Origin: Devosia sp. RR2S18
GTDB lineage: Bacteria; Pseudomonadota; Alphaproteobacteria; Rhizobiales; Devosiaceae
Direction of reading: 5' to 3'
Length of the DNA: 64,000 bases
NCBI RefSeq assembly: GCF_030177755.1
Contig: NZ_CP126539.1
Span: 62,001-126,000 of the forward strand
Below the pieces are notes generated by a model. The model worked only from the letters and a program-made list of their open reading frames with translations, was not told the origin of the DNA and did not search any database. This document shows positions 1-64,000 of the stretch, piece after piece; the first letter of the stretch is position 1; each line of letters opens with the position of its first letter. The translations under genes were made by a program, and so were the position numbers.

Positions 1-565
1 AGACCCGGGAAAGTCCGATCAGTGATGCGGCATGCTCAGGCTGATGCTGCAGCACCATGCCGAAGATCTGCGCCGCGCGGCTGAGATCGCCCGCTCCCAA
101 GGCCTCTTCGGCTGCAGCAACCGCTTCGGCAATCTGCGCATCCATCGAGTCGCTTGGGGCAGCCGAAGCGGGAGCGGCGGCGATCACGCGGTCCGCGAAG
201 CGGCGCACTTCACTCTCGGGCATGGCCCCCATGAAGCCGTCCACCGGACGGCCGCCGGCAAACGCAAAAACGGCGGGGATGGACTGCACGCCCAACTGCC
301 CGGCAATCTGGGGATGCTCATCGATGTTAATCTTTACGAGCCGGATCTTGCCCGCTTTTTCATTAACGACCTTCTCCAACGCGGGGGTAAGTTGACGGCA
401 GGGGCCGCACCAGGGTGCCCAGAAGTCAACCAGGACCGGTGCCTCTACCGAAGCATCGATCACATCCGCCTTAAAGGCGCGGTCACTCGATTCCTTGATA
501 AGAGCGCTAGCAGGCGGCGCGGCAGGGCTTGCGCCGGTGGCAGTGCCATTAAACGGGGTAGACAT
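1..565 (-). CDS. cnoX: thioredoxin-domain/TPR co-chaperone, CnoX (YbbN) type, C-terminus outside the window
   Basis: Translation from the ATG at 565 gives an N-terminal thioredoxin fold with VLVDFWAPWCGPC near residues 43-55, the cis-proline loop (SIPAVFAF) and then an alanine-rich helical region (AEAVAAAEEALGAGD, SRAAQIF, MVLQHQPEHAASL) that reads as the start of TPR-like repeats. That domain order is typical of YbbN/CnoX, a redox holdase that passes clients to GroEL or DnaK. Unlike E. coli CnoX, which has SQHC, this protein keeps a full CGPC active site, so thiol-disulfide activity is plausible. The reading frame runs off the left edge after 188 codons, so about a third of the protein is missing. 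The gene is divergent from the tRNA-Gly downstream of its start. Confidence 0.82.
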   Translation of the reverse strand, partial: MSTPFNGTATGASPAAPPASALIKESSDRAFKADVIDASVEAPVLVDFWAPWCGPCRQLTPALEKVVNEKAGKIRLVKINIDEHPQIAGQLGVQSIPAVFAFAGGRPVDGFMGAMPESEVRRFADRVIAAAPASAAPSDSMDAQIAEAVAAAEEALGAGDLSRAAQIFGMVLQHQPEHAASLIGLSRV

Positions 566-692
566 GAAGCGAGGCCCTTCAGACGTGGCGTTTCGTATGA
601 TTTCGCGGCTCTACTTGCGCCCGCGAACGGTCGGGTGACAACCCCTTTGTCCACAGCCCCACGGATAGATGACACTAGCGTCAAATTGTGGG

Positions 693-721
693 TTGCATTC
701 GGGGTCTCGATTGGGCATATA
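693..721 (+). promoter_or_regulatory. possible promoter of tRNA-Gly
   Basis: TTGCAT (693-698) and CATATA (716-721) are separated by 17 bp and lie about 47 bp upstream of the tRNA start. The fit to a housekeeping promoter is only moderate and rests on hexamer similarity and position. Confidence 0.3.
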
Positions 722-767
722 GGCCGGCGTCGCGGCACTGCCAAGGTGGTGGCGAGACAAACGGAGC

Positions 768-842
768 GCGGGTGTAGCTCAGGGGTAGAGCATAACCTTG
801 CCAAGGTTAGGGTCGTGGGTTCGAATCCCATCGCCCGCTCCA
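768..842 (+). tRNA. tRNA-Gly(GCC)
   Basis: The acceptor stem GCGGGTG (768-774) pairs with CGCCCGC (832-838) with one G-T wobble. The anticodon arm AACCTTGCCAAGGTT presents GCC, the T-arm contains GGTTCGAATCC, and CCA (840-842) is encoded. The D-arm AGCTCAGGGGTAGAGC is canonical. A rho-independent terminator follows 30 bp later, so it appears to be a single-gene unit. Confidence 0.97.
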
Positions 843-872
843 AATTCCCAAGGCCGGCAAGCCTTGAGAAAC

Positions 873-900
873 AAAGGGTCCTTCGGGACCCTTTTTGTTT
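873..900 (+). terminator. rho-independent terminator of tRNA-Gly
   Basis: A 9-bp stem (AAAGGGTCC / GGACCCTTT) closes a TTCG tetraloop and runs into a T-rich tract (TTTTTGTTTTT). Confidence 0.88.
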
Positions 901-933
901 TTCGGCATATCGGCTGCTTCCCACAATCACCCA

Positions 934-1743
934 TCAGCGCGTCGCAAGAACGGCCCGCTCCAGCGCCTCATGGTTGCGCTGGATCCAGGCCGCACCGCGA
1001 GCCCGCCAGGTGATCGCCCAAAGTGCGGTCGCGTCGGCGGTTTCCGGCGTGATCTTGGCCTGGATTGCCTCATTGGCGGCGTTGAGCGTGACGAAGTCGC
1101 GGAGCAGGCTTATGAAGCCTTCGCGTTCAGCGCGCGGGAGCTCATAACCGTCGAGCAGGAGTTTTACCTGCCGTCCCCGTGCCTCTACCGAACCCAGATT
1201 GTACATTTCGGCAAGGTCGTCGTCGTGAAGTTGCGCATTGAGCCAGCAGGCCTGCGCCAGTTCCACCAAGGGATCGACGGGCCCGGCCTCCTCCCAATCG
1301 ATCAGCGCGACGGGTCGGTTGCCGCGATGGATGATGTTCCATGGGCCAGCGTCACAGTGCCCAATCACGCTCGGCGTGCCGAGGCTTCGACCGAACCAGG
1401 GGCTCCACCTGGCGCCGTGAGGCGCCACAAAGGACGCTGTTGCGATGTGCAGCTTCCTCAGCATCTCGCCGATTATGGGCAAGGCGCTGTCGGGCCAAGG
1501 ATAGGGATGGATGCAATCGCCTTCCACAAAGGTCAGCGCCTCGCGCCCCTGCTCGTCGAAGCCGTTGCCAAAGGCACGTGGCGCATGTTCGAAGCCTTCG
1601 CGCTCCAGATGCTTAAGCAAGGCGAGGATCGTGGCCGACCAGGGCAGCGCCTCCCGAAAGACCGTGTTGCCCTGCCGAGTAACAACGGAGCGACCGCCGA
1701 CTAGGGTAACTTCCTGGATTGACGCCGAGTCTTGCGTCATCAT
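934..1743 (-). CDS. aminoglycoside phosphotransferase (APH)-family kinase-like protein
   Basis: The 269-aa protein has the APH/choline-kinase-like catalytic signature: GHCDAGPWNII gives the Brenner motif His129-x-Asp131-x4-Asn136, and LIDWEEAG gives the metal-binding Asp near 149. The usual HGD is HCD here, which is a tolerated variant. The N-terminal half (VTRQGNTVFRE) looks like a reduced kinase N-lobe. Members phosphorylate small hydroxyl compounds or serve housekeeping roles; the substrate cannot be read from sequence, and resistance should not be assumed. Two consecutive ATG codons begin the frame, so the start could be 1743 or 1740. It is monocistronic and faces the tRNA-Gly terminator. 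Confidence 0.82.
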   Translation of the reverse strand: MMTQDSASIQEVTLVGGRSVVTRQGNTVFREALPWSATILALLKHLEREGFEHAPRAFGNGFDEQGREALTFVEGDCIHPYPWPDSALPIIGEMLRKLHIATASFVAPHGARWSPWFGRSLGTPSVIGHCDAGPWNIIHRGNRPVALIDWEEAGPVDPLVELAQACWLNAQLHDDDLAEMYNLGSVEARGRQVKLLLDGYELPRAEREGFISLLRDFVTLNAANEAIQAKITPETADATALWAITWRARGAAWIQRNHEALERAVLATR

Positions 1744-1961
1744 TCATGCCCTCCCCCAAACAAGTGCGCGGCAGCATAGGCCCGCTGGCTAGGAACCGAT
1801 AGAATGAACTATCGTTCATCATCCGGCGGCCAGGGCGCCGGCGGAAATCCTCGCAATTTGAATAAACTGTTTACCATGCGCACCGATCATGGCAGCGCGG
1901 CGGCAACGGAGTGCGCGCCAGGGCTTTGTCTTCTCCAGTGGTACTGATTCGGAGTGCGGTT

Positions 1962-2339
1962 ATGACACATACCCCTCGCTATCTGGTGGTCGAAGACGAC
2001 GCCCTTCTCCTGCTCGATCTGGTTGATAATCTCGCCGATCTGGGCATCGCGTCGGTGCCGATGACCCGCGCGCCCGAAGCCATGCACCGATTGTTGGTGC
2101 AGTCCTTTGACGCCCTCATCACCGATATCGAACTGGCAGGCGGCACCAATGGGCTCGAGTTGGCCCGCAGCTGCGGTCGACTGCGGCCCGATCTGCCCAT
2201 CGTGGTGGTCTCGGGCGGCGTACGCCCGCGTCCGGGCGATTTGCCTCCCAACGCGGTGTTCTTACCCAAGCCTTACCAGATCTCGGATGTCATGAACGCC
2301 ATCCGCCGGCAGCCGGTCGCGCATCGACACGCTGCCTAG
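1962..2339 (+). CDS. stand-alone receiver-domain response regulator (CheY-like)
   Basis: The 125-aa protein is a single receiver domain: acidic pocket E11-D12-D13, phospho-acceptor Asp55 in LITDIEL, Ser84 in VVVSGG, and Lys103 in LPKPY. No output domain follows, so it probably acts as a phosphorelay intermediate or binds a partner. The start was chosen at ATG 1962 because GGAG lies 7 bp upstream; an in-frame start at 1911 has no good ribosome site and would add a non-conserved leader. Its stop codon overlaps the stop of the convergent flavoprotein gene. No histidine kinase is nearby, so it is an orphan. Confidence 0.88.
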   Translation: MTHTPRYLVVEDDALLLLDLVDNLADLGIASVPMTRAPEAMHRLLVQSFDALITDIELAGGTNGLELARSCGRLRPDLPIVVVSGGVRPRPGDLPPNAVFLPKPYQISDVMNAIRRQPVAHRHAA

Positions 2340-3448
2340 GCGCTCGCGCGCGTACTTTCACCCAAGGTCTCGAGCAGTTCCCGCACGGCAACGGCACCAG
2401 CGCGATTGGCTCCTATGGTGGACGCGGAGGGGCCATAGCCCACCAGATGAATGCGAGGGTCGCGCGCCACCTGCGTCGCAAGCTTGCCTGTCATGGTGAT
2501 GCCACCCGATGCCTCGACGAGGCCTAGAGGGGTGAGATGATCGAGCGCGCTCCGGAACCCGGTGCACCAAAGGATCACATCGACCGCCAATTCGGAGCCA
2601 TCGGCCCAGCGAACGCCCGAGGGCGTGATGCGCTCGAACATCGGCTGGCGTTGCAGTGCGCCGCGGGCCCGCATCGCTTCGATAGCAGGGGTAACCGGCA
2701 GGCTGGTGATCGAAACAACAGCCTGGGGCGCTAAGCCCTTGCGGACGCGGTTTTCGACCAGTGCCACCGCTGCCCGTCCCGCAGCCTCGTCAAAGGGTGT
2801 GTCGCGGAAACGCGGCGGAGTCCGGGTCACCCACGTGGTGCGGGTTACCTCAGAAATTTCTCCAAGCAGTTGCACAGCTGAAATGCCGCCACCCACCACC
2901 AGCACGTGCTGCCCCACAAAGTCTTCAGCACGCACATAATCGACAGTGTGCAACTGCCGTCCGGCAAAGCTGCTAGCGCCGGGATAATCGGGGATGTAGG
3001 GCCGGGTCCAGGTGCCAGTGGCGTTGATCAGTCCCCGGACCGAGAAGAGGCCGGCGTCACTCTCCACCCGTAGCCGCTCGCCTCGATCGGTGACCGAGCG
3101 AACCTGGGCGGGCCGCTGGACATCGAGCCCGAATCGCGCTTCATAGGCCGCATAGTAGCGCGGCACCGCATCCGCAGCCGGGACGCTGTTATCGCCGTCC
3201 ACGGCTTCGGCAAAGCTCATGCCGGGAAGGTCATGCACACGATTGACCGTGGTCAGTGTCAGGGATGGCCAGCGAAATTGCCAGGCGCCGCCGGCCTTGG
3301 GCGCCGAATCCACAACAAGGAAATCACGTCCAGCAACTAGGCCCCGCTGCACCAGGTGATAGGCAGAGCTTAGCCCCGCCTGGCCTGCCCCGATCACCGC
3401 AATTTCGAGCTTGCGGGCGATGCGAATAGCAGGTTCTTTATCTGGCAT
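2336..3448 (-). CDS. FMO-like FAD/NAD(P)-dependent oxidoreductase (CzcO-like)
   Basis: The 370-aa protein has two Rossmann fingerprints: the FAD site VIGAGQAG (residues 18-25) and the NAD(P)H site VVGGGIS (184-190). Between them FAGRQLHTVDY (161-171) matches the FxGxxxHxxxY fingerprint of flavin monooxygenases. NATGTWTRP and LWCTGFRS are the ATG motifs typical of this superfamily. It may hydroxylate small molecules or act as a flavin reductase; substrate unknown. The start at 3448 was preferred because AAGGGGG lies upstream and because upstream in-frame starts would run into the divergent DUF2188 gene. The 3' end overlaps the response regulator stop by 4 bp in convergent orientation. Confidence 0.85.
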   Translation of the reverse strand: MPDKEPAIRIARKLEIAVIGAGQAGLSSAYHLVQRGLVAGRDFLVVDSAPKAGGAWQFRWPSLTLTTVNRVHDLPGMSFAEAVDGDNSVPAADAVPRYYAAYEARFGLDVQRPAQVRSVTDRGERLRVESDAGLFSVRGLINATGTWTRPYIPDYPGASSFAGRQLHTVDYVRAEDFVGQHVLVVGGGISAVQLLGEISEVTRTTWVTRTPPRFRDTPFDEAAGRAAVALVENRVRKGLAPQAVVSITSLPVTPAIEAMRARGALQRQPMFERITPSGVRWADGSELAVDVILWCTGFRSALDHLTPLGLVEASGGITMTGKLATQVARDPRIHLVGYGPSASTIGANRAGAVAVRELLETLGESTRASA

Positions 3449-3548
3449 CGGCGCCCCCTTGAACCTTCCTGATGTAGGAGCGAGGACCATTCTGGGCAAG
3501 CGCAACCAGTTGCGCGTCTCCGGGTTCTCCTCGCGCAAGGAGAAGCAA

Positions 3549-3812
3549 ATGGCCCACGTCACTTATGAAATCGTCAAGCATGATGGCGGCTACGCCTACA
3601 AGGTCGCCGATGTGTTCTCGGAAACCTTTCGCTCCCATCAGGAAGCGCTCGATGCGGCGATTGCCGCCGCGGACCGCCAGCAGGCCAGCGGCTCGACCAG
3701 TGCCATTCAGTACCAAGATGCCGAGGGGAAATGGCACACCGAACTGGCGCGCGGCACAGATCGTCCGGAAACCGAGATTGAAGATGATTTGATAGAGCCG
3801 ACCCGGAAGTAA
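3549..3812 (+). CDS. DUF2188 family small protein
   Basis: The 87-aa product has the pattern of DUF2188: a short beta hairpin, HDGGYAYKV, then a helix with FRSHQEALDAAIAAADRQ and a strand IQYQDAEGKWH. Such proteins are small, soluble and of unknown function, often stress-associated. AAGGAG (3537-3542) 6 bp before the ATG at 3549 fixes the start. It is divergent from the flavoprotein gene with about 100 bp between starts. The acidic tail (EIEDDLIEPTRK) is not part of the domain. Confidence 0.8.
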   Translation: MAHVTYEIVKHDGGYAYKVADVFSETFRSHQEALDAAIAAADRQQASGSTSAIQYQDAEGKWHTELARGTDRPETEIEDDLIEPTRK

Positions 3813-3848
3813 GCCGGACGGCCGATGCAGGCGCCTACAGTTTGTCGT

Positions 3849-3871
3849 GGAGGGCGGCAGAACCGTCCTCC
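3849..3871. other. intergenic hairpin at the end of the ABC operon
   Basis: GGAGGGCGG (3849-3857) and CCGTCCTCC (3863-3871) form a 9-bp stem with a 5-nt loop between the convergent DUF2188 and ugpC-like genes. There is no clear T-run on either strand, so it may be a weak terminator or a 3'-end stabiliser. Confidence 0.45.
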
Positions 3872-3896
3872 AAACGTTTACCCTACGCTGCAGGAA

Positions 3897-4964
3897 CTAA
3901 GCCGCAGTCGCTGGCATCGCCGATCCCTCGGCGTCAAAGAGGTGCACCAGTTGGGGGTCGATATAGGTGGTCACTGTCGAACCCAGTTCCACATGACGCT
4001 GTCCTTCGAGCACGATGTTTACCGGTTGCCCATCCAGCGTTGTCGCGTAGACCACCGTCTGGCCACCAAGGTTCTCCACGAGATCCACCCGCACATCGGC
4101 AAGCCGGACACCTGAACCTTCACCTACAGTGATGTGCTCGGGACGAACGCCCAAAGTCGCCGCCCCTGCAACCGAGCGCGGCAGATCAACTAGGCTGCCG
4201 GCAGTCCGGAGCGAGGAGCCCTCGGCACTGGCGGTCAAGAAGTTCATCTTGGGCGAGCCGATAAAGCCGGCCACGAAGATATTGCGCGGATTGTTATAGA
4301 GCTCGAGTGGCGCGCCGGCCTGCTCGATGATGCCGGAGCGTAGGACCACAATTTTGTCGGCCATGGTCATGGCTTCGACCTGATCGTGCGTCACATAGAT
4401 CATGGTATTCCCGAGATCATTGTGTAGCTTGGCGATCTCGACGCGCATGGCCACGCGTAGTTCCGCGTCGAGGTTGGAGAGCGGTTCATCGAACAGGAAG
4501 ATGCGTGGCTCGCGCACGATGGCACGCCCAATGGCTACGCGCTGACGCTGCCCACCCGAGAGCTGCTTTGGCTTGCGCTTGAGCAGCGGCTCGATCTTGA
4601 GGATCTCGGCAGCCCGCTGCACCCGCTTTTCGATCTCGGGCTTGGGCATCTTTGCCGTTTCGAGCCCGAATGCCAGGTTCTGGTAAACATTCATGTGCGG
4701 GTAAAGCGCATAGCTCTGGAACACCATGGCGATGCCGCGCTTGGCTGCCGGCACCTCGTTCATGCGCTGGCCATCGATCACGAGGTCTCCCCCGGTGATC
4801 GGCTCAAGGCCGGCAATCATGCGCAGCAGCGTGGACTTGCCGCAGCCCGAAGGACCCACAAACACGGTGAACTCACCCGGGTTGATCTGGAGATCGACCT
4901 CATGGATGACCTCGACATCCCCATAGGCTTTGACGAGCTTGCGCAGTTCGATGCTGGTTGCCAT
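3897..4964 (-). CDS. sugar ABC transporter ATP-binding protein (UgpC/MalK/ThuK family)
   Basis: The 355-aa ATPase has all motor motifs: Walker [10 protein letters not shown] (37-45), signature LSGGQ (135-139), Walker B FLFDEP (156-161) and H-loop His193 in VTHDQ. A C-terminal regulatory OB-fold (TOBE) region follows from about residue 240 (GVRPEHI), as in MalK/UgpC, so the full length matches the family. It energises import by the permease pair at 7155-8982. It is the last gene of the minus-strand operon, 9 bp after the dehydrogenase at 4974. Substrate specificity is set by the binding protein, so the gene name cannot be decided from this subunit. Confidence 0.92.
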
Positions 4965-4973
4965 GTTGACCTC

Positions 4974-6059
4974 CTATGCGGCCCGGAACTGGGCGGGAAC
5001 CCAGCTCTCGTAAAGCGGATGCCCCGGCCCCAAAGGCAGGGCGACGTCCTCGTGGGTCGTCGATGAATGGTAGAATGCCGTCACCAGTTCAAGCGAGCGG
5101 CGGGAATCGGCGCTGGTGACCGGCAGGGGTGCCTTGCCGACGAGTGCATCATGAAACCGGGCCATCTGCGTCTCAAAGCGCGAGGGGACGTGCTGCCATT
5201 CCTTGAGTAGCTCCTCGATCTTTGCTGCGGTTTCCTCGTTGCGAGCCTGGATCTTCCAGAGCTTGTCGCCAGGATTGTAGGCCGCATGGTCACTTTCGAT
5301 GGTGACATTCTCGAAGGCGAGGCGAATGCGGGTGGTGTCGTCGGCCGATCCGAGCGTGGCGGTGAAGCTCGCCAGGGCACCGCTCTTCATCACCAGCGAA
5401 GCAGTGATGGTGTCTTCCACTTCGATGGGGTTGACGCGGGTGGCGACGCGTCCGAACACCCGTTCGATGTCGCCCATGAGGTAGGTGAAGATGTCGTGCG
5501 GGTGGATGGCGTGGCCCATCAGCACGCCACCAAGTTCGGTTGCCCACTTGCCGCGCCAGGGTACCGCATAATAAGGCGCATCGCGCCGCCAAAAGGTTTC
5601 CACCGTGCCGGCGAACGGCTTGCCGGCGATGCCGGAGTCGATGATCTTCTTGGCCTGCTCGATGCCATTGCCGAAGCGGTACTGGAAGACCGGCATCAGC
5701 ATGCCCTTGGAGACCTTCTCCTGGGCGATAACCTCATCAACCTCGGCCAGCGATCCGACCAGTGGCTTTTCACACACCACGTGCTTGCCCGCTTTCAGCG
5801 CCGCCATGACCATGGAAAAGTGTAGCCCGGGTGGCGTGCAGATATCGATAATGTCGATATCATCCATGGCGAGCACATCATCAAAGCTGGTCTCGCGGCG
5901 CTCAATATCAAACTCGTCGGCGATGGGGTCCATGCGTTCACGGTTGAGATCGCAGAGCGCCAGAACCTTGAACTTGTCCGCATTGGGCTTGTAGCCCTCC
6001 ACGATATGCGAGCGGCCAATGCCGCAGCCGATAATGGCGACGTTGAATACCCGGCTCAT
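4974..6059 (-). CDS. Gfo/Idh/MocA family oxidoreductase (first of an adjacent pair)
   Basis: The 361-aa protein has an N-terminal NAD(P) Rossmann fold (VAIIGCGIGRSHIVEGY), the family EKP motif (VCEKPLVGS) whose Lys is catalytic, and a C-terminal sheet with GGVLMGHAIHPHDIF carrying the active-site His. Family members oxidise or reduce cyclic polyols and sugars, often at C3. The ATG at 6059 overlaps the TGA of the upstream dehydrogenase (ATGA), so translation is coupled and the two enzymes probably work together; this overlap decides the start over longer in-frame possibilities. It is followed after 9 bp by the ABC ATPase gene. Confidence 0.9.
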   Translation of the reverse strand: MSRVFNVAIIGCGIGRSHIVEGYKPNADKFKVLALCDLNRERMDPIADEFDIERRETSFDDVLAMDDIDIIDICTPPGLHFSMVMAALKAGKHVVCEKPLVGSLAEVDEVIAQEKVSKGMLMPVFQYRFGNGIEQAKKIIDSGIAGKPFAGTVETFWRRDAPYYAVPWRGKWATELGGVLMGHAIHPHDIFTYLMGDIERVFGRVATRVNPIEVEDTITASLVMKSGALASFTATLGSADDTTRIRLAFENVTIESDHAAYNPGDKLWKIQARNEETAAKIEELLKEWQHVPSRFETQMARFHDALVGKAPLPVTSADSRRSLELVTAFYHSSTTHEDVALPLGPGHPLYESWVPAQFRAA

Positions 6060-7072
6060 TGTTCCCACTCCGTGCCCTTTTCGGCCAACTGCTGCGCCGT
6101 CAGCGCCAGCTTCATGGCATTGTAGCAACGCTCCTGCGGCATGGCCGTTTCGGTACGGTTGCGGACGTCGTCGAGGAACTGGCGGCCGAACGGCAGTTCG
6201 GTGCCCGAGCAGTCAATGTGGCGCGGACCTTCATTGTTGACGATAAAGAGGTGATCGGTGCCCGGGCGGCCGGCAATGTCGATATATTTCCTGAGCTCGA
6301 TATAGCCTTCGGTGCCCAAAATGGTCAGGCGACCATCGCCCCAGGTAGGCAGCCCCTTGGGCGTGAACCAGTCGACGCGAATATAGCCTGAGGTAGAGGC
6401 ACTCTTAAGGTGCACGTCGCCGACGTCCTGCAGGCCTGGCCGATGCGGATTGGCACGGTTGGCAACGCTGGCCGAGACCACCTCCGCATCCATGGCATCG
6501 GAAAAGAATAGGAACTGCTCGAACTGGTGGCTGGCGATGTCGGTGAGGATGCCGCCATAGCTTTCCCGGGTAAAGAACCAGTCCGGGCGCGGATTATTGT
6601 TGAGGGCGTGCGGTCCCAGTCCCACCGTGTTGATCACCTGGCCGATCGCGCCCTGCTTGATGAGATTGCCGGCTTCCACCGTCGCCCGCACCTCGAAATG
6701 CTCAGAATAGAGCACAGAATAAATCCGGCCGGTCTCTTTCTGCACCCGCTTGATTTCTTCAAGCTGGGCGAAGGTGGTCATGCCGGGCTTGTCGGACAGC
6801 ACGTCCTTGCCATGCTGCATGGCGGCAATTGAGATAGCCGCACGATCAGCAGGGATGGCTGCGGTTGCCACCACCGAGATCGTCTTGTCCTCGAGGATTT
6901 CCCTGGGATCACTAACGCGCCTCGCTTCAGGGAACTTGGCGCTGAACTGAGCCGCCAGATCATCTTCGACGGCGTGAAAGGCCACGAACTCGGCGCCAGC
7001 GTCCTTGAGGCAGTTCACCTGCCCATAGATGTGGCTGTGATTGATGCCAATGGCGGCAAACTTGATGGTCAT
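6056..7072 (-). CDS. Gfo/Idh/MocA family oxidoreductase (second of an adjacent pair)
   Basis: The 338-aa protein shows the same fold in a divergent version: N-terminal FAAIGINHSHIYGQ replaces the glycine-rich GxGxxG, and the EKP motif is changed to DKP (LSDKPGMTT). The C-terminal domain has YGGILTDIASHQFEQF with the expected His. The loss of a canonical dinucleotide glycine motif suggests altered cofactor handling or a tightly bound NAD(H). It lies directly upstream of, and overlaps, the next dehydrogenase gene. It is 80 bp downstream of the permease gene, so it belongs to the same ABC operon. Confidence 0.87.
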   Translation of the reverse strand: MTIKFAAIGINHSHIYGQVNCLKDAGAEFVAFHAVEDDLAAQFSAKFPEARRVSDPREILEDKTISVVATAAIPADRAAISIAAMQHGKDVLSDKPGMTTFAQLEEIKRVQKETGRIYSVLYSEHFEVRATVEAGNLIKQGAIGQVINTVGLGPHALNNNPRPDWFFTRESYGGILTDIASHQFEQFLFFSDAMDAEVVSASVANRANPHRPGLQDVGDVHLKSASTSGYIRVDWFTPKGLPTWGDGRLTILGTEGYIELRKYIDIAGRPGTDHLFIVNNEGPRHIDCSGTELPFGRQFLDDVRNRTETAMPQERCYNAMKLALTAQQLAEKGTEWEQ

Positions 7073-7154
7073 AGACTGTAGCCTTGAAGAAAACTTGGGG
7101 TCGGAACCGGCAGGGAGCGCTTGGACGCACCCTGCCGGATCGCGGAGGGAATCC

Positions 7155-8045
7155 TCACCGCTTCATTCCGGTTGTTGCGATGCCTTCAATAAGCAGTCGC
7201 TGGAAGAACAGGAAGAAGAGGAAGATCGGAACGAGGCTGAGCACGCTCATGGCGAAGAGGCCGCCGAAGTCGCTTTCACCCGTGGAGTCGGTAAAAGTGC
7301 GAAGCCCCAGCATCACCGTGTATTTGCGCATCTCGTTGAGATAGATGAGCGGCCCGAAGAAATCGTCCCACGTCCAGATGAAGGTGAAGATGGCGGCCGT
7401 CGCCAGCACCGGCATCGAGAGGGGCAGGATGATCTTCCAGTAGATGCGCCAAGGCGAACAGCCGTCCATTTGCGCCGCCTCATCCAGCTCGCGCGGCAGG
7501 CCACGGAAGAACTGCACCATAAGGAAGATGAAGAAGGCGTCGGCCGCCAGGAATTTCGGGATGATCAGCGGCAAGAAAGAGTCGATCCACCCCAGCTGCC
7601 GGAACAGCACGTATTGCGGGATCAACGTCACTTGGTAGGGCAGCATCAGGGTCATCAGCATCATGGCGAACCAAAAGCCGCGGCCACGGAACTCCAGCCG
7701 AGCAAAGGCGAAGGCTGCCATGGAGCAGGCCAGCACGTTGCCGCAGACCGATAGGCCCGCGATGATGAAGCTGTTGGTGAAGAACACCCCGAAGCTGGTG
7801 CGCAGTCCATTCCAGCCGCGGATATAGGAGTCGATGCTCCAGGCGGATGGGATGATGGAGGCGGAGGTGAATATCTCGTTTTCCGGCCGGAAGGATGCCG
7901 CCAGGAGCCACAGCAACGGATAGAGCATCGCCACGGAGGCAGCTAGCAACAGCGCATGGACGACAATCGACTTGATGCGCCGCTGGGTGGGTGAAATCTG
8001 CTGGCCGGTGACTACCGTCAGCCCTTGAGGAGCCTCAGTCGTCAT
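7155..8045 (-). CDS. carbohydrate ABC transporter permease, MalG-type
   Basis: The 296-aa membrane protein has about six hydrophobic segments, beginning with IVVHALLLAASVAMLYPLLW near residues 20-40, and the EAA loop DEAAQMDGCSPWRIYWKIIL near 200 that docks on the ATPase. The C-terminus (FLFFLFFQRLLIEGI) is typical of MalG-type subunits. The start at 8045 overlaps the 3' end of the partner permease by 11 bp and gives the normal family length; a longer in-frame start would add a non-conserved proline/serine-rich leader. Acts in the inner membrane with the permease at 8035. Confidence 0.92.
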   Translation of the reverse strand: MTTEAPQGLTVVTGQQISPTQRRIKSIVVHALLLAASVAMLYPLLWLLAASFRPENEIFTSASIIPSAWSIDSYIRGWNGLRTSFGVFFTNSFIIAGLSVCGNVLACSMAAFAFARLEFRGRGFWFAMMLMTLMLPYQVTLIPQYVLFRQLGWIDSFLPLIIPKFLAADAFFIFLMVQFFRGLPRELDEAAQMDGCSPWRIYWKIILPLSMPVLATAAIFTFIWTWDDFFGPLIYLNEMRKYTVMLGLRTFTDSTGESDFGGLFAMSVLSLVPIFLFFLFFQRLLIEGIATTGMKR

Positions 8046-8982
8046 AGTGCACCCAATACTTGCTGGTGAAGAAGGAGAAGGCGGTGAAGACGGCCACGAG
8101 AGCCAGCAGCACCCAGGCAAGGGCTGAGGCATAGCCCATGCGGAAGAAACCGAACGCCTCTTGGTAGAGATAGAGCGTGTAGAACAGCGTCGAGTTGATC
8201 GGATTGCCGGTGCCGCCCGATATGATGAAGGCCGGCGTGAAGCTCTTGAAGGCTTCGATGGTCTGGATGATGGCGTTGAAGAACACTACCGGGGTCAGGA
8301 GGGGCAGCGTGATCTTGAGGAACTGCCGCCACTTGCTGGCACCGTCGAGGCTAGCTGCCTCGTACATATCCTGCGGGATCTGCCGCAAGCCGGCGAGGAA
8401 GATGATCATGGGCGAGCCGAACTGCCAGATCGAGAGGATGATCAGCGTCCAGAGTGAATAGGACGGATGCGAAATCCAGCTCGGGCCTTGAATGCCGACC
8501 AGCGCCAGAAGCTTGTTTACGAGACCGTCACCGGCAAAGATCTGCCGCCACAGAATGGCGATAGCGACCGAAGCGCCGAGCAGACTTGGTAGATAAAACA
8601 ACGCGCGATACAGCGGCAGGCCCTTGATGCCCCGGTTGAGCAGCATGGCGACGGCCAGCGCGAAAGCGAGCTTGAGGGGCACCGAGAAAATAACGAAGAA
8701 CATGGTCACGCGCATCGACGCCCAGAATTTGGGATCGTTGGTGAACATGCGGATATAGTTGTCGGCGCCGACCCAGTCTGGCGACGTCAACAGGTCGAAA
8801 TCGGTGAAGCTGAGATAAAAGGACGAAATAATCGGCCCAATGGTCAGCCCAAAAAAGCCGATGAACCAGGGCAGAAGGAACAGGTAGCCCGGCGCGTCGT
8901 TCTGCCAAATGCGCGACCAGATTGAAGGGCGGGGCGCGGCGGTTTGTTCCGCCCCAGTCATTGTGGTGGTTCCCATCGCCAT
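8035..8982 (-). CDS. carbohydrate ABC transporter permease, MalF/UgpA-type
   Basis: The 315-aa product has a first transmembrane segment at GYLFLLPWFIGFFGLTIGPI, several further segments, and the EAA loop YEAASLDGASKWRQFLKITL that couples to the ATPase. DFDLLTSPDWVGADNY after the first segment is the usual periplasmic loop of MalF-type permeases. It pairs with the MalG-type permease, with which it overlaps by 11 bp. It lies 159 bp downstream of the binding-protein gene; that gap has no obvious promoter or terminator, so it is probably an intra-operon spacer that allows higher binding-protein levels. Confidence 0.92.
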   Translation of the reverse strand: MAMGTTTMTGAEQTAAPRPSIWSRIWQNDAPGYLFLLPWFIGFFGLTIGPIISSFYLSFTDFDLLTSPDWVGADNYIRMFTNDPKFWASMRVTMFFVIFSVPLKLAFALAVAMLLNRGIKGLPLYRALFYLPSLLGASVAIAILWRQIFAGDGLVNKLLALVGIQGPSWISHPSYSLWTLIILSIWQFGSPMIIFLAGLRQIPQDMYEAASLDGASKWRQFLKITLPLLTPVVFFNAIIQTIEAFKSFTPAFIISGGTGNPINSTLFYTLYLYQEAFGFFRMGYASALAWVLLALVAVFTAFSFFTSKYWVHYDD

Positions 8983-9141
8983 GGACTATCCTCCCAGTCT
9001 GGGGGTCGAGACGACTGCGTCGGAAAGGGCTGTGCCGACATCGGCCAGCGAAAGCTGACGGCGCAAGAAGGTCATGACGTCACCAAGAAAATCGTCGGAA
9101 ACGAACTGCGCGCCCCAGGGCCTGGAGCGCGCAGTCTGGTT

Positions 9142-10422
9142 TTAACTAGCCGCGCGGTTCAGGATGGCAGTGGCTTCGTCGACGAAGTACTGGCCAGCAT
9201 CCTCTGGAGAGCGGGCGCCGAAGGCCACTTCCTGGCTCAGCGTACGCAGCAGCGAGATGTCGATCTCGCCGGCAGCGGCCGGCGGCGGCGGCGGCAGCGG
9301 CCCAAGCAGGTCGCCCAGGTTCGACACGAAGTTGAGCGCGATCTGGTTCTGCTCGTCCAGCGTTGGCGCAACGGCTTCACGGACGCTCTGGGAAACCGGC
9401 ACACCGCGCTCGACACCCAGGATTTTGCCAGCTTCCACGTCGTTGACGACGAAGTTGACGAAGGCCGCAGCCGCTTCGGGATTGTTGTTGCCAACCGAGA
9501 AGAACATGGACGGCTTGCGGTAGTGACCCCCGCCGACGCCTTCGGCAAAGCGTGGGTAGCCGATCATATCCAAGCGGTCCTGCATGAGAGCCTGGTAGCC
9601 GACGAGCTGGTTGGAGTTGGACGGCATCAAAGCCGACTTGTTGAGCACCAGCATGGTGGTTTCCAGCGGGCCGGTATCGAGCGCCTGATCTTCAGGGCTA
9701 ACGATCACACCGGCTTCGCGGAAGTCGTTCCACATGGTGAACCAGTTGGTCATGTCCTCAGCCGTGAAGCCGAGTTGCCCATCAGCGGTGTAGAGCGACT
9801 TGCCCTGCTGACGCAGCCAGTTGTCGAGCATCGGCTCGGTACCCGAGTTGTCGGGCATCATCTTCATCCCGTTACGGATATTGGCTTCCGCGAAAGCCTT
9901 GCCCTTTTCCATGATGTCATCATAGGTCCAGTCACTGGTCGGCGGCTCGATGCCGGCTTCCTCGAAGGCTGCCGTGTTCACCAGCGTGGCCACGGTGTTA
10001 GCGCCGAGGGAGATGCCATAGAGCTTGCCGTTGACCTTGCCGGCCTCGAGCTGGTCTTCGTCGAAGTCGGAGACGTCCAGCACGCCGCCTACATAATCGT
10101 CCAACGGCGCAATGGCGTTACGGTTGGCGTATTCAACGATGTAGCGATAGTCCATTTGGATGATGTCGGGCGCGTTGCCGCCCGCAGTCTGGGTCGCCAG
10201 CTTAGGCCAGTAGTCGTTCCAGGAGAGGAACTCTCCTTCGACATTAGCCTCGTCGTAGAGATCGGTCACCCGATAGGTGCGGTCGGCACGATCCTGGCCG
10301 CCCCAGAAGATCAGCCGAAGATCGGTACTCTGCGCCCAGGCTGGGACAACGCCAAAAGCGCCGACAGCGGCAAGCGCCGAACTGCCCATCAGAAACTGAC
10401 GTCGATCGATACGAATTGTCAT
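9142..10422 (-). CDS. ABC transporter extracellular sugar-binding protein (Tat-exported)
   Basis: The 426-aa protein begins with a twin-arginine signal, DRRQFLMG, followed by a hydrophobic stretch and AWA cleavage site near residue 31. The mature part (LRLIFWGGQDRADR, then GGNAPDIIQMDYRY) is the family-1 solute-binding fold used for sugars and sugar-like ligands. GGGAGG upstream of the ATG at 10422 fixes the start. It is the first gene of a six-gene minus-strand operon (binding protein, two permeases, two Gfo/Idh/MocA dehydrogenases, ATPase). Tat export suggests the protein folds in the cytoplasm before secretion. An operator-like palindrome lies 74 bp upstream. Confidence 0.92.
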   Translation of the reverse strand: MTIRIDRRQFLMGSSALAAVGAFGVVPAWAQSTDLRLIFWGGQDRADRTYRVTDLYDEANVEGEFLSWNDYWPKLATQTAGGNAPDIIQMDYRYIVEYANRNAIAPLDDYVGGVLDVSDFDEDQLEAGKVNGKLYGISLGANTVATLVNTAAFEEAGIEPPTSDWTYDDIMEKGKAFAEANIRNGMKMMPDNSGTEPMLDNWLRQQGKSLYTADGQLGFTAEDMTNWFTMWNDFREAGVIVSPEDQALDTGPLETTMLVLNKSALMPSNSNQLVGYQALMQDRLDMIGYPRFAEGVGGGHYRKPSMFFSVGNNNPEAAAAFVNFVVNDVEAGKILGVERGVPVSQSVREAVAPTLDEQNQIALNFVSNLGDLLGPLPPPPPAAAGEIDISLLRTLSQEVAFGARSPEDAGQYFVDEATAILNRAAS

Positions 10423-10495
10423 GTATTTTCCTCCCATGAACATGTGGTCTTCCCGGCGGGAACTTGTGCAACCAAGACAGCCTCCCCGCCGCTAA

Positions 10496-10511
10496 GTCAC
10501 CAACCAGTTAC
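10496..10511. promoter_or_regulatory. operator-like palindrome, copy A of GTMAC-N6-GTKAC
   Basis: GTCAC-CAACCA-GTTAC, preceded by TAA, lies 74 bp upstream of the ABC operon. The same element recurs at 15545 and 16423 in front of the other island units, which is why it is read as a shared operator. The 307-bp divergent region (10423-10729) also holds two other dyads, listed separately. Confidence 0.65.
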
Positions 10512-10520
10512 AAGGCGTAG

Positions 10521-10554
10521 CATACAAGCTCGAAGCGAGCAACAATCTTGTATG
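10521..10554. promoter_or_regulatory. inverted repeat CATACAAG-N18-CTTGTATG
   Basis: Perfect 8-bp arms at 10521-10528 and 10547-10554 flank a spacer that itself starts with GCTCG-AAG-CGAGC. It lies between copy A of the shared operator and lysR. It may be a second regulator's site; the regulator is unknown. Confidence 0.45.
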
Positions 10555-10687
10555 GTAGCCCCGCCGTTCGAAATTCCTCATAAGCTGCGGGTACTTCGGA
10601 TCTTCTGCCCGATTGTGCCGCAGCGCTTTATCAACGGAGCTTGATCGAAGCAGAGCAAAAAGAAAAATACGAAATTGCCCATGCAAT

Positions 10688-10702
10688 ATAGATGGTATCT
10701 AT
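10688..10702. promoter_or_regulatory. LysR-type box (T-N11-A) upstream of the lysR-family gene
   Basis: ATAGAT-GGT-ATCTAT is a perfect dyad and contains T-N11-A (T10689 to A10701), the LysR-family consensus. It ends 27 bp before the regulator's ATG, the usual place for an autoregulatory site. Confidence 0.6.
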
Positions 10703-10729
10703 GGCCGGCGCTTTTGCAGGAGGGGACGC

Positions 10730-11653
10730 ATGGACAAGTTGCTGACGCAGTTTCTCGCAGTGGCTGAGGCCGGCAGCATCAGTGGCGCAGCAACGGCGCT
10801 GTTCGTCACCCAGCCCACGCTTACCTTTAACATGCGCAAGCTCGAGGAGACCATGGGCGTGCCGCTATTGGTGCGTTCCTCGCGCGGGGTCGAGCTTACG
10901 GCGTATGGCGAAACGCTCTACCAGAACGCCCGCCTCATGCGCCGCCTCTACGACAACACGCTCAAGACGATCGAGCACCAGCGTGGTCGCACTGAGCAGG
11001 GCCTATCCATCGGGTCCGGCTATTCGTGGTGGACCCTCTTTATCCGCGACATGGTGGTGGACTATTCCGGTCAATACCCGAGCGCCCGCATCCATGTGAG
11101 CCTGGGCAACCAACTCCGCTGCATGGACCAATTGCTCTCGGGCGACATATCCCTTTTCGTCGCGCACGAGATCGAGGGGCTCAACCGCAGCACCGGCGCG
11201 CGCTTCCTTCCGTTGAGCCGGGTTGGTCTTGGCTATTTCGTGCGCGCGGGGCATCCACTCCTTACGCAATCTCGGTCCTTGAGCGAGATCGAGATCTATC
11301 CCGCTGTCACCAGTTCCATGCCCGAAATCCGGCACCAGCGCTTTTTCGAGACGTGGAGCCGGACAACGGCCGCCAGTGCAGCGTTTGATCAGGGCAAATA
11401 TGCCTTTGCATCCAATTCACTCGCCGCCTGCCTCGATTATGTCGAGCGCACCAATGCGGTGCTCAGCCACACCGAGGTCATGGAGGCGGAGTTCCGCCAG
11501 CGCGGCCTGGCGCGTGTTGTGGTTACGGAGCCAACCCGGCAGAGCAATATCGGCATATATGTGCTGGCGGAGCGCGCCGAAGACCCTCGCGTGTCCGAAC
11601 TGATCGCCTGGTTGCAGCGCGCTGCGGAAAAGGTCTTGCCGCCGCTGAGCTGA
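10730..11653 (+). CDS. LysR family transcriptional regulator
   Basis: The 307-aa protein has the N-terminal winged helix (FLAVAEAGSISGAATALFVTQPTLTFNMRKLEE, residues 8-40) and a C-terminal periplasmic-binding-like effector domain (from about 90). AGGAGG upstream of the ATG at 10730 fixes the start. It is divergent from the ABC operon, the typical arrangement for a LysR activator of its neighbour, and has a LysR-type box just upstream. The small-molecule inducer is unknown but is probably a substrate or intermediate of the island. It ends immediately before the convergent TetR gene, with no spacer. Confidence 0.93.
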   Translation: MDKLLTQFLAVAEAGSISGAATALFVTQPTLTFNMRKLEETMGVPLLVRSSRGVELTAYGETLYQNARLMRRLYDNTLKTIEHQRGRTEQGLSIGSGYSWWTLFIRDMVVDYSGQYPSARIHVSLGNQLRCMDQLLSGDISLFVAHEIEGLNRSTGARFLPLSRVGLGYFVRAGHPLLTQSRSLSEIEIYPAVTSSMPEIRHQRFFETWSRTTAASAAFDQGKYAFASNSLAACLDYVERTNAVLSHTEVMEAEFRQRGLARVVVTEPTRQSNIGIYVLAERAEDPRVSELIAWLQRAAEKVLPPLS

Positions 11654-12346
11654 CTAGCTTGGCTTGGTGCGGAGATAATCGAGCACCATCTGCACCGCCT
11701 GCGCTTCCCGCTCCTGCACCATCGCGACTCCAGCGAGATCGCGGTCGAAGATCACCGAGAGCGTTGCCATGTTGGAGACATAAAAAAAGCCGAGCGCCGC
11801 AATGGAGATATAAAGCTGCACCGGGTCGACATCGCGCCGGAACACACCGGCGTCAGCACCCCGCTCCACAATGGTGGTGATCTGCCCCACCAGCGGCGAA
11901 TGCAGCGCCTTGATGTCGGGCATGGTCTTCAGGAACCGGGCGTTCTCGATGTTTTCTGTGCCCAAGAGGCGGGGAAACCACGGATTGGCGAGGAAGTGCC
12001 GGAAGGTGAACCGCACCAGCCGGTCCATGGCCTGCACGGGGTCATATTGGTCAAGGCTCAAGGCCCGCTCGCCTCGCCTGATCTCGCCATAGGCGTCCAG
12101 CAGCACGGCGCGATAGAGGTCCTCCTTGTTGCCGAAATAATGGTAGAGCAGACGCTTGTTGGCGCCCGCCCGCTCGGCAATGGCATCCACCCGCGCGCCC
12201 TCGAAGCCCCGCTCGGCGAACTCGGCCCGGCCAGCGACAAGGATAGCCGCTTTCGTCTTGGCCGAATTGCGCGATCGCTTGGGCGAACTGGGGTCAGCCT
12301 TTGGCTGCCGCGTCCGCGCCACCGCGACTGAAGATGGCTCTGACAC
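11654..12346 (-). CDS. TetR family transcriptional regulator
   Basis: The 230-aa protein has a TetR helix-turn-helix: KAAILVAGRAEFAERGFEGA, then VDAIAERAGANKRLLYHYFGNKEDL (residues 53-77), and a variable helical ligand domain with a C-terminal TetR_C motif. There is no ATG; GTG at 12346 is the first start and a second GTG at 12322 is possible. Either start overlaps the 3' end of tctA (53 or 29 bp), so it is co-transcribed as the fourth gene of the tct operon. Being inside the operon makes it the leading candidate to bind the GTMAC-N6-GTKAC sites. Confidence 0.9.
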   Translation of the reverse strand: MSEPSSVAVARTRQPKADPSSPKRSRNSAKTKAAILVAGRAEFAERGFEGARVDAIAERAGANKRLLYHYFGNKEDLYRAVLLDAYGEIRRGERALSLDQYDPVQAMDRLVRFTFRHFLANPWFPRLLGTENIENARFLKTMPDIKALHSPLVGQITTIVERGADAGVFRRDVDPVQLYISIAALGFFYVSNMATLSVIFDRDLAGVAMVQEREAQAVQMVLDYLRTKPS

Positions 12347-13817
12347 GCCTGTTTACCGCCGGAATGGACATAAGGATGACTGTGAAAACGACCAGCGCAA
12401 TAACAGCACTGATCGGACGGGTAAAGAATGGGCTCGGATCCCCATTGGTCAGCATCAGCCCACGTCGCAGGTTGAGGTCGAGCAAATCGCCCAGGATGAT
12501 GCCGAGCACCAGGGGCGCCATGGGATACTTCATTTCGCGCAGGATGAACCCGATAACGCCGAAGGCCAGCATCACATAGACGTCGAACATGCGCTGGGTG
12601 ATTGCGAAACTGCCAACCACACAGAGCACATAAATCACCGCCATCAGCCGCTCGCGCGGCACCCGCAGCACCTGGATGAAAAGTTTGGTCAGGGACAACC
12701 CAAAGATCAGATTGGCCAGGGTCGCCAGCAGCAGCATGGCCACGACCTGATAGAGGAAGGACGGGTTCTCCACCATCAGCATCGGTCCTGGCCGCACGCC
12801 GTGAATATACATGGCGGCGATCAAGACGGCTGCGGCGGCAGATCCTGGCAGCGCCAGGGTCAAAGTGGGGATCATCGCCGCTGAGACCACCGCGTTGTCA
12901 CCCGTCTCGGCGGCGATCAATCCTTCCTGGCTGCCCTTGCCGAACTCCTCGGGCTTTTTGGACGCGCGCTTGGCCGCGGCGTAAGAGGTCCAGGACCCAA
13001 CATCCTCACCAACGCCTGGGATGATCCCTACAAAGGTGCCGATGATGCCGGACCGAATGATGGTGCGCCAATACTGAAACACCTCGCGCAGTTTGGGCAC
13101 CACGCGGTCATTGACCGCAGCTATAACGCCGCTGGAGTTGCGCTTCATCGAAGACAGGATCTCGGCAAATCCAAAGGCGCCCACCATGGCGGGGATGAGA
13201 TCCACGCCGCCACCCAGTGCGGACACGCCGAAGGTGAAGCGCTGGTGAGCGTGCAAGGTCTCCATGCCGATCATCGCCACCGACAGGCCCAGGATGCCAG
13301 CGATGTAGCCCTTGAGGGGCGTGTCGCTGCCGCTCATCTGGCCCGAGATGATGACGCCGAAAATGGCGAGCCAGAAAAACTCCCAGGTTCCAAAGCGCAG
13401 CGCTGCCTCGGAGAGAAGCGGTGCGATCAATGCCAGAAAGAAAATACCGACCAATGTTCCCAACGACGAAGCCGTGGTTGCCAGGCCCATGGCGAGACCC
13501 GCCTTGCCCTGCTGCGCCAGCGGGTGCCCATCGAGGGCTGCGGCAGCATTGGCAGGAGTACCGGGAATGTTGAGCAGGATGGCGGTGCGGCTGCCACCAT
13601 AGATGGCGCCCAGATAGACGCACATCAGCGTCAAAATCGCCTGGTCGGGTTGCATCTGATAGGTCAGGGTTACGAGCAGCGCCACGCCCATGGTCGCGGT
13701 CAGCCCCGGCAAGATGCCAATGGTTACGCCCAGCAGCGTCGCCCAGATGACGTTGAACAGGGACTGGGGATTGAGAAACTGGGAGATGCCCTGCCCGAGC
13801 AGGATCAGGCCTTCCAT
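12294..13817 (-). CDS. tctA: tripartite tricarboxylate transporter large permease TctA
   Basis: The 507-aa membrane protein has the TctA family motifs: PGLTATMGVALLVTLTYQM near residue 38, YGGSRTAILLNIPGTPANAA near 75-92 and PGVGEDVGSWTSY near 265, in a multi-segment membrane layout (about 10-12 helices). TctA carries the transport path and is driven by the ion gradient. It follows tctB by 9 bp and precedes tetR with overlap, so tctC-tctB-tctA-tetR reads as one operon. Substrates of this class are carboxylates (citrate, tartrate, sugar acids, aromatic acids); the actual one is not known. Confidence 0.95.
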   Translation of the reverse strand: MEGLILLGQGISQFLNPQSLFNVIWATLLGVTIGILPGLTATMGVALLVTLTYQMQPDQAILTLMCVYLGAIYGGSRTAILLNIPGTPANAAAALDGHPLAQQGKAGLAMGLATTASSLGTLVGIFFLALIAPLLSEAALRFGTWEFFWLAIFGVIISGQMSGSDTPLKGYIAGILGLSVAMIGMETLHAHQRFTFGVSALGGGVDLIPAMVGAFGFAEILSSMKRNSSGVIAAVNDRVVPKLREVFQYWRTIIRSGIIGTFVGIIPGVGEDVGSWTSYAAAKRASKKPEEFGKGSQEGLIAAETGDNAVVSAAMIPTLTLALPGSAAAAVLIAAMYIHGVRPGPMLMVENPSFLYQVVAMLLLATLANLIFGLSLTKLFIQVLRVPRERLMAVIYVLCVVGSFAITQRMFDVYVMLAFGVIGFILREMKYPMAPLVLGIILGDLLDLNLRRGLMLTNGDPSPFFTRPISAVIALVVFTVILMSIPAVNRRVRAIFSRGGADAAAKG

Positions 13818-13826
13818 GGTCGGTCC

Positions 13827-14351
13827 TTAAGGCAGTCGCACGAGGAAAATACGTTCGAAGACATAGTGAATGGCGAGGCCCCCAACGAGAGCCACACCCA
13901 ATGCCCAAGCTAGGCTGGAGACCAGCGATTTGCGTGGCGAGGCGAAGTACAGTTCGAACAGGGCAATGAAAGCAAAGATGAAGAGCGCCGACGCTGCCCA
14001 GAACGGCAACCAGCCGAGAAGGACCAGCGTATAGAAGAAGGTCAGCCCAAGAATTGCCCAGACGCGCCTTGCAGCGTCGGACGTCAGCGCCTCACCCAGA
14101 CCGCCCCAGCCACCTGGTCCGGCGAGGCGCCAAGACCGCCAGGCCAGCAAACTGCCGCACAGCACCAGTGCTACACTCAGCGCCATCGGTACGAGCCCAG
14201 GGATGGTCAGGGGATTGATGCGGCGGGCCTCCAACCGATCCATGGTGATGGAAAGGTAGAACATGACCACCCCCAGGCCGATGAGCACGAGAGCTGTCAG
14301 GAAGTCGGCACGTGCGCGGATCGCCTGCTCGCGCTGGTCGGGGAGTAACAT
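13827..14351 (-). CDS. tctB: tripartite tricarboxylate transporter small permease TctB
   Basis: The 174-aa protein has four hydrophobic segments: LTALVLIGLGVVMFYLSI (about 18-35), GLVPMALSVALVLCGSLLAW, WAILGLTFFYTLVLLGWLPF and a C-terminal helix. Layout and size match TctB, the small membrane subunit that partners TctA. Sequence is poorly conserved in this family, so the call leans on position between tctC and tctA. The start at 14351 gives an N-terminal charged tail before the first helix. Confidence 0.9.
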   Translation of the reverse strand: MLLPDQREQAIRARADFLTALVLIGLGVVMFYLSITMDRLEARRINPLTIPGLVPMALSVALVLCGSLLAWRSWRLAGPGGWGGLGEALTSDAARRVWAILGLTFFYTLVLLGWLPFWAASALFIFAFIALFELYFASPRKSLVSSLAWALGVALVGGLAIHYVFERIFLVRLP

Positions 14352-14405
14352 TTGTCTGCCGCTGTCAGAGAGGTAGCGGCGGCAAGAATGCCGCCGCCAT
14401 GTCGA

Positions 14406-15449
14406 TCAATCGGTGCCGACTTCGGTCCGCGTTTCGCAGTCGATACCGATGGTGGAGGGATCGTTGGCCGCCTCGCCACGCGCAACCGAGGAGCACGCTT
14501 CGAGGATCACGACCGGCATGGCGCGCTCACGCGCTTCCGCACCCATGGAAGGAGCGAAGACCGCGCCGAAGGTCTCGGCGTAGTTGCGCAACTCTTCGGA
14601 GTTCATCACCTCTTCTTCCCAGATGCGGTCCATGGTGGCGACCACCTCGTCAGGCACGCCCGTGGGAATGAAGATGCCGAAATAGTCGGGAGCTAGCTCC
14701 ATGTCGGGCAGCCACTCGGTGATCGGGGGCACCGGTTCAACGCCCTCGAGCACCAGTGGCTCGTCCGAGAGGACAGCCAGTGGTTTCAGGCGACCGCCGC
14801 GGATGAGTTCAGTCTGCTCCACGGCCAGTTGGGTGGTCACCATGGCTTCACCCGAAGCGGTCGCAATCGCCGCCGGGCCGCCACCGTCATAGGTGATCAT
14901 GTTGTAGTCAAAACCGGCTTCGTCGGCGAGAGCCGCGATCGCGGTACCGCCCGAGGAGGTTATGCCCGCTGTGGCAACGGTGATATCTAGTCCACGCTCT
15001 TCGAGTGCTGCCAGCAATTCACCGAAATCGTCGAACTCGCTATCGGCGGGCACGCTCACCACCGGCACATTGGCGACTGACAGATAAATGTGCCAGTCGT
15101 CGATGTCGGTGTCTTCGAGGAGCCCGCTCACCGCATAGGTGGCGTTGTTGGCGATGGCATTGGCTGTCCAGGTGTAGCCGTCACGCGGCGCGTTGAGCAC
15201 TTCCTGGGTGCCGATGGCGCCTGACGCACCCGGCTGGTTGACCACCACGACTTCGACGCCGAGCGCCTCGGCCAGAATGGGTGCGGTGACGCGGGTCACC
15301 TGGTCGGTTGAACCACCGGCGCCCCACGGCACGATCAGATTGATCGGCCGGTCCGGCTGCCATTCATATTCCTGCGCGATGGTCAGTGACGTACCCAGGA
15401 GCAGCGCCGATGCACTTGCTCCAAGGACAAACCGCATCTTACGATTCAT
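14406..15449 (-). CDS. tctC: tripartite tricarboxylate transporter substrate-binding protein TctC (Bug family)
   Basis: The 347-aa protein has a Sec signal peptide (MNRKMRFVLGASASALLLG, cleavage near TIAQ) and the Bug/TctC core: PDRPINLIVPWGAGGSTDQ near residues 33-51, then NQPGASGAIGTQEV and DGYTW. It captures a carboxylate in the periplasm and delivers it to TctAB. It is first in the tct operon and divergent from the TauE/SafE gene across a 197-bp region that holds copy B of the shared operator. A Cys pair near the C-terminus (ACSS and DCET) could form a disulfide. Confidence 0.93.
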   Translation of the reverse strand: MNRKMRFVLGASASALLLGTSLTIAQEYEWQPDRPINLIVPWGAGGSTDQVTRVTAPILAEALGVEVVVVNQPGASGAIGTQEVLNAPRDGYTWTANAIANNATYAVSGLLEDTDIDDWHIYLSVANVPVVSVPADSEFDDFGELLAALEERGLDITVATAGITSSGGTAIAALADEAGFDYNMITYDGGGPAAIATASGEAMVTTQLAVEQTELIRGGRLKPLAVLSDEPLVLEGVEPVPPITEWLPDMELAPDYFGIFIPTGVPDEVVATMDRIWEEEVMNSEELRNYAETFGAVFAPSMGAEARERAMPVVILEACSSVARGEAANDPSTIGIDCETRTEVGTD

Positions 15450-15544
15450 CTTGATCCTCCCTCTCTATGGACGGAGCCGGCTATTATTGTGCTCTGGCTC
15501 GCCAGGTGAGACTGCGGCCGGCCGGCGCATCTGTCAACCGGTAA

Positions 15545-15560
15545 GTAACCGACTGGTGAC
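15545..15560. promoter_or_regulatory. operator-like palindrome, copy B of GTMAC-N6-GTKAC
   Basis: GTAAC-CGACTG-GTGAC, preceded by TAA, lies 96 bp upstream of tctC and 87 bp upstream of the divergent tauE-like gene. In reverse complement it reads GTCAC-CAGTCG-GTTAC, matching copies A and C. Confidence 0.65.
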
Positions 15561-15646
15561 AGGCGGCGGAACCCTTCAACCGCAAGCAGAGGTGACAATG
15601 ACTTGGCTGCGGTCTATCGGTGGCACCGCTCAGTGAGGGTGCGGAA

Positions 15647-16387
15647 ATGGACTGGTCGGCAATCCTGGTGATGTTCGCGGCGCTGGCAGCGGGCGCCGTG
15701 GTCAAGGGCGCGACCGGCATGGGGCTGCCGCTTGTCGCGCTCCCAGTACTGACGTCAGTTTTTGGGCTCCAACACGCGGTCGGCCTGATGACCATCCCCC
15801 TGATCCTCACCAATGCCTGGCAGGTCTGGCGCTTCCGAGCAGAGGCGCAGAGCCCGCGACTGGGCTTCATGCCGGTGTTCCTCGTCGCCGGAGCCGTCGG
15901 CATTCTCCTCGGCACCTGGGCACTGACCGCCCTTCCCGAAAGGGTGCTGATCCTCACCTTGGGCATAATCCTCCTGTTCTATGTGGCCCTACGCTTGGCC
16001 GCGCCGCACTGGACGCTCACCCTCTCGCTGGCGAAGCGCCTCAGCCCCTTTACAGGCGTTGGCGGCGGCATCCTCCAAGGGGCGACCGGCATCTCGGCCC
16101 CGATCGGCGTCACCTATATCCATGCCATGACGCTCGACCGCGATGCGCATGTCTACGCAGTCTCGGCCATGTTCCTGGTGTTTTCTACCATCCACCTGCC
16201 GTCGCTCTGGGTCGCTGGCATCATGCGGCCGGACTGGGTGCTCCAAGGCTTCTTCGCACTGGTGCCGATCCTCCTGTTCATGCCCTTGGGGCAGGCCCTC
16301 GCCGGCCGGCTCAGCCGCAAGGCCTTTGATCGGATGATCCTGGTTTTCCTGGGACTGATCGGCCTCAAAATGGTGCTAGGCCTCTAG
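15647..16387 (+). CDS. TauE/SafE family membrane transporter
   Basis: The 246-aa protein is almost entirely hydrophobic, with about seven or eight helices, and carries the family repeats GAVVKGATGMGLPLVALPVL (about 17-36) and GGGILQGATGISAPIGVTYI (about 140-160). This family (DUF81) exports sulfite, sulfonates and other organic anions. GAGGG 8 bp before the ATG at 15647 fixes the start. It is divergent from tctC and shares a control region with it; a transport role for a product or anion of the island is inferred, not shown. Confidence 0.9.
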   Translation: MDWSAILVMFAALAAGAVVKGATGMGLPLVALPVLTSVFGLQHAVGLMTIPLILTNAWQVWRFRAEAQSPRLGFMPVFLVAGAVGILLGTWALTALPERVLILTLGIILLFYVALRLAAPHWTLTLSLAKRLSPFTGVGGGILQGATGISAPIGVTYIHAMTLDRDAHVYAVSAMFLVFSTIHLPSLWVAGIMRPDWVLQGFFALVPILLFMPLGQALAGRLSRKAFDRMILVFLGLIGLKMVLGL

Positions 16388-16422
16388 ACGCTTGACGACA
16401 CCAGCCTTCTGGATGTAGCTAA

Positions 16423-16438
16423 GTAACTAACCAGTTAC
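16423..16438. promoter_or_regulatory. operator-like palindrome, copy C of GTMAC-N6-GTKAC
   Basis: GTAAC-TAACCA-GTTAC is the most symmetric copy (perfect 5-bp arms). It lies 31 bp upstream of the dehydrogenase gene at 16469, a position where a bound repressor would block initiation. It begins with TAA like the other two copies. Confidence 0.7.
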
Positions 16439-16468
16439 ACAGCAAGCCGTCGCCGGGAGGGGAATGGA

Positions 16469-17620
16469 ATGGCAGAGCAACGACTTGGCCTCATCATGCA
16501 TGGGGTCACGGGCCGCATGGGTTACAATCAGCACTTGGTGCGCTCGATCCTGGCGATCCGCGATCAGGGCGGCATCGCGCTCAGCAATGGCGATCGTCTG
16601 CAGGTCGACCCCATCATCGTGGGCCGCGATCCCGACAAGATCCAGCGCCTGGCTGAAAAGCACAACATCAAGCGCTGGAGCAGCGATCTCGACGCCGCCC
16701 TCGCCGATCCCGATGACACCGTGTTCTTTGACGCCGGCACCACGCTGATGCGCGCCAGCCTGATCGAAAAGGCGTTGGCGGCCGGCAAGCATGTCTATTG
16801 CGAGAAGCCGACCTCGGACAGCCTCGAGATCGCCGTCAACCTCGCCAAGACCGCCCGCGCCTCTGGTCTCAAGCACGGGGTGGTGCAGGACAAGCTGTTC
16901 CTGCCCGGCCTGATGAAGCTCAAGATGCTGCGCGACAGCGGCTTTTTCGGCGACATCCTCTCGGTGCGCGGCGAATTCGGGTATTGGGTGTTCGAGGGCG
17001 ATTGGCAACCCGCCCAGCGTCCCTCATGGAACTACCGCAAGGGCGACGGTGGCGGCATTATTCTCGATATGCTCTGCCACTGGCGCTATGTGCTCGACAA
17101 TCTTTTCGGCGAAGTGCAGGCGGTCTCGTGCCTGGGTGCCACGCACATTCCCGAGCGCGTCGACGAGAAGGGCAACCGCTTCAAGGCCGACACCGATGAC
17201 GCGGCCTATGCCACGTTCGAACTTGAAGGCGGCATTGTCGCCCAGATCAATTCGAGTTGGACGACCCGCGTCCGCCGTGACGATCTGGTCACGTTCCATG
17301 TCGACGGGACGCATGGTTCGGCCGTAGCGGGCCTCCACAAGTGCTGGACGCAGCATCGCGTGAACACGCCCAAGCCGGTGTGGAATCCCGACCAGCCACA
17401 AACCATGAACTTCTTCAACGATTGGGAAGAAGTGCCGGACAACTGGCCCGCCCAGAACGGCTTCAAGGCGCAATGGGAAATGTTCCTGCGCCATGTCGCC
17501 GAGGATGCGCCTTGGCCTTATGGGCTCGAGGCCGGTGCCAAGGGCGTACAGCTCGCCGAGCTGGGCCTCAAGAGCTGGGCAGAACGTCGCTGGCTCGACG
17601 TGCCCAAGCTGGAGTTTTGA
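16469..17620 (+). CDS. Gfo/Idh/MocA family oxidoreductase (third in the island)
   Basis: The 383-aa protein has an N-terminal NAD(P) domain (GLIMHGVTGRMGYNQHL), the catalytic EKP (YCEKPTSDS, around residues 110-118), and a C-terminal domain with GGGIILDMLCHWRYVLDNLF containing the active-site His. It is longer than the two dehydrogenases in the ABC operon and is not a close copy of either. It leads a plus-strand unit with the DUF993 and isomerase genes, suggesting that it oxidises a sugar or sugar acid before cleavage or isomerisation. The start was chosen for its GGGAGGGG upstream and family length. Confidence 0.9.
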   Translation: MAEQRLGLIMHGVTGRMGYNQHLVRSILAIRDQGGIALSNGDRLQVDPIIVGRDPDKIQRLAEKHNIKRWSSDLDAALADPDDTVFFDAGTTLMRASLIEKALAAGKHVYCEKPTSDSLEIAVNLAKTARASGLKHGVVQDKLFLPGLMKLKMLRDSGFFGDILSVRGEFGYWVFEGDWQPAQRPSWNYRKGDGGGIILDMLCHWRYVLDNLFGEVQAVSCLGATHIPERVDEKGNRFKADTDDAAYATFELEGGIVAQINSSWTTRVRRDDLVTFHVDGTHGSAVAGLHKCWTQHRVNTPKPVWNPDQPQTMNFFNDWEEVPDNWPAQNGFKAQWEMFLRHVAEDAPWPYGLEAGAKGVQLAELGLKSWAERRWLDVPKLEF

Positions 17621-17626
17621 CCTAGC

Positions 17627-17760
17627 GTCCCCCTCACCAGCCCTTTGGGCACCCTCTGCCACGACGGGGAGAGGGGGACGTCCGAGTTTCAACGAGCGCC
17701 AGCTTCCCTTCTCCCCCTGCGGGAGAAGAGGGCGCGCAGCGCCGGATGAGGGGAAAGCCC
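17627..17760. repeat. intergenic palindromic repeat mosaic between the dehydrogenase and DUF993 genes
   Basis: The spacer contains an inverted repeat CTTCTCCC-CCTGC-GGGAGAAG (17708-17728) and a wider pair TCCCCCTC / GAGGGGGA that frames its first half. The tail GCGCAGCGCCGGATGAGGGG resembles common intergenic repeats of Hyphomicrobiales. No T-run follows. It may stabilise or process the operon transcript. Confidence 0.7.
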
Positions 17761-17764
17761 GCCC

Positions 17765-18934
17765 ATGACCATCATCAACCTGCCCAATGCCGACCGCTCC
17801 ATCAGCCCCTATCAGCTGACGGGCGAACCCATTCCGTTTGTCCGACACAAGGCCAGCGACTTCCCGCGCATCGCTTATGCGGCGGCCCACGTCGTTGCGG
17901 ACCCGCTCGCCAGCAACGATCCATGGCTCACCCCGGCGATCGACTGGGATACCACGCTCCAGTTCCGCCACCGGCTTTGGGATCTCGGCCTCGGCGTGGC
18001 CGAAGCCATGGACACCGCCCAGCGCGGCATGGGCCTCACCTGGACCGATGCGCAGGAGTTGATCCGTCGCGCCCAGCTCGAAGCCCGCACCCGCGAGGAT
18101 GCCCTGATCGCCTATGGCGCGGGCACCGACCATCTCGCCCCGGGCCCCGATGTCACCATCGACCAGATCATCAAGGCCTATGAAGAGCAGGTCGGGTTTG
18201 TCGAAGGTCAGGGCGGCCGCGTCATCCTGATGGCCAGCCGCGCCCTGGCGGCTGCCGCCAAGTCGCCCGACGACTACGCCCGCGTCTATGGCCACATTCT
18301 CTCGCAGGTGAAGCAGCCCGTGGTTATGCATTGGCTGGGCGAAATGTTTGATCCGGCCCTTGAGGGTTATTGGGGCAAGGCCGACCACACCGAAGCCATG
18401 GATGTCTGCCTCGACGTCATTGCCGCGCATGCCGATAAGGTCGACGGCATCAAGATCTCGCTTTTGTCGGCGGAAAAAGAAATCACCATGCGCCGTCGCC
18501 TGCCCGCATCGGTCAAGATGTATACTGGCGACGACTTCAACTATGCCGAACTCATCGCCGGCGACGACCAGGGCTATTCCCATGCCCTGTTGGGTATTTT
18601 CGACGCCATCGCACCGGCGGCCTCGGCTGGCCTGGCGGCCCTGGGGACGGGCAACACCACCGAGTTCTTCGACCTGCTCGAACCGACTGTGCCGCTCAGC
18701 CGCCATATCTTTGCGGCGCCCACCCGGTTCTATAAGACGGGCGTGGTGTTCCTGGCCTATCTCAATGGCCTGCAGGACCATTTCACGATGATCGGCGGCC
18801 AGCAATCGACCCGCTCCTTGCAGCACCTGGCCGAACTCTTCCGTCTCGCCGACCAGGCACGCGTGCTTGCAGATCCCGAACTGGCAGCGCTCCGCATGGG
18901 TGACGTGCTGGCGGTCCATGGGGTTTCGGCATGA
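17765..18934 (+). CDS. DUF993 family protein, dihydrodipicolinate-synthase-like TIM barrel
   Basis: The 389-aa protein reads as DUF993: a long N-terminal segment, then a barrel with AYGAGTDHLAPG, QGGRVILMASRAL, QPVVMHWLGEMFDP and DKVDGIKISLLSAEKE. Lys in GIKISLL sits at the end of a strand where class I aldolases of the DHDPS fold keep the Schiff-base Lys, so retro-aldol cleavage is a plausible but unproved activity. GAGGGG precedes the ATG. Its stop overlaps the next start (ATGA), so it is translationally coupled to the isomerase. The pairing with Gfo/Idh/MocA and isomerase genes points to sugar catabolism. Confidence 0.85.
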   Translation: MTIINLPNADRSISPYQLTGEPIPFVRHKASDFPRIAYAAAHVVADPLASNDPWLTPAIDWDTTLQFRHRLWDLGLGVAEAMDTAQRGMGLTWTDAQELIRRAQLEARTREDALIAYGAGTDHLAPGPDVTIDQIIKAYEEQVGFVEGQGGRVILMASRALAAAAKSPDDYARVYGHILSQVKQPVVMHWLGEMFDPALEGYWGKADHTEAMDVCLDVIAAHADKVDGIKISLLSAEKEITMRRRLPASVKMYTGDDFNYAELIAGDDQGYSHALLGIFDAIAPAASAGLAALGTGNTTEFFDLLEPTVPLSRHIFAAPTRFYKTGVVFLAYLNGLQDHFTMIGGQQSTRSLQHLAELFRLADQARVLADPELAALRMGDVLAVHGVSA

Positions 18935-19758
18935 GCGCGGACACGGTCATTTCGCTCAATCTTGCCACCACGCGTGCTCAGTGGGGCTTTGCCGAGGCGG
19001 TCGATGGGTGCTTGCGCGCTGGCATCACTGCTATCTCCCCCTGGCGGGATCAGATCGAGGCCATTGGGCTCGATGAAGCCGCTCGCATCGTTCGTGACAA
19101 CAAGTTGCAGGTGACCGGCGTTTGCCGGGGCGGCATGTTTCCAGCCGAAACCGCCGAGGGCCGGCAGCTCCAGATCGACGACAATCTGCGCGCCATCGAC
19201 CAGGCGGCCGCACTCAATGCCGATTGTCTGGTGCTGGTCGTGGGTGGCCTGCCTGGGTCGTCAAAGGATATCGTAGGCGCCCGGCAGATGGTCAGCGACG
19301 GGATTGCCGCCATGCTGCCGCACGCCAATGCGTCGGGCGTCAAGATCGCCATCGAACCGCTCCACCCCATGTATGCAGCCGACCGAGCCTGCGTGAACAC
19401 CATCGATCAGGCGCTCGACATCTGCGAGGGGTTGGGGGAAACGGTCGGCGTCGCCATCGACGTCTATCATGTGTGGTGGGACCCTTATCTGGCGCGCGCC
19501 ATCGAGCGGGCCGGCCGCATGAAGCGCATCTTTGCGCACCATATTTGTGATTGGCTCGTCCCCACCAAGGATATGCTCCTCGACCGCGGGATGATGGGCG
19601 ATGGGGTCATTGACCTCAAAGCCATTCGCCGGATGATCGAAGAGGCCGGCTTTCATGGCCCCCAAGAGGTCGAGATCTTCAGCCAGGACAATTGGTGGAA
19701 GCGCCCTGGGGACGAAGTGCTCGCCGTTATCAAGGACCGCGTCGCCACTGTCTGCTGA
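18931..19758 (+). CDS. sugar phosphate isomerase/epimerase-like TIM barrel (AP-endonuclease-2 fold)
   Basis: The 275-aa protein has the xylose-isomerase-like barrel with metal ligands in expected order: Glu in KIAIEPLHP, Asp in VAIDVYHVWWD, His in FAHHICDW and Glu in EVEIFSQDN. VTGVCRGGMFP is an N-terminal loop motif. It probably isomerises or epimerises a keto-sugar, possibly one made by the dehydrogenase at 16469. The start overlaps the DUF993 stop by 4 bp (ATGA). It is the last gene of the plus-strand unit and is followed by a strong terminator. Confidence 0.88.
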   Translation: MSADTVISLNLATTRAQWGFAEAVDGCLRAGITAISPWRDQIEAIGLDEAARIVRDNKLQVTGVCRGGMFPAETAEGRQLQIDDNLRAIDQAAALNADCLVLVVGGLPGSSKDIVGARQMVSDGIAAMLPHANASGVKIAIEPLHPMYAADRACVNTIDQALDICEGLGETVGVAIDVYHVWWDPYLARAIERAGRMKRIFAHHICDWLVPTKDMLLDRGMMGDGVIDLKAIRRMIEEAGFHGPQEVEIFSQDNWWKRPGDEVLAVIKDRVATVC

Positions 19759-19773
19759 CGCCGCATAAAGAAA

Positions 19774-19801
19774 GGCCCCGAACCGAAGTTCGGGGCCTCT
19801 G
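19774..19801. terminator. terminator between convergent units
   Basis: GGCCCCGAAC / GTTCGGGGCC forms a perfect 10-bp stem with a CGAA tetraloop (19774-19797), followed by TCTGCTGTT; the other strand continues into CTTTCTTTATG. It probably terminates in both directions. Confidence 0.8.
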
Positions 19802-19820
19802 CTGTTGAATTCAGTAGCGG

Positions 19821-20210
19821 TTACGAAACACGCTCATATTCGATGCTCGAGCAGAAGATGCCCCGGCAGCCAGTGATGCTGATCGTGTCGGGATCAACGA
19901 GCTCGACCGTCGCCTCTGCGTTGCCGCCGTTAAGGGCAATGTTGCCCTTCCACTCATTGGGAGCAACCTGATTGCCCTGCACGACCTGCTGGTCGACAAA
20001 GGCCAGGTTTTCCTCGGTGCGGGAATCGCCCTGGATGTCATTGAGGACACCACAAAGCTGGGTGCCGTCACCACACATCGAGAAAGTGAAAGTGGTGCCC
20101 CACTTGTCCTGCCAGGTGCCTTCGGGTGTTGCCGCGTCCTGCGCGAAAGTCGGGCTGGCGGCAGCCGCACAAAGTGCACCCACGGCGAGAATGTTCTTCA
20201 CGAAGTTCAT
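19821..20210 (-). CDS. secreted DUF2147-like small protein
   Basis: The 129-aa protein has a Sec signal peptide (NFVKNILAVGALCAAAASP, cleavage near TFAQ) and a mature domain with GTWQDKWGTTFTFSMCG, QLCGVLNDI and GCRGIFC, a Cys pattern like DUF2147. Four cysteines in the mature part could make two disulfides. The ATG at 20210, preceded by GGAGAG, gives an intact signal peptide; longer frames do not. It is a periplasmic or surface protein of unknown role, and stands alone between a terminator and the methyltransferase gene. Confidence 0.75.
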   Translation of the reverse strand: MNFVKNILAVGALCAAAASPTFAQDAATPEGTWQDKWGTTFTFSMCGDGTQLCGVLNDIQGDSRTEENLAFVDQQVVQGNQVAPNEWKGNIALNGGNAEATVELVDPDTISITGCRGIFCSSIEYERVS

Positions 20211-20325
20211 TGAAATCTCTCCATTGCGTTGGCGCCGCCCACGCCACCGCTTTCTGGTTTTAGTTGGAACGCAGAGGGGAATGCGTGCCTGCCAGAAGGG
20301 TTGCCCAAACGTGATCAACAGGCCG

Positions 20326-21522
20326 TCACCGTGAAAAGGTGGCTGCGATCTCGACATGAGCGGACTGGGCGAACTGATCCACTGCGATTAGCCGGTCCAG
20401 CTTGAACCCCGCCTGAACGAGTCGTGCAGCATCGCGGGCGAAGGTACGCGGATCGCAGGCGACCATCACCACGAGCCCAACCTTGGAACGGACGATCTCC
20501 CGGACTTGGGCTTCTGCACCCGCACGGGGCGGATCCAGCACCACCGCATCGAAAGGCAGCTCGAACTGGGTGAGTGGATCGCGAAAGAGGTCGCGGGCCT
20601 TGGCGGTGATCTCCCGCAGACCCTTGGCGTGCCGCCGGGCTTTGTCGAGCGCCAGTATGCCGGCCTTATCACTATCGGCGGCAAAGACCGGACGTTTTTC
20701 TGCCAATCGGAGAGTTAACGGCCCCATGCCGCAGAAGAGATCGGCAACGTTTTTAGCCTTGCCGACCGCCTCCACCACATAGTCGGCGAGCACGGCTTCG
20801 GCCGCCTCGGTGGCCTGGAGGAAACTCCCGATCGGCGGCTCGACCTGCGCTCTACCCATGGCGATCAGGGGTGGTTGCGACTGGAGGACCAATTCGCCAT
20901 TGAGCGCCAGCCGGGCGAGGCCAAAGCGCGCTACCAGCGGCATCAATCGGTCAGCCCGGGCGTGCTTTTTCTCGGTGCGCACCGCCACGTCGAGCCCGCT
21001 CAGCGTCGCGGTAAAACTTACATCGGCCTCGCCAATGGCGTTCAGCACTGCGCGGGTGATCTCTGGAGCCCGCTTCACCAGTGCCGGCACGAGGATGGGG
21101 CAGGCATCAATCGGATGCACCTGATGGCTTTTGAGGCGCATATAGCCGGCGCCTTCCTTGCGGGCATGCAGCGTTGCGCGCCGGCGGCCGTCACCAGAAG
21201 CATCAATGAACCGCTCGACCTTGGCGTTGATGCCGGCAAAGCGCAGCGGCGTTTCTACAAGGCCAATTTTGAACGCCTCGTAGCTCGGCCGATCCATATG
21301 CTGCAACTGGCAGCCGCCACAGGCATGAAAATGCGGACAGAACGGTTCGATCCGGCTGGCAGCGGGCTCAATCACTTCGATCAGCGTGCCCCGCTCGCCA
21401 TCGGCATCGAGCCGCACCAATTCTCCGGGCAGCGCCAGCGGCACGAAGACCTTGCGACCATCGAGTTCGGCGACGCCCTCCCCCTTGTGGCCAAGGCTGG
21501 TGATGGTGGTGGTGATTGTCAT
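20326..21522 (-). CDS. TRAM-domain Fe-S RNA (uracil-C5) methyltransferase, RumA/RlmD-like
   Basis: The 398-aa protein has an N-terminal TRAM-like domain (ITSLGHKGEGVAELDGR, residues 7-23), then the Fe-S ligands Cys62, Cys68, Cys71 (FCPHFHACGGC) with a fourth at Cys141 (HPIDACPIL). The C-terminal methyltransferase has VADLFCGMGPLTLRLA for SAM, VVLDPPRAG, and the nucleophile Cys in VMVACDPRTFARD. It makes 5-methyluridine in rRNA or tRNA; RlmD, RlmC and TrmA cannot be separated here, although the Fe-S cluster favours RlmD. The start at 21522 skips a non-conserved leader. Confidence 0.9.
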   Translation of the reverse strand: MTITTTITSLGHKGEGVAELDGRKVFVPLALPGELVRLDADGERGTLIEVIEPAASRIEPFCPHFHACGGCQLQHMDRPSYEAFKIGLVETPLRFAGINAKVERFIDASGDGRRRATLHARKEGAGYMRLKSHQVHPIDACPILVPALVKRAPEITRAVLNAIGEADVSFTATLSGLDVAVRTEKKHARADRLMPLVARFGLARLALNGELVLQSQPPLIAMGRAQVEPPIGSFLQATEAAEAVLADYVVEAVGKAKNVADLFCGMGPLTLRLAEKRPVFAADSDKAGILALDKARRHAKGLREITAKARDLFRDPLTQFELPFDAVVLDPPRAGAEAQVREIVRSKVGLVVMVACDPRTFARDAARLVQAGFKLDRLIAVDQFAQSAHVEIAATFSR

Positions 21523-21577
21523 GGCTTGGGAGGTAACCAGAGGAGCGCGATTGCACAAGCCATCGCGCTCGCCGCCA

Positions 21578-24499
21578 TCAGGCGGTTCGGCTTGCCCATT
21601 CCAATAGACTTGGCAGCGACACGAAGGGCACCCCGGCATGCTCGCTGAGCCCCGAGGCGCAGGTGGAGACCGTCGAGACGCCTAAAGTGCAGCCTTCCGG
21701 GATGTCGTTCCTGGCTAACCGCGTCGCATGGGCATTGAGTTCGGGGACGAACAACCCCTTGTCGCCGGCAAAACCGCAGCAGGTGACCGAACTCAACACC
21801 GCGATCCGCTCTGCACAGGCACTCGCCAAGGCTTCGGTCATCGGTTGCTCGGCCAGCCGCTGCGCCGAGCAATTGTGATGCACCGCCACCACTGGCAGTT
21901 TCTGGGTCACGGTGAGCCGCGGCAGGACATGCGTCACAAGGAACTGCGCGGAGTCGAGCACCGGCGCATCACCGGGAAATTCGCGCAGATGCTTGGCGCA
22001 GGTCGAGGCATCGGTCAGCACCGTCAGTCGTCCCGCCTCAGAAAGCGTCGACAACTGGCGCTTCAGTGCACCCCCGACTTCAGCTGCCTGCTCGGGGAAC
22101 CCCTTGGACTGGAAAGGCTGGCCGCAGCACTGCCCGCTCAGGCTTTCCGGCACAATCACATCGAAGCCGGCCCGCTCCAGCAAAGCCAGCATGGCATCGG
22201 GCGTATTGAGCAGGCGGTGCTCGGTTCCGGGTGCCCCGAACAACCGGGTCGGGCAGGCGGGGAAATACACGACGGCCGGCCTTCCGCTCTGCGCGATCGG
22301 CACTGGAAATCCAGTCTGTCGCGGATCCTGCCGATTGGCGCGAGCCTTGGGTGCTCCGGGCCCGGTGCGCAGCGCCCGCGAAATGCGGGGCACGCGCTTG
22401 CCGGACAGGCGCCGCGCCGTTTCGGTGATCGCCTCCACCGCCGGAGCCGGCACGATGCGGCGGGCTAGGTCGGCAAACCCCACGCCACCCCGCATCATCG
22501 TCTCGATGCTGCCCAGATGGCCCGCCGCGCTGCCGGCGACGGCCCGTCCACCAGCTTTGCGCCGCTGTGCCCGCTGCCCCATGATCATGGTACCGGTCTC
22601 GATCCCAACCGGGCAGCGCAACGAGCAAAGATTGCACGCAGCGCAGGTGTCGAGCCCGGCATATTGAAAGTCGCGGTCCAGCACTTCGAGGCGTTTGGGG
22701 TCTTCCCCCGAACGGCGCAGGCGCTCGCGCTCGCGCGTCACTGCGATGCGTTGGCGCGGGGTCAGCGTCAGATGATGGCTGGGGCAGGCCGGCTCGCAAA
22801 AGCCGCACTCGATGCACATGTCCACCAACTCGTCGGCCAGCGGCATGATTTTCAAATTCTTGACGTGCACCTGAGGGTCGGCGTTGAGCAAGACGCCGGG
22901 ATTAAGCAACCCCTCGGGATCGAAGATCGCCTTGATCCGGTGCATCAGCGCATAGGCCTTGGGGCCCCACTCCGCTTCTACAAAGGGCGCGATGGCACGC
23001 CCTGTACCATGCTCGGCCTTGAGCGAGCCGCCATATTGCACCGAAACCAGATCCGACAGCGCCTTGGAGAAGCGGTCGAACTTGCCGGCTGCATCGGCTT
23101 GCGAGAAGTCGTCGCTCATCTGGAAATGGAGATTGCCCGCCAGGGCATGCCCGAAGATGATAGCGTCCTCGTAGCCATGATCGTCGAGCAGCTGCCGCAT
23201 TTCGATGACGAACTCTGCCAGTCGCTCGATCGGGGCCGCCACATCCTCGGTCAGCATCGAGGTGCCCTTGGGCCGCGCCGCGCCGCCCGAGGCGAAAAAG
23301 CCCTTGCGGATATCCCAAAGGGCGTGGCTGCGCGCCTCGTCGGTCGAAAAATCGATATGGGTTGCCCCATGCCGCGCCAGCAGCGCCACGGCTTTCTCCA
23401 CCTCAGTGGCGAGCGTCGCGCCATCGGGTGCCGTGACGTCGATCAGTACGGCCGGTGAGGTCTCGGTCAGCCAGGGCAAGAGCGGGGCCATGGGCGGCAG
23501 ATGCTCGACCGTTGCTAGTGCCCGACGCTCGATATATTCGGCCGCGGTAACGCCGGTGGTTACCTGCACACCGCCATTGGCCATTTCGATGATCGCCCGA
23601 CCCGCCGATTGCGGATCGGGAAAGGGCACCAGCGCTGTCGCCTTGAACGGGTGTTCTGGAACCGTGTTGTAGGTGACCTCGGAGACAAAGCCGAGCGTGC
23701 CTTCCGAGCCCACCATCAGGTGAATGAGGATGTCCAGCGGGTCGTGATAGTCGACCAGCGCGTTCAGCGAATAGCCGACCGTATTCTTGATCGCGTATTT
23801 CTTGCGGATCAGCGCCACCAGTTCGGCATCCGCCATCACGTCGTGGTGCAGCTGGTGCACCTGCTCCAGCATCTGCGCATGGCTTACGCGGAAGGCATCG
23901 CAGCTCGCCGGATCGCCCGAATCCAGCATGGTACCGTCGGTGAGCACAATCCGCAGCCGCGCCATGGTGTGGTAGGTGTTCTGCGCCACCCCACAACACA
24001 TTCCCGACGAATTGTTGTTGACCACCCCGCCGATCTTGCAGGTGGCCTGCGACGCCGGATCAGGCCCGATCTTCTTGTTGAAGGGCTTGAGCGCCTTGTT
24101 GGCGTTCGCCACAATGATCGCCGGGCCCAGCGTAATCTGCTCGGCGCCAGGGTGAATTTCGAGCTTGCGCCAGCCATCGCCCAGCACCGCCAGCACGCCT
24201 TCGGTCACCGCCTGCCCCGACAGCGACGTGCCTGCCGCCCGAAAGGTCAGCGGCAGACCTTCGGCGCGGCAGCCAGATATCACCGCCCGCACCTCGTCCT
24301 CGGAATTGATGAACACCACCGCCGCCGGAATCAGCCGGTAGGAACTGGCGTCGCCGCTCCAGGCATAGGTCATCAAGGGGTCGGTGTGGATCGCGCCTTT
24401 GACCTTGCCCTTGAGCCGGGCGGCAAAACGTTCGCCAGCGGCCTGGCGGTCCGGTGCAGGAACAAAGGCGGCTGGGGCGGGTAAAGTGGCTTGCTGCAT
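21578..24499 (-). CDS. FAD-binding and Fe-S-binding D-lactate/2-hydroxyacid dehydrogenase (YdiJ/Dld-II-like)
   Basis: The 973-aa protein fuses two enzymes. Residues about 1-540 form a vanillyl-alcohol-oxidase-type FAD domain with FRAAGTSLSGQAV, GGVVNNNSSGMCCG and LVGSEGTLGFVSE-like motifs and FAD-oxidase C segment (HGTGRAIAPFVE). Then two ferredoxin motifs, CIECGFCEPACP and CAACNLCSLRCP, are followed by a GlpC-like region with CCGQPFQSKG and CCGFAGDKG (CCG domains). Such proteins oxidise D-lactate or D-2-hydroxyglutarate and feed electrons to the quinone pool or a cytochrome. It lies 55 bp upstream of the methyltransferase start on the same strand. Confidence 0.92.
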   Translation of the reverse strand: MQQATLPAPAAFVPAPDRQAAGERFAARLKGKVKGAIHTDPLMTYAWSGDASSYRLIPAAVVFINSEDEVRAVISGCRAEGLPLTFRAAGTSLSGQAVTEGVLAVLGDGWRKLEIHPGAEQITLGPAIIVANANKALKPFNKKIGPDPASQATCKIGGVVNNNSSGMCCGVAQNTYHTMARLRIVLTDGTMLDSGDPASCDAFRVSHAQMLEQVHQLHHDVMADAELVALIRKKYAIKNTVGYSLNALVDYHDPLDILIHLMVGSEGTLGFVSEVTYNTVPEHPFKATALVPFPDPQSAGRAIIEMANGGVQVTTGVTAAEYIERRALATVEHLPPMAPLLPWLTETSPAVLIDVTAPDGATLATEVEKAVALLARHGATHIDFSTDEARSHALWDIRKGFFASGGAARPKGTSMLTEDVAAPIERLAEFVIEMRQLLDDHGYEDAIIFGHALAGNLHFQMSDDFSQADAAGKFDRFSKALSDLVSVQYGGSLKAEHGTGRAIAPFVEAEWGPKAYALMHRIKAIFDPEGLLNPGVLLNADPQVHVKNLKIMPLADELVDMCIECGFCEPACPSHHLTLTPRQRIAVTRERERLRRSGEDPKRLEVLDRDFQYAGLDTCAACNLCSLRCPVGIETGTMIMGQRAQRRKAGGRAVAGSAAGHLGSIETMMRGGVGFADLARRIVPAPAVEAITETARRLSGKRVPRISRALRTGPGAPKARANRQDPRQTGFPVPIAQSGRPAVVYFPACPTRLFGAPGTEHRLLNTPDAMLALLERAGFDVIVPESLSGQCCGQPFQSKGFPEQAAEVGGALKRQLSTLSEAGRLTVLTDASTCAKHLREFPGDAPVLDSAQFLVTHVLPRLTVTQKLPVVAVHHNCSAQRLAEQPMTEALASACAERIAVLSSVTCCGFAGDKGLFVPELNAHATRLARNDIPEGCTLGVSTVSTCASGLSEHAGVPFVSLPSLLEWASRTA

Positions 24500-24573
24500 G
24501 GCACAGCACTAACATGTTAGCTGCGCCATGCGAAGTGGATCATGGAGCCGGCACACGGGCGGCCGATCACATC

Positions 24574-25290
24574 CTAGAGGTCGACATCGTCCTCGGCCAG
24601 GGCGTTGATCTCGCGCGCCGCGCGCCGGAGAATTTCAGCGGCCAGGCGTTGCTGGTCGGGCGTGCCCTTGCGCACCGCCTTGATCGCGGCCTTGAGCTCC
24701 TTGCGCCCCTCGTCGAGTTCGGGGATGACCCCCTTGAGCTCACGATCGGCGTCGGGGGTGGCATGGTCCTGCCGCGCGGGACCGCTCTGACCGCTGGAAG
24801 CCGGAGCTGCATCGCCAGCAAACGGCCAGTCGGACCGGGCGAACTCCCGGAAACGGCCCATCTGCTCGCCGGCCTTGGCCAGGAAGGCTAGCGTGCCTTC
24901 GATAGCCTCGCGGTTGTCCGCCAGGTGCCGCCGCCCAGACTCTGTAATGGTATAGAGCTTCTTGTTGCCCTCGGCTTGCGCGGTCACATAGCCGATCTCT
25001 TCGAGATAGGTCAGCGCCGGATAGACCACGCCGGGGCTGGGGGAATAAAAGCCGCCCGAGCGCTCCTCGATGGCCTTGATCAGATCATAGCCATGCCGCG
25101 GCTGCTGCTCGATCAGATAGAGCGCGACCAGCCGCAGATCGCCGGCGGCCAACATGCGGCCGATGCGGAAATTGCCGCCCACGCGCCCCAAGCCCTCATT
25201 GCCCTCCGAGGACAGACGACCCAGATAGCTGCGAGCCAGGCCTTCAAGCTTGCGCCAGTCCGGCTCGCCATTGCGCCAATAGCTGCTCAT
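24574..25290 (-). CDS. PadR family transcriptional regulator
   Basis: The 238-aa protein has a central PadR winged helix: LRLVALYLIEQQPRHGYDLI, IEERSGGFYSPSPGVVYPAL and YLEEIGYVTAQAEGNKKLYT. A long charged C-terminal region (RELKGVIPELDEGRKELKAAI) probably forms the PadR coiled-coil dimer arm. The SPSPGVVYP and GNKKLYTIT phrases resemble the YqjI subgroup, which senses metal. The ATG at 25290 with GGAGAG upstream is preferred; the longer frame extends through the divergent promoter. It controls a shared region with the small membrane protein at 25457 and has palindromic sites there. Confidence 0.9.
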   Translation of the reverse strand: MSSYWRNGEPDWRKLEGLARSYLGRLSSEGNEGLGRVGGNFRIGRMLAAGDLRLVALYLIEQQPRHGYDLIKAIEERSGGFYSPSPGVVYPALTYLEEIGYVTAQAEGNKKLYTITESGRRHLADNREAIEGTLAFLAKAGEQMGRFREFARSDWPFAGDAAPASSGQSGPARQDHATPDADRELKGVIPELDEGRKELKAAIKAVRKGTPDQQRLAAEILRRAAREINALAEDDVDL

Positions 25291-25302
25291 GATTGTCTCT
25301 CC

Positions 25303-25310
25303 GATATATC
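25303..25310. promoter_or_regulatory. GATATATC palindrome, PadR-proximal copy
   Basis: An 8-bp perfect palindrome 12 bp upstream of the PadR start. The same octamer recurs 54 bp away at 25357-25364, suggesting an autoregulatory operator pair. Confidence 0.5.
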
Positions 25311-25353
25311 TCGTCTCACTGCACGGAAAGATCGGCACGCAGGCTGCCCAGTT

Positions 25354-25380
25354 CAAGATATATCGCGCGATTGTATCTTG
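25354..25380. promoter_or_regulatory. inverted repeat CAAGATA-N13-TATCTTG in the padR divergent region
   Basis: Seven-bp arms at 25354-25360 and 25374-25380 enclose the second GATATATC copy and an internal palindrome ATCGCGCGAT (25363-25372). The position, between the two divergent starts, fits an operator for the PadR protein. Confidence 0.55.
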
Positions 25381-25456
25381 CTGTCTGAAACGCCTGCACG
25401 CGCATCCCCGCGGAACGGATGCCCAGCCCCGCCATTTTGGTGAGACAAGGACAGGG

Positions 25457-25738
25457 ATGATCGCCATGGCAACTCCGACCACGGACCAGATCCGCAACCA
25501 GATCGACAGCGGCAATACCGGCGAAAAGGTAGAATCCTCCGATCCGGCCGCCGCGCCGCTGGGCACCGATGCCGAGGCGGGCGGTCAGGCGCCAACGGCG
25601 GCCGAACGGCGCATGGAGGTAAAGACCCAGCCGAAACTGCGCCACCGGCGCGATTCGGCCGGCATTCCAATGTATGGCGGCTTTGTCGCGGCAGCGAGCG
25701 TGCTCGTCTTGGGTGCAGCCTGGCTCGGAAGCCTCTAG
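25457..25738 (+). CDS. hypothetical small protein with a C-terminal transmembrane helix
   Basis: The 93-aa product has a polar, disordered N-terminal two thirds (many Gly, Glu, Thr, Ala) and a single C-terminal membrane helix, YGGFVAAASVLVLGAAWLGS, near residues 73-92. A basic segment KLRHRRDSAG precedes the helix, predicting an N-in tail-anchored topology. AAGG lies 6 bp before the ATG at 25457, and an alternative ATG is 9 bp downstream. I do not recognise the family. It shares its control region with padR, so PadR control is likely. It ends 4 bp from the convergent reductase gene. Confidence 0.65.
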   Translation: MIAMATPTTDQIRNQIDSGNTGEKVESSDPAAAPLGTDAEAGGQAPTAAERRMEVKTQPKLRHRRDSAGIPMYGGFVAAASVLVLGAAWLGSL

Positions 25739-25742
25739 TCGG

Positions 25743-26729
25743 CTAGACTGTGGTGCCTTCCGAGACGTGGCGGTCAAACTGGCCGCGCTTGCGGAACCGC
25801 CACATATAGGTGGGCAGGATCGCGCTCATCGGAACGGGCGCAATGTCGAAGGCGGTGAAATCGCGCTTCTCCTTGGTCGCGGCATCGCTCACCACATTGT
25901 CGACGCCCAGGAGGTTGATCTGATCCTTGGTAATCAGCGGCTGGCCCGGCATCACGCTCATTACGGAAGCCATCATCTTGGTCGCACCGATGGGCATAGG
26001 CACCAGGGCCTTCTTGCGCTGCGTCTCGTGCAGCACGCGCTCGAGCAGCTCACGATGGGTCACCACTTCTGGCCCACCCAATTCATAGGCCCGACCGGTC
26101 TTCACGTGGCCGTCCATGGCCATCACGAAGGCGCGCGCGACATCGCCGACATAAACCGGCTGAAAGCGTGTCTTGCCATGGATCAATGGCATGAAGGGCA
26201 GCATGCGCGAGAGCGTGCCCATGAGATTGAAGAAGCCGTCATCGGGCCCAAAGATGATCGAGGGCCGCAGGATCACTGCCTCGGGAAAGACCTGGAGAGT
26301 TGCCTGCTCACCACCCAGCTTGGAAGCTGCATAAGCGCTGACATCGGCGGCCCGGTCGACGCCTAGCGCCGACATATGCACCAATACGGGAACGCCGGCA
26401 GCCTTAGCGGCCTCGGCGATGGTCTTGGCCCCGTCGACATGCACCGCCCGGAAGCTCTGCGCCCCCGCTTGCGCGCCGATGCCCACCAGGTTGATCACCG
26501 CATCGGCATCGCGCACGGCGTGCTGCACCGAATGAGGATATCGCAGATTGGCCTGCACCGTCTGGATCTGCCCCACCACGCCAAAAGTTTTCACCGGCAG
26601 CGCGAGATCGGGCCGCCGGACGGCAACGCGGACACGATGACCGGCTCGGGCCAGTTCCTGAACGAGGCGCATGCCAACGAAGCCGGACCCTCCAAAGACG
26701 GTGACGGTTTTTTGGGCAAGACGGTCCAT
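25743..26729 (-). CDS. NAD(P)H-binding, complex I NDUFA9-like oxidoreductase
   Basis: The 328-aa protein is an atypical short-chain dehydrogenase: the N-terminal VFGGSGFVGMRLVQELARAG (residues 10-29) binds NAD(P), and NLVGIG, LVHMSALG and YAASKLGGEQA follow in the usual order. In the last, Tyr-x3-Lys is kept. Proteins of this type are annotated as complex I NDUFA9-like and may help ubiquinone-related or quality-control reactions. The ATG at 26729 with AAGG-like upstream sequence gives the family N-terminus; the longer reading frame begins in a non-conserved arginine-rich stretch. Confidence 0.86.
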   Translation of the reverse strand: MDRLAQKTVTVFGGSGFVGMRLVQELARAGHRVRVAVRRPDLALPVKTFGVVGQIQTVQANLRYPHSVQHAVRDADAVINLVGIGAQAGAQSFRAVHVDGAKTIAEAAKAAGVPVLVHMSALGVDRAADVSAYAASKLGGEQATLQVFPEAVILRPSIIFGPDDGFFNLMGTLSRMLPFMPLIHGKTRFQPVYVGDVARAFVMAMDGHVKTGRAYELGGPEVVTHRELLERVLHETQRKKALVPMPIGATKMMASVMSVMPGQPLITKDQINLLGVDNVVSDAATKEKRDFTAFDIAPVPMSAILPTYMWRFRKRGQFDRHVSEGTTV

Positions 26730-26876
26730 AAGGAAAGGCTCCGGTGCGGGCAGGCAGGATGGCTTGCTTCTAAACCAAGCCTCGCCGCGCTGTCGAGGCC
26801 TCACGCGGCGCGACACATCTTGACTCGTCGGCTCTTTTGTTCTCTTTTTGTTCTAGGCGCACTGAGGAGGCGTATC

Positions 26877-27237
26877 GTGCCAGAAACTCGCACCTATTCC
26901 GGCCAGTGCCATTGCGGCGCCGTCCGCTTCACCGCCACAACCGATCTCTCGAGCCCCGCCGAGTGCAATTGTTCGCGTTGCCGGCGCCTGGGCTGGACCA
27001 TGCAGGCGGTGCCCGACAGCGCCTTTGCCTTGCAGCGGGGAGGCGGCGCTTGGCACCTATCATTTCAACACCAACACCATCGATCACCTTTTCTGCCGCA
27101 CCTGCGGCATTGAGAGCTTCGCCCGCGGCAGCGATGGCAAGGGCAATCCTATGGTGATGATCAATATCAACTGCCTGGAGGATGCGCCGCCGATCGATCG
27201 GTCGACCATCAAGCACTGGGACGGGGCGAACATCTGA
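26877..27237 (+). pseudogene. GFA-family (glutathione-dependent formaldehyde-activating-like) gene, frameshifted
   Basis: A GTG at 26877 with GAGGAGG upstream begins YSGQCHCGAVRFTATT and CNCSRCRRLG, the zinc-binding core of the GFA/CENP-V fold. The frame departs from the family after FALQ. The following frame continues correctly with LGTYHFNTNTIDHLFCRTCG, ARGSDGKGNPMVMININCL and a normal C-terminus. One extra G in the run at 27037-27040 explains the shift; removing it joins the halves (FALQRE-AALGTYHF). Both halves look conserved, so this is either a recent lesion or a homopolymer sequencing error. The intact protein would have about 119 aa. Confidence 0.8.
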
Positions 27238-27297
27238 CTCTCGAGCGAGAAAGCGCATTGACATCCCCATGCGCTGCCCCTAGTTACACCGGCGCTC

Positions 27298-27382
27298 GCC
27301 CAGATGGCGGAATTGGTAGACGCGCACGGTTCAGGTCCGTGTGCCGCAAGGCGTGGAAGTTCGAGTCTTCTTCTGGGCACCA
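27298..27382 (+). tRNA. tRNA-Leu(CAG)
   Basis: The acceptor stem GCCCAGA (27298-27304) pairs with TCTGGGC (27372-27378), with discriminator A and encoded CCA. The anticodon loop in ACGGTTCAGGTCCGT presents CAG. The long variable arm (TGCCGCAAGGCGT) marks a class II tRNA, and the T-arm contains GTTCGAGTC. Confidence 0.96.
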
Positions 27383-27392
27383 AAACTCTCGA

Positions 27393-27424
27393 AAAGCCGT
27401 GCGACCCTTGGGTTGCGCGGCTTT
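27393..27424 (+). terminator. rho-independent terminator of tRNA-Leu
   Basis: A 14-bp imperfect stem (27393-27406 with 27411-27424; two G-T wobbles) and a 4-nt loop are followed by a short T-containing stretch (CGTGTTTC). Confidence 0.7.
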
Positions 27425-27549
27425 CGTGTTTCTGGCCCGCTTTTCCAGTTCCGACTTCGGTCCCCGGGCTCAGAGGTAGAACAGCCCCTCTCCATCCCAC
27501 TTGCAGAACCGATCTAGGCGTGATCGGCTGGAGCAAATGGGAGGGCAAC

Positions 27550-28044
27550 ATGCCAACGTCAGTCGGATGGTCGAAGTCGCAGGTGGTGCTGCACTGGACA
27601 ACGGTGGCCCTGGTCATCTTTCAGTTGTTCATCGGGGATGCCATGAGCGCGGCCTGGCAGGCGCGCCAGGAGGGTGGACCCGTCGAGATGAACCTCGGCG
27701 CGATCCTGCACATCATTGCCGGGGTGAGCGTTCTGCTGATCATGCTTTACCGGCTCTACCTCCGGCGCACGCACGGCCACCCGCCGCGTCCCGAAAACCA
27801 ACCGAAGTGGGCCGCGACGCTTGGGGCGATCACCCACGGCGCGCTCTACCTGCTGCTCCTGGCCATGCCGCTCAGCGGCGCTGTGGCCTGGTTCTTCGGT
27901 GTCGAAGGCGCCGCTAACGTGCATGAAGGCCCGCTCCGCATCGCGTTGATTGCGGTGGTCCTGCTGCACGCAGCCGGCGCGCTCGTCGAGCACTTCGTCT
28001 TCCAGAGTCCCTCGCTCAAACGCATGCTAAAACCCGAGTCCTAA
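27550..28044 (+). CDS. cytochrome b561 family diheme membrane protein
   Basis: The 164-aa protein has four membrane helices with conserved histidines at expected places: SKSQVVLHWTTVALVIFQLF (helix 1), LGAILHIIAGVSVLLIM (helix 2), ITHGALYLLLLAMPLSG (helix 3) and ALIAVVLLHAAGALVEHF (helix 4). It is the bacterial CybB-type, moving electrons between quinones and superoxide or other partners. GGAGGG ahead of the ATG at 27550 fixes the start, excluding a longer frame that would include the tRNA-Leu gene. It appears monocistronic. Confidence 0.9.
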   Translation: MPTSVGWSKSQVVLHWTTVALVIFQLFIGDAMSAAWQARQEGGPVEMNLGAILHIIAGVSVLLIMLYRLYLRRTHGHPPRPENQPKWAATLGAITHGALYLLLLAMPLSGAVAWFFGVEGAANVHEGPLRIALIAVVLLHAAGALVEHFVFQSPSLKRMLKPES

Positions 28045-28079
28045 CACCGGCGTCGGCAACTCCAGGCTTGTATCACAAC

Positions 28080-28179
28080 CCCCACCCGACCTCCCCCTCA
28101 TGAGGGGGAGGAGAAGAGTGTTCCGTGCACGTAACCGAGTGGAGCCCTCCCTCCCCTCATCGAGGGAGGTTAGGTGGGG
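28080..28179. repeat. nested palindromic intergenic repeat
   Basis: A 22-bp perfect palindrome occupies 28090-28111 (core CTCATGAG flanked by runs of C and G). A second hairpin, CCTCCCTC / GAGGGAGG (28146-28169), follows, and outer arms CCCCACC (28080-28086) and GGTGGGG (28173-28179) bracket both, giving a cruciform-like unit of 100 bp. The spacer at 51443-51480 shares its CCCCCACCCG-GCCTCCCCCT core. Confidence 0.75.
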
Positions 28180-28282
28180 TCTCTACCCGCCAAATCTATT
28201 CACTTATCCCCATCCCCAAAACCTCAGCTACACTCCCCTTCACTCCCCCGCAGGAGCGGCGCTGCAGCGACCAGACAGGCGG

Positions 28283-28476
28283 GTGGAACCACGGGACTTC
28301 GGGGAGATCGCCCCCGGAGTGGGTCCGAGCGGTGTTGGTCGGATATACGCCTCTCCCTGCCTGCTTTGGGGAGACGCAACACCAGCTGGTCCGGCAAATC
28401 CCGGCTAACCCCGAGGCGAAGTCGTCTCACCTATTACTAATCCCAAGAGGCGGTTTCGCCTCGGGGTCCGCTCCAC
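28283..28476. other. candidate structured RNA region, class unknown
   Basis: In the 540-bp gene-free stretch before rnd (28045-28584), after the palindromic repeat, several strong dyads cluster: CTTCGGGG / CCCCGGAG (28297-28319), GGTGTTG / CAACACC, a hairpin with GCCTCTCCC / GGGGAGACGC, and CCCCGAGGCGAA / TTCGCCTCGGGG (arms 12 bp, about 33-nt loop). Outer GTGGA / TCCAC and GGAC / GTCC pairs could close a rod of about 190 nt. This size and shape recall 6S RNA, but I cannot confirm any family, and strand is uncertain. No convincing protein frame with a ribosome site lies here. Confidence 0.3.
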
Positions 28477-28584
28477 TTCGCGCAACCGACGGATCACGCC
28501 CGGCGGAGCTTGACCGTGCCCGCCTTTCCAACGCCCCTTTGCTGTGCCAAGAGGATAGAAACGACGCCAAGAGATGAGCACCTG

Positions 28585-29199
28585 ATGACCGTTCGACTGC
28601 ACCGTGGCGACCTGCCCGACCTGTCCCGCTATGGCCGCGAAGTAGCCATCGACACCGAGACCATGGGGCTCAACCCACATCGCGATCGGCTCTGCGTCGT
28701 CCAGCTCTCAGCCGGCGACGGCAGCGCCGACGTTGTGCAGATCCCCCAAGACGCGACCGAGGCGCCGAACCTCGTCAGGCTCCTTGCCGACCCCGACGTC
28801 ACCAAGATTTTCCACTATGGCCGTTTTGATATTGCCGTGCTCCGGCATCGGTTTGGCGTGGTGACCGGGCCGATCTACTGCACCAAGATCGCCTCCAAGC
28901 TGGTGCGCACCTATACCGATCGTCACGGGCTTAAGGACCTGGTGCGCGAATTGCTCAATGTCGACATGAGCAAGCAGCAGCAGAGCTCGGACTGGGGCCA
29001 GGACAAGCTCTCCGACGCCCAGCTCGATTATGCCGCCTCCGATGTCCGCTATCTCCACGACCTCAAGCGCCATCTCGATCGCATGCTGCGCCGGGAAAAC
29101 CGCATGGAGATCGCTCAGGCTTGTTTCGAGTTCCTCAAGACACGCTGCGAGCTTGATCTGCTCGGCTGGGATGAAAACGACATCTTTGCCCATAGCTGA
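28585..29199 (+). CDS. rnd: ribonuclease D (short form, exonuclease domain only)
   Basis: The 204-aa protein is a DEDDy 3'-5' exonuclease: AIDTETMGL carries Asp23 and Glu25, FHYGRFDIAVL the second Asp, and LDYAASDVRYLHDL the Tyr and final Asp. It lacks the HRDC domains of E. coli RNase D, as is usual for the short alphaproteobacterial forms. It trims 3' ends of tRNA and other stable RNA. The start at 28585 was chosen over a longer frame because the N-terminal TVRLHRGDL matches the family. It precedes lptC by 19 bp. Confidence 0.9.
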   Translation: MTVRLHRGDLPDLSRYGREVAIDTETMGLNPHRDRLCVVQLSAGDGSADVVQIPQDATEAPNLVRLLADPDVTKIFHYGRFDIAVLRHRFGVVTGPIYCTKIASKLVRTYTDRHGLKDLVRELLNVDMSKQQQSSDWGQDKLSDAQLDYAASDVRYLHDLKRHLDRMLRRENRMEIAQACFEFLKTRCELDLLGWDENDIFAHS

Positions 29200-29218
29200 C
29201 GGGAAGGAAACAGCGGAC

Positions 29219-29860
29219 GTGGCGACCGATCTTCACGCCGATGCGGCCCAGCGACAGGCGACCTATCAGCGCCTTGCCGCCCGCAACAAGGTGGTGTCGG
29301 CGCTGCGTTGGGCCGTGCCCACTCTGGGCGTGCTGACCCTGGTTGGCCTTATCGGGCAAATCTATCTGTCGAGCCTGGGCAATCGCTTCAGCATCGGCCA
29401 GGTCAGCGTCACGCGCGAAGCCATCTCCATTGCGGCGCCCGAATATGCAGGCGTGCTGCCCGATGGTTCGACCTACCGCGTCTGGGCGGATACGGCGGAG
29501 GCTGCAACGGGGGCCACCAATCTGATCGGGCTGACCGACGCTGCCCTGACGATGAACCGCTCGACCGGCATCACCATGCAGGTCAACGCGCCCCAGGCGA
29601 TGCTGGACACCACTAGTGAGCGCGTCATCATCGAGGACATTGCCTATGTCGAGGACTCCACTGGTACAGCGGGTACAGTCCACGACTCGGTGTTCGACTA
29701 CGCCACGCAAACCCTAACGGGTGAGGGTGACGTGGAAATCGACTATGCGGACGGCACGCAGCTCGTCGCCCGCGGCATGACTTATGACGCCGAGGGCCTG
29801 ATCTGGACATTTTCCAATGCCAAGGTCACCCTACCCTCGACGCCCGGAGCCGATCCTTGA
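29219..29860 (+). CDS. lptC: LPS export ABC transporter periplasmic protein LptC
   Basis: The 213-aa protein has one N-terminal membrane helix (LGVLTLVGLIGQIYL, near residues 40-55) and then an OmpA-like beta-jellyroll (RVWADTAEAATGATNLIGLTD, VDYATQTLTGEGDV) of the LptC/DUF1239 family. It links LptB2FG in the inner membrane to LptA. No ATG has a good ribosome site: GTG 29219, with GGAAGG 9-10 bp upstream, is favoured; an ATG at 29171 would overlap rnd by 29 bp. Its stop overlaps the start of lptA by one base. The sequence is poorly conserved, so context (lptA, lptB) weighs heavily. Confidence 0.82.
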   Translation: MATDLHADAAQRQATYQRLAARNKVVSALRWAVPTLGVLTLVGLIGQIYLSSLGNRFSIGQVSVTREAISIAAPEYAGVLPDGSTYRVWADTAEAATGATNLIGLTDAALTMNRSTGITMQVNAPQAMLDTTSERVIIEDIAYVEDSTGTAGTVHDSVFDYATQTLTGEGDVEIDYADGTQLVARGMTYDAEGLIWTFSNAKVTLPSTPGADP

Positions 29861-30315
29861 TGCGCACTGCCTTCCTCCTCGCACTGTTTCTGGGCTTTGT
29901 GACCGTGCCTGCGAGTGCGCAACAGCCGGTGGAGATCACCGCTGACCTCTTCACCGTCGACGAGAACTCGAGCGAGGCGGTGTTCACCGGCAATGTGGTG
30001 GTGATCCACCCCACAGTAACGGTCTGGGCGCCCAAGGTCGTGGCGATCTATGGCGACGGCGGCACTTCGGACATCGAGAGCTTCGTCGCCTCGGGCGGTG
30101 ATGTGAAGCTGCAAACCAGCGATCAAACCGCGACCGGCGAACAAGCCATCTTCACGCCAGGCGACCAGTTGCTGCGCCTTACCGGCAATGTGCTGGTGAC
30201 CAATGCCAGTGGAACGGTGGCCGCCCCTGAACTGGTGGTCAATCTCGAGACCAATGTCTCGACATTTACGGGCAACCAGGGCGGCCGGGTGACGGGAGTG
30301 TTCACCTCGCAATGA
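29860..30315 (+). CDS. lptA: periplasmic LPS transport protein LptA (OstA-like)
   Basis: The 151-aa protein has a signal peptide (RTAFLLALFLGFVTVPASA) and an OstA-type jellyroll core (VEITADLFTVDENSSEAVFTG, EQAIFTPGDQLLRLTGNV). It bridges LptC to the outer membrane LptDE complex for lipopolysaccharide export. The ATG at 29860 overlaps the TGA of lptC, and its own stop overlaps the ATG of lptB (ATGA), so the three proteins are translated in a coupled row. Confidence 0.9.
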   Translation: MRTAFLLALFLGFVTVPASAQQPVEITADLFTVDENSSEAVFTGNVVVIHPTVTVWAPKVVAIYGDGGTSDIESFVASGGDVKLQTSDQTATGEQAIFTPGDQLLRLTGNVLVTNASGTVAAPELVVNLETNVSTFTGNQGGRVTGVFTSQ

Positions 30316-31070
30316 ACGACCCCCAGTCCAAGCCGCGCGTCGACCAGACCGGTTGGCTGGTCGCCCACAACTTAGCCAAAAGTTTCGGCAAACGCGTCGT
30401 GGTGCGCGATGTCTCCATCGCCGTCCGCCGGGGCGAGGCGGTTGGACTGCTTGGGCCCAATGGGGCGGGCAAGACGACCGTCTTCACCATGATCATGGGG
30501 CTGGTCAAACCCGACAAGGGCGATATCAGCCTCGATGGACAGGCGATTACCCGCCTGCCGCTGTTCCAGCGCGGGCGCCTCGGCATCGGCTATCTGCCGC
30601 AGGAGCCGTCCATTTTCCGCGGGCTGACCGTCAGCGGCAACATCATGGCCGTGCTGGAAAACCATGTGAAGGGCAAGCGCGAACGCGAAGCGCGCCTCGA
30701 ATCGCTGCTGCAGGAATTCTCGATCACGCACCTTGCCAAATCCAGTGCCCTGGCCCTTTCGGGTGGCGAGCGGCGGCGTGTTGAAATCGCCCGCGCCCTG
30801 GCGGCCGATCCCGCCTTCATGCTGCTCGACGAACCCTTCGCCGGCGTCGATCCAATTGCCGTCAAGGAAGTCAAAGGGCTCGTGCGCCAGCTGACGCAAC
30901 GGGGTATCGGCGTGCTGATTACCGACCACGCCGTGCGCGAGACCCTGGGCCTCGTGGATCGCGCCTATGTGATCCATGGTGGCAAGGTGATGATCCAGGG
31001 GCGGCCTGAAACCATCAGCGCCGACCCTGACGCACGGCGCGTTTACCTGGGTGAAAATTTCGCGATCTAG
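30312..31070 (+). CDS. lptB: LPS export ABC transporter ATPase LptB
   Basis: The 252-aa ATPase has Walker A LGPNGAGKTTVF (residues 46-57), signature LSGGERRRVEIA, Walker B LLDEPFAGVDP and H-loop His in ITDHAVRETL. GIGYLPQEPSIFRGLTV is the LptB-specific Q-loop stretch. It powers LptB2FG extraction of lipopolysaccharide from the inner membrane. LptF and LptG are not in this window, which is usual in alphaproteobacteria. It precedes rpoN by 135 bp, a spacer with a sigma-54-type promoter. Confidence 0.96.
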   Translation: MNDPQSKPRVDQTGWLVAHNLAKSFGKRVVVRDVSIAVRRGEAVGLLGPNGAGKTTVFTMIMGLVKPDKGDISLDGQAITRLPLFQRGRLGIGYLPQEPSIFRGLTVSGNIMAVLENHVKGKREREARLESLLQEFSITHLAKSSALALSGGERRRVEIARALAADPAFMLLDEPFAGVDPIAVKEVKGLVRQLTQRGIGVLITDHAVRETLGLVDRAYVIHGGKVMIQGRPETISADPDARRVYLGENFAI

Positions 31071-31096
31071 AGACGTCGGTGACCTGATGCCACACT

Positions 31097-31112
31097 TGGC
31101 ATAGAACTTGCC
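31097..31112 (+). promoter_or_regulatory. candidate sigma-54 (-24/-12) promoter of rpoN
   Basis: TGGCATAGAACTTGCC matches the sigma-54 consensus TGGCACRNNNNTTGCW at every fixed position but two, with GG at -24 and GC at -12 correctly spaced. It lies 94 bp upstream of the rpoN ATG, suggesting autoregulation. Confidence 0.6.
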
Positions 31113-31205
31113 CAGGCGCTTGCCCCTTCTGGCAAATTACGGCATGGTCCGGCAAGAAACAGCCGGACACGGCTGAGAAGTTTTGCGCCAGAGGTTTGAC
31201 TAACA

Positions 31206-32711
31206 ATGGCACTTTCGCCGCGTCTGGAATTTCGTCAGGCGCAAAGCCTGACACTGACGCCGCAATTGATGCAGTCCATCCGGCTGCTGCAGCTGAGCCA
31301 TCTGGAGCTCAGCACCTTCGTCGACGAGGAATTGCTGCGCAATCCGCTCCTCGAGCGTGAAGATGGCGCCGAGCCGGGCGAAGCCAGCGACGTTCCTGAA
31401 CCGCAGGGTGAAGTTGCCGCGTACGAAGACACGTTCGAGCGCAGCGAGCGCATTGGTGACGCTGAGTCCATTGCTGACGGCTACGACACTGCGGTCGAGA
31501 ACATCTTTCCCGAACAGGGCCCCTCCGAAGGCGCGGCGCCCGTCAGTCGCCTGGATCGGAACGGGAGCAGCGAGGGCGGGGAAGCGCCCGACATCGATCA
31601 ATATGTCGCCTCCCGGCCGCTCCTGTCGGATCACCTGATGGCGCAGGCCAATATGATCCTGCGCACCACCGCCGACAGGCTGATTGCGCGCTATCTGGTC
31701 GATAGCCTCAACGAGGCCGGTTATCTTGTGGCGGATCTCGATGCCATCGCCGAGCAGTTGGGCGCCGAACGCGCCGATATCGAAGCCGTGCTTGAAGCCC
31801 TGCAGGGTTGCGACCCCATCGGGGTATTCGCCCGGTCGGTGCCGGAGTGCCTGGCCATCCAGCTACGCGACCGCGACCGGCTCGACCCGATCATGCAGGC
31901 GCTGCTCGATAACCTCGACCTTCTCGCCGAGCACAACATGGTCGGTCTGATGCGCGCCATCGGCTGCGATCGGGAGGACCTCCTCGACATGCTGGCCGAG
32001 CTGCGCCAGCTCGATCCCAAGCCCGGTCTGGCCTTCGACTCAGGGCCGGTTGAGTCGGTGGTGCCGGACGTCTTCGTGCGCCGCGGACCGGACGGCGCCT
32101 GGCAGATCGAGCTCAACAGCGAAGTGCTGCCGCGGGTGCTGGTCAACCGCGTCTATTATGCGAGCGTCACCAAAAAGACCCGCGATACCGCCGAAAAGAG
32201 CTTTCTGTCGGATTGTCTCGCCACCGCCAACTGGCTGACCAAGAGCCTCGACCAGCGGGCCCAGACCATCCTCAAGGTGGCTGCCGAAATCGTGCGCCAG
32301 CAGGACGGCTTTTTGGTGCATGGAATAGCCCATCTGCGTCCCATGACCCTGCGCAATGTGGCTGAGACCATCGACATGCATGAGTCCACGGTCAGCCGCG
32401 TCACCTCGAACAAGTACATCGCCACCCCGCGCGGGCTGTTCGAGATGAAGTATTTCTTCACCACCGCGATCGCTTCGAGCGATGGTGGCAGCGACCATTC
32501 GGCCGAAGCGGTACGGCACCGCATTCGGCAGCTGATCGACGCAGAGGCTGCCGATGGCGTTCTGTCGGACGACACCATTGCAGCCATGCTCAAGAAGGAG
32601 CAGGGGATCGACGTCGCCCGCCGAACCGTCGCCAAATACCGGGAGGGCATGAACATTGCCTCCTCCGTAATCCGCCGGCGCCAAAAGAAAAACCTTGCTC
32701 AGGTCGACTGA
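31206..32711 (+). CDS. rpoN: RNA polymerase sigma-54 factor RpoN
   Basis: The 501-aa protein has the glutamine-rich activator-interacting region I (RLEFRQAQSLTLTPQLMQ and SIRLLQLSHLEL), an acidic linker (residues about 50-120), the core-binding domain, and C-terminal HTH plus the RpoN box ARRTVAKYREGM that binds the -24 element. It directs transcription of nitrogen, carbon and stress genes under bacterial enhancer-binding proteins. No such activator is in the window. The order lptB-rpoN-hpf-ptsN is conserved in proteobacteria. Confidence 0.97.
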   Translation: MALSPRLEFRQAQSLTLTPQLMQSIRLLQLSHLELSTFVDEELLRNPLLEREDGAEPGEASDVPEPQGEVAAYEDTFERSERIGDAESIADGYDTAVENIFPEQGPSEGAAPVSRLDRNGSSEGGEAPDIDQYVASRPLLSDHLMAQANMILRTTADRLIARYLVDSLNEAGYLVADLDAIAEQLGAERADIEAVLEALQGCDPIGVFARSVPECLAIQLRDRDRLDPIMQALLDNLDLLAEHNMVGLMRAIGCDREDLLDMLAELRQLDPKPGLAFDSGPVESVVPDVFVRRGPDGAWQIELNSEVLPRVLVNRVYYASVTKKTRDTAEKSFLSDCLATANWLTKSLDQRAQTILKVAAEIVRQQDGFLVHGIAHLRPMTLRNVAETIDMHESTVSRVTSNKYIATPRGLFEMKYFFTTAIASSDGGSDHSAEAVRHRIRQLIDAEAADGVLSDDTIAAMLKKEQGIDVARRTVAKYREGMNIASSVIRRRQKKNLAQVD

Positions 32712-32953
32712 CCGCTCGGCCCAGCAAATCACTTTGGCATTAGCCAGTTTGGACCCATGCGGCCATCCTGTGGCAAAGAGCCGCCGGAAACGAACCGGGA
32801 GCGCCTATTGCGCATTGCGTCTCAAGCGAGCGCGGGTCTAGCATCGGCCTTGTCCACTTCCCACATCGGGAGTGCGACAAGCGTGATCCCGGAACCGGGG
32901 ACGGCTTCGGGAGATCCTCGCGTCGACACGACAAGCAAGGAAAAGAGGAAGCC

Positions 32954-33535
32954 ATGAGCTTACGGGTTTCGGGAAAGAACATGGATGTTGGCGATGCCCT
33001 GCGCGGCACTGCCGAGGAGCATTTCGAGGACGTCGTCGGTAAGTATTTCGATGGCGGCTATGATGGCCATCTAACCCTGCAACCTGATGGGTCGGGCTTC
33101 CGCGCCGATTGCGTCGTCCATCTCGATACCGGCGTGGTCTTGCAGGCCAGCGCTGCGGGTGGCGACCCTACCTCGGCCTACCAGATCATGTCGCAGCACA
33201 TTGAAAAGCGCCTGCGCCGCTACAATCGGCGGCTCAAGCAGCACCGGCGCGGGAATGGCAACACGGCGGGCGGCGACGGCCTGTCCGCCCAGTATACCGT
33301 CTTTGGCGCCTTTGATGATGTCGATGAAGTCGCCGAGGACTACGCCCCGCCCGTCGTGGCCGAGAGCACGCAGAATCTGCGCCAGATGAGTGTCGAGGAA
33401 GCGGTGATGGAACTCGACTTCACTGGCAACCCGGTGGTGATGTTCCGCCATGCTGGACATGGTGGGCTGAATGTGGTCTACCGCCGCGCTGACGGCAATA
33501 TAGGCTGGATCGATCCGGCCTTGAGCGCCAATTGA
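32954..33535 (+). CDS. hpf: ribosome hibernation promoting factor, long form
   Basis: The 193-aa protein has the N-terminal S30AE fold (LRVSGKNMDVGDALRGTAE, ends IEKRLRRYNRRLKQH) and a C-terminal dimerisation domain (RQMSVEEAVMELDFTGNPVV, ends GWIDP). The long form makes 100S ribosome dimers in stationary phase. GGAAG precedes the ATG at 32954. It follows rpoN by 242 bp; that gap has no clear gene. The two-domain length of 185-195 aa fits the alphaproteobacterial long HPF. Confidence 0.95.
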   Translation: MSLRVSGKNMDVGDALRGTAEEHFEDVVGKYFDGGYDGHLTLQPDGSGFRADCVVHLDTGVVLQASAAGGDPTSAYQIMSQHIEKRLRRYNRRLKQHRRGNGNTAGGDGLSAQYTVFGAFDDVDEVAEDYAPPVVAESTQNLRQMSVEEAVMELDFTGNPVVMFRHAGHGGLNVVYRRADGNIGWIDPALSAN

Positions 33536-33581
33536 GTGGCTCTCAAGCCTTAATCCAGCGTAGTTGATCCGGGGCGCATCG

Positions 33582-34049
33582 ATGGAATTGGCCGATATTT
33601 TGGCTGAGCGCGCCGTGCTGATTTGCACGGACGTGCCCAACAAGCACAAATTGTTGCATATACTGAGCGATCGCGCCGCCGAATTGACCGGACATACGGC
33701 CGAGGAAATCTTCTCGGCCGTCGCCAGCCGCGAGGAACTCGGCTCGACGGGACTGGGCAACGGCATTGCCGTTCCGCACGGCAAGATCTCCGGCCTCAAA
33801 TCGGTTACGGCGGTTTTTGCCCGGCTCGAGCAGCCCATTGATTTTGACGCCGTGGACGAACAGCCAGTCGATCTGGTGGTTATGCTGCTGGCGCCCGTTG
33901 GCGCGGGGGCAGATCACCTCAAGGCGCTCTCCCGCGTAGCCCGCTTGCTGCGCACCGAAGAGGTGGTGGACGAACTGCGTCGTGGTTCGGACCCTGCTGC
34001 GCTGCACGGCGTGTTGACTCGGCCCGTTGAGACCAATTTCGCCGCTTGA
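33582..34049 (+). CDS. ptsN: PTS IIA-like nitrogen-regulatory protein PtsN
   Basis: The 155-aa protein has the IIA fold with active His66 in the motif NGIAVPHGKI. It receives phosphate from the NPr-EI(Ntr) relay and regulates potassium transport and nitrogen-related processes. The start at 33582 (MELADIL) matches family length; a TTG at 33564 would add six residues. It is last in the rpoN cluster and is followed by a strong terminator. Confidence 0.95.
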   Translation: MELADILAERAVLICTDVPNKHKLLHILSDRAAELTGHTAEEIFSAVASREELGSTGLGNGIAVPHGKISGLKSVTAVFARLEQPIDFDAVDEQPVDLVVMLLAPVGAGADHLKALSRVARLLRTEEVVDELRRGSDPAALHGVLTRPVETNFAA

Positions 34050-34070
34050 GGCTGCGACGCTACCAAACAA

Positions 34071-34105
34071 AAAGGGCCCGCGCGATCACCTCGCGTGGGC
34101 CTTTT
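34071..34105 (+). terminator. rho-independent terminator of ptsN
   Basis: An imperfect 15-bp stem (34071-34085 with 34091-34105) with a 5-nt loop ends in TTTT followed by CATTTC. The A-rich 5' side may also terminate the convergent DUF1150 gene. Confidence 0.85.
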
Positions 34106-34125
34106 CATTTCAAGCAGCCTGCCGC

Positions 34126-34413
34126 CTAGTGAACAGTGGCGAGCCCCAGATTCTTGTCGCCAAGCCAGTCCACCACCGCATCTTCGGTGTCGGTCACCAG
34201 CAGCGGCGTGCCGTCTGCGGACATCACGAGCTGGTAAAAGGTGGCGTGGTCGAATTCAGCATTGGTGATCATGTCGGCCAGGATGGCGCCACTCACCGGC
34301 CGAACATAGGCTACTGCGTCACCGCCCAAGGCCGCGAACTGCGCGCGCGTCAGGGACTTCAGGGGATGGATCAACTGATCCGAAATGGCCTCATGGCTAC
34401 GCTTTTCATACAT
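34126..34413 (-). CDS. DUF1150 family protein
   Basis: The 95-aa protein has the DUF1150 core: LTRAQFAALGGDAVAYVRPV, then a C-terminal DGTPLLVTDTEDAVVDWL. The family is of unknown function, restricted mainly to alphaproteobacteria, and nearly always sits next to an hsp20 gene, as here (15 bp downstream of hsp20). A role in small heat-shock protein function or stress response is inferred from that linkage only. Confidence 0.88.
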   Translation of the reverse strand: MYEKRSHEAISDQLIHPLKSLTRAQFAALGGDAVAYVRPVSGAILADMITNAEFDHATFYQLVMSADGTPLLVTDTEDAVVDWLGDKNLGLATVH

Positions 34414-34428
34414 CTTCTGGCCCTTTCC

Positions 34429-34848
34429 TCATACTGAGCGAATATCGATACGTCGGGCAGTCTTGGGCGTCTTGGGGCGCTCTATAGCAACAACGAGCAT
34501 ACCATGCCCTAAAGTTGCATCCTTCACGACCATGCCATCGGCCAACAGGAACGATCGCTGGAACTGCCGCGCGGCAATGCCGCGGTGCAGGTACTGCCGA
34601 TTGGGATCGTCCTTCTGCTTGCCGCGAACCACGATCTGGTTGTCCTCGGCCATCACTTCGAGCTCACCCGCGGCAAAGCCGGCGACAGCAATGGAGACCA
34701 GGAAGTGCTCCGTGCCATCCGCATCCACCGTGCGCTCGATGTTATAAGGCGGGTAGCCATCGGCCGATTTGGCAAGGCGGTCCACGCGCTCCTCAAAGCT
34801 GTCAAAGCCCAGGAGAAAGGGAGCGGAAAACACCGAAATACGCGACAT
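34429..34848 (-). CDS. Hsp20 family small heat shock protein
   Basis: The 139-aa protein is an IbpA-type chaperone with an alpha-crystallin domain (YPPYNIERTVDADGTEHFLV to residue 115, with GIAARQFQRSF) and a C-terminal extension with IERPKTPK. It keeps unfolded proteins soluble for DnaK/ClpB. The ATG at 34848 follows a TTG in frame, but ATG is the likely start. It forms a two-gene unit with the DUF1150 gene and is divergent from the glycosyltransferase. Confidence 0.94.
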   Translation of the reverse strand: MSRISVFSAPFLLGFDSFEERVDRLAKSADGYPPYNIERTVDADGTEHFLVSIAVAGFAAGELEVMAEDNQIVVRGKQKDDPNRQYLHRGIAARQFQRSFLLADGMVVKDATLGHGMLVVAIERPKTPKTARRIDIRSV

Positions 34849-34967
34849 CAACGCCGTCCTTGTTACACAAGCAACGTATCGGCGCCGACCCGAAAGCTTG
34901 GCATCGAGCGCCCAAGCGAGATATGGGGCAGCGGGCCCCGTGCTTCAAGTGGTCCGGGAGACGGCGC

Positions 34968-35825
34968 ATGGACCAGACAATTGCCATCATTACCCCGGCG
35001 TTTGGGGCCGAGAAGACCATCGCAAGCACGGTGCAAAGCGTGCTCAACCAGACCTACCCGCACTGGCAGCTCTGGCTCATTGCCGATGACGGCCAGGATT
35101 ACGAGGCATTGCTGGGGAGCGCCGGACTTGTGGACCCGCGGCTTCGATTTCTCGCCAGCGGCGGCCTGGGTCGAGGCGCGTCGGCGGCAAGAAATGTGGC
35201 GCTTGCTGCGATCACCACCCCTTATGCAGCCATTCTCGATGCCGACGATCGGTTCAAACCGAATAAGCTGGAACGGGCAGTTCCAGCGCTCGCCGAGCAC
35301 CCGATCGTCAGCACCGCCCTGGACGTGATGAGCGAGCAACTTGCCCACCTGCGCTATGTCGGCCGGGGACCGGATCGGGTTCTGGGGTCCAGTGCGCACA
35401 AATGGGTGAACCTCTCGATGGACTCCATGATCGTGTGGGATCGGCGCCGCGCTAACGGCCGCTACGATCCAACCATGAGCAACATGACGGACCTGGAATT
35501 CCTCCTCCAGCTCTTCCGGACCAGCCGCACCTCGTTCCACCTGGGCGAGCCGCTGCATGACTACGTGAAGCGGTCGGGCTCGATGAGCAACGGCAAGAAT
35601 GTCGCCGCCGGCATGGTTGCCTCCAAAACAACGCTGCTCCGGCGCCTGGAAAGTGGCTATTACGAAGGCCTCCGGGATGAGGACGGTGAGGGCGTCGCTG
35701 CCTTTCTCCGCGTCTCGCTGGAAGCCGAGGCTCAATATGAAGCGGCATTGGCCGCCCACCCCGGCTTGCTCTTTGAAGACCATCTCGAACCGATGCTGCT
35801 GGAGGCGCGTGAGCCCTTGCCATAG
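34968..35825 (+). CDS. family 2 glycosyltransferase
   Basis: The 285-aa protein has a GT-A fold: IAIITPAFGAEKTIASTVQS (nucleotide-binding N-terminus), then GASAARNVALAAITTPYAAI and the metal-binding LDADDRF (DxD variant). No membrane segment is visible, so it is soluble or peripheral. Acceptor and donor are unknown; exopolysaccharide or LPS decoration is possible. The start at 34968 matches the first beta strand; the longer frame upstream runs through the hsp20 promoter region. It is monocistronic. Confidence 0.88.
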   Translation: MDQTIAIITPAFGAEKTIASTVQSVLNQTYPHWQLWLIADDGQDYEALLGSAGLVDPRLRFLASGGLGRGASAARNVALAAITTPYAAILDADDRFKPNKLERAVPALAEHPIVSTALDVMSEQLAHLRYVGRGPDRVLGSSAHKWVNLSMDSMIVWDRRRANGRYDPTMSNMTDLEFLLQLFRTSRTSFHLGEPLHDYVKRSGSMSNGKNVAAGMVASKTTLLRRLESGYYEGLRDEDGEGVAAFLRVSLEAEAQYEAALAAHPGLLFEDHLEPMLLEAREPLP

Positions 35826-35944
35826 GCGCCGTTTCACCCTATAGAGCCGGCTTCTCCGGATCGCCCGGCCAAAAGGCATGCCGTGGCGGTCTTTGAATGC
35901 GATGGGCCTTAAAATCCATCCGACTTACGACAAGGACCCGCAAA

Positions 35945-36145
35945 ATGCCAAAGATGAAGACCAAGTCCGGCGCCAAGAAGCGGTTTAGCTTCACCGCCAC
36001 GGGCAAGGTGAAGGCCGGCGTCGCCGGCAAGCGCCACCGCCTGATCAGCCACAACGCCAAGTACATTCGCACGAACCGCGGCACCAAGATTCTCTCCAAG
36101 GGTGATGAGAACCTGGTCAAGTGGTACATGCCGTACAACCGCTAA
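35945..36145 (+). CDS. rpmI: 50S ribosomal protein L35
   Basis: The 66-aa, highly basic protein has the L35 signature [15 protein letters not shown] and [18 protein letters not shown] at 35945 follows a purine-rich site and gives the normal family length. It leads rplT by 19 bp. infC is not upstream here, unlike the E. coli infC-rpmI-rplT order. Confidence 0.97.
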
Positions 36146-36164
36146 CGCGAAGGGAAGCTGAGAT

Positions 36165-36566
36165 ATGGCACGCGTTAAGAGAGGCGTAACCGCCCACGCT
36201 CGTCACAAGAAGGTCTTGAAGGCCGCCGAAGGCTATTACGGCCGTCGCAAGTCCACGATCCGCATCGCCAAGCAGGCCGTCGAAAAGGCTGGCCAGTACG
36301 CGTATCGCGACCGTCGCGTCAAAAAGCGCAACTTCCGCGCTCTATGGATTCAGCGCATCAATGCCGCTGTCCGGGACCACGGCCTGACCTATGGCCGATT
36401 TATCGACGGCCTCAGCAAGGCTGATGTTGCCGTTGACCGCAAGGTGCTGAGCGATCTCGCGATCACCCAGCCTGAAGCGTTCGCCGCGCTGGTCGTCAAG
36501 GCCAAGGCTGCGTTGGCTTACCTCGAAGGCGTCGACAAGACGACCCACGAGCGCGTCACCGCCTAA
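36165..36566 (+). CDS. rplT: 50S ribosomal protein L20
   Basis: The 133-aa basic protein shows L20 motifs: [39 protein letters not shown] and [20 protein letters not shown]. It nucleates early 50S assembly and may repress its own operon. A strong hairpin terminator lies before pheS, so pheST needs its own promoter or read-through. Confidence 0.98.
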
Positions 36567-36596
36567 CACTCCCCAGCTTCGTTGAGGCAAATTCGA

Positions 36597-36640
36597 CGCC
36601 TTGCGCTACCCGATCAGGGCTAGCGCGGGGCGTTTTGTTT
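36597..36640 (+). terminator. terminator or attenuator between rplT and pheS
   Basis: A long, GC-rich stem (CGCCTTGCGCTA with TAGCGCGGGGCG, 12 bp including two G-T pairs) closes into TTTTGTTTTGG. It sits 38 bp before pheS, a place where a leader attenuator would also sit. Confidence 0.8.
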
Positions 36641-36677
36641 TGGTCTAACGCCCCCAGCAAATCCGGAAGCCTTGTTG

Positions 36678-37808
36678 ATGTCTCTCGATAGTCAGATCGA
36701 TACCCTGCGCGCCGAGCTTTCGGCCGCGATAGCCAATGCCGCTGATGAAACAGCACTCGACGCCGTGCGCGTGTCTGCCCTGGGCAAGAAAGGCAGTGTC
36801 TCGGCACTGCTTGCAAGCCTTGGCAGCATGGCGCCCGAAGAGCGCAAGACCGCAGGCCCCGCCATCAACGGCCTCAAGGTCGAGATTTCGGAGCTGGTCG
36901 AAGCCAAGAGCCAGGCGCTCGAGGCCAAGGCGCTCGCGGCGAGGCTCGAAGCCGAGACGGTGGATATCACGCTGCCCCTGCAGCAGGCGCCGACCGCCCG
37001 GGGTCGCATCCACCCCATCAGCCAGACCATGGACGAGATCACCGCGATCTTCTCAGACATGGGCTTCTCGATCGCCGAAGGGCCCGATATCGAGACCGAC
37101 TACTTCAACTTCACTGCGCTGAACTTCCCAGAGGGCCATCCAGCCCGGGAGATGCATGACACCTTCTTCATGAAACCTGGCGCCGACGGGGCCAAGAAGG
37201 TGCTGCGCACCCATACTTCCCCGGTGCAGGTGCGCGTCATGCAACGCAGCAATGAGAAGCCTGCGGCCAGCTACATCACACCGCCCATGGATCCCCCGAT
37301 CCGGGTGGTCATTCCCGGCCGCACCTATCGCAATGACAGCGACCAGACGCACACTCCCATGTTCCACCAGGTAGAGGGGCTGGTGATCGACAAATCCAGC
37401 CATATCGGCCAGCTGCGCTGGGTGCTGGAAGAGTTCCTCAAAGCCTATTTCGAGGTGCCTGACGTCACCTTGCGTTTCCGGCCCAGCTTCTTTCCCTTCA
37501 CCGAACCTTCCATGGAAGTGGACGTGCAGTGCGACCGCTCTGGTTCCGAGGTGAAGATCGGCGAGGGCCAGGATTGGCTCGAAATCCTGGGCTGCGGCAT
37601 GGTGCACCCCAATGTCATTCGCAATGCCGGCCTCGACCCTGATGTCTATCAGGGCTTTGCCTGGGGCATGGGCATCGACCGCCTCGCCATGCTGAAATAT
37701 GGCATGCCGGATTTGCGCGCCTTTTTTGACGCCGATAAGCGCTGGCTCGACCATTACGGTTTCCGCCCGCTCGACCTGCCGACGCTCTTCGGCGGACTTT
37801 CCAGCTGA
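36678..37808 (+). CDS. pheS: phenylalanyl-tRNA synthetase alpha subunit
   Basis: The 376-aa protein has an N-terminal tRNA-binding coiled coil ([17 protein letters not shown]), then class II catalytic motifs: motif 2 [31 protein letters not shown] and motif 3 [14 protein letters not shown]. It charges tRNA-Phe in the (alpha-beta)2 complex. The start is ATG 36678 rather than the in-frame TTG codons just upstream. It lies 26 bp upstream of pheT. Confidence 0.98.
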
Positions 37809-37834
37809 GCCAGACCGGACATTAGGCACAACAG

Positions 37835-40255
37835 ATGAAATTCACACTCGACTGGCTCAAGGAGCACCTCGACACCACTGCCTCGGCCGAGGAGATCGGC
37901 CAGGCGCTGACCATGATCGGGCTCGAGCTCGAAGGAATGGAAGATCAGGGCAAGGCCCTGTCCGCCTTCGTTACGGCTCACATCGTCTCGGCTGAGCAGC
38001 ACCCCAATGCCGACAAGCTGCGGGTCTGCAAGGTGGACGCGGGCACTGGCGAACTGATCGACGTGGTCTGCGGCGCGCCCAACGCCCGTACCGGGCTCAA
38101 AAGCGTATTCGCCTTCCCCGGCACCTATATTCCGGGCAAGGACATGACCATCGGCAAGGGCAATATCCGTGGCCAGGTGTCCAACGGCATGCTCTGCTCG
38201 GCCGCCGAGCTCGAGATCTCCAATGACCATGACGGCATCATCGAGCTGCCCGAGGACGCGCCGGTCGGGGAGAAGTATGTAAGCTACGCCGGCATTATCG
38301 GTGTGGTCTTCGATATCTCCATCACCCCCAATCGCGGTGACGCAACGGGCGTCTATGGGATCGCGCGGGATCTTGCGGCCTTCGGCCTCGGCACGTTAAA
38401 GGCGACCGACATGTCGCCGGTCTCTTCCAAGGGACCCAGCCCCATTGCGCCGCTGCCGCAGCAGTTCGGCCCTGACGAGCCCAAGACCGCGCGCAAGTTC
38501 GGCGGCCGGCTGATTGGCAACATCCAGAATGGACCGTCTCCCGATTGGCTGCAGCAGCGTCTGCGGGCGGTAGGCCTGCGGCCCATCAACAAGGTCGTGG
38601 ACATCACCAATTGGGTGTCGCTCGGCTGGGGCCGTCCCCTCCACGCCTATGATGCCGACAAGATTGAGGGCCAACCGGTGCTGCGCAATGCACGCCCGGG
38701 GGAAGCGCTCGATGGTCTCGACAACAAGCTCCACCCGCTCGACGAGACCATGACGGTCATTGCCGATGATCGTGGGCCGTTGTGCCTGGGCGGCATCATG
38801 GGTGGCGAGCGCTCCGGCTGCACCGACGCCACGGTCAACGTCTTCATGGAATGCGCCAGCTGGGACCCCGAGCTCGTGGCTAAGACCGGCCGCAAGACGG
38901 GCATCGTCTCGGACGCCCGCTATCGGCTCGAGCGCTCCGTCGACCCAGCATTGACCGAACCGGGTCTGGAACTGGCCACGCGGCTCGTCCTCGAACTTTG
39001 TGGCGGTGAGCCGATGGAGCCTGTCTTTTCAGGCGAGGATGTGTTCCCCGACACCCAGATCGAGTTTCCGATCACCGAGGTCAACCGTCTCACCGGGCTG
39101 CACGTGCCCTCCTCGGAAGTTATCGCCATTCTTTCACGTCTGGGCTTTGCGTGCAGCGGCATGGGCGATACGCTCACCGTCAAGGTGCCGAGCTGGCGCC
39201 CCGACGTGACGCAAAAGGCCGATCTCGTCGAGGAGGTCATGCGCATGGTGGGTGTCGACAAGGTTCCCGTGGAGCCCTTGCCGCGCCTCAGCCATGTAGC
39301 GCCTCGGATGTTGACCACGATCCAGAACCGCCGCCGCATCGCCCGCCGCACTCTGGCCGCGCGGGGGCTGGACGAAGCGGTCACCTGGTCCTTTATCTCG
39401 CATGCAGAAGCCGTTCAGTTTGGTGGCGGAAGTGAGGCATTGCAGCTCGCCAACGCCATTGCTTCGGACATGACGGACATGCGTCCCTCCTTGCTGCCCG
39501 GGCTTTTGGCTGCCGCCAAGCGCAATGCCAATCGCGGCAATGCCGACCTGGCGCTATTCGAAGTCGGCCAGGTTTTCCTCTCGGATTCTCCTGAAGGACA
39601 GCACACCTACGCCACTGGCATCCGCACCGGAACGGCTAAAACCTCCGGCGCCGGTCGGCACTGGTCGGGCAAGGCTGAGCCGGTCGGCGTCTTTGATGCC
39701 AAGGCCGACCTCGGGGCACTGCTGGATGCCATGGGCTACGATATCGACAAGGTGCAGATCCTTGCCGAACCGGCGCCCTGGAGCCACCCTGGCCGCGGTG
39801 GCCGCGTCGCGCAGGGGCCCAAAACTCTTGCCTGGTTTGGCGAATTGCATCCCGCCTGGGCGGCCGAACTGGACATCGAGGGGCCGGTTGCGGCGTTCGA
39901 GCTTGATCTCGACGCCCTGCCAGAACCACGGAGAAAACCAACGAAAACAAAGCCGGCGCTCGATTTTTCGGCGCTCATGCCGTTGAGCCGCGACTTCGCT
40001 TTCGTGGTGGATCGTTCGGTACAGGCCGCGACCATCCTCCGCGCGGCGCGGGGTGCCGACAAGAATTTGATCCGCGATGTCAGTGTCTTCGACGTGTTTG
40101 AAGGCAGCCATGTTGGGGAAGGCAAGAAGTCAGTGGCGATCGAGGTGACGTTGCAGCCCAAGGACAAAACGCTGACGGAGGAGGAGATCGAGAAGGTCTC
40201 GGGCGCCATTGTCGCGGCGGTCACCAAGACAACGGGCGGGGTGCTCCGCGCTTAA
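37835..40255 (+). CDS. pheT: phenylalanyl-tRNA synthetase beta subunit
   Basis: The 806-aa protein has the full beta-subunit order: EMAP-like tRNA-binding domain (AEQHPNADKLRVCKVDAG, near residue 50-67), B3/B4 editing domain (PLCLGGIMGGERSGC), B5 domain, catalytic-like domain (LAARGLDEAVTWSFIS), and the C-terminal anticodon-binding FDX-ACB (PLSRDFAFVVDRSV). It completes PheRS with pheS. It ends 58 bp before the MurU-like gene; no terminator is obvious. Confidence 0.98.
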   Translation: MKFTLDWLKEHLDTTASAEEIGQALTMIGLELEGMEDQGKALSAFVTAHIVSAEQHPNADKLRVCKVDAGTGELIDVVCGAPNARTGLKSVFAFPGTYIPGKDMTIGKGNIRGQVSNGMLCSAAELEISNDHDGIIELPEDAPVGEKYVSYAGIIGVVFDISITPNRGDATGVYGIARDLAAFGLGTLKATDMSPVSSKGPSPIAPLPQQFGPDEPKTARKFGGRLIGNIQNGPSPDWLQQRLRAVGLRPINKVVDITNWVSLGWGRPLHAYDADKIEGQPVLRNARPGEALDGLDNKLHPLDETMTVIADDRGPLCLGGIMGGERSGCTDATVNVFMECASWDPELVAKTGRKTGIVSDARYRLERSVDPALTEPGLELATRLVLELCGGEPMEPVFSGEDVFPDTQIEFPITEVNRLTGLHVPSSEVIAILSRLGFACSGMGDTLTVKVPSWRPDVTQKADLVEEVMRMVGVDKVPVEPLPRLSHVAPRMLTTIQNRRRIARRTLAARGLDEAVTWSFISHAEAVQFGGGSEALQLANAIASDMTDMRPSLLPGLLAAAKRNANRGNADLALFEVGQVFLSDSPEGQHTYATGIRTGTAKTSGAGRHWSGKAEPVGVFDAKADLGALLDAMGYDIDKVQILAEPAPWSHPGRGGRVAQGPKTLAWFGELHPAWAAELDIEGPVAAFELDLDALPEPRRKPTKTKPALDFSALMPLSRDFAFVVDRSVQAATILRAARGADKNLIRDVSVFDVFEGSHVGEGKKSVAIEVTLQPKDKTLTEEEIEKVSGAIVAAVTKTTGGVLRA

Positions 40256-40312
40256 GACAGGCGCCGCGCGGCTGGCCTTTACACCGGCCGCGCGGACCGC
40301 TCATATCCGGAC

Positions 40313-41008
40313 ATGACGGACACCAGCCGATTCCCCGACGTGATGCTGCTTGCGGCAGGACTTGGTACGCGCCTGCGGCCGATTACCGAGACGATGCCCA
40401 AACCGCTAGTGCCCGTTGCGGGTGTGCCGCTGATCGAGCGGGTGATGGCAAATGCCCGCGCAGAGGGCGCCAAGCGCTTCGTTGCGAACGCCTTCTACCA
40501 CGCCGATCAGATACTTGCTCACTTCGGCGGCTTGCTGAAAGTCAGCCGGGAAGAGGAACTGCTCGATACCGGCGGCGGGGTGAAGCGGGCGCTGCCAATG
40601 CTCCATTCCGACCCGTTCTTCGTCATGAATACCGACGCTTTCTGGCCCGCAGGAAGCGACGCGCCGCTACAGCGGACTGTTGAACAGTTTCACCGCAAAA
40701 GCGCAGCAATGGTGCTGCTTTGCGTGCATCCGCGCGACGCTTCCGGATTCGCCCGGAGCCATGATTTCTGCTTGGCACCCGATGGGCGAGTGACGCGGGA
40801 CTATGGGGCGCCGGTGATTTATGGCGGCGTGGCGCTGATGGGCCGGGTGCTGTTCGAGGACACGCCCGACGGACCGTTCTCGCTCAACCTTCTGTTCGAG
40901 CGGTGCCTCGAGGCAGAGACCCTCTATGGCGTTGCGCTCGATGCGCCATGGTATCACGTCGGAGACCCAGGGGGATTGGCCGAGGCCGAACGGCGGCTTG
41001 CGCAATGA
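40313..41008 (+). CDS. murU: MurNAc-1-phosphate uridylyltransferase-like nucleotidyltransferase
   Basis: The 231-aa protein is a short sugar-1-phosphate nucleotidyltransferase: LLAAGLGTRLRPITETMPK (residues 10-28) with the signature GxGTRLxP and PLVPVAGVPL, and MNTDAFW for metal. It resembles MurU of the anhydromuropeptide recycling shunt (MurNAc-1-P to UDP-MurNAc). The stop overlaps the addB start (ATGA). In many relatives tsaE and the kinase amgK lie immediately upstream; here pheT does, so both are missing from this spot. Confidence 0.8.
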   Translation: MTDTSRFPDVMLLAAGLGTRLRPITETMPKPLVPVAGVPLIERVMANARAEGAKRFVANAFYHADQILAHFGGLLKVSREEELLDTGGGVKRALPMLHSDPFFVMNTDAFWPAGSDAPLQRTVEQFHRKSAAMVLLCVHPRDASGFARSHDFCLAPDGRVTRDYGAPVIYGGVALMGRVLFEDTPDGPFSLNLLFERCLEAETLYGVALDAPWYHVGDPGGLAEAERRLAQ

Positions 41009-44000
41009 CCGTCTTCTCCATTGCGCCCCATTCGACCTTTCTGCGCACATTGGCCGAAAAGGTGAGCGATGGGACGCTCCTCAATGGATGGGGACGCGAC
41101 AATCCCTTTTGGCTGAGTGACGTAACGATCATTGTTCCGACGCGCCGCGCGCGGCTGGCGCTGGCCGATGCCTTCCTGCAGCTGGGTGGCGGACTGTTGC
41201 CGGACATTCGCACCTTCGGGGGCGAAGCTGAAGACGAAGAGCCTTTCCTGCCGCCCTATGACGCGCCGACAACGCTGCCGGTAGCCAGCGCGCTCGAGCG
41301 ACGGTTGGCCCTGTCCGAATTGGTGGCGGCCTGGGCACGGACCCCGGCGGGTGCACAAGCCTTCGCCACACCACCAACGGCCGGAGAGATTTTTTTTATG
41401 GCCGAGTCGCTGGGCGGCCTTATCGACGATCTTGAAACAGAGGAGCGGACAGCGACAGACGTTCGGGCATTGGCGGGTGATCTGGAAGCCCATCTCGGCG
41501 CCTATTGGCAGCAGACGCTCAAATTCCTCGAAATCGCTCTCCAGTTCTGGCCGGAGCGGTTGGCGGCAATGGGCAAGGCGGACACCTCGACCCTGCGCCG
41601 GCAGCGGCTAGATCGGCAGGCACTGGCGGCACCGCTGGTCTATGGCGACCGTCCGGTGATCGCAGCCGGCTCCACCGGCTCTATTCCAGCAACGGCGCGG
41701 CTGCTCAAGGCCATCAATGCGCTGCCGCGTGGTGCCGTAGTGCTGCCCGGACTCAATATGAGCATGAGCCAGGATGATCATGCCGCCCTCCTGCGCGATG
41801 AGAACAATCCCCATGGCCACCCCCAATATGGCCTGGCCAAGCTCCTGCGCCGGCTGGGCGCTACCGTGGGCTCGGTGATCGAGCTGGCCGACGGGCCGAC
41901 GCCCCGAACCCGGCTCGTCAACCATGCCCTGGCGCTCACCAAGGATACGGCATCGTGGTCGCGCAACCGGCTAAGCGCGGGTGAGCTGGCGGAAGCCTCG
42001 AGCGGCCTCGCCGTGATGCGGGCACGCACCGAGGACGAGGAGGCGCGCGCCATTGCGCTTGCAGCGCGGGCACGATTGGCGGAGGGCGAGACAGTCGGGA
42101 TCGTCACGCCGGATCGCAATCTGGCGCGACGCATCGCGGCCGAACTCAAGCGTTTCGAGATCGTCGTGGACGATGCAGCCGGCGTGCCGCTGTTCCAGTC
42201 CCCCGCTGGGCGGCTGGTGCGCCAGATCCTGGCGCTGGGGGTAAATGGCTGCGCGGCCGTGGATTTGATGGCTCTCCTGCGCAATCGCGCGGTCCGGTTC
42301 GGCCTCGAACGCGTCGCCATCGCCAGGCTGGCGGATGATATCGAACTTGGCCTGCTGCGTGGGCAGCGGCCCAATGCGGGGATCGAGGGGCTGCGGCAGT
42401 TGCTCGGCGCCAATCTCGACCGGTCCAACAAATATCCAGCCCGCCGGCTGAGCCCCTCCGAAGGGGAAGCCATTGCCGCATTCCTGAGCCGGGTGGAGAG
42501 CGCAATTGCACCGCTGGTCCGGCTCTTCGGCGAGCCAATGGTGACAGCCGGGCAACTGGCCGATTGCCTCTGCTCTGCTTTCGACGCCATCGCCGAGGGC
42601 GCCAAAATCCCGGGCCGCAGCGAATTGGAACGCTGGACTGGCGAACTCAGCACCCATGGCATGGGTGGCCATCGCTTCGCGCCCCGCCAGCTCGAAGGCG
42701 TGCTCTCGGCCCTGATGCAGGGCTTTCAGGTGCCCACGCGCGAGGAACGGCGCGGCGATATCGCCATCTGGGGCCAGCTCGAAGCGCGGTTGCAGCATCC
42801 CGATTTCCTGATCCTGGCTGGCCTCAACGAGGATATCTGGCCCGAAGCGGCCGACCCAGGTCCGTGGCTCAGCCGGGGCATGCGGCTTGCGGCGGGGCTC
42901 GAGCCCCCCGAGCGCCGGCAGGGCCTTGCCGCCCACGACTTCGCGCAGGGGCTGGGCAATCGCAATGTCATCATCGCCTATGCCGAGCGGGTGGGGGCCA
43001 GTCCTGCCAGTCCCTCGCGGCTGGTGCAGCGGCTCGAAGCTTTTGCCGGTGCCGATGCTGCCCGAGCCTGGGAGCAGCGTGGACGCATTTGGATCGAGCA
43101 GGCACGGCGCGTGGATGCCGTGGCGACCGCCCGCGCGGCCGAGCGCCCCCTCCCCAATCCGCCGGCCGATCTGCGGCCCCGGACCTTGTCGGTGACAGAG
43201 ATCGAGACGCTGATGCGCTCGCCCTACGACGTCTATGCCAAGCATGTCCTGAAGCTCAAGCCGCTCGACCCGCTCGGCGATACCCCCGATGCGCGCGAGC
43301 GCGGGACCATCATTCACGACATCTTCGCGGCGTTCGTCATCGAAGGGCATGACCTCTGGGCAGAGGATGCCTTCGAAGTCCTTTGTGCCATTGCCAAGGA
43401 CAAGTTCAGCGGCCTCGACGCCATTGGTGAGCGCCGCGACATCTGGCTGCGGCGCTTCGAAACGGCGGCCCGGCAGTTCCTTACCTATGAGCGCAGCCGC
43501 GACGATCGCGTCCGCATGCGCCATGCCGAGATCGATGGCAATTGGGATCTGCCCATGGGCTTTACCCTCAAGGGGCGCGCTGACCGCGTGGATGAACTCG
43601 TCGATGGCACGCTTGAAATCATCGACTTCAAGACCGGAACGCCGCCCACGCCTGGCGCGATGAAAGCGTTCGAGGTGCCGCAATTGCTGCTCGAAGCACA
43701 GATGGCGCAGGCGGGCGGGCTCACCGGGGTGCCGGCGGTGGCCAGTTCGGCCCTTACCTATATCAAGATCGGCTTGGGGCCCGAGGCCTTCGCCGAAAAA
43801 GGGTTTACCCCTCCCGACACGCACGACATCATGAGTGCGGCTGACGAGATTACCCGCCGCATGCAGGCGCATGTGGACTGCTTTCTGTTCCGTGACACGC
43901 CCATGGCAGCGCGTCTGTTGCCGCTGCCGGGACAGCGCTTCGCCGGCGCCTATGACCATCTAGCGCGCGTCGCGGAATGGACCATAGTCGAGGGGGAGGA

Positions 44001-44010
44001 CGGGGAGTGA
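41005..44010 (+). CDS. addB: double-strand break repair protein AddB
   Basis: The 1001-aa protein has an N-terminal degenerate helicase-like region (VTIIVPTRRARLALADAF), with glycine-poor Walker remnants, and a C-terminal PD-(D/E)XK nuclease: RERGTIIHDIFAAFVIEG and EIIDFKTGTPP. It forms the AddAB helicase-nuclease that processes ends for RecA. Four-base overlaps on both sides (ATGA with the upstream gene, GTGA with addA) couple its translation. The length fits the alphaproteobacterial AddB. Confidence 0.96.
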   Translation: MTVFSIAPHSTFLRTLAEKVSDGTLLNGWGRDNPFWLSDVTIIVPTRRARLALADAFLQLGGGLLPDIRTFGGEAEDEEPFLPPYDAPTTLPVASALERRLALSELVAAWARTPAGAQAFATPPTAGEIFFMAESLGGLIDDLETEERTATDVRALAGDLEAHLGAYWQQTLKFLEIALQFWPERLAAMGKADTSTLRRQRLDRQALAAPLVYGDRPVIAAGSTGSIPATARLLKAINALPRGAVVLPGLNMSMSQDDHAALLRDENNPHGHPQYGLAKLLRRLGATVGSVIELADGPTPRTRLVNHALALTKDTASWSRNRLSAGELAEASSGLAVMRARTEDEEARAIALAARARLAEGETVGIVTPDRNLARRIAAELKRFEIVVDDAAGVPLFQSPAGRLVRQILALGVNGCAAVDLMALLRNRAVRFGLERVAIARLADDIELGLLRGQRPNAGIEGLRQLLGANLDRSNKYPARRLSPSEGEAIAAFLSRVESAIAPLVRLFGEPMVTAGQLADCLCSAFDAIAEGAKIPGRSELERWTGELSTHGMGGHRFAPRQLEGVLSALMQGFQVPTREERRGDIAIWGQLEARLQHPDFLILAGLNEDIWPEAADPGPWLSRGMRLAAGLEPPERRQGLAAHDFAQGLGNRNVIIAYAERVGASPASPSRLVQRLEAFAGADAARAWEQRGRIWIEQARRVDAVATARAAERPLPNPPADLRPRTLSVTEIETLMRSPYDVYAKHVLKLKPLDPLGDTPDARERGTIIHDIFAAFVIEGHDLWAEDAFEVLCAIAKDKFSGLDAIGERRDIWLRRFETAARQFLTYERSRDDRVRMRHAEIDGNWDLPMGFTLKGRADRVDELVDGTLEIIDFKTGTPPTPGAMKAFEVPQLLLEAQMAQAGGLTGVPAVASSALTYIKIGLGPEAFAEKGFTPPDTHDIMSAADEITRRMQAHVDCFLFRDTPMAARLLPLPGQRFAGAYDHLARVAEWTIVEGEDGE

Positions 44011-47000
44011 GCGAGCGCGGCGAGCCCCGGATCACGCCCGAGACCCAGGCAAACCAGTCCAAGGCGGCAAACCCTGGTCTTTCCATCTGGGTGTCGGCGA
44101 ATGCCGGCTCAGGCAAGACCTATGTGTTGACGCGGCGCGTCTTGCGCCTCCTTCTCACCGGGGTCGCCCCGCAGTCCATTCTTTGCCTCACCTATACCAA
44201 GGCGGCCGCCGCCGAGATGCGGCGCCGGGTTGCAGGCGAACTGGCGCGCTGGGCGGTGGCCGAGGAGGGGGCACTTGTCGCCGAGTTGCGCGCTCTTGAG
44301 GGCTCGGCATTCCATCCCGGGCTCGTGGAGCGGGCGCGGACGCTCTTTGCCAAGGCGCTGGAGACGCCCGGTGGGCTCAAGATCGTCACCATCCACGCGT
44401 TCTGCGAATCGGTGCTGCACCGCTTTCCGCTGGAAGCGGGGGTGCCGTTCGACTTCACCGTGATCGAGGAGGAAGAGCGCAACCAGATGATGCTGGCGGT
44501 GCGGGAGGCCGTGCTGGCGGAAGGCTTGCGCGGTGAGGGGCCCGCTGAAGCGATCGTGACGCTGTTTGACCTCTTGAGCGACCACCAGATCACCAGCGCC
44601 ATCGATGCGGCCCTGGGTGAGGGCCGCAAGCTCGAGACGGTGCTGGCCGATCCCCGACGCGCCAAGGCCAATCTGCGCAAGCTGGTGGGTGCCGGCAATT
44701 TCCGCGGGAGCGCGGCCATCAACGAGGCCGTGCTGAACGAACGACTGGTGGGCGCGCGTGAAATCGAGCGCCTCCACGCGATCTGCCCGCCAACCGGCGC
44801 CAGCCGCCTGGAGGACAAGTTGGCGCAGTTCAACGAACGGGCGCCGCTTGCCGCAAGCTGGCAGCGCGCCTTCCTCACCGAAAAGGAAACGGTGCCGGCT
44901 CGTGGCTTTCCCGCCAAGAAAATCTGCGAGAGCGACCCGGACCTTGCCGATATGCTCCTTGCCGAGGCTGAACGCCTCCAGGCTCTGGCGGCCGAGCGGC
45001 GCAAAGCCCTCCTGATCGAGCGCAGCGAAGCGCTCCTCGATGTGGTCGCGACCATTTCGGCCCGCTACGAGGCGCAGAAGCGAGCGCGCTCGCTGCTCGA
45101 CTTCGATGACCTCGTGGAGCGGCTGGGGGATTTGTTTGCCGACCGCTCGGTGGGTCCATGGGTGCAATACAAGCTCGATACGGCTATCGACCACATCCTG
45201 GTGGATGAATCGCAGGATACCAACCGCGAGCAGTGGCGCGTGGTGACGGCCATTGCCGAAGAGTTCTTCGCCGGGGCTGGGGGCGCCAGCCGGCCGCGCT
45301 CGCTTTTCGCCGTGGGTGACCAGAAGCAGTCGATCTACTCGTTTCAAGGCGCCGAGCCGGAGCTGTTTGCGGCAACCGGCGAGCACTTCAGCCGTCGCGC
45401 CAGCGAAACCGACATCCCATTCGAGCCGGTGCCGCTCCACACCAGCTTCCGTACCCTGCCCGAGATTCTCAAGGCGGTGGACCTGGTCAGCGACCTGCCG
45501 GGCATGGGCAATGCGCTCCTGTCCCAGGGAAAGGTCTTCCACGATACGGCGCGCCCCACCGGCGGGGGCAGCGTGACGCTGTGGCCGCCCATCCAGCAGC
45601 AAAGAGTGGTTGGCGACACCACCGAATGGCCCAAGGAGCCGGTCGAGGCGGAGCGCTCGGCATCGCGGCAGGTGGCGGAACGCATTGCGGGGGAAATTGT
45701 CGGCTGGGTCGGCAAGCGACCGCTGACGGGCCGCGGACGGATGGTGCGCGCCGAGGACGTGCTGATCCTCGTGCAGTCGCGTGGTGTCCTGTTCGGCGAA
45801 ATCATCCGGGCGCTGCGCCGCGCAGGCCTGCCGACACCGGGAGCGGACCGGCTGGGGGTGACCAGCCATATCGGTGTCATGGATTTGTTGGCACTGTGCG
45901 ACGTGCTGCTCAACCCGGCCGACGACCTGCAGCTGGCTGCGCTTCTGCGCTCGCCCCTGTTCGACGTGGATGAGGACGATCTCTTTGCCCTGGCACAGCC
46001 CCGCGCCCAGGGGCAGACGCTGTGGTCGGCGATGGAAGAGTGTCCGGCGCCCAATTGCCGCGAGGCTTTCGCGCGGCTCGCGCGCTGGCGGAGTGAGCTC
46101 GATTTCGAGCGGCCCTTCGAATTTGTTGCCCAGGTGCTTTATGCCGAAGGCGGGCTCAAGCGCTTCCATGCCCGGCTGGGCGAGGAGGTGGACGAGGTGT
46201 TTGCAGAATTGCTGGAGCTGGCGCTGACCCATGAGCAGCGCGCGCAGCCTTCGCTGCAGGGCTTCGTCGCCGAGATGCGCGGCCGCCATGTCACCATCAA
46301 GCGCGAACTGACCGAAGCCAATGCGGGCGTCCGCGTGATGACCGTGCATGGCGCCAAGGGCCTCGAAGCGCCCATCGTGATCCTCGCCGATGCCGCCAGC
46401 AAGCCCAGCGCCGGGCAGACCGGCAAGGCCGTCTATGTGCGTGACGGGGAGGATCCGGTGCTGATCCACGCCTCCTCGGCCAAGCTCCACACTGACGAGA
46501 CGCTGCCCATCAAGCAGAAAGTCGACGAGAAGCTGCTGCAGGAATATTGGCGTAAACTCTATGTCGCCATGACGCGGGCGGAGGACGAACTTTATGTTAC
46601 CGGCTGCCTCTCGCAGACCGGCAAGCTCGAGGGCAGTTGGTACGAGGCGGTGGACACGGCCCTGCGCGGGGACGCGGAAGTGGTGGCGGACGCCGATGGC
46701 AACGCGCTGGCGCTGATTTATCCGCGCGAGCGCATTGCGCCGGCTCCCGCGAAAACCGAGGGGGCTCTCGTCCCGCTGGCGGCCGAGCCCATGATTTTTA
46801 CGCCGGTGCCCGAGCCTAATGTGCCACCCCTGGTGACACCCTCATCAGCCGGTGGGCACGTGACCCGGGTGGCGGCGCTCGACAGTCTGGGGGAACAGGT
46901 GCGCGACGCCGGTGCGGCGCGGCAGGAGGGCATTGCCCTTCATGCCCTCCTCCAGCATCTGGGGCGGGTTGAGCGTGCGCTCTGGCCCGCCGTGGTGCCC

Positions 47001-47432
47001 AAAGCATTGGACGCACTGCTACCGGACCTGCCGGACGCACACGAGCGGCTGGGCGCCAAGGCCGTCTCGATCCTCAGCCGACCGGAACTGGCGCCGCTGT
47101 TCGGCTCCGCCAGCCGCGCGGAGATACCCTTCATCGTGCATGCCTATCGGAATGGCGAGCCGATCCGGCTGGCCGGGCGCATGGACCGGGTGGTGGTTGA
47201 CGAGCATGGGGTGTTGGTGATCGACTACAAATCCGACGCATCGGTGCCCGGGGGGCCGGGCGATGTGCCGGGGAACTATCGGACCCAGCTCGGATTATAT
47301 GCGTTGGTTGCAGGTCAGCTCTTCCCCGGTCACCCGGTTCGTGCGGCGATACTGTGGACGCATTTGGAATCGTTGATGAATCTACCGGCCAGCATGCTAG
47401 CCGAGGACATCAGGGGCTTCACCATGCGGTGA
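44007..47432 (+). CDS. addA: double-strand break repair helicase AddA
   Basis: The 1141-aa protein is a UvrD-type helicase: Walker A SANAGSGKTYVLTRR (residues 30-44), motif II ILVDESQDTNREQW, motif III GDQKQSIYSFQGAEP, a late motif (MTVHGAKGLEAPIVILADAA) and a C-terminal nuclease (VLVIDYKSDASV). It works with AddB at double-strand breaks. GTG at 44007 overlaps the addB stop (GTGA) and is preferred to an ATG at 43977 that would overlap more. trxA follows after 78 bp. Confidence 0.96.
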   Translation: MSERGEPRITPETQANQSKAANPGLSIWVSANAGSGKTYVLTRRVLRLLLTGVAPQSILCLTYTKAAAAEMRRRVAGELARWAVAEEGALVAELRALEGSAFHPGLVERARTLFAKALETPGGLKIVTIHAFCESVLHRFPLEAGVPFDFTVIEEEERNQMMLAVREAVLAEGLRGEGPAEAIVTLFDLLSDHQITSAIDAALGEGRKLETVLADPRRAKANLRKLVGAGNFRGSAAINEAVLNERLVGAREIERLHAICPPTGASRLEDKLAQFNERAPLAASWQRAFLTEKETVPARGFPAKKICESDPDLADMLLAEAERLQALAAERRKALLIERSEALLDVVATISARYEAQKRARSLLDFDDLVERLGDLFADRSVGPWVQYKLDTAIDHILVDESQDTNREQWRVVTAIAEEFFAGAGGASRPRSLFAVGDQKQSIYSFQGAEPELFAATGEHFSRRASETDIPFEPVPLHTSFRTLPEILKAVDLVSDLPGMGNALLSQGKVFHDTARPTGGGSVTLWPPIQQQRVVGDTTEWPKEPVEAERSASRQVAERIAGEIVGWVGKRPLTGRGRMVRAEDVLILVQSRGVLFGEIIRALRRAGLPTPGADRLGVTSHIGVMDLLALCDVLLNPADDLQLAALLRSPLFDVDEDDLFALAQPRAQGQTLWSAMEECPAPNCREAFARLARWRSELDFERPFEFVAQVLYAEGGLKRFHARLGEEVDEVFAELLELALTHEQRAQPSLQGFVAEMRGRHVTIKRELTEANAGVRVMTVHGAKGLEAPIVILADAASKPSAGQTGKAVYVRDGEDPVLIHASSAKLHTDETLPIKQKVDEKLLQEYWRKLYVAMTRAEDELYVTGCLSQTGKLEGSWYEAVDTALRGDAEVVADADGNALALIYPRERIAPAPAKTEGALVPLAAEPMIFTPVPEPNVPPLVTPSSAGGHVTRVAALDSLGEQVRDAGAARQEGIALHALLQHLGRVERALWPAVVPKALDALLPDLPDAHERLGAKAVSILSRPELAPLFGSASRAEIPFIVHAYRNGEPIRLAGRMDRVVVDEHGVLVIDYKSDASVPGGPGDVPGNYRTQLGLYALVAGQLFPGHPVRAAILWTHLESLMNLPASMLAEDIRGFTMR

Positions 47433-47510
47433 GTCGGCTTGCGCCTAGGCTGGACTCTTCCCAGCTTGGAGAGCACAGAGACCGCCGCTTAAAACAAAAG
47501 GCAACACTCA

Positions 47511-47834
47511 ATGACCACTCAAGTTTCCGACGCCACCTTCGGCGAGGAAGTCCTCAACTCCAAAGAACCCGTTCTGGTGGACTTCTGGGCGGAATGGTGC
47601 GGGCCCTGCCGTGCGATCGCCCCCGTTCTGGATGAACTGTCCAGCGAGCTCGCCGGCAAGGTGAAGATCGTCAAGCTCAATGTCGACGACAACCCAGGCA
47701 TCGCTGCTCAATATGGCGTCCGCTCCATTCCCACCATGATCCTGTTCAAGGGCGGTGAGGCGGCCGACATGAAGGTTGGTGCCGGCACCCCCAAGGCAGG
47801 CCTCGCCAAATGGCTCGAGTCGCACGCAGCCTGA
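47511..47834 (+). CDS. trxA: thioredoxin TrxA
   Basis: The 107-aa protein is a canonical thioredoxin: [20 protein letters not shown] with the CGPC redox centre (residues 32-35), the buried Asp region [10 protein letters not shown] and cis-Pro in SIPTMIL. It reduces cytoplasmic disulfides. It is separated from a second thioredoxin gene by a terminator. The addA-trxA order is typical of Hyphomicrobiales. Confidence 0.97.
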
Positions 47835-47858
47835 TCGCGCGCTCGACAGAATTTTTTG

Positions 47859-47896
47859 AAAACACCGTCGGAGTGATCCGGCGGTGTTTCCGTTTG
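47859..47896 (+). terminator. terminator between the two thioredoxin genes
   Basis: A 13-bp stem (AAACACCGTCGGA with TCCGGCGGTGTTT, one G-T pair) and a GTGA loop (47860-47889) are followed by CCGTTTGG. It sits in the 164-bp spacer, so the second thioredoxin needs its own promoter. Confidence 0.78.
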
Positions 47897-47998
47897 GAGA
47901 ATAGGTTTCTCCGCTCCGCTTGCTACCAGATATTGTATGTCTTTGACCGTCAGCAGGCCTGATGTAGCGTCGCTGTTCTCATAGGCAGGAGACGTGGC

Positions 47999-48325
47999 AT
48001 GGCGCAGCAGGTGACGGATGCAGATTTTGCGAGCGAGGTCCTGGCGGCTTCGACACCGGTTCTGGTGGATTTCTGGGCCGAGTGGTGCGCGCCTTGCCGG
48101 GCCATGGAGCCGACGATTGATGCGTTGAGCCAAGAGCTCGCGGGCACGGTCAAGATCGTCAAGCTCGACGTGGATGCCAATCCCGCCATCGCCAGCCAGT
48201 ACAACGTGCGCTCCATGCCCACCTTCATGCTGTTCAAGGACGGGCAAGTGCTTGACCTCAAGGTGGGCGCTGGCCAATCGCGCGTGCAGATGCTGAAGTG
48301 GCTGGAGACGCACGCCGCCGCATAG
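47999..48325 (+). CDS. second thioredoxin with CAPC active site
   Basis: The 108-aa protein resembles trxA strongly ([47 protein letters not shown]) but its redox motif is CAPC rather than CGPC, and its C-terminal helix diverges. Ala for Gly between the cysteines would be expected to alter redox potential and partners. It is a tandem paralogue of the gene at 47511, with a terminator between, so the copies are expressed separately. GGCAGGAG upstream of the ATG at 47999 fixes the start. Confidence 0.94.
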   Translation: MAQQVTDADFASEVLAASTPVLVDFWAEWCAPCRAMEPTIDALSQELAGTVKIVKLDVDANPAIASQYNVRSMPTFMLFKDGQVLDLKVGAGQSRVQMLKWLETHAAA

Positions 48326-48393
48326 CGCAGCGATTCCCCCGGGCGGCGCATTGCTCTACAGGTTTGGGGCAAGCCCGACTGCCGGAGGACCAG

Positions 48394-50064
48394 ATGGCCC
48401 AGCTCGATCTCAGCGCCGCGCCCTTTCATCTCGACGAGGAGGCTATCGCCTGGGTGCACGCAACACGTGACAGCCTAGCGCCGCGCGACAAGCTGGCGCA
48501 GCTCTTCGTCCTTTTGGCGCGGGGCGAGCCCGGAGCGGTGCTGGAAAATGTCGAGCGGTTCCGGCCGGGCGGTATCACCCGCGTCTATTCGGACGATCTC
48601 GAAGCCGAGATCGATCTGGTGCGGGCGCTCGACGAGCAGAGCCCGATCCCGCTTTTGGTTAGCGCCGACCTAGAAGGCAGCCGCATGAGCCTGCCCTTTG
48701 GCACCGAGGTGCCCAATCCACTGGGCCTTGCCGCTGTAGACGACATCGAGGCGACCACCGCCATTTCCACCATCATGGCGCAGGAGGCCGGTGCGGTGGG
48801 GCTCAATTGGAGCTTCACGCCAGTCATCGATATCAATGCCGCTTGGCGCAGCGCCATTGTGGGCACGCGGTCCTTTGGCAGCGATGTGGAGCGGATCGAG
48901 CGTCACGCGCTGGCGCAGATTGACGCCTTCCAGGCTCATGGAGTCGCGGCAACGGTCAAGCACTGGCCCGGGGAGGGCTATGACGACCGCGACCAGCACC
49001 TGGTGACGACCGTCAATCCGTTGAGCATGACGGAGTGGGAAGCCGGCTTCGGGCGGCTTTACCGCAGCGCCATTGCGGCGGGCGTGCTCAGCATCATGTC
49101 CGCCCATATCGCGTTTCCCGCCTTTGTGCGGGAACTCGAGCCAGAAGCTGGGGCCGAGGCATTCCGGCCGGCGTCGATCAGCAAGGCTCTCAATATCACA
49201 CTGCTGCGGGAGCGCCTGGGTTTCAATGGGTTGATCGTTTCGGACGCCACCGCCATGGCGGGGCTTGGCGACTGGGGACCGCGCGACGTCACCCTGCCCG
49301 AGATCATCATCTCAGGATGTGACGTGATCCTCTTTTCCGACGATCCCGATGCCGATTTGATGCGGCTGGTGCATGCTATTGCTGATGGCCGGCTTTGCCA
49401 GGAGCGGCTGGACGAGGCCGTAACCCGCGTGCTCGCGCTCAAGGCCGCCTTGGAGCTGCATCAGCTCAAACCAGCGCCCACTCTTACAAAGGCTGCAGCG
49501 GTTGTTGCGACGGAGGCCAATCATCTCACTGCGCAGGGGGTGATGGCACGCGTGCCGACGCTGGTTAAAGATACGGCAAACCTCCTGCCCATCTCGCCCG
49601 AGCAGCATCGGCGGGTACTGGTCTATTCGACCGGCGCCATCCTGCCCTTTGCCCCGCACCCCGTCCCCCTCACCATTCCGCAGCAGTTGCAGAACGAAGG
49701 GTTCGAGGTGACGATCTGCCAGCCGGGAGCAACGCCCGATCCGCGCCAGTTCGACCTCGTCCTTTATCTTCTCGCCGAAGAGACGCTGATGACGCGCGGG
49801 CGCATCTTTCTTGACTGGAGGACCCTCACCGGATCGGTGCTGGGCGCCATGAGCCGCTATTGGCATCAGGTGCCCACGCTGGTGATTTCGCTGGGCTTTC
49901 CCTACTATCTCTACGATGCGCCGCGAGCGCCCACCTATATCAATGCCTATGGGTCGGGCGAGGTGATGCAGGCGGCCGTGGTGGAGGCAATCCTGGGACG
50001 TCGCCCGTTCAGCGGCACCAGCCCGGTGGACCCCTTTTGCGGCAGCGAGCAGACGCGCTACTAG
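48394..50064 (+). CDS. GH3 family beta-N-acetylglucosaminidase-like (NagZ-type), cytosolic two-domain
   Basis: The 556-aa protein has a GH3 barrel with the NagZ-type motif KHWPGEG (189-195), an Asp-x-His dyad (D200-Q-H202) and nucleophile Asp284 in IVSDATAMAG. NagZ usually has PGHG; here it is PGEG. A second domain of about 200 residues follows the barrel, as in the two-domain B. subtilis form. There is no signal peptide, so it is cytosolic. It may trim N-acetylglucosamine from anhydromuropeptides, consistent with the MurU-like gene upstream. GGAGGAC precedes the ATG. The stop overlaps the convergent folC stop. Confidence 0.82.
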   Translation: MAQLDLSAAPFHLDEEAIAWVHATRDSLAPRDKLAQLFVLLARGEPGAVLENVERFRPGGITRVYSDDLEAEIDLVRALDEQSPIPLLVSADLEGSRMSLPFGTEVPNPLGLAAVDDIEATTAISTIMAQEAGAVGLNWSFTPVIDINAAWRSAIVGTRSFGSDVERIERHALAQIDAFQAHGVAATVKHWPGEGYDDRDQHLVTTVNPLSMTEWEAGFGRLYRSAIAAGVLSIMSAHIAFPAFVRELEPEAGAEAFRPASISKALNITLLRERLGFNGLIVSDATAMAGLGDWGPRDVTLPEIIISGCDVILFSDDPDADLMRLVHAIADGRLCQERLDEAVTRVLALKAALELHQLKPAPTLTKAAAVVATEANHLTAQGVMARVPTLVKDTANLLPISPEQHRRVLVYSTGAILPFAPHPVPLTIPQQLQNEGFEVTICQPGATPDPRQFDLVLYLLAEETLMTRGRIFLDWRTLTGSVLGAMSRYWHQVPTLVISLGFPYYLYDAPRAPTYINAYGSGEVMQAAVVEAILGRRPFSGTSPVDPFCGSEQTRY

Positions 50065-51353
50065 TCCGGCAGCGTGCCGTTGCGGGCGAGCACATCGCCA
50101 GCCAGATAAAGCGAGCCACAGATCAGCACACGAGCGCTGGGCACCGTAGCGGCAGATTTGAGCGCGGAAGTGACCGAGCGCATGGGCCGTGCGGGAAACC
50201 CGAGCTTGCGCGCCTCCTCGGCAAGATAGACGGCCTTATGCGCGTTGGCCTCGCCCGGAATGGTGACGGTCAGCACCTCATTGGCGAGGCCCTTGAAATG
50301 GGCAAGGAACTCGGCTGGGGCGCGCGTGTTCATCATGCCGACAACCAGCACCAGCGGCAGGTGCCGCCGCTTGTTCAGTTCGGCGAAGCTGCGCGCTAAG
50401 GCGGCGGCGCCATGGGGATTGTGACCGCCATCGAGCCAGAGTTCGGCCCCAGGCAGGAGCAGGTCACTTAGCTTGCCCGTGAGCGGGGTGATCCGGGCTG
50501 GCCAACGGACCGACCGCAGACCAGTTTCCAGCGCCGCGGCATCGACCGGCAGATCGAAATGGCGGACTGCGGCGATGGCCAGCGCAGCATTGTCGAACTG
50601 GTGCGCGCCCAGCAAAGCCGGCGGCGGCAGATCAATCAGGCCCTGCTCATCCTGGAAGACTAGCCGGCCATCCTGCTCGGCACCATTAAAGTCCTCGCCC
50701 TGATAAAGGGGCCGGACGCCAAGGCGCCGCGCGGCCCGGTCCACCACATCGCGCCCCTCGGGCTGCTGCAAGCCAATCACGGCGGGGCTGCCGCGCTTGA
50801 GGATACCGGCCTTGCTGACAGCAATTTCGGCGATGGTATTGCCGAGGAAACCCTGATGGTCGAGGTCGATCGGGGTGATGACCACGCCAATGGGCCGGGC
50901 CACCACGTTGGTCGTGTCGTAGGTGCCGCCCATGCCGGTTTCGAGCAGGAGATAGTCTGCCGGCGTTTCGGCAAACAGTGTCAGCGCCGCTGCGGTGGTG
51001 ATTTCGAAAAAGGTGATCGGCTTGCCCGCATTCACCTGTTCCACCCGCTCCAGGGCCTGGTTCAGCCGGCGGGTGCTGACCAGCGTGCCCGCCAGCCGGA
51101 TGCGCTCGTTGAAGCGGACCAGATGGGGGGAATTGTAGACGTGGACCCGCTTTCCGGCCGCTTCGAGGAAAGCGCGGAGATAAGCGATAGTCGACCCCTT
51201 GCCATTAGTGCCGGCCACATGGATGACGGGCGGCAGGCGCTCTTCGGGATGGCCGAGATCGACAAGCAGACGCTCGATGCGCTCCAGGCTGAGATCGATG
51301 AGCTTGGGATGGAGGGCAGAGAGGCGGGCAAGGATGGCGTCGGTGCGGGACAT
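50061..51353 (-). CDS. folC: bifunctional folylpolyglutamate/dihydrofolate synthase
   Basis: The 430-aa protein is a Mur-ligase-type ATPase with the P-loop HVAGTNGKGSTIAYL (residues about 44-58), the ITFFEITTAAALTLFAE region and LLETGMGGTYDTTNVV. It adds glutamate to folates and makes dihydrofolate. In most relatives folC lies directly next to accD; here a chemoreceptor and 164 bp of spacer with a palindromic repeat separate them. The stop overlaps that of the GH3 gene by 3 bp. Confidence 0.95.
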   Translation of the reverse strand: MSRTDAILARLSALHPKLIDLSLERIERLLVDLGHPEERLPPVIHVAGTNGKGSTIAYLRAFLEAAGKRVHVYNSPHLVRFNERIRLAGTLVSTRRLNQALERVEQVNAGKPITFFEITTAAALTLFAETPADYLLLETGMGGTYDTTNVVARPIGVVITPIDLDHQGFLGNTIAEIAVSKAGILKRGSPAVIGLQQPEGRDVVDRAARRLGVRPLYQGEDFNGAEQDGRLVFQDEQGLIDLPPPALLGAHQFDNAALAIAAVRHFDLPVDAAALETGLRSVRWPARITPLTGKLSDLLLPGAELWLDGGHNPHGAAALARSFAELNKRRHLPLVLVVGMMNTRAPAEFLAHFKGLANEVLTVTIPGEANAHKAVYLAEEARKLGFPARPMRSVTSALKSAATVPSARVLICGSLYLAGDVLARNGTLPD

Positions 51354-51442
51354 GGGCGGGGCGCTTGGCTGACGGGTGTTTCACGTAGCGCGGAAGCGGG
51401 TGAGCGGGCAAGGAGTGCTGGCGCGCGCGGGGTGCGTGGCTC

Positions 51443-51480
51443 TACCCCCACCCGGCCTCCCCCTGCAAGGGGGAGGTGGG
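51443..51480. repeat. palindromic intergenic repeat, same class as at 28080
   Basis: CCTCCCCCT-GCA-AGGGGGAGG (51454-51474) within CCCCCACCCG...GGTGGG shares its core with the repeat at 28080-28179. It lies in the spacer between folC and the chemoreceptor gene. Confidence 0.72.
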
Positions 51481-51517
51481 CCGCCACTCGGTAGCGGCGT
51501 GAGGCGCAGAAAGGGGC

Positions 51518-54013
51518 TTAGAACTCGGCCCAGTCGGGATCGACGGCGGTGTTGCCACGGGTGAGGTAAGCGCCGGCGGCTGATTTTAGCTTTTGCTGCA
51601 TGCCGCGGATGCCGGTTTCGGCAGGCGCTGACTTTGGGGTGACGGCAGCGGGCTTGTCGTCGATGGTGAAGATCTCGACGATGCGGTCGAGCTCGCTGGC
51701 CTGGGCCTCGGTCTGCTCGATGGCGGCATTGGTTTCTTCCACCAGAGCCGCGTTGTGCTGCGTGATTTCGTCCATCTGCCGGACGGCCGAATTGACCTCT
51801 TCGATAGCGGATGCCTGCTCCCGGTTGCCCTTGGCGATCGCCTCGAGCGCTGCGGTATTGCCGCGAATGGCTTCGAGCATGCTGGTGAGCTTGGCGGCGG
51901 CGTCCGACACCAGGCGCGTGCCACCGCTGACTTCACCCGCCGATTGCTCGATCAGCGCCTTGACGTCAGCCGAGGCGCCGGCGGCGGACTGCGCCAGGCG
52001 GCGAACTTCCACCGCGACGACCGCGAAACCCTTGCCGGCATCCCCGGCGCGCGCCGCTTCGACCGAAGCATTGAGGGCCAGGAGATTGGTTTGGAAGGCG
52101 ATATCGTCGATGAGGCCGATGATGTTGGAAATCTTGGCCGAGGACGCGGTGATCCGGTCCATGGCCGCCGTCGCCTCGTTCATCACGCGACCACCCGCTT
52201 CGGCAGTCTCGGAGACCGACTGGGCCTGCTTGCTGGCGGCTTCGGCCTTTTTGGCGTTGTCGATGACGGTGCTGGCCAGTTGCTCCACAGTAGCGGAGGT
52301 TTCCTCGATGGTGGCGGCCTGCTTGGTGGTGCGCTCGGACAGGTCGTTGGCGCCCGAGAGGATTTCTCCGGTGGCGCGCTTGAGGGCACCGGAGGTCTGG
52401 CGCAACTGGCCCACGATCTCGCCCAGCTTTTCAGCCACGGCATTGGTGTCAGCCTTAAGTTGCGCGAAGGCTCCCTGATAGTCGCCGCGCACCCGGCGGG
52501 TGAGGTCGGTATCGGCGAGCGCCGAGAGCACCTCGCCCGTTTCGCCCAAGCCACGGTCGACCGTTTCCACGAGGCTGTTGACCGAGCGGGCCAGAGCATT
52601 GAGCTCGACATCGGGGAAGCTCGCATCTACGCGGCGGGAGAAATCGCCGGCGATGGCGGCATCCACCACGTCGCCAAAAGCCTGCTGCAACGAGGTCATC
52701 ATCTTGGCTCGTTCGGCCTGGTTGGCGAGCACCTGCGCCGCCTCTGCCTCGGTCATCTGGTTTATCTTCTGGGCGTTCTCGCGGAAGATTTCGACCGTGC
52801 GGGCCATTGCGCCCAGCTCGTCGGTCCGCTCGGCACCAGGAACCTCGACGTCGAGATTGCCCTGGGCAAGGGTCTCCATGGTACCGGTCAGCCGAGTGAT
52901 CGGCCGGGTAATGGTGCGCGAGAAGAGAAGGCCGAGCGCGGCAACGATGGCAAGGAGACCGGCCCCGATCAACAGCATCATGTTGCGCATATTGGCGACG
53001 GGAGCCAGCACTTCGTCCTTGGCCATTACGGCAACGGCCGCCCAGGGCTGGCCGCGCGTAGCGATGGGGGCCGAGGCCACCAGCATGTCGGTGGCCCGGT
53101 AGTCAGACATCTCGCCGATGGCCGGGGTGCCAGCCAGCGCCGTTTCGAGGAGGGTGCCGGCAAAGGGGGTCACCAGCGCATCATTGCCATCGGTGAACAC
53201 GGAGTCCGAGCGCAGCACGCCGTCGCTGCCGGCGATGACGACTTCACCCGTTTCACCGAGCCCGGTGCGATCGCCGATCACGTCGTCTAGCCGCTCGGAG
53301 GGGAGTTCAAGCGCGAGAACGCCAATCTTGCGGCCCTGGGCGTTGAAGACAGGCTTGGCAAAAAAGCTCGCCGGCAGCGCGCCGGTGGGCTCGTAGGGGG
53401 CGAAGTCGGCGAAAGCCAGTTCTTCCTTGGTCTCGAAGGCAAGGGCCTGAGTCACCACCTGGCCCAGAGGCGTTGCCGCATATGGGCCACCCTCGGCAAA
53501 GCTCGTGCCGTAGTCGGCGCCCTTGTTGACCGTATAGACCAGAAAACCTTTGAGATCGAAGAGGTAGAGTTCGCGATAGCCGCGTGCCGCCAGCTGATTG
53601 CGGAAGCCGGCATGGAAACGGGTATGGGTGACGTCGTAGGCGTTGGTGGTGCCCAGCGTTTCGAGCGCCGCCAGATTGGTCTTGTCGGGGTTCTCGTCGA
53701 CGTAGAGGCGGCGCACTTCGGCGGTCGGATCGGTCTTGAACTGGATCCAGGCGGAACCGAAATCACGCAGCGCCTGAATGGTGGCTTCGGACTGTGCGGT
53801 GGCGGCGAGATCGGCTTCGACCGACTGCAGGTAGGTCGAGACCTGGCGGGCGCGTTCGCTCGCCATGGTGGAAAGGTTGGTTTCGGCGGAACTGCGCAGA
53901 GCCTGCGAGCCAATCATGTAGCTCGCCAGACCCACACCGACACTCACCAGCAAGGCCGACCCAATCAGGGCCAGCGGCAGCTTGCGTGCGATCGGCAATG
54001 ACATTTTCAGCAT
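51518..54013 (-). CDS. methyl-accepting chemotaxis protein with dCache-type sensor and CheR-tether pentapeptide
   Basis: The 831-aa receptor has a first membrane helix ([20 protein letters not shown], residues 14-33), a periplasmic sensor of about 270 residues, a second helix ([20 protein letters not shown]), HAMP domains ([19 protein letters not shown] and a second, [15 protein letters not shown]), and a cytoplasmic signalling tip ([20 protein letters not shown]). The C-terminus ends DWAEF, fitting the W-x-x-F pentapeptide used by CheR/CheB. There is no other chemotaxis gene in the window. It sits between folC and accD, an unusual place. Ligand is unknown. Confidence 0.93.
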
Positions 54014-54121
54014 AGGACACCCCCCACAAGGCAGCGCGCGCGGCAGGCTTCCAAAAAGCCGATGCCACGCCGCCTATGCCCTGAATTAAGGCAGGTTGTC
54101 CTTAAGCGGCGGTAAAGACGC

Positions 54122-55096
54122 CTATTCGGCGTGGACCGCTGCGGGTGGAGCGACCTCTTCGTCGTCGCCTTCGGCTGCGATGGCGGCCTCACGCAGGCTC
54201 GCCCGAGCGGCGCTGTCCGCGCTCGCATTGAGCCCGTCCACCGGGTCACCCTTGGTGAGGATGGAGGCGAGCGAACCGATGGTGGGGCGCAGATTGTGGC
54301 GGTGCACCACCATATCGACCATGCCATGCTCATAGAGATATTCGGAGCGCTGGAAGCCCTTGGGGAGCTTTTCGCGAATGGTCTGCTCGATGACGCGGGC
54401 GCCGGCAAAGCCGATCATCGCGCCCGGCTCAGCGATGTGCACGTCGCCCAGCATGGCGTAGGAGGCAGTGACGCCGCCGGTGGTGGGGTTGGTGAGCACG
54501 ACAAAGAAGGGCAGACCCGCCTCGCGGAGGCGCAGCACGGCCACGGTGGTGCGGGGCATCTGCATGAGGCTGAGGACGCCTTCCTGCATGCGAGCGCCGC
54601 CGGAGGCGACAAACAGCACGAAGGGCGTCTTGCGCGTGACGGCGGTTTCAAGCCCGGTGATGATCCCCTGCCCGGCGGCCATGCCGAGCGAACCACCCAT
54701 GAAATCGAAGTCCTGAACGGCCACGGTGATGTCGCGGCCATAGAGCTTGCCGGTGGCGACGGTGACCGAGTCCTCCTGGCCGGTCTTGGTGCGCTGTTCG
54801 CGCAGCCGGTCGACATATTTCTTCTGGTCACGGAATTTGAGCGGATCGACCGGGACGGATGGCACCGGCACGGTCTCGTAATGGCCATCATCGAGGAAGG
54901 TCTTGAGGCGATCCGCCGTCTTGATCTTCATGTGGTAGCCCGAATTGGGCACCACCCACTGGTTCGCCTCAAGATCGCGATAGAACACCATCTCGCCCGA
55001 CTCAGGGTCTTTGACCCAGAGATTTTCCGGCGTGTCCCGCTTCTGAGTCAGAAAGGAGCGGATTTTGGGGCGGACGAAATTGTCGATCCAGTTCAT
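54122..55096 (-). CDS. accD: acetyl-CoA carboxylase carboxyltransferase beta subunit, zinc-finger cysteines lost
   Basis: The 324-aa protein keeps the crotonase-like core: [39 protein letters not shown] and [20 protein letters not shown]. In E. coli AccD four cysteines form a zinc ribbon near the N-terminus; here the same place reads [14 protein letters not shown] and [12 protein letters not shown], with no Cys. The residual fold shape seems kept. It makes malonyl-CoA with AccA. It follows trpA on the minus strand, as in related bacteria. Confidence 0.95.
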
Positions 55097-55201
55097 GGCG
55101 AATGCCTTTCGAGAGACCTAGTCGTCATCTTCGGGGTCAATTGTGGCAATTGTATCAGGGGTGCAACGCCGGACCAAGCCGGCGGCTCCATCCCTTTTGG
55201 G

Positions 55202-56026
55202 TCAGCCGCGGGCGCGTTTCACGCCTTGAGCAAGATCAGCAACGATGTCGCGAACGGCACTGACAGTGCGATCGGTAGCCTTGCCGTTGTCCAGCGAGTT
55301 GGCGACGGCATCGACAAGAACAGTGCCGACCACGATGCCATCGGCGTGCTTGCCGATCTCGGCAGCGTCGTCGGCGGTCTTGATGCCGAAGCCGACGGCG
55401 ACGGGAAGTTCGGTATGCGCCTTGATGCGCTCCACCGCTTCGCCCACCGCCCCGCGCGACTTGATGGCGGCGCCGGTCACACCGGTCATGGAGACATAGT
55501 AGACAAAGCCCGAGGTATTAGCGAGCACGGCCGGCAGGCGCTTGTCATCGGTGGTGGGGGTGGTCAGGCGAATGAAGTTGAGGCCGGCCTTGAGGGCGGG
55601 GATGCAAAGTTCCTCGTCTTCCTCCGGTGGCAGGTCGACAATGATGAGCCCATCGACACCCGCATCCTTGGCCATGGCGAGGAAGCGATCCACGCCGAAG
55701 ATGTAGATGGGGTTGTAGTAGCCCATGAGCACGATCGGCGTGCTCTCATCCTTGCGGCGGAAATCCTCGACCATGCCGAGGACGCCGGTGAGCGTTTGCC
55801 CCGAAGCCAGGGCGCGCTGTCCGCCCAGCTGGATGGCAACGCCATCAGCCATCGGATCGGAAAAGGGCATGCCGAGTTCGATAATGTCGGCCCCGGCCTG
55901 CGGCAGCGCCTCCAAGATAGCCTGGCCGGTAGCCAGATCGGGATCGCCGCCCATGATGAAAGTGACGAGGGCGGGGCGGTTCGCCGCCTTGAGTTCGGCG
56001 AAGCGCTGATCGATACGCGTGGTCAT
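55202..56026 (-). CDS. trpA: tryptophan synthase alpha subunit
   Basis: The 274-aa TIM barrel has the catalytic pair in the expected segments: [17 protein letters not shown] gives Glu (about 49) and Asp (about 60). It splits indole-3-glycerol phosphate and passes indole through the tunnel to TrpB. It follows trpB by only 2 bp and is tightly coupled. Confidence 0.97.
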
Positions 56027-56028
56027 GG

Positions 56029-57240
56029 CTACAGCAGTCCCAGATGTTTGCCGACGCTCTCGACGTCCTTGTCGCCGCGGCCGGAGAGGCAGAGCACGAT
56101 GTCCTCGTCCTTACCCATCGTAGGCGCGACCTTCATCAGCTGCGCCAGACCATGCGCCGACTCGAGCGCGGGGATGATGCCCTCAAGGCGGGTGCAAAGC
56201 TGGAAGGCTTCGAGTGCCTCATTGTCGGTGATGGGCGCATAGGTCACGCGCTTGGTGTCGTGGAGGAACGCGTGCTCCGGACCGACGCCGGGATAATCGA
56301 GGCCAGCCGAAATGGAGTGGCCTTCAAGGATCTGGCCGTCGCGATCCTGCAGGAGATAGGTGCGGTTGCCGTGAAGCACGCCGGGCTGGCCGCCCGTCAT
56401 GGAAGAGGCATGGCCGTTCTCGACATCTATGCCGTGGCCACCCGCTTCGGCGCCATAGATCTTGACCTCGGGGTCATCGAGGAAGGCGTGAAAAGTGCCG
56501 ATGGCATTGGAGCCACCGCCAACGCAGGCGACTACCGCATCGGGCAGTTTGCCCTCTGATTCCTTGAACTGCGCCTTGAGCTCGGTGCCGATTACGGACT
56601 GAAAGTCGCGCACCATCTCGGGATAGGGATGCGGGCCCGCGGCCGTGCCGATCAAGTAGTAGGTGGATTCAACGTTGGTGACCCAGTCGCGCAGAGCCTC
56701 GTTCATGGCATCCTTGAGGGTGCCGGCGCCCGCGGTGACCGGCCGCACTTCGGCGCCCAGCATCTTCATGCGCAGCACGTTGGGCATCTGCCGCTCGACG
56801 TCGGTAGCGCCCATGAAGATAACGCAGGGCAGATCGAACTTGGCGCAAACGGTCGCGGTGGCGACGCCGTGCTGGCCGGCACCGGTTTCAGCAATGACGC
56901 GCGTCTTGCCCATGCGCTTGGCCAGAAGGATCTGACCCAGGCAATTGTTGATTTTGTGGGAGCCGGTGTGGTTGAGCTCTTCGCGCTTAAACCAGACCTT
57001 GGCGCCGCCCAGGTGCTCGGTCAGCCGCTTGGCGAAGTAAAGCGGGCTGGGGCGGCCCGCATAATGGGTTGAGAGGTCGGAGAGTTCGGCCTGAAATTCG
57101 GGGTCGGTCTTGGCCTCGCGATAGTGCCGCTCGAGATCAAGGATCAGCGGCATCAGCGTTTCAGCGACGAAGCGGCCACCGAAAGGGCCGAAGCGGCCAT
57201 GCTCATCGGGGCCGTTGCGCAGGGAATTCAAGCCGTCCAT
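56029..57240 (-). CDS. trpB: tryptophan synthase beta subunit
   Basis: The 403-aa PLP enzyme has its Schiff-base Lys in [10 protein letters not shown] and the phosphate-binding GGGSNAIG loop. It condenses indole with serine. A perfect 9-bp hairpin stands between trpF and trpB (57250-57270). The full length matches the TrpB1 class. Confidence 0.97.
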
Positions 57241-57249
57241 CGGTCGGGT

Positions 57250-57270
57250 CCTCTCGGATGCTCCGAGAGG
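57250..57270. other. intercistronic hairpin between trpF and trpB
   Basis: CCTCTCGGA-TGC-TCCGAGAGG is a perfect 9-bp inverted repeat with a 3-nt loop in the 42-bp spacer. No T-run follows on the minus strand, so it is unlikely to be a terminator. A transcript stabiliser or translation-coupling element is possible. Confidence 0.6.
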
Positions 57271-57282
57271 TCTCGGGGCAGT

Positions 57283-57933
57283 CTAGTTGCTTGCTGTTCT
57301 TACGTTTCGAACGAACGCTTCGATCAGCCGCTTGTTCTTCACGCCAGGAGCGGTCTCCATGCCTGAAGAGGCATCCACCCCATAGGGGCGCACCGCCCGG
57401 ATCGCCTCGGCGACATTATCCGGCGTCAGGCCTCCGGAAAGCATGAAGGGGATGGAAGGGTCAAGCGCCTTGAGCAGGTTCCAGTCGAAGGCCGTACCCA
57501 ACCCGCCGGGCCGATCAGCACCCTTGGGTGGCTTGGCATCCAGCAGAATGCGATCGGCAATTTCGACGAAGTCGGCGACATGGGCAACATCTTCGGCCGT
57601 GCCGATGGGCAGCGCCTTGATGATCTCGACGCCCGCTTCAGCCCTGATGGTTTCCACCCGATGCGGGGTCTCGGGCCCATGTAACTGAATGAAATCGGGC
57701 CCCAGTGCCGCCACTTCAGCAACACAGCTGTTATCGGGATTGACCAGCAGCACGCAGGTTTGCACTCGCCCCCGCGCCACCGAGATCAGATCGCCGATCT
57801 CTTCGATGGTGGCGTGGCGCGGCGAGCGCATGAAATGAACGAAACCCACCATGTCGGCACCGGCCGTGATGGCGGTTTCGAGGATGTCGGGGTTTTTGAT
57901 ACCGCAGATTTTAACGACGATTGGCTCGGCCAT
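57283..57933 (-). CDS. trpF: phosphoribosylanthranilate isomerase
   Basis: The 216-aa TIM barrel starts IVVKICGIKNPD, where the Cys is the general base, and has LLDAKPPKGADRPGGLG (general acid Asp) and FMLSGGLTPDNVAEAI (phosphate site). It acts third in tryptophan synthesis from anthranilate. trpF-trpB-trpA-accD is the usual alphaproteobacterial cluster; trpE, trpD and trpC are elsewhere. It follows lapA by 8 bp. Confidence 0.96.
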   Translation of the reverse strand: MAEPIVVKICGIKNPDILETAITAGADMVGFVHFMRSPRHATIEEIGDLISVARGRVQTCVLLVNPDNSCVAEVAALGPDFIQLHGPETPHRVETIRAEAGVEIIKALPIGTAEDVAHVADFVEIADRILLDAKPPKGADRPGGLGTAFDWNLLKALDPSIPFMLSGGLTPDNVAEAIRAVRPYGVDASSGMETAPGVKNKRLIEAFVRNVRTASN

Positions 57934-57941
57934 CGAAACGC

Positions 57942-58301
57942 TCAGCGCAGCTCCAGCAGGTCATCGACTTCGGCAACCGGCGCATTGGCCGGGACCACTT
58001 GATTGCGGCGCATGGTTTCCAGCTCCTCGTTGAGGTGCCGGGCTTCGCGCCGCCAATGTTTTTCCGCGCGCCGATGGTGCGCCTGGGCAAACCAGGTGGC
58101 AATGCCACCCAACAGGACGCCCACCAGAAGGACCACGTAAAGCACGATAAAGAGCGGCACGCCATAACCTGGCGCAGGCGCCTCGACAAAATTGAAGGGA
58201 TTGAGGTTAACGGCCACGAGGTGACGATTGGCCAGCGCAAACACGATCAGCACCAGGCACAGGGGCACCAGAACCAGCCAGCCAACGATTTTTCTAGTCA
58301 T
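57942..58301 (-). CDS. LapA (DUF1049) family small membrane protein
   Basis: The 119-aa protein has two membrane helices (VGWLVLVPLCLVLIVFALA and PLFIVLYVVLLVGVLLGGIA), then a charged C-terminal coiled coil (RRAEKHWRREARHLNEELE). This is the LapA/DUF1049 layout; E. coli LapA supports LPS assembly with LapB. ihfB lies just upstream (32 bp) and trpF just downstream. Confidence 0.9.
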   Translation of the reverse strand: MTRKIVGWLVLVPLCLVLIVFALANRHLVAVNLNPFNFVEAPAPGYGVPLFIVLYVVLLVGVLLGGIATWFAQAHHRRAEKHWRREARHLNEELETMRRNQVVPANAPVAEVDDLLELR

Positions 58302-58333
58302 AAGCGGGTGCCTATTGGGGATTGCTTATCCCG

Positions 58334-58615
58334 TTACGAACGGTTGAGCCGCTCGCGGATTTCCTTGCCCGCCTTGAATTGCGGGACATACTTCTCGCCC
58401 ACTTCAACCTGTTCACCCGTCCGCGGGTTGCGTCCGACGCGCGCCGGACGGTTCTTGACCGAAAACGCACCGAAGCCACGGAGTTCTACCCGATCGCCGC
58501 GCGCCATGGCATCGCCGATCTCGTCCAAAATGGCATTGACGATATTTTCGATGTCGCGCTGGAACAGGTGCGGGTTCTCTGCCGCAAGCTTCTCCACTAG
58601 TTCCGACTTGATCAT
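58334..58615 (-). CDS. ihfB: integration host factor beta subunit
   Basis: The 93-aa DNA-bending protein has the HU/IHF fold: [42 protein letters not shown] (the DNA-binding arm with NP, near 60-65) and a C-terminal [10 protein letters not shown]. It acts with IhfA in site-specific architecture. sppA lies 30 bp upstream on the same strand and lapA 32 bp downstream. Confidence 0.95.
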
Positions 58616-58645
58616 CCCAGGCTCCTCTCGACGCTTCCTGCCGCT

Positions 58646-59677
58646 TCAGGACGCGGGGCCAACCTGCCAAAGCGAGACCAAACCGTCAAGCGGCATAGGA
58701 CCTTGCGGCAGACCCAGCCAAGAACGCGCCTGCCCGCCCAAGACAAGGTTCCACCAGTCAAACCCCGCCTCAGGCTCAGGCCATACCGTACTGATCTCAA
58801 GATCGGCCGGAACGCTTGCCGCGGTTTCAAGCCAGGCCTGCGCTTCTGCTTCCCCGCCAATGGCATCGATGAGCCCCGCTTCGACGCCGACGCGGCCGGT
58901 GACGATCCGTCCGTCCGCAAGACCCAGCGCCACGGGGCGAGCGAGGTTGCGGCGCTCCGCGACGATATCCACGAACCATTGGAAGCTATCGTCCACGAGG
59001 GCAGCGATGGACTGGCGCGGGGCGCCGGTGAGTGGTTCGTCCAGATCAGGCTGGGCCTTCAATGGTCCCGAAGCGACCTTGTCTAGATCTACGCCAATCG
59101 TGTCCATCAACTTGCCGGCGTTGACGTGCTGGTAGAGCACACCGATTGAGCCAACGATGGAGAGACGTCGGGCAAAAATCCTGTCGGTAGCAATAGCCGT
59201 CATATAGGCAGCGGATGCTCCGAGCTCCTTGATGACAGCGACGGTTGGCTTGGTTTCCCGCAGCTGGCCCAGGGCTTCGTAGAGTTCTTCGCCGCCCGCC
59301 GTGGTGCCACCGGGTGAATTGATCGCCACGATCACCGCCTTGACGCTGTCGTCTTCGGCAAGCTCTTCGATGGCAGCAAGCCGACCCGGGTCGGTGGCAA
59401 TGGCGCCATCGATTTCCAGCCTGGCGATATAGTCCTGCACCGGGCTTTCCGGCGCGGCGAAGCGCCCGAACAACGCGAGGATCAGCGCAATGAGAGCCAG
59501 AAAGGCAAGCACGCGCCAGACGCCACGCGAGCGCCGATAAGTGTCAGCGGCCACAGCGGCATGCGGATCGCGGCCAGGCTCGGCCGGCGGAATGGGCTGA
59601 TCGCTCAATTGCGCCTCGTGTTCGTGCGACAGGGCTGGACTACTCTGAGGCACAGGGGCTGGCAAGACCGAGTGCAA
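58646..59677 (-). CDS. sppA: signal peptide peptidase SppA (36K type)
   Basis: The 343-aa protein has one N-terminal membrane helix (VWRVLAFLALIALILALFG, near 53-71) and a ClpP-like serine protease domain: INSPGGTTAGGEELYEAL, GASAAYMTAIATD and GSIGVLYQHV, whose Ser177 is the likely nucleophile. It degrades leftover signal peptides. No ATG precedes the helix. TTG 59677 is the longest start; TTG 59608 (GAGG upstream) and GTG 59554 are alternatives, so the true N-terminus is uncertain. It lies next to ihfB as in related genomes. Confidence 0.9.
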   Translation of the reverse strand: MHSVLPAPVPQSSPALSHEHEAQLSDQPIPPAEPGRDPHAAVAADTYRRSRGVWRVLAFLALIALILALFGRFAAPESPVQDYIARLEIDGAIATDPGRLAAIEELAEDDSVKAVIVAINSPGGTTAGGEELYEALGQLRETKPTVAVIKELGASAAYMTAIATDRIFARRLSIVGSIGVLYQHVNAGKLMDTIGVDLDKVASGPLKAQPDLDEPLTGAPRQSIAALVDDSFQWFVDIVAERRNLARPVALGLADGRIVTGRVGVEAGLIDAIGGEAEAQAWLETAASVPADLEISTVWPEPEAGFDWWNLVLGGQARSWLGLPQGPMPLDGLVSLWQVGPAS

Positions 59678-59683
59678 ACACGA

Positions 59684-60190
59684 CTAAGCTAGCGCCCGCA
59701 CCATTAGCCGGGCGGTTGGCTCATAGCTCGCCAGCTTGCTTGTAAGTCCCGCGCTCTCGATCTCCTCGAAACCATGCTTGCGCCAGAATGGGACGGAGCC
59801 ATTGACCGCAACCAAGCTGATGCTGGCGAACCGGCGTTTCTTGGCGTGCTCGATCAGCGCGCCGACGATCTGGGTTGCAGCTCCGGTGCCCCTGGCGACG
59901 GGCAGCAGTGCCAGATCGTGGATGTAGTAGGTGTCGGCGCCAACGGGAATATGGCCCAATCGCGAATTAAGCGCGGGAAGATCGCCGAGGGTCCAGGTGT
60001 GCGACAGGACGTAGCCAGCAGGCTGGCCGTTCAGTTCGAGAAAGCGCGCGCCGTCGGGGTAGAGCCGCTGTCGCTCAGCCAGGACGGCGATGTCCTCTGG
60101 GAAGCTGGGGTGCACTGAGCCAGCAATGGCCTCGACCGCCGGAAGATCCAGGGTGGTGAGGCTTCGCCAATGGATCGCCGTGCGGTGCAT
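59684..60190 (-). CDS. GNAT family N-acetyltransferase
   Basis: The 168-aa protein has the acetyl-CoA fingerprint DLALLPVARGTGAATQIVGA (residues about 96-115) with a Q/RxxGxG/A-type loop, and a hydrophobic core (SISLVAVNGSVPFWRKHGFEE). It acetylates an unknown amine or protein. The ATG at 60190 avoids starting inside the rpsA terminator that precedes it. It is 6 bp upstream of the longest sppA start, so they may be co-transcribed. Confidence 0.88.
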   Translation of the reverse strand: MHRTAIHWRSLTTLDLPAVEAIAGSVHPSFPEDIAVLAERQRLYPDGARFLELNGQPAGYVLSHTWTLGDLPALNSRLGHIPVGADTYYIHDLALLPVARGTGAATQIVGALIEHAKKRRFASISLVAVNGSVPFWRKHGFEEIESAGLTSKLASYEPTARLMVRALA

Positions 60191-60204
60191 GGTGCCGTTA
60201 GAAA

Positions 60205-60234
60205 GCAAAAGGCCCGCGCTCACAAGCGCGGGCC
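60205..60234 (-). terminator. rho-independent terminator of rpsA
   Basis: GGCCCGCGCT / AGCGCGGGCC (60211-60234) forms a perfect 10-bp stem with a 4-nt loop; on the minus strand it ends in TTTTGCTTTC. Confidence 0.85.
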
Positions 60235-60255
60235 TCGATTTGGCAGTTGCGAGAC

Positions 60256-61959
60256 TTACTTGTCGTCGCGATCCTTGAGCGCAGCGCCCAGGATGTCGCC
60301 CAGCGATGCGCCCGAAGCGGACGAACCGTAATTGGCAACGGCTTCCTTTTCCTCGGCGATTTCCAGTGCCTTGATGGAAAGCTGGATGCGCTGGGTCTTG
60401 CGATCGTACTGGGTGACGCGTGCGTCAACCTTTTCGCCCTTGCTGAAGCGCTCGGGACGCTGGTCGTTGCGATCGCGGCTGAGATCGGCGCGGCGGATGA
60501 ACGCAGTCATTTCGGAGTCGGCAATGCGAACTTCGATGCCGCCCTCGTTGACTTCGGTCACGGTGCCGGTGACGACAGAACCCTTGCGGATGCCGCCTTC
60601 GGTGCCAGCCGTATCGGCAACTTCGCCGGTCGCGAGCTGCTTGATGCCCAGGCTGATGCGCTCCTTCTCGACGTCGACGTCGAGCACCTTGGCCGAAACC
60701 ATGTCACCACGGTTGTAGTCTTCCAAGGCCACTTCGCCCGACTTCTGCCAGTCGAGGTCGGAGAGGTGCACCATGCCGTCCACATCGCCTTCGAGGCCGA
60801 TGAACAGACCAAATTCGGTCTTGTTCTTGACTTCGCCTTCGATGACCGCGCCAACGGGGTTCTTCTCGGCAAACGCTTCCCACGGGTTCTGCAGGGTCTG
60901 CTTGAGACCCAGCGAGATGCGGCGCTTGTCGGGATCGACCTCGAGCACGACCACTTCGACTTCCTGGGAGGTCGAGACGATCTTGCCGGGATGGACGTTC
61001 TTCTTGGTCCAGCTCATTTCCGAGACGTGGATCAAGCCTTCGATGCCTGGCTCGAGCTCGACGAACGCACCGTAGTCGGTGATGTTGGTCACGCGGCCCG
61101 AGAACTTGGCGTTGATCGGGTACTTGGCCTCGATGCCTTCCCACGGATCGGCCTGGAGCTGCTTCATGCCCAGGCTGATGCGGTGCGACTCGTGGTTGAT
61201 ACGAACGATCTGGACCTTGATGGTCTCGCCGATGGTCAGCACTTCGGACGGGTGGTTCACACGGCGCCAAGCAATGTCGGTGACGTGGAGCAGACCGTCG
61301 ATGCCGCCGAGATCAACGAACGCACCATAATCGGTGATGTTCTTGACCACGCCGTCGACAACCTGGCCCTCTTCGAGCTGCTGGACGATTTCCGAGCGCT
61401 GTTCGGCGCGCGACTCTTCCAGAATGGCGCGGCGCGACACCACGATATTGCCGCGGCGCTTGTCCATCTTGAGGATCTGGAAGGGCTGCGGCACGTTCAT
61501 GAGCGGCGCGATATCGCGGATCGGGCGGATATCGACCTGCGAGCGCGGCAGGAAGGCAATGGCGCCTTCGAGGTCGACGGTGAAGCCGCCCTTGACCTGG
61601 TTGAAGATGGTGCCTTCAACGCGCTCATTGTTGTTGTACATTTCTTCGAGCTTGACCCAGCTCTCTTCCCGGCGGGCCTTCTCGCGGCTGAGCACGGCCT
61701 CGCCCATGGCGTTCTCGACGCGGTCGACATAGACCTCGACTTCCGAGCCCACGGTGATGGTGCCGTCACGGCCAGCCTGGCCGAATTCCTTAAGCGCGAT
61801 GCGCCCTTCGGTCTTGAGACCGACATCGATGATCGCGAGATCCTTTTCGATCGCGACGACCCTGCCCTTGACGACGGCGCCTTCCAAAGGCTCGTTGTCA
61901 ACAAACGAATCCATCAACAGGGATTCAAAATCTTCTTTCGTCACAGTTTGCTGTGCCAA
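60256..61959 (-). CDS. rpsA: 30S ribosomal protein S1
   Basis: The 567-aa protein has six S1 RNA-binding repeats, for example GAVVKGRVVAIEKDLAIIDV, VDGVVKNITDYGAFVDLGGI, FSGRVTNITDYGAFVELEPG and VVTGTVTEVNEGGIEVRI. The start is TTG at 61959: GGAGAG lies 4 bp before it, the family N-terminus begins here (AQQTVTKEDFESLLMDSF), and longer frames have no conserved sequence. It unfolds mRNA for initiation. The acidic-basic C-terminus is species-specific. A good terminator follows. Confidence 0.96.
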   Translation of the reverse strand: MAQQTVTKEDFESLLMDSFVDNEPLEGAVVKGRVVAIEKDLAIIDVGLKTEGRIALKEFGQAGRDGTITVGSEVEVYVDRVENAMGEAVLSREKARREESWVKLEEMYNNNERVEGTIFNQVKGGFTVDLEGAIAFLPRSQVDIRPIRDIAPLMNVPQPFQILKMDKRRGNIVVSRRAILEESRAEQRSEIVQQLEEGQVVDGVVKNITDYGAFVDLGGIDGLLHVTDIAWRRVNHPSEVLTIGETIKVQIVRINHESHRISLGMKQLQADPWEGIEAKYPINAKFSGRVTNITDYGAFVELEPGIEGLIHVSEMSWTKKNVHPGKIVSTSQEVEVVVLEVDPDKRRISLGLKQTLQNPWEAFAEKNPVGAVIEGEVKNKTEFGLFIGLEGDVDGMVHLSDLDWQKSGEVALEDYNRGDMVSAKVLDVDVEKERISLGIKQLATGEVADTAGTEGGIRKGSVVTGTVTEVNEGGIEVRIADSEMTAFIRRADLSRDRNDQRPERFSKGEKVDARVTQYDRKTQRIQLSIKALEIAEEKEAVANYGSSASGASLGDILGAALKDRDDK

Positions 61960-62124
61960 ATTTCTCTCCAGTTGCACCGGGGGTTGGGTTGAGACCGGAG
62001 CCCGCCATGCAATGCGCATGCCGGCGCGCGAGCGCCCGATCGGTTCAGCTAAGGTTTGGTAGTCCAATCCGGGCCAAGGCTGGAATGATTGGCGGACCCA
62101 CAATGCTCAAGGAGGAAATTAGGG

Positions 62125-62766
62125 CTAGTGCCCTGCCTTGAGCGCCATGGTGCTGTCGACAATCGCGATGGCGGCACGGAGTGCGGCCTCTATACCGAGA
62201 AGCGTCGTGTCGAGCAAGTGCGCGTCATCAGCCGCATAGAAGCCGCCATGCGGGTTAAGCATATCGCGGGCATCCCGTTCCTCGATCTGGTGATAAAGCG
62301 CGTAGCGATCAACCTCCAGACCACGCGCTTCGAGCTGACGGGCCCGCCGCTCCATGCGGGCCTTGCTGTCGGCTTGGATAAAAAGCTTCACATCGGCATC
62401 GGGGCAGATCTTGGTGCCGATATCGCGACCGTCGAGCACAGCTCCGCCCGGCTGGGTGGCGAAATCGCGCTGGTAATCAAAGAGCGCCTGCCGCACCGGA
62501 CCGATCACCGCCACCTTGCTGGCCATGACCCCGGCTCCCGCCGAGGTCAGTTCCGCGGTATCGGTCAATTGCTCAGCGCGGAGCGCGCGCGCCGCTGCAA
62601 TGGCGGCTTGCTTGAACTCGGCGCTGTCCTCCTGGCTGGTGACCGCCAGCCCCACGGCGCGATAGAGCAGGCCCGTATCCAGGTAGGGCAGACCGTAGTG
62701 GCGGGCAAGGCCCGCCGCCAGTGTTCCCTTCCCCGAGGCTGCGGGACCGTCTACGGCAATGATCAT
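62125..62766 (-). CDS. cmk: cytidylate kinase
   Basis: The 213-aa NMP kinase has the P-loop IIAVDGPAASGKGTLAAGLA (residues 2-21), LDTGLLYRAVG and GRDIGTKICPDADVKLFI. It phosphorylates CMP and dCMP. It lies 165 bp upstream of rpsA on the same strand; cmk-rpsA is a conserved order. Its ATG at 62766 is divergent from the FYDLN-acid gene. Confidence 0.97.
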   Translation of the reverse strand: MIIAVDGPAASGKGTLAAGLARHYGLPYLDTGLLYRAVGLAVTSQEDSAEFKQAAIAAARALRAEQLTDTAELTSAGAGVMASKVAVIGPVRQALFDYQRDFATQPGGAVLDGRDIGTKICPDADVKLFIQADSKARMERRARQLEARGLEVDRYALYHQIEERDARDMLNPHGGFYAADDAHLLDTTLLGIEAALRAAIAIVDSTMALKAGH

Positions 62767-62947
62767 GCGGCTTGTCCTTGGCTTGTCGGTCGCGGCTTAG
62801 CACGGCTGGAACGATCGAGGCCACACCCTGGCTCCCCCCGAAACCGGCGCACCGCATTTTGGGTTTGACAGGGGCGGGGTTTGCCCATAACCGGACGACG
62901 AAACGGCGGCGATGTCCCCGAAGAAATTCCCTTTCATGAGGAACACA

Positions 62948-63352
62948 ATGGCCAGTTCCGAACGCGGCACGAAGCGGACCGACCCCGACACGGGCAAGAA
63001 GTTCTACGACCTCAACATGGACCCGATCGTCTCGCCTTATACGGGCAAGAGCTATCCGCGCTCCTTTTTCGAACAGGTCCTCGCCGGCAAGCCCTCCCCT
63101 GCTACCGCCCGCAAGGTGGACGACGAGGAGGACGAGGTCGAAGAGGAAGAAGAGGAGACCGCAGGTCCCGAAATCGTCAGCCTCGAGGAGGCAGATGCCG
63201 AGGAGTCCGGTGACGATGTTCCCGACACCGATGACGTCGAGGTCGAGGTGGAAGAGGATCTCGGCGACGACGACGAGGACGTGTTCCTCGAAGAAGATGA
63301 AGACGAGGACGAAGAGCTCGGTTTTGACGTCGGCGGCGACGAAGACCGTTGA
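62948..63352 (+). CDS. FYDLN acid domain-containing protein (TIGR02300 family)
   Basis: The 134-aa protein begins with the family core SERGTKRTDPDTGKKFYDLN and DPIVSPYTGKSYPRSFFEQ, then an intensely acidic tail (about 55 percent Asp and Glu in the last 60 residues). The family is specific to alphaproteobacteria and of unknown function. AGGAA lies 4 bp upstream of the ATG at 62948. The acidic tail would suit binding to a basic protein such as ribosomal S1 partners, but that is conjecture. It is divergent from cmk. Confidence 0.93.
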   Translation: MASSERGTKRTDPDTGKKFYDLNMDPIVSPYTGKSYPRSFFEQVLAGKPSPATARKVDDEEDEVEEEEEETAGPEIVSLEEADAEESGDDVPDTDDVEVEVEEDLGDDDEDVFLEEDEDEDEELGFDVGGDEDR

Positions 63353-63546
63353 TTTCGTTTGAGTTTAGGGCCGGTTGAGGCAATCAGCCGGTCCAACAAA
63401 AAAGTGTCATCCAGGCACTTGCGCTGGCGGAAACGATCCAATAGGTTCCGCCTCGCTTCGGACGGGGACACTCCCGACCGAACCCACACAGACTGCTGCA
63501 AGGACGTCAGCGAGATTGGCTTCTGCCCCTCGCACCTTGCTCGGAT

Positions 63547-63622
<76 letters not shown>

Positions 63623-63748
63623 AATTTGCTGCTCCGCAGCATAGAACTTTAGCAGATATTGATGGGCAACCTTGGTTCGAAAAGCTTAGCTTGAGAGAAC
63701 CGGGTTGAGCCGGCGCGTGTCATTTGATGGTCACGTCTCTCGATCTGG

Positions 63749-64000
63749 ATGGCACGCTTGCCGAAATTGCCCCACACCATCTCAGCCGCAGGGGCTCGCG
63801 CGATCTGGCTGCACGCGCAGCGGCTCGATGCGGAGGCGCCGTTTGGTGCGGGCCCGGCGGCGGCGCAGGCGGCGATAGAACAGCTGGGTTATGTGCAGAT
63901 CGATACGATCCATGTGATCGAGCGCTGCCATCATCACATCCTGTGGTCGCGCATTCCGGAGTATCGCCGGAGTGATCTTGCGGCGCTGCAATCGGAGAGC
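63749..64000 (+). CDS. winged-helix crosslink-repair DNA glycosylase YcaQ-family protein, C-terminus outside the window
   Basis: From ATG 63749 the frame gives MARLPKLPHTISAAGARAIW, then AAIEQLGYVQIDTIHVIERC and HHHILWSRIPEYR. GYVQIDTIxVIExxHHHILWSR is the signature start of the YcaQ/AlkX family, which unhooks interstrand crosslinks. The upstream ribosome site is weak, so the exact start may shift. The frame is open to the right edge (84 codons), so only about a fifth of the usual 400-aa protein is present. Confidence 0.82.
   Translation, partial: MARLPKLPHTISAAGARAIWLHAQRLDAEAPFGAGPAAAQAAIEQLGYVQIDTIHVIERCHHHILWSRIPEYRRSDLAALQSES

Follow-up and report, generated by a model that had tools for sequence, protein, structure and literature searches.

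Conserved dyads of a DUF993 gene island in Devosia sp. RR2S18 as probable operators of its TetR-family regulator

The operators of TetR-family regulators are palindromes of about 15-17 bp, and that of RutR reads TTGACCANNTGGTCAA. RutR governs a TetR regulon of pyrimidine catabolism (PMC5343134) and is the best NCBIfam match of the TetR encoded in the gene island described here. However, the match scores 58.5 bits and does not reach the RutR equivalog cut-off of 368, and the island genes are not rut genes. A dyad with the same geometry as that of the island and a similar half-site, ATAACC-N4-GGTTAT, has been reported for S. meliloti PcaQ (PMC3557286). PcaQ is a LysR protein of protocatechuate genes, whereas the island dyad is associated with a TetR and, at the dehydrogenase (Gfo1) promoter, extends over the inferred start site. 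A third point of comparison is the S. meliloti SMc04130-SMc04140 cluster, in which SMc04130 (PDB 3ju2) is closely related to the island isomerase; the remaining tags presumably correspond to island genes one by one, with SMc04134 of strain 1021 as the apparent counterpart of the TetR. The products SMc04132, 04133, 04135, 04138 and 04139 form one proteome module, found in TY medium only and lower without PhaR (PMC12542648), which is consistent with shared control; the available portion of that study describes no operator for the cluster. Literature searches for DUF993 and PF06187 (the latter with three PDB codes) returned nothing relevant, and neither, by title or abstract, did searches for a Devosia TetR operator, the RutR motif or GTAACC/GGTTAC with TetR.

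The window, that is, the whole 64-kb stretch of DNA analysed, contains the following features of the island:

3897-10443, minus strand: ABC operon (solute-binding protein and rest of the operon)
3897-8982, minus strand: rest of the ABC operon, with two permeases, two Gfo/Idh dehydrogenases and an ATPase
9142-10443, minus strand: solute-binding protein (SBP) of the ABC transporter, with YesO as the closest solved structure
10496-10511: dyad 1, GTCACCAACCAGTTAC on the plus strand; putative operator of the ABC operon, which is read on the minus strand
10521-10554: another conserved box, with the inverted repeat CATACAAG-N18-CTTGTATG
10730-11653, plus strand: LysR-family regulator, transcribed away from the ABC operon
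11654-12346, minus strand: TetR-family regulator with TetR_N and TetR_C_29 domains, encoded at the end of the tct operon
12294-15449, minus strand: tctC-tctB-tctA, tripartite tricarboxylate-type transporter
15509-15537, minus strand: tctC promoter as predicted from aligned congeners, TTGACA-N17-CAGTCT, shortly downstream of the operator
15545-15560: dyad 2, GTAACCGACTGGTGAC; putative operator between tctC (minus) and tauE (plus)
15620-16387, plus strand: TauE/SafE family membrane protein, divergent from tctCBA-tetR
16392-16419, plus strand: predicted Gfo/Idh promoter, TTGACG-N16-TGTAGC
16423-16438, plus strand: dyad 3, GTAACTAACCAGTTAC; putative operator of the Gfo/Idh-DUF993-isomerase unit
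16469-19758, plus strand: Gfo/Idh dehydrogenase, DUF993 protein and xylose-isomerase-like protein

A preliminary description had placed three 16-bp dyads in front of the ABC operon, the divergent tctC/tauE pair and the dehydrogenase-DUF993-isomerase unit, and both the sequences, each directly preceded by TAA on the plus strand, and the three units behind them were recovered exactly as reported. Its pattern GTMAC-N6-GTKAC holds as a dyad but not in arm length; the arms are 6 bp, slightly longer than given, and the spacer is 4 bp, which refines the motif to GTMACY-N4-RGTKAC. A fourth copy, not seen by eye, is also absent from an exact-pattern scan of the 64-kb window. The TetR encoded between the dyads consists of a helix-turn-helix TetR_N domain (PF00440, 62.6 bits against a cut-off of 24) and a ligand-binding C-terminal domain (PF17938, 141.5 bits against 26.2), and is thus a member of the family. 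Very probably, as judged from sequence comparison, the three dyads are operators of this one repressor. The dyads, as putative palindromic operators beside tetR and its predicted targets, show the arrangement of TetR regulons.

The genome and its relatives were scanned for the motif, as the preliminary description had suggested. The refined motif has five exact copies in the 3.97-Mb genome compared to two for the reversed control; three of these are the intergenic island dyads and the other two lie inside ORFs. Three of five copies falling within 5.9 kb corresponds to a Poisson probability of ~7e-8, calculated post hoc. Mismatched copies, at or below control frequency, carry no signal: the genome contains 49 sites with at most one mismatch versus 87 reversed-control sites, and the window contains 36 sites with at most two mismatches to the 5-bp-arm pattern GTMAC-N6-GTKAC versus 44 expected. 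The 44 one-mismatch sites of the genome are divided into 37 within ORFs of at least 100 aa and seven outside. Six of these seven (all except L014) were scanned for flanking genes, which were ftsZ, DsbA-like, 2OG-Fe(II) oxygenase, transposase, NmrA-like and Rrf2 genes. Since none of them is evidently related to the island, no fourth regulon target is claimed.

Within the genus, an exact site precedes the Gfo/Idh-DUF993-isomerase unit in 34/34 TetR-carrying congeners (33/33 in the main scoring, the 34th from separate scans). A site within one mismatch lies at most 250 bp 5' of the SBP gene in 20/20 linked and 10/10 further unlinked ABC operons (30 of the 34 congeners examined, with G013 counted in both groups), and the ten unlinked operons keep it even though they are 14-122 kb away from tetR. 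For sites within one mismatch, the counts are 18/19 congeners with tctC and 19/20 with tauE; at one locus (L075), tctC is preceded by a two-mismatch site only. Of the 651 kb searched, 17.8 kb are target promoters, and these contain 112/114 sites with at most one mismatch (110/112 after removal of two doubly counted sites, as L170 overlaps L070) and 47/47 exact sites. Control patterns with spacers of 2, 3, 5 or 6 bp, or with direct or reversed arms, gave no match save a single one-mismatch N2 match. In G036 and G016 (the latter 62% complete), TetR orthologs, DUF993 and exact sites are all missing. A chance or non-regulatory origin of the dyads, such as a mobile repeat, would agree with the behaviour of mismatched copies in window and genome, but conservation, fixed promoter spacing and the near-empty control patterns speak against chance, and the differing flanks of the three sites show that they are not a copied repeat. 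Its probability is negligible, and the enrichment in target promoters of congeners rules it out for practical purposes.

Beyond the genus, sequence comparison indicates that the dyad accompanies TetR across rhizobia, Roseomonas and others. A plasmid tblastn search found DUF993 in 147 records. The DUF993 loci compared number 80, of which 11 are named Devosia and 69 are others. The core TAACYN4RGTTA occurs 89 times in these 80 loci, 74 of the copies being in the 69 non-Devosia loci; with spacers of 2, 3, 5 and 6 bp it occurs 0, 0, 1 and 0 times, and the reversed pattern five times. TetR and core coincide in 53 loci, neither is found in eight, TetR without core in 18 and core without TetR in one; in 46/53 of the loci with both, a core is found no more than 336 bp away from the TetR match. 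Of the 18 lacking the core, 17 are of Bradyrhizobium/Tardiphaga type and all 17 carry TATCYAACGRGTTA instead. When these 17 variants and the near-match in L145 are counted, 71/71 TetR-bearing DUF993 loci have a site. At L129 a site is present with no TetR match in the locus, and L082 and L085 have distant TetRs (49% and 42%) and no site. The Bradyrhizobium/Tardiphaga-type TetR has the recognition helix LYYHVG, found in no other resolved TetR match; this covariation of helix and dyad is confined to one clade and may reflect one event. Other TetR helices differ as well (e.g. LYAHFG, IYEYFG, IYYYFG), with the site still GTAAC-like.

Another regulator encoded elsewhere could also be considered, for example a TetR paralog at C1:3825725 that is 36% identical and neighbours a shikimate-dehydrogenase-like gene and an AP_endonuc_2 gene. 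The core has six sites in the genome versus 16 for the reversed control: one in the island (where it fits one dyad and not the other two), two in ORFs, one in a LysR/hydrolase intergenic region, one ~450 bp from a hydrolase ORF, and one, TTAACTAAACGGTTAG, 40 bp from the end of the paralog. A related dyad beside a paralog of the same genome makes cross-binding possible; however, its outer base is T (TTAAC versus GTAAC), the paralog helix SKRMIYYYF differs, and the 4-4.5 kb loci of three congeneric paralogs examined lack a dyad of this kind. Together with the proximity of the core to island-type TetR matches, this makes binding by the paralog or another such regulator highly unlikely.

The divergently encoded LysR deserves attention as a binder on account of the PcaQ motif, by which LysR proteins can use similar dyads. 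PcaQ is also its best NCBIfam match, although a remote one, at 90.1 bits far below the equivalog cut-off of 303.8, and the LysR gene adjoins the ABC operon even when unlinked from TetR (10/11 loci, G013 among these). On the other hand, at E 1e-50 no LysR ortholog was found in the Devosia genomes G003, G017 and G035 (38/41 candidates scored in G003 and 38/44 in G035), all of which retain the Gfo1 and SBP sites, and 87/120 loci combine a TetR match and a site with no LysR match in the locus, many of the Devosia among them having LysR elsewhere in the genome. Furthermore, the ABC promoters have a different box of their own: CATACAAG is found in 31/31 distinct SBP promoters (L070 and L170 being the same promoter, of which one is omitted), in 0/35 Gfo1 and in 0/20 TctC promoters; 25/31 distinct SBP promoters have it 41-44 bp upstream of their first operator. 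It is thus very unlikely that LysR, whose identity within Devosia is 59-84%, binds the dyads. More probably it serves the ABC operon specifically as a second regulator, with the box at 10521-10554 as its candidate site; this assignment is weakened by the retention of CATACAAG in five loci without LysR in the stretch examined. The earlier proposal of a single island regulator, with TetR as best candidate, gains comparative support from the 34/34 congeners, the 71/71 DUF993 loci and the persistence of sites both without a LysR ortholog and at unlinked ABC operons.

The predicted promoters, to which all -10, -35 and start sites given here belong, suggest how the TetR could act. At the dehydrogenase unit, operator 16423 lies 30 bp 5' of the Gfo/Idh ATG and begins 3 bp past the predicted -10 hexamer, a position that spans the inferred start site; TTGACR is found 30-31 bp 5' of this operator in 34/35 genomes. 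This would be a classical repression position. The ABC operator, GTAACTGGTTGGTGAC when read in the SBP direction, lies 52 bp 5' of the SBP start. TTGAC precedes the site by 28-31 bp at 20/31 distinct ABC promoters; it is absent there in RR2S18, whose ABC promoter is weakly predictable. ABC promoters of relatives have paired operators ~96 bp apart. The tct operator lies 7 bp upstream of TTGAC in 16/19 site-bearing genomes, RR2S18 included, with its centre near -51, upstream of the predicted -35. This is not the simplest repressor position, which makes the mechanism at tct less certain.

From the location of the sites and the way they are conserved together with TetR, all of which is read from the sequence, we infer TetR binding, repression rather than activation, an effector and autoregulation. 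A TetR dimer on GTMACY-N4-RGTKAC would cover the start site of the dehydrogenase-DUF993-isomerase promoter and block RNA polymerase, and would do so at the ABC operon too, as the nearest ABC site in most relatives examined is placed like the Gfo1 site. An intermediate or substrate of the catabolic pathway would bind the C-terminal domain of TetR, release it and thereby switch on all units. Because tetR is within the tct operon, the 15545 site would also provide autoregulation. Alternatively, the same TetR could work in two modes set by operator position, with start-site block at the dehydrogenase and ABC promoters and an activator role or a two-sided tct/tauE switch from about -51; the paired ABC operators of relatives would loop, an ability lost in RR2S18, where the pair would have collapsed into one site co-controlled by LysR. 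This more elaborate scheme is rather improbable.

Taken together, the TetR and its putative operators represent a new regulon, of the known TetR-repressor type, and likely that of a widespread and unstudied catabolic gene set, the DUF993 cluster, which occurs in rhizobia, in Devosia and in relatives. For several island enzymes there are solved relatives without assigned function (4dnh, 3oqb, 3ju2, 3u3x). With a candidate regulator, operators and targets named, a simple screen based on binding or on a reporter should reveal the inducer and, through it, the substrate.

All three dyads of the preliminary description were found at their coordinates in the window, and all fit one pattern, two 6-bp arms around a spacer of 4 bp (GTMACY-N4-RGTKAC). 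The features considered here are the following:

10496-10511, predicted operator of the ABC operon
15545-15560, predicted operator between tctC and tauE
16423-16438, predicted operator of the dehydrogenase-DUF993-isomerase unit
11654..12346, minus strand, TetR gene, last of the tct operon
10730..11653, plus strand, LysR gene, divergent from the ABC operon
10521-10554, inverted repeat CATACAAG-N18-CTTGTATG, candidate LysR box
2336-3562, flavin monooxygenase adjoining the ABC operon, with ArsO as its closest NCBIfam family (312 bits, under the cut-off of 425)

A scan of the strain's own genome (3,965,430 bases, one contig, with the window at 62001-126000) returned five exact copies of the motif versus two of a control pattern with reversed arms. 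Since the two copies outside the island both fall within ORFs, one of 292 aa and one of at least 746 aa, whose translations read as transport permease-like and beta-mannosidase-like, respectively, the three island copies are the sole exact ones outside such ORFs. The scan of relatives proposed earlier covered 37 genomes of the genus and gave 81 exact sites versus 117 for the reversed control. The pattern is therefore not abundant in general; target promoters in Devosia genomes hold 47 exact sites.

A search of 36 congeners found TetR orthologs with 72-91% identity in 34. The other two, G036 with no TetR match and G016 (62% complete) with a match of only 39%, also lack DUF993 and exact sites. 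Regions of 16 kb (two slightly shorter) were taken for all 34 TetR-bearing congeners. The Gfo/Idh dehydrogenase gene heading the DUF993 unit (Gfo1) is preceded within 150 bp by an exact site in 33/33 congeners scored, and also in L076, a locus left out of the scoring (gene split in tblastn). A site within one mismatch is found in 20/20 promoters of the ABC solute-binding protein (SBP) gene linked to tetR (exact in 4/20) and in 18/19 tctC promoters (exact in 4/19), the best site of the exception, L075, having two mismatches. Beyond the target promoters, 651 kb of congener DNA contains two more one-mismatch sites. The position of the ABC operon relative to tetR was covered for 22 of the 36 congeners, and in 11 of these the operon lies away from tetR with the site present in 11/11; one of them, G013, is counted in the linked set as well, and for the remaining ten a distance of 14-122 kb separates Gfo3 from tetR. 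The ABC promoter counts cover 30 of the 34 TetR-bearing congeners, all but G024, G031, G033 and G034.

The association extends beyond the genus. At least 591 DUF993 loci exist, of which the best 80 were studied, 11 of them named Devosia and some identical to congener genomes already counted. In these best 80, the narrower core TAACYN4RGTTA occurs 89 times (74 copies in the 69 loci not named Devosia), its reversed form five times, and forms with spacers of 2, 3, 5 and 6 bp 0, 0, 1 and 0 times. TetR and core occur together in 53 of the 80 loci (44 not named Devosia), TetR without core in 18, and neither in eight, five of which end at a contig end; the single locus with core and no TetR (L129) has, as its sequence reads, a hydantoinase-like gene before the site.

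This conservation with TetR supports the earlier proposal that TetR is the regulator of the island sites. The LysR beside the ABC operon, linked or unlinked, is 59-84% conserved, and best matches genome-wide range from 50 to 83%. No LysR ortholog was found at E 1e-50 in congeners G003, G017 and G035; the sites at the dehydrogenase and at the ABC operon are present in all three. Furthermore, 87/120 loci combine a TetR match and a site with absence of LysR from the locus, where LysR may be elsewhere in the genome. LysR may nevertheless share use of the ABC site, because PcaQ, itself a LysR protein, is reported in PMC3557286 to use the similar dyad ATAACC-N4-GGTTAT; a related sequence is given in PMC5002191. 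A separate candidate LysR box is offered by CATACAAG, which is present in 31/31 SBP promoters of the genus, 0/35 Gfo1 and 0/20 TctC promoters; in five of the 31 loci (L056, L057, L077, L079, L176) the stretch of sequence covered contains no LysR.

Two further dyads were observed elsewhere in the contig:

3826427-3826442 (L212, 2428-2443), dyad TTAACTAAACGGTTAG adjoining a TetR paralog (36%, helix IYYYF)
3844111-3844130 (L221, 1498-1517), dyad GCATAACTGCCAAGTTATGC with 8-bp perfect arms, flanked by genes for a LysR protein and a hydrolase

The neighbours of the TetR paralog include shikimate-dehydrogenase-like and isomerase-like genes, and GCATAACTGCCAAGTTATGC resembles the PcaQ motif as reported.

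At the dehydrogenase, TTGACR lies 30-31 bp ahead of the operator in 34/35 genomes. In this strain the order is TTGACR, 16 bp, TGTAGC, TAA and operator, by which spacing the operator would span roughly -3 to +13 of the predicted start. In tctC promoters, the operator ends 7 bp ahead of TTGAC in 16/19. The 31 distinct ABC promoters, this strain's among them, include 22 with a pair of sites spaced 86-101 bp apart and 20 with TTGAC 28-31 bp ahead of the nearer site. The promoter of this strain has a single site, and TTGAC is absent there; its CATACAAG box stands 43 bp before the site, the distance seen for the distal site in relatives, and the SBP start follows at 52 bp, matching the proximal site, so that two sites appear to have collapsed into one. 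A lone site with the box 43 bp away is found in L076 and L078 too. Either loss in this strain or gain of a second site elsewhere would account for the difference.

Among the 18 coreless TetR loci, 17 are of Bradyrhizobium/Tardiphaga type. All 17 contain TATCYAACGRGTTA, in L150 some 40 bp ahead of the following ORF, and their TetRs have the helix LYYHVG, found in no other TetR with a resolved helix (L133 unresolved). The loci concerned are the following:

L136, L144, L147, L149-L152, L155-L164, conserved TTTATCYAACGRGTTA 3' of the TetR gene

Together, TTTATCYAACGRGTTA and the changed recognition helix are possibly a natural specificity switch. Two Microvirga loci have helix LYYYYG and TTAAC on one side of the dyad. 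In L145, another of the 18, GTAACCAATTGGTGAA adjoins tetR; its helix is IYYYF, yet GTAAC is kept on one side, and several further helix variants retain GTAAC. This leaves the Bradyrhizobium type as the only one in which helix and operator have clearly changed together, in related species that are not independent.

The SBP is closest to YesO, followed by other sugar-binding proteins, the island dehydrogenases are Gfo/Idh proteins, and the single solved relative of DUF993 lacks an assigned function; from these we infer that the gene set takes up and oxidises a sugar or sugar acid. Literature searches on DUF993 and on this operator returned nothing relevant. In Sinorhizobium meliloti, products of apparently corresponding genes are placed in one proteome module in PMC12542648, as shared control would predict; SMc04134 is called simply a transcription factor in passages of PMC11387232. 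Taken together, the sequence comparisons support a new, otherwise ordinary TetR regulon, tied to an uncharacterised pathway.
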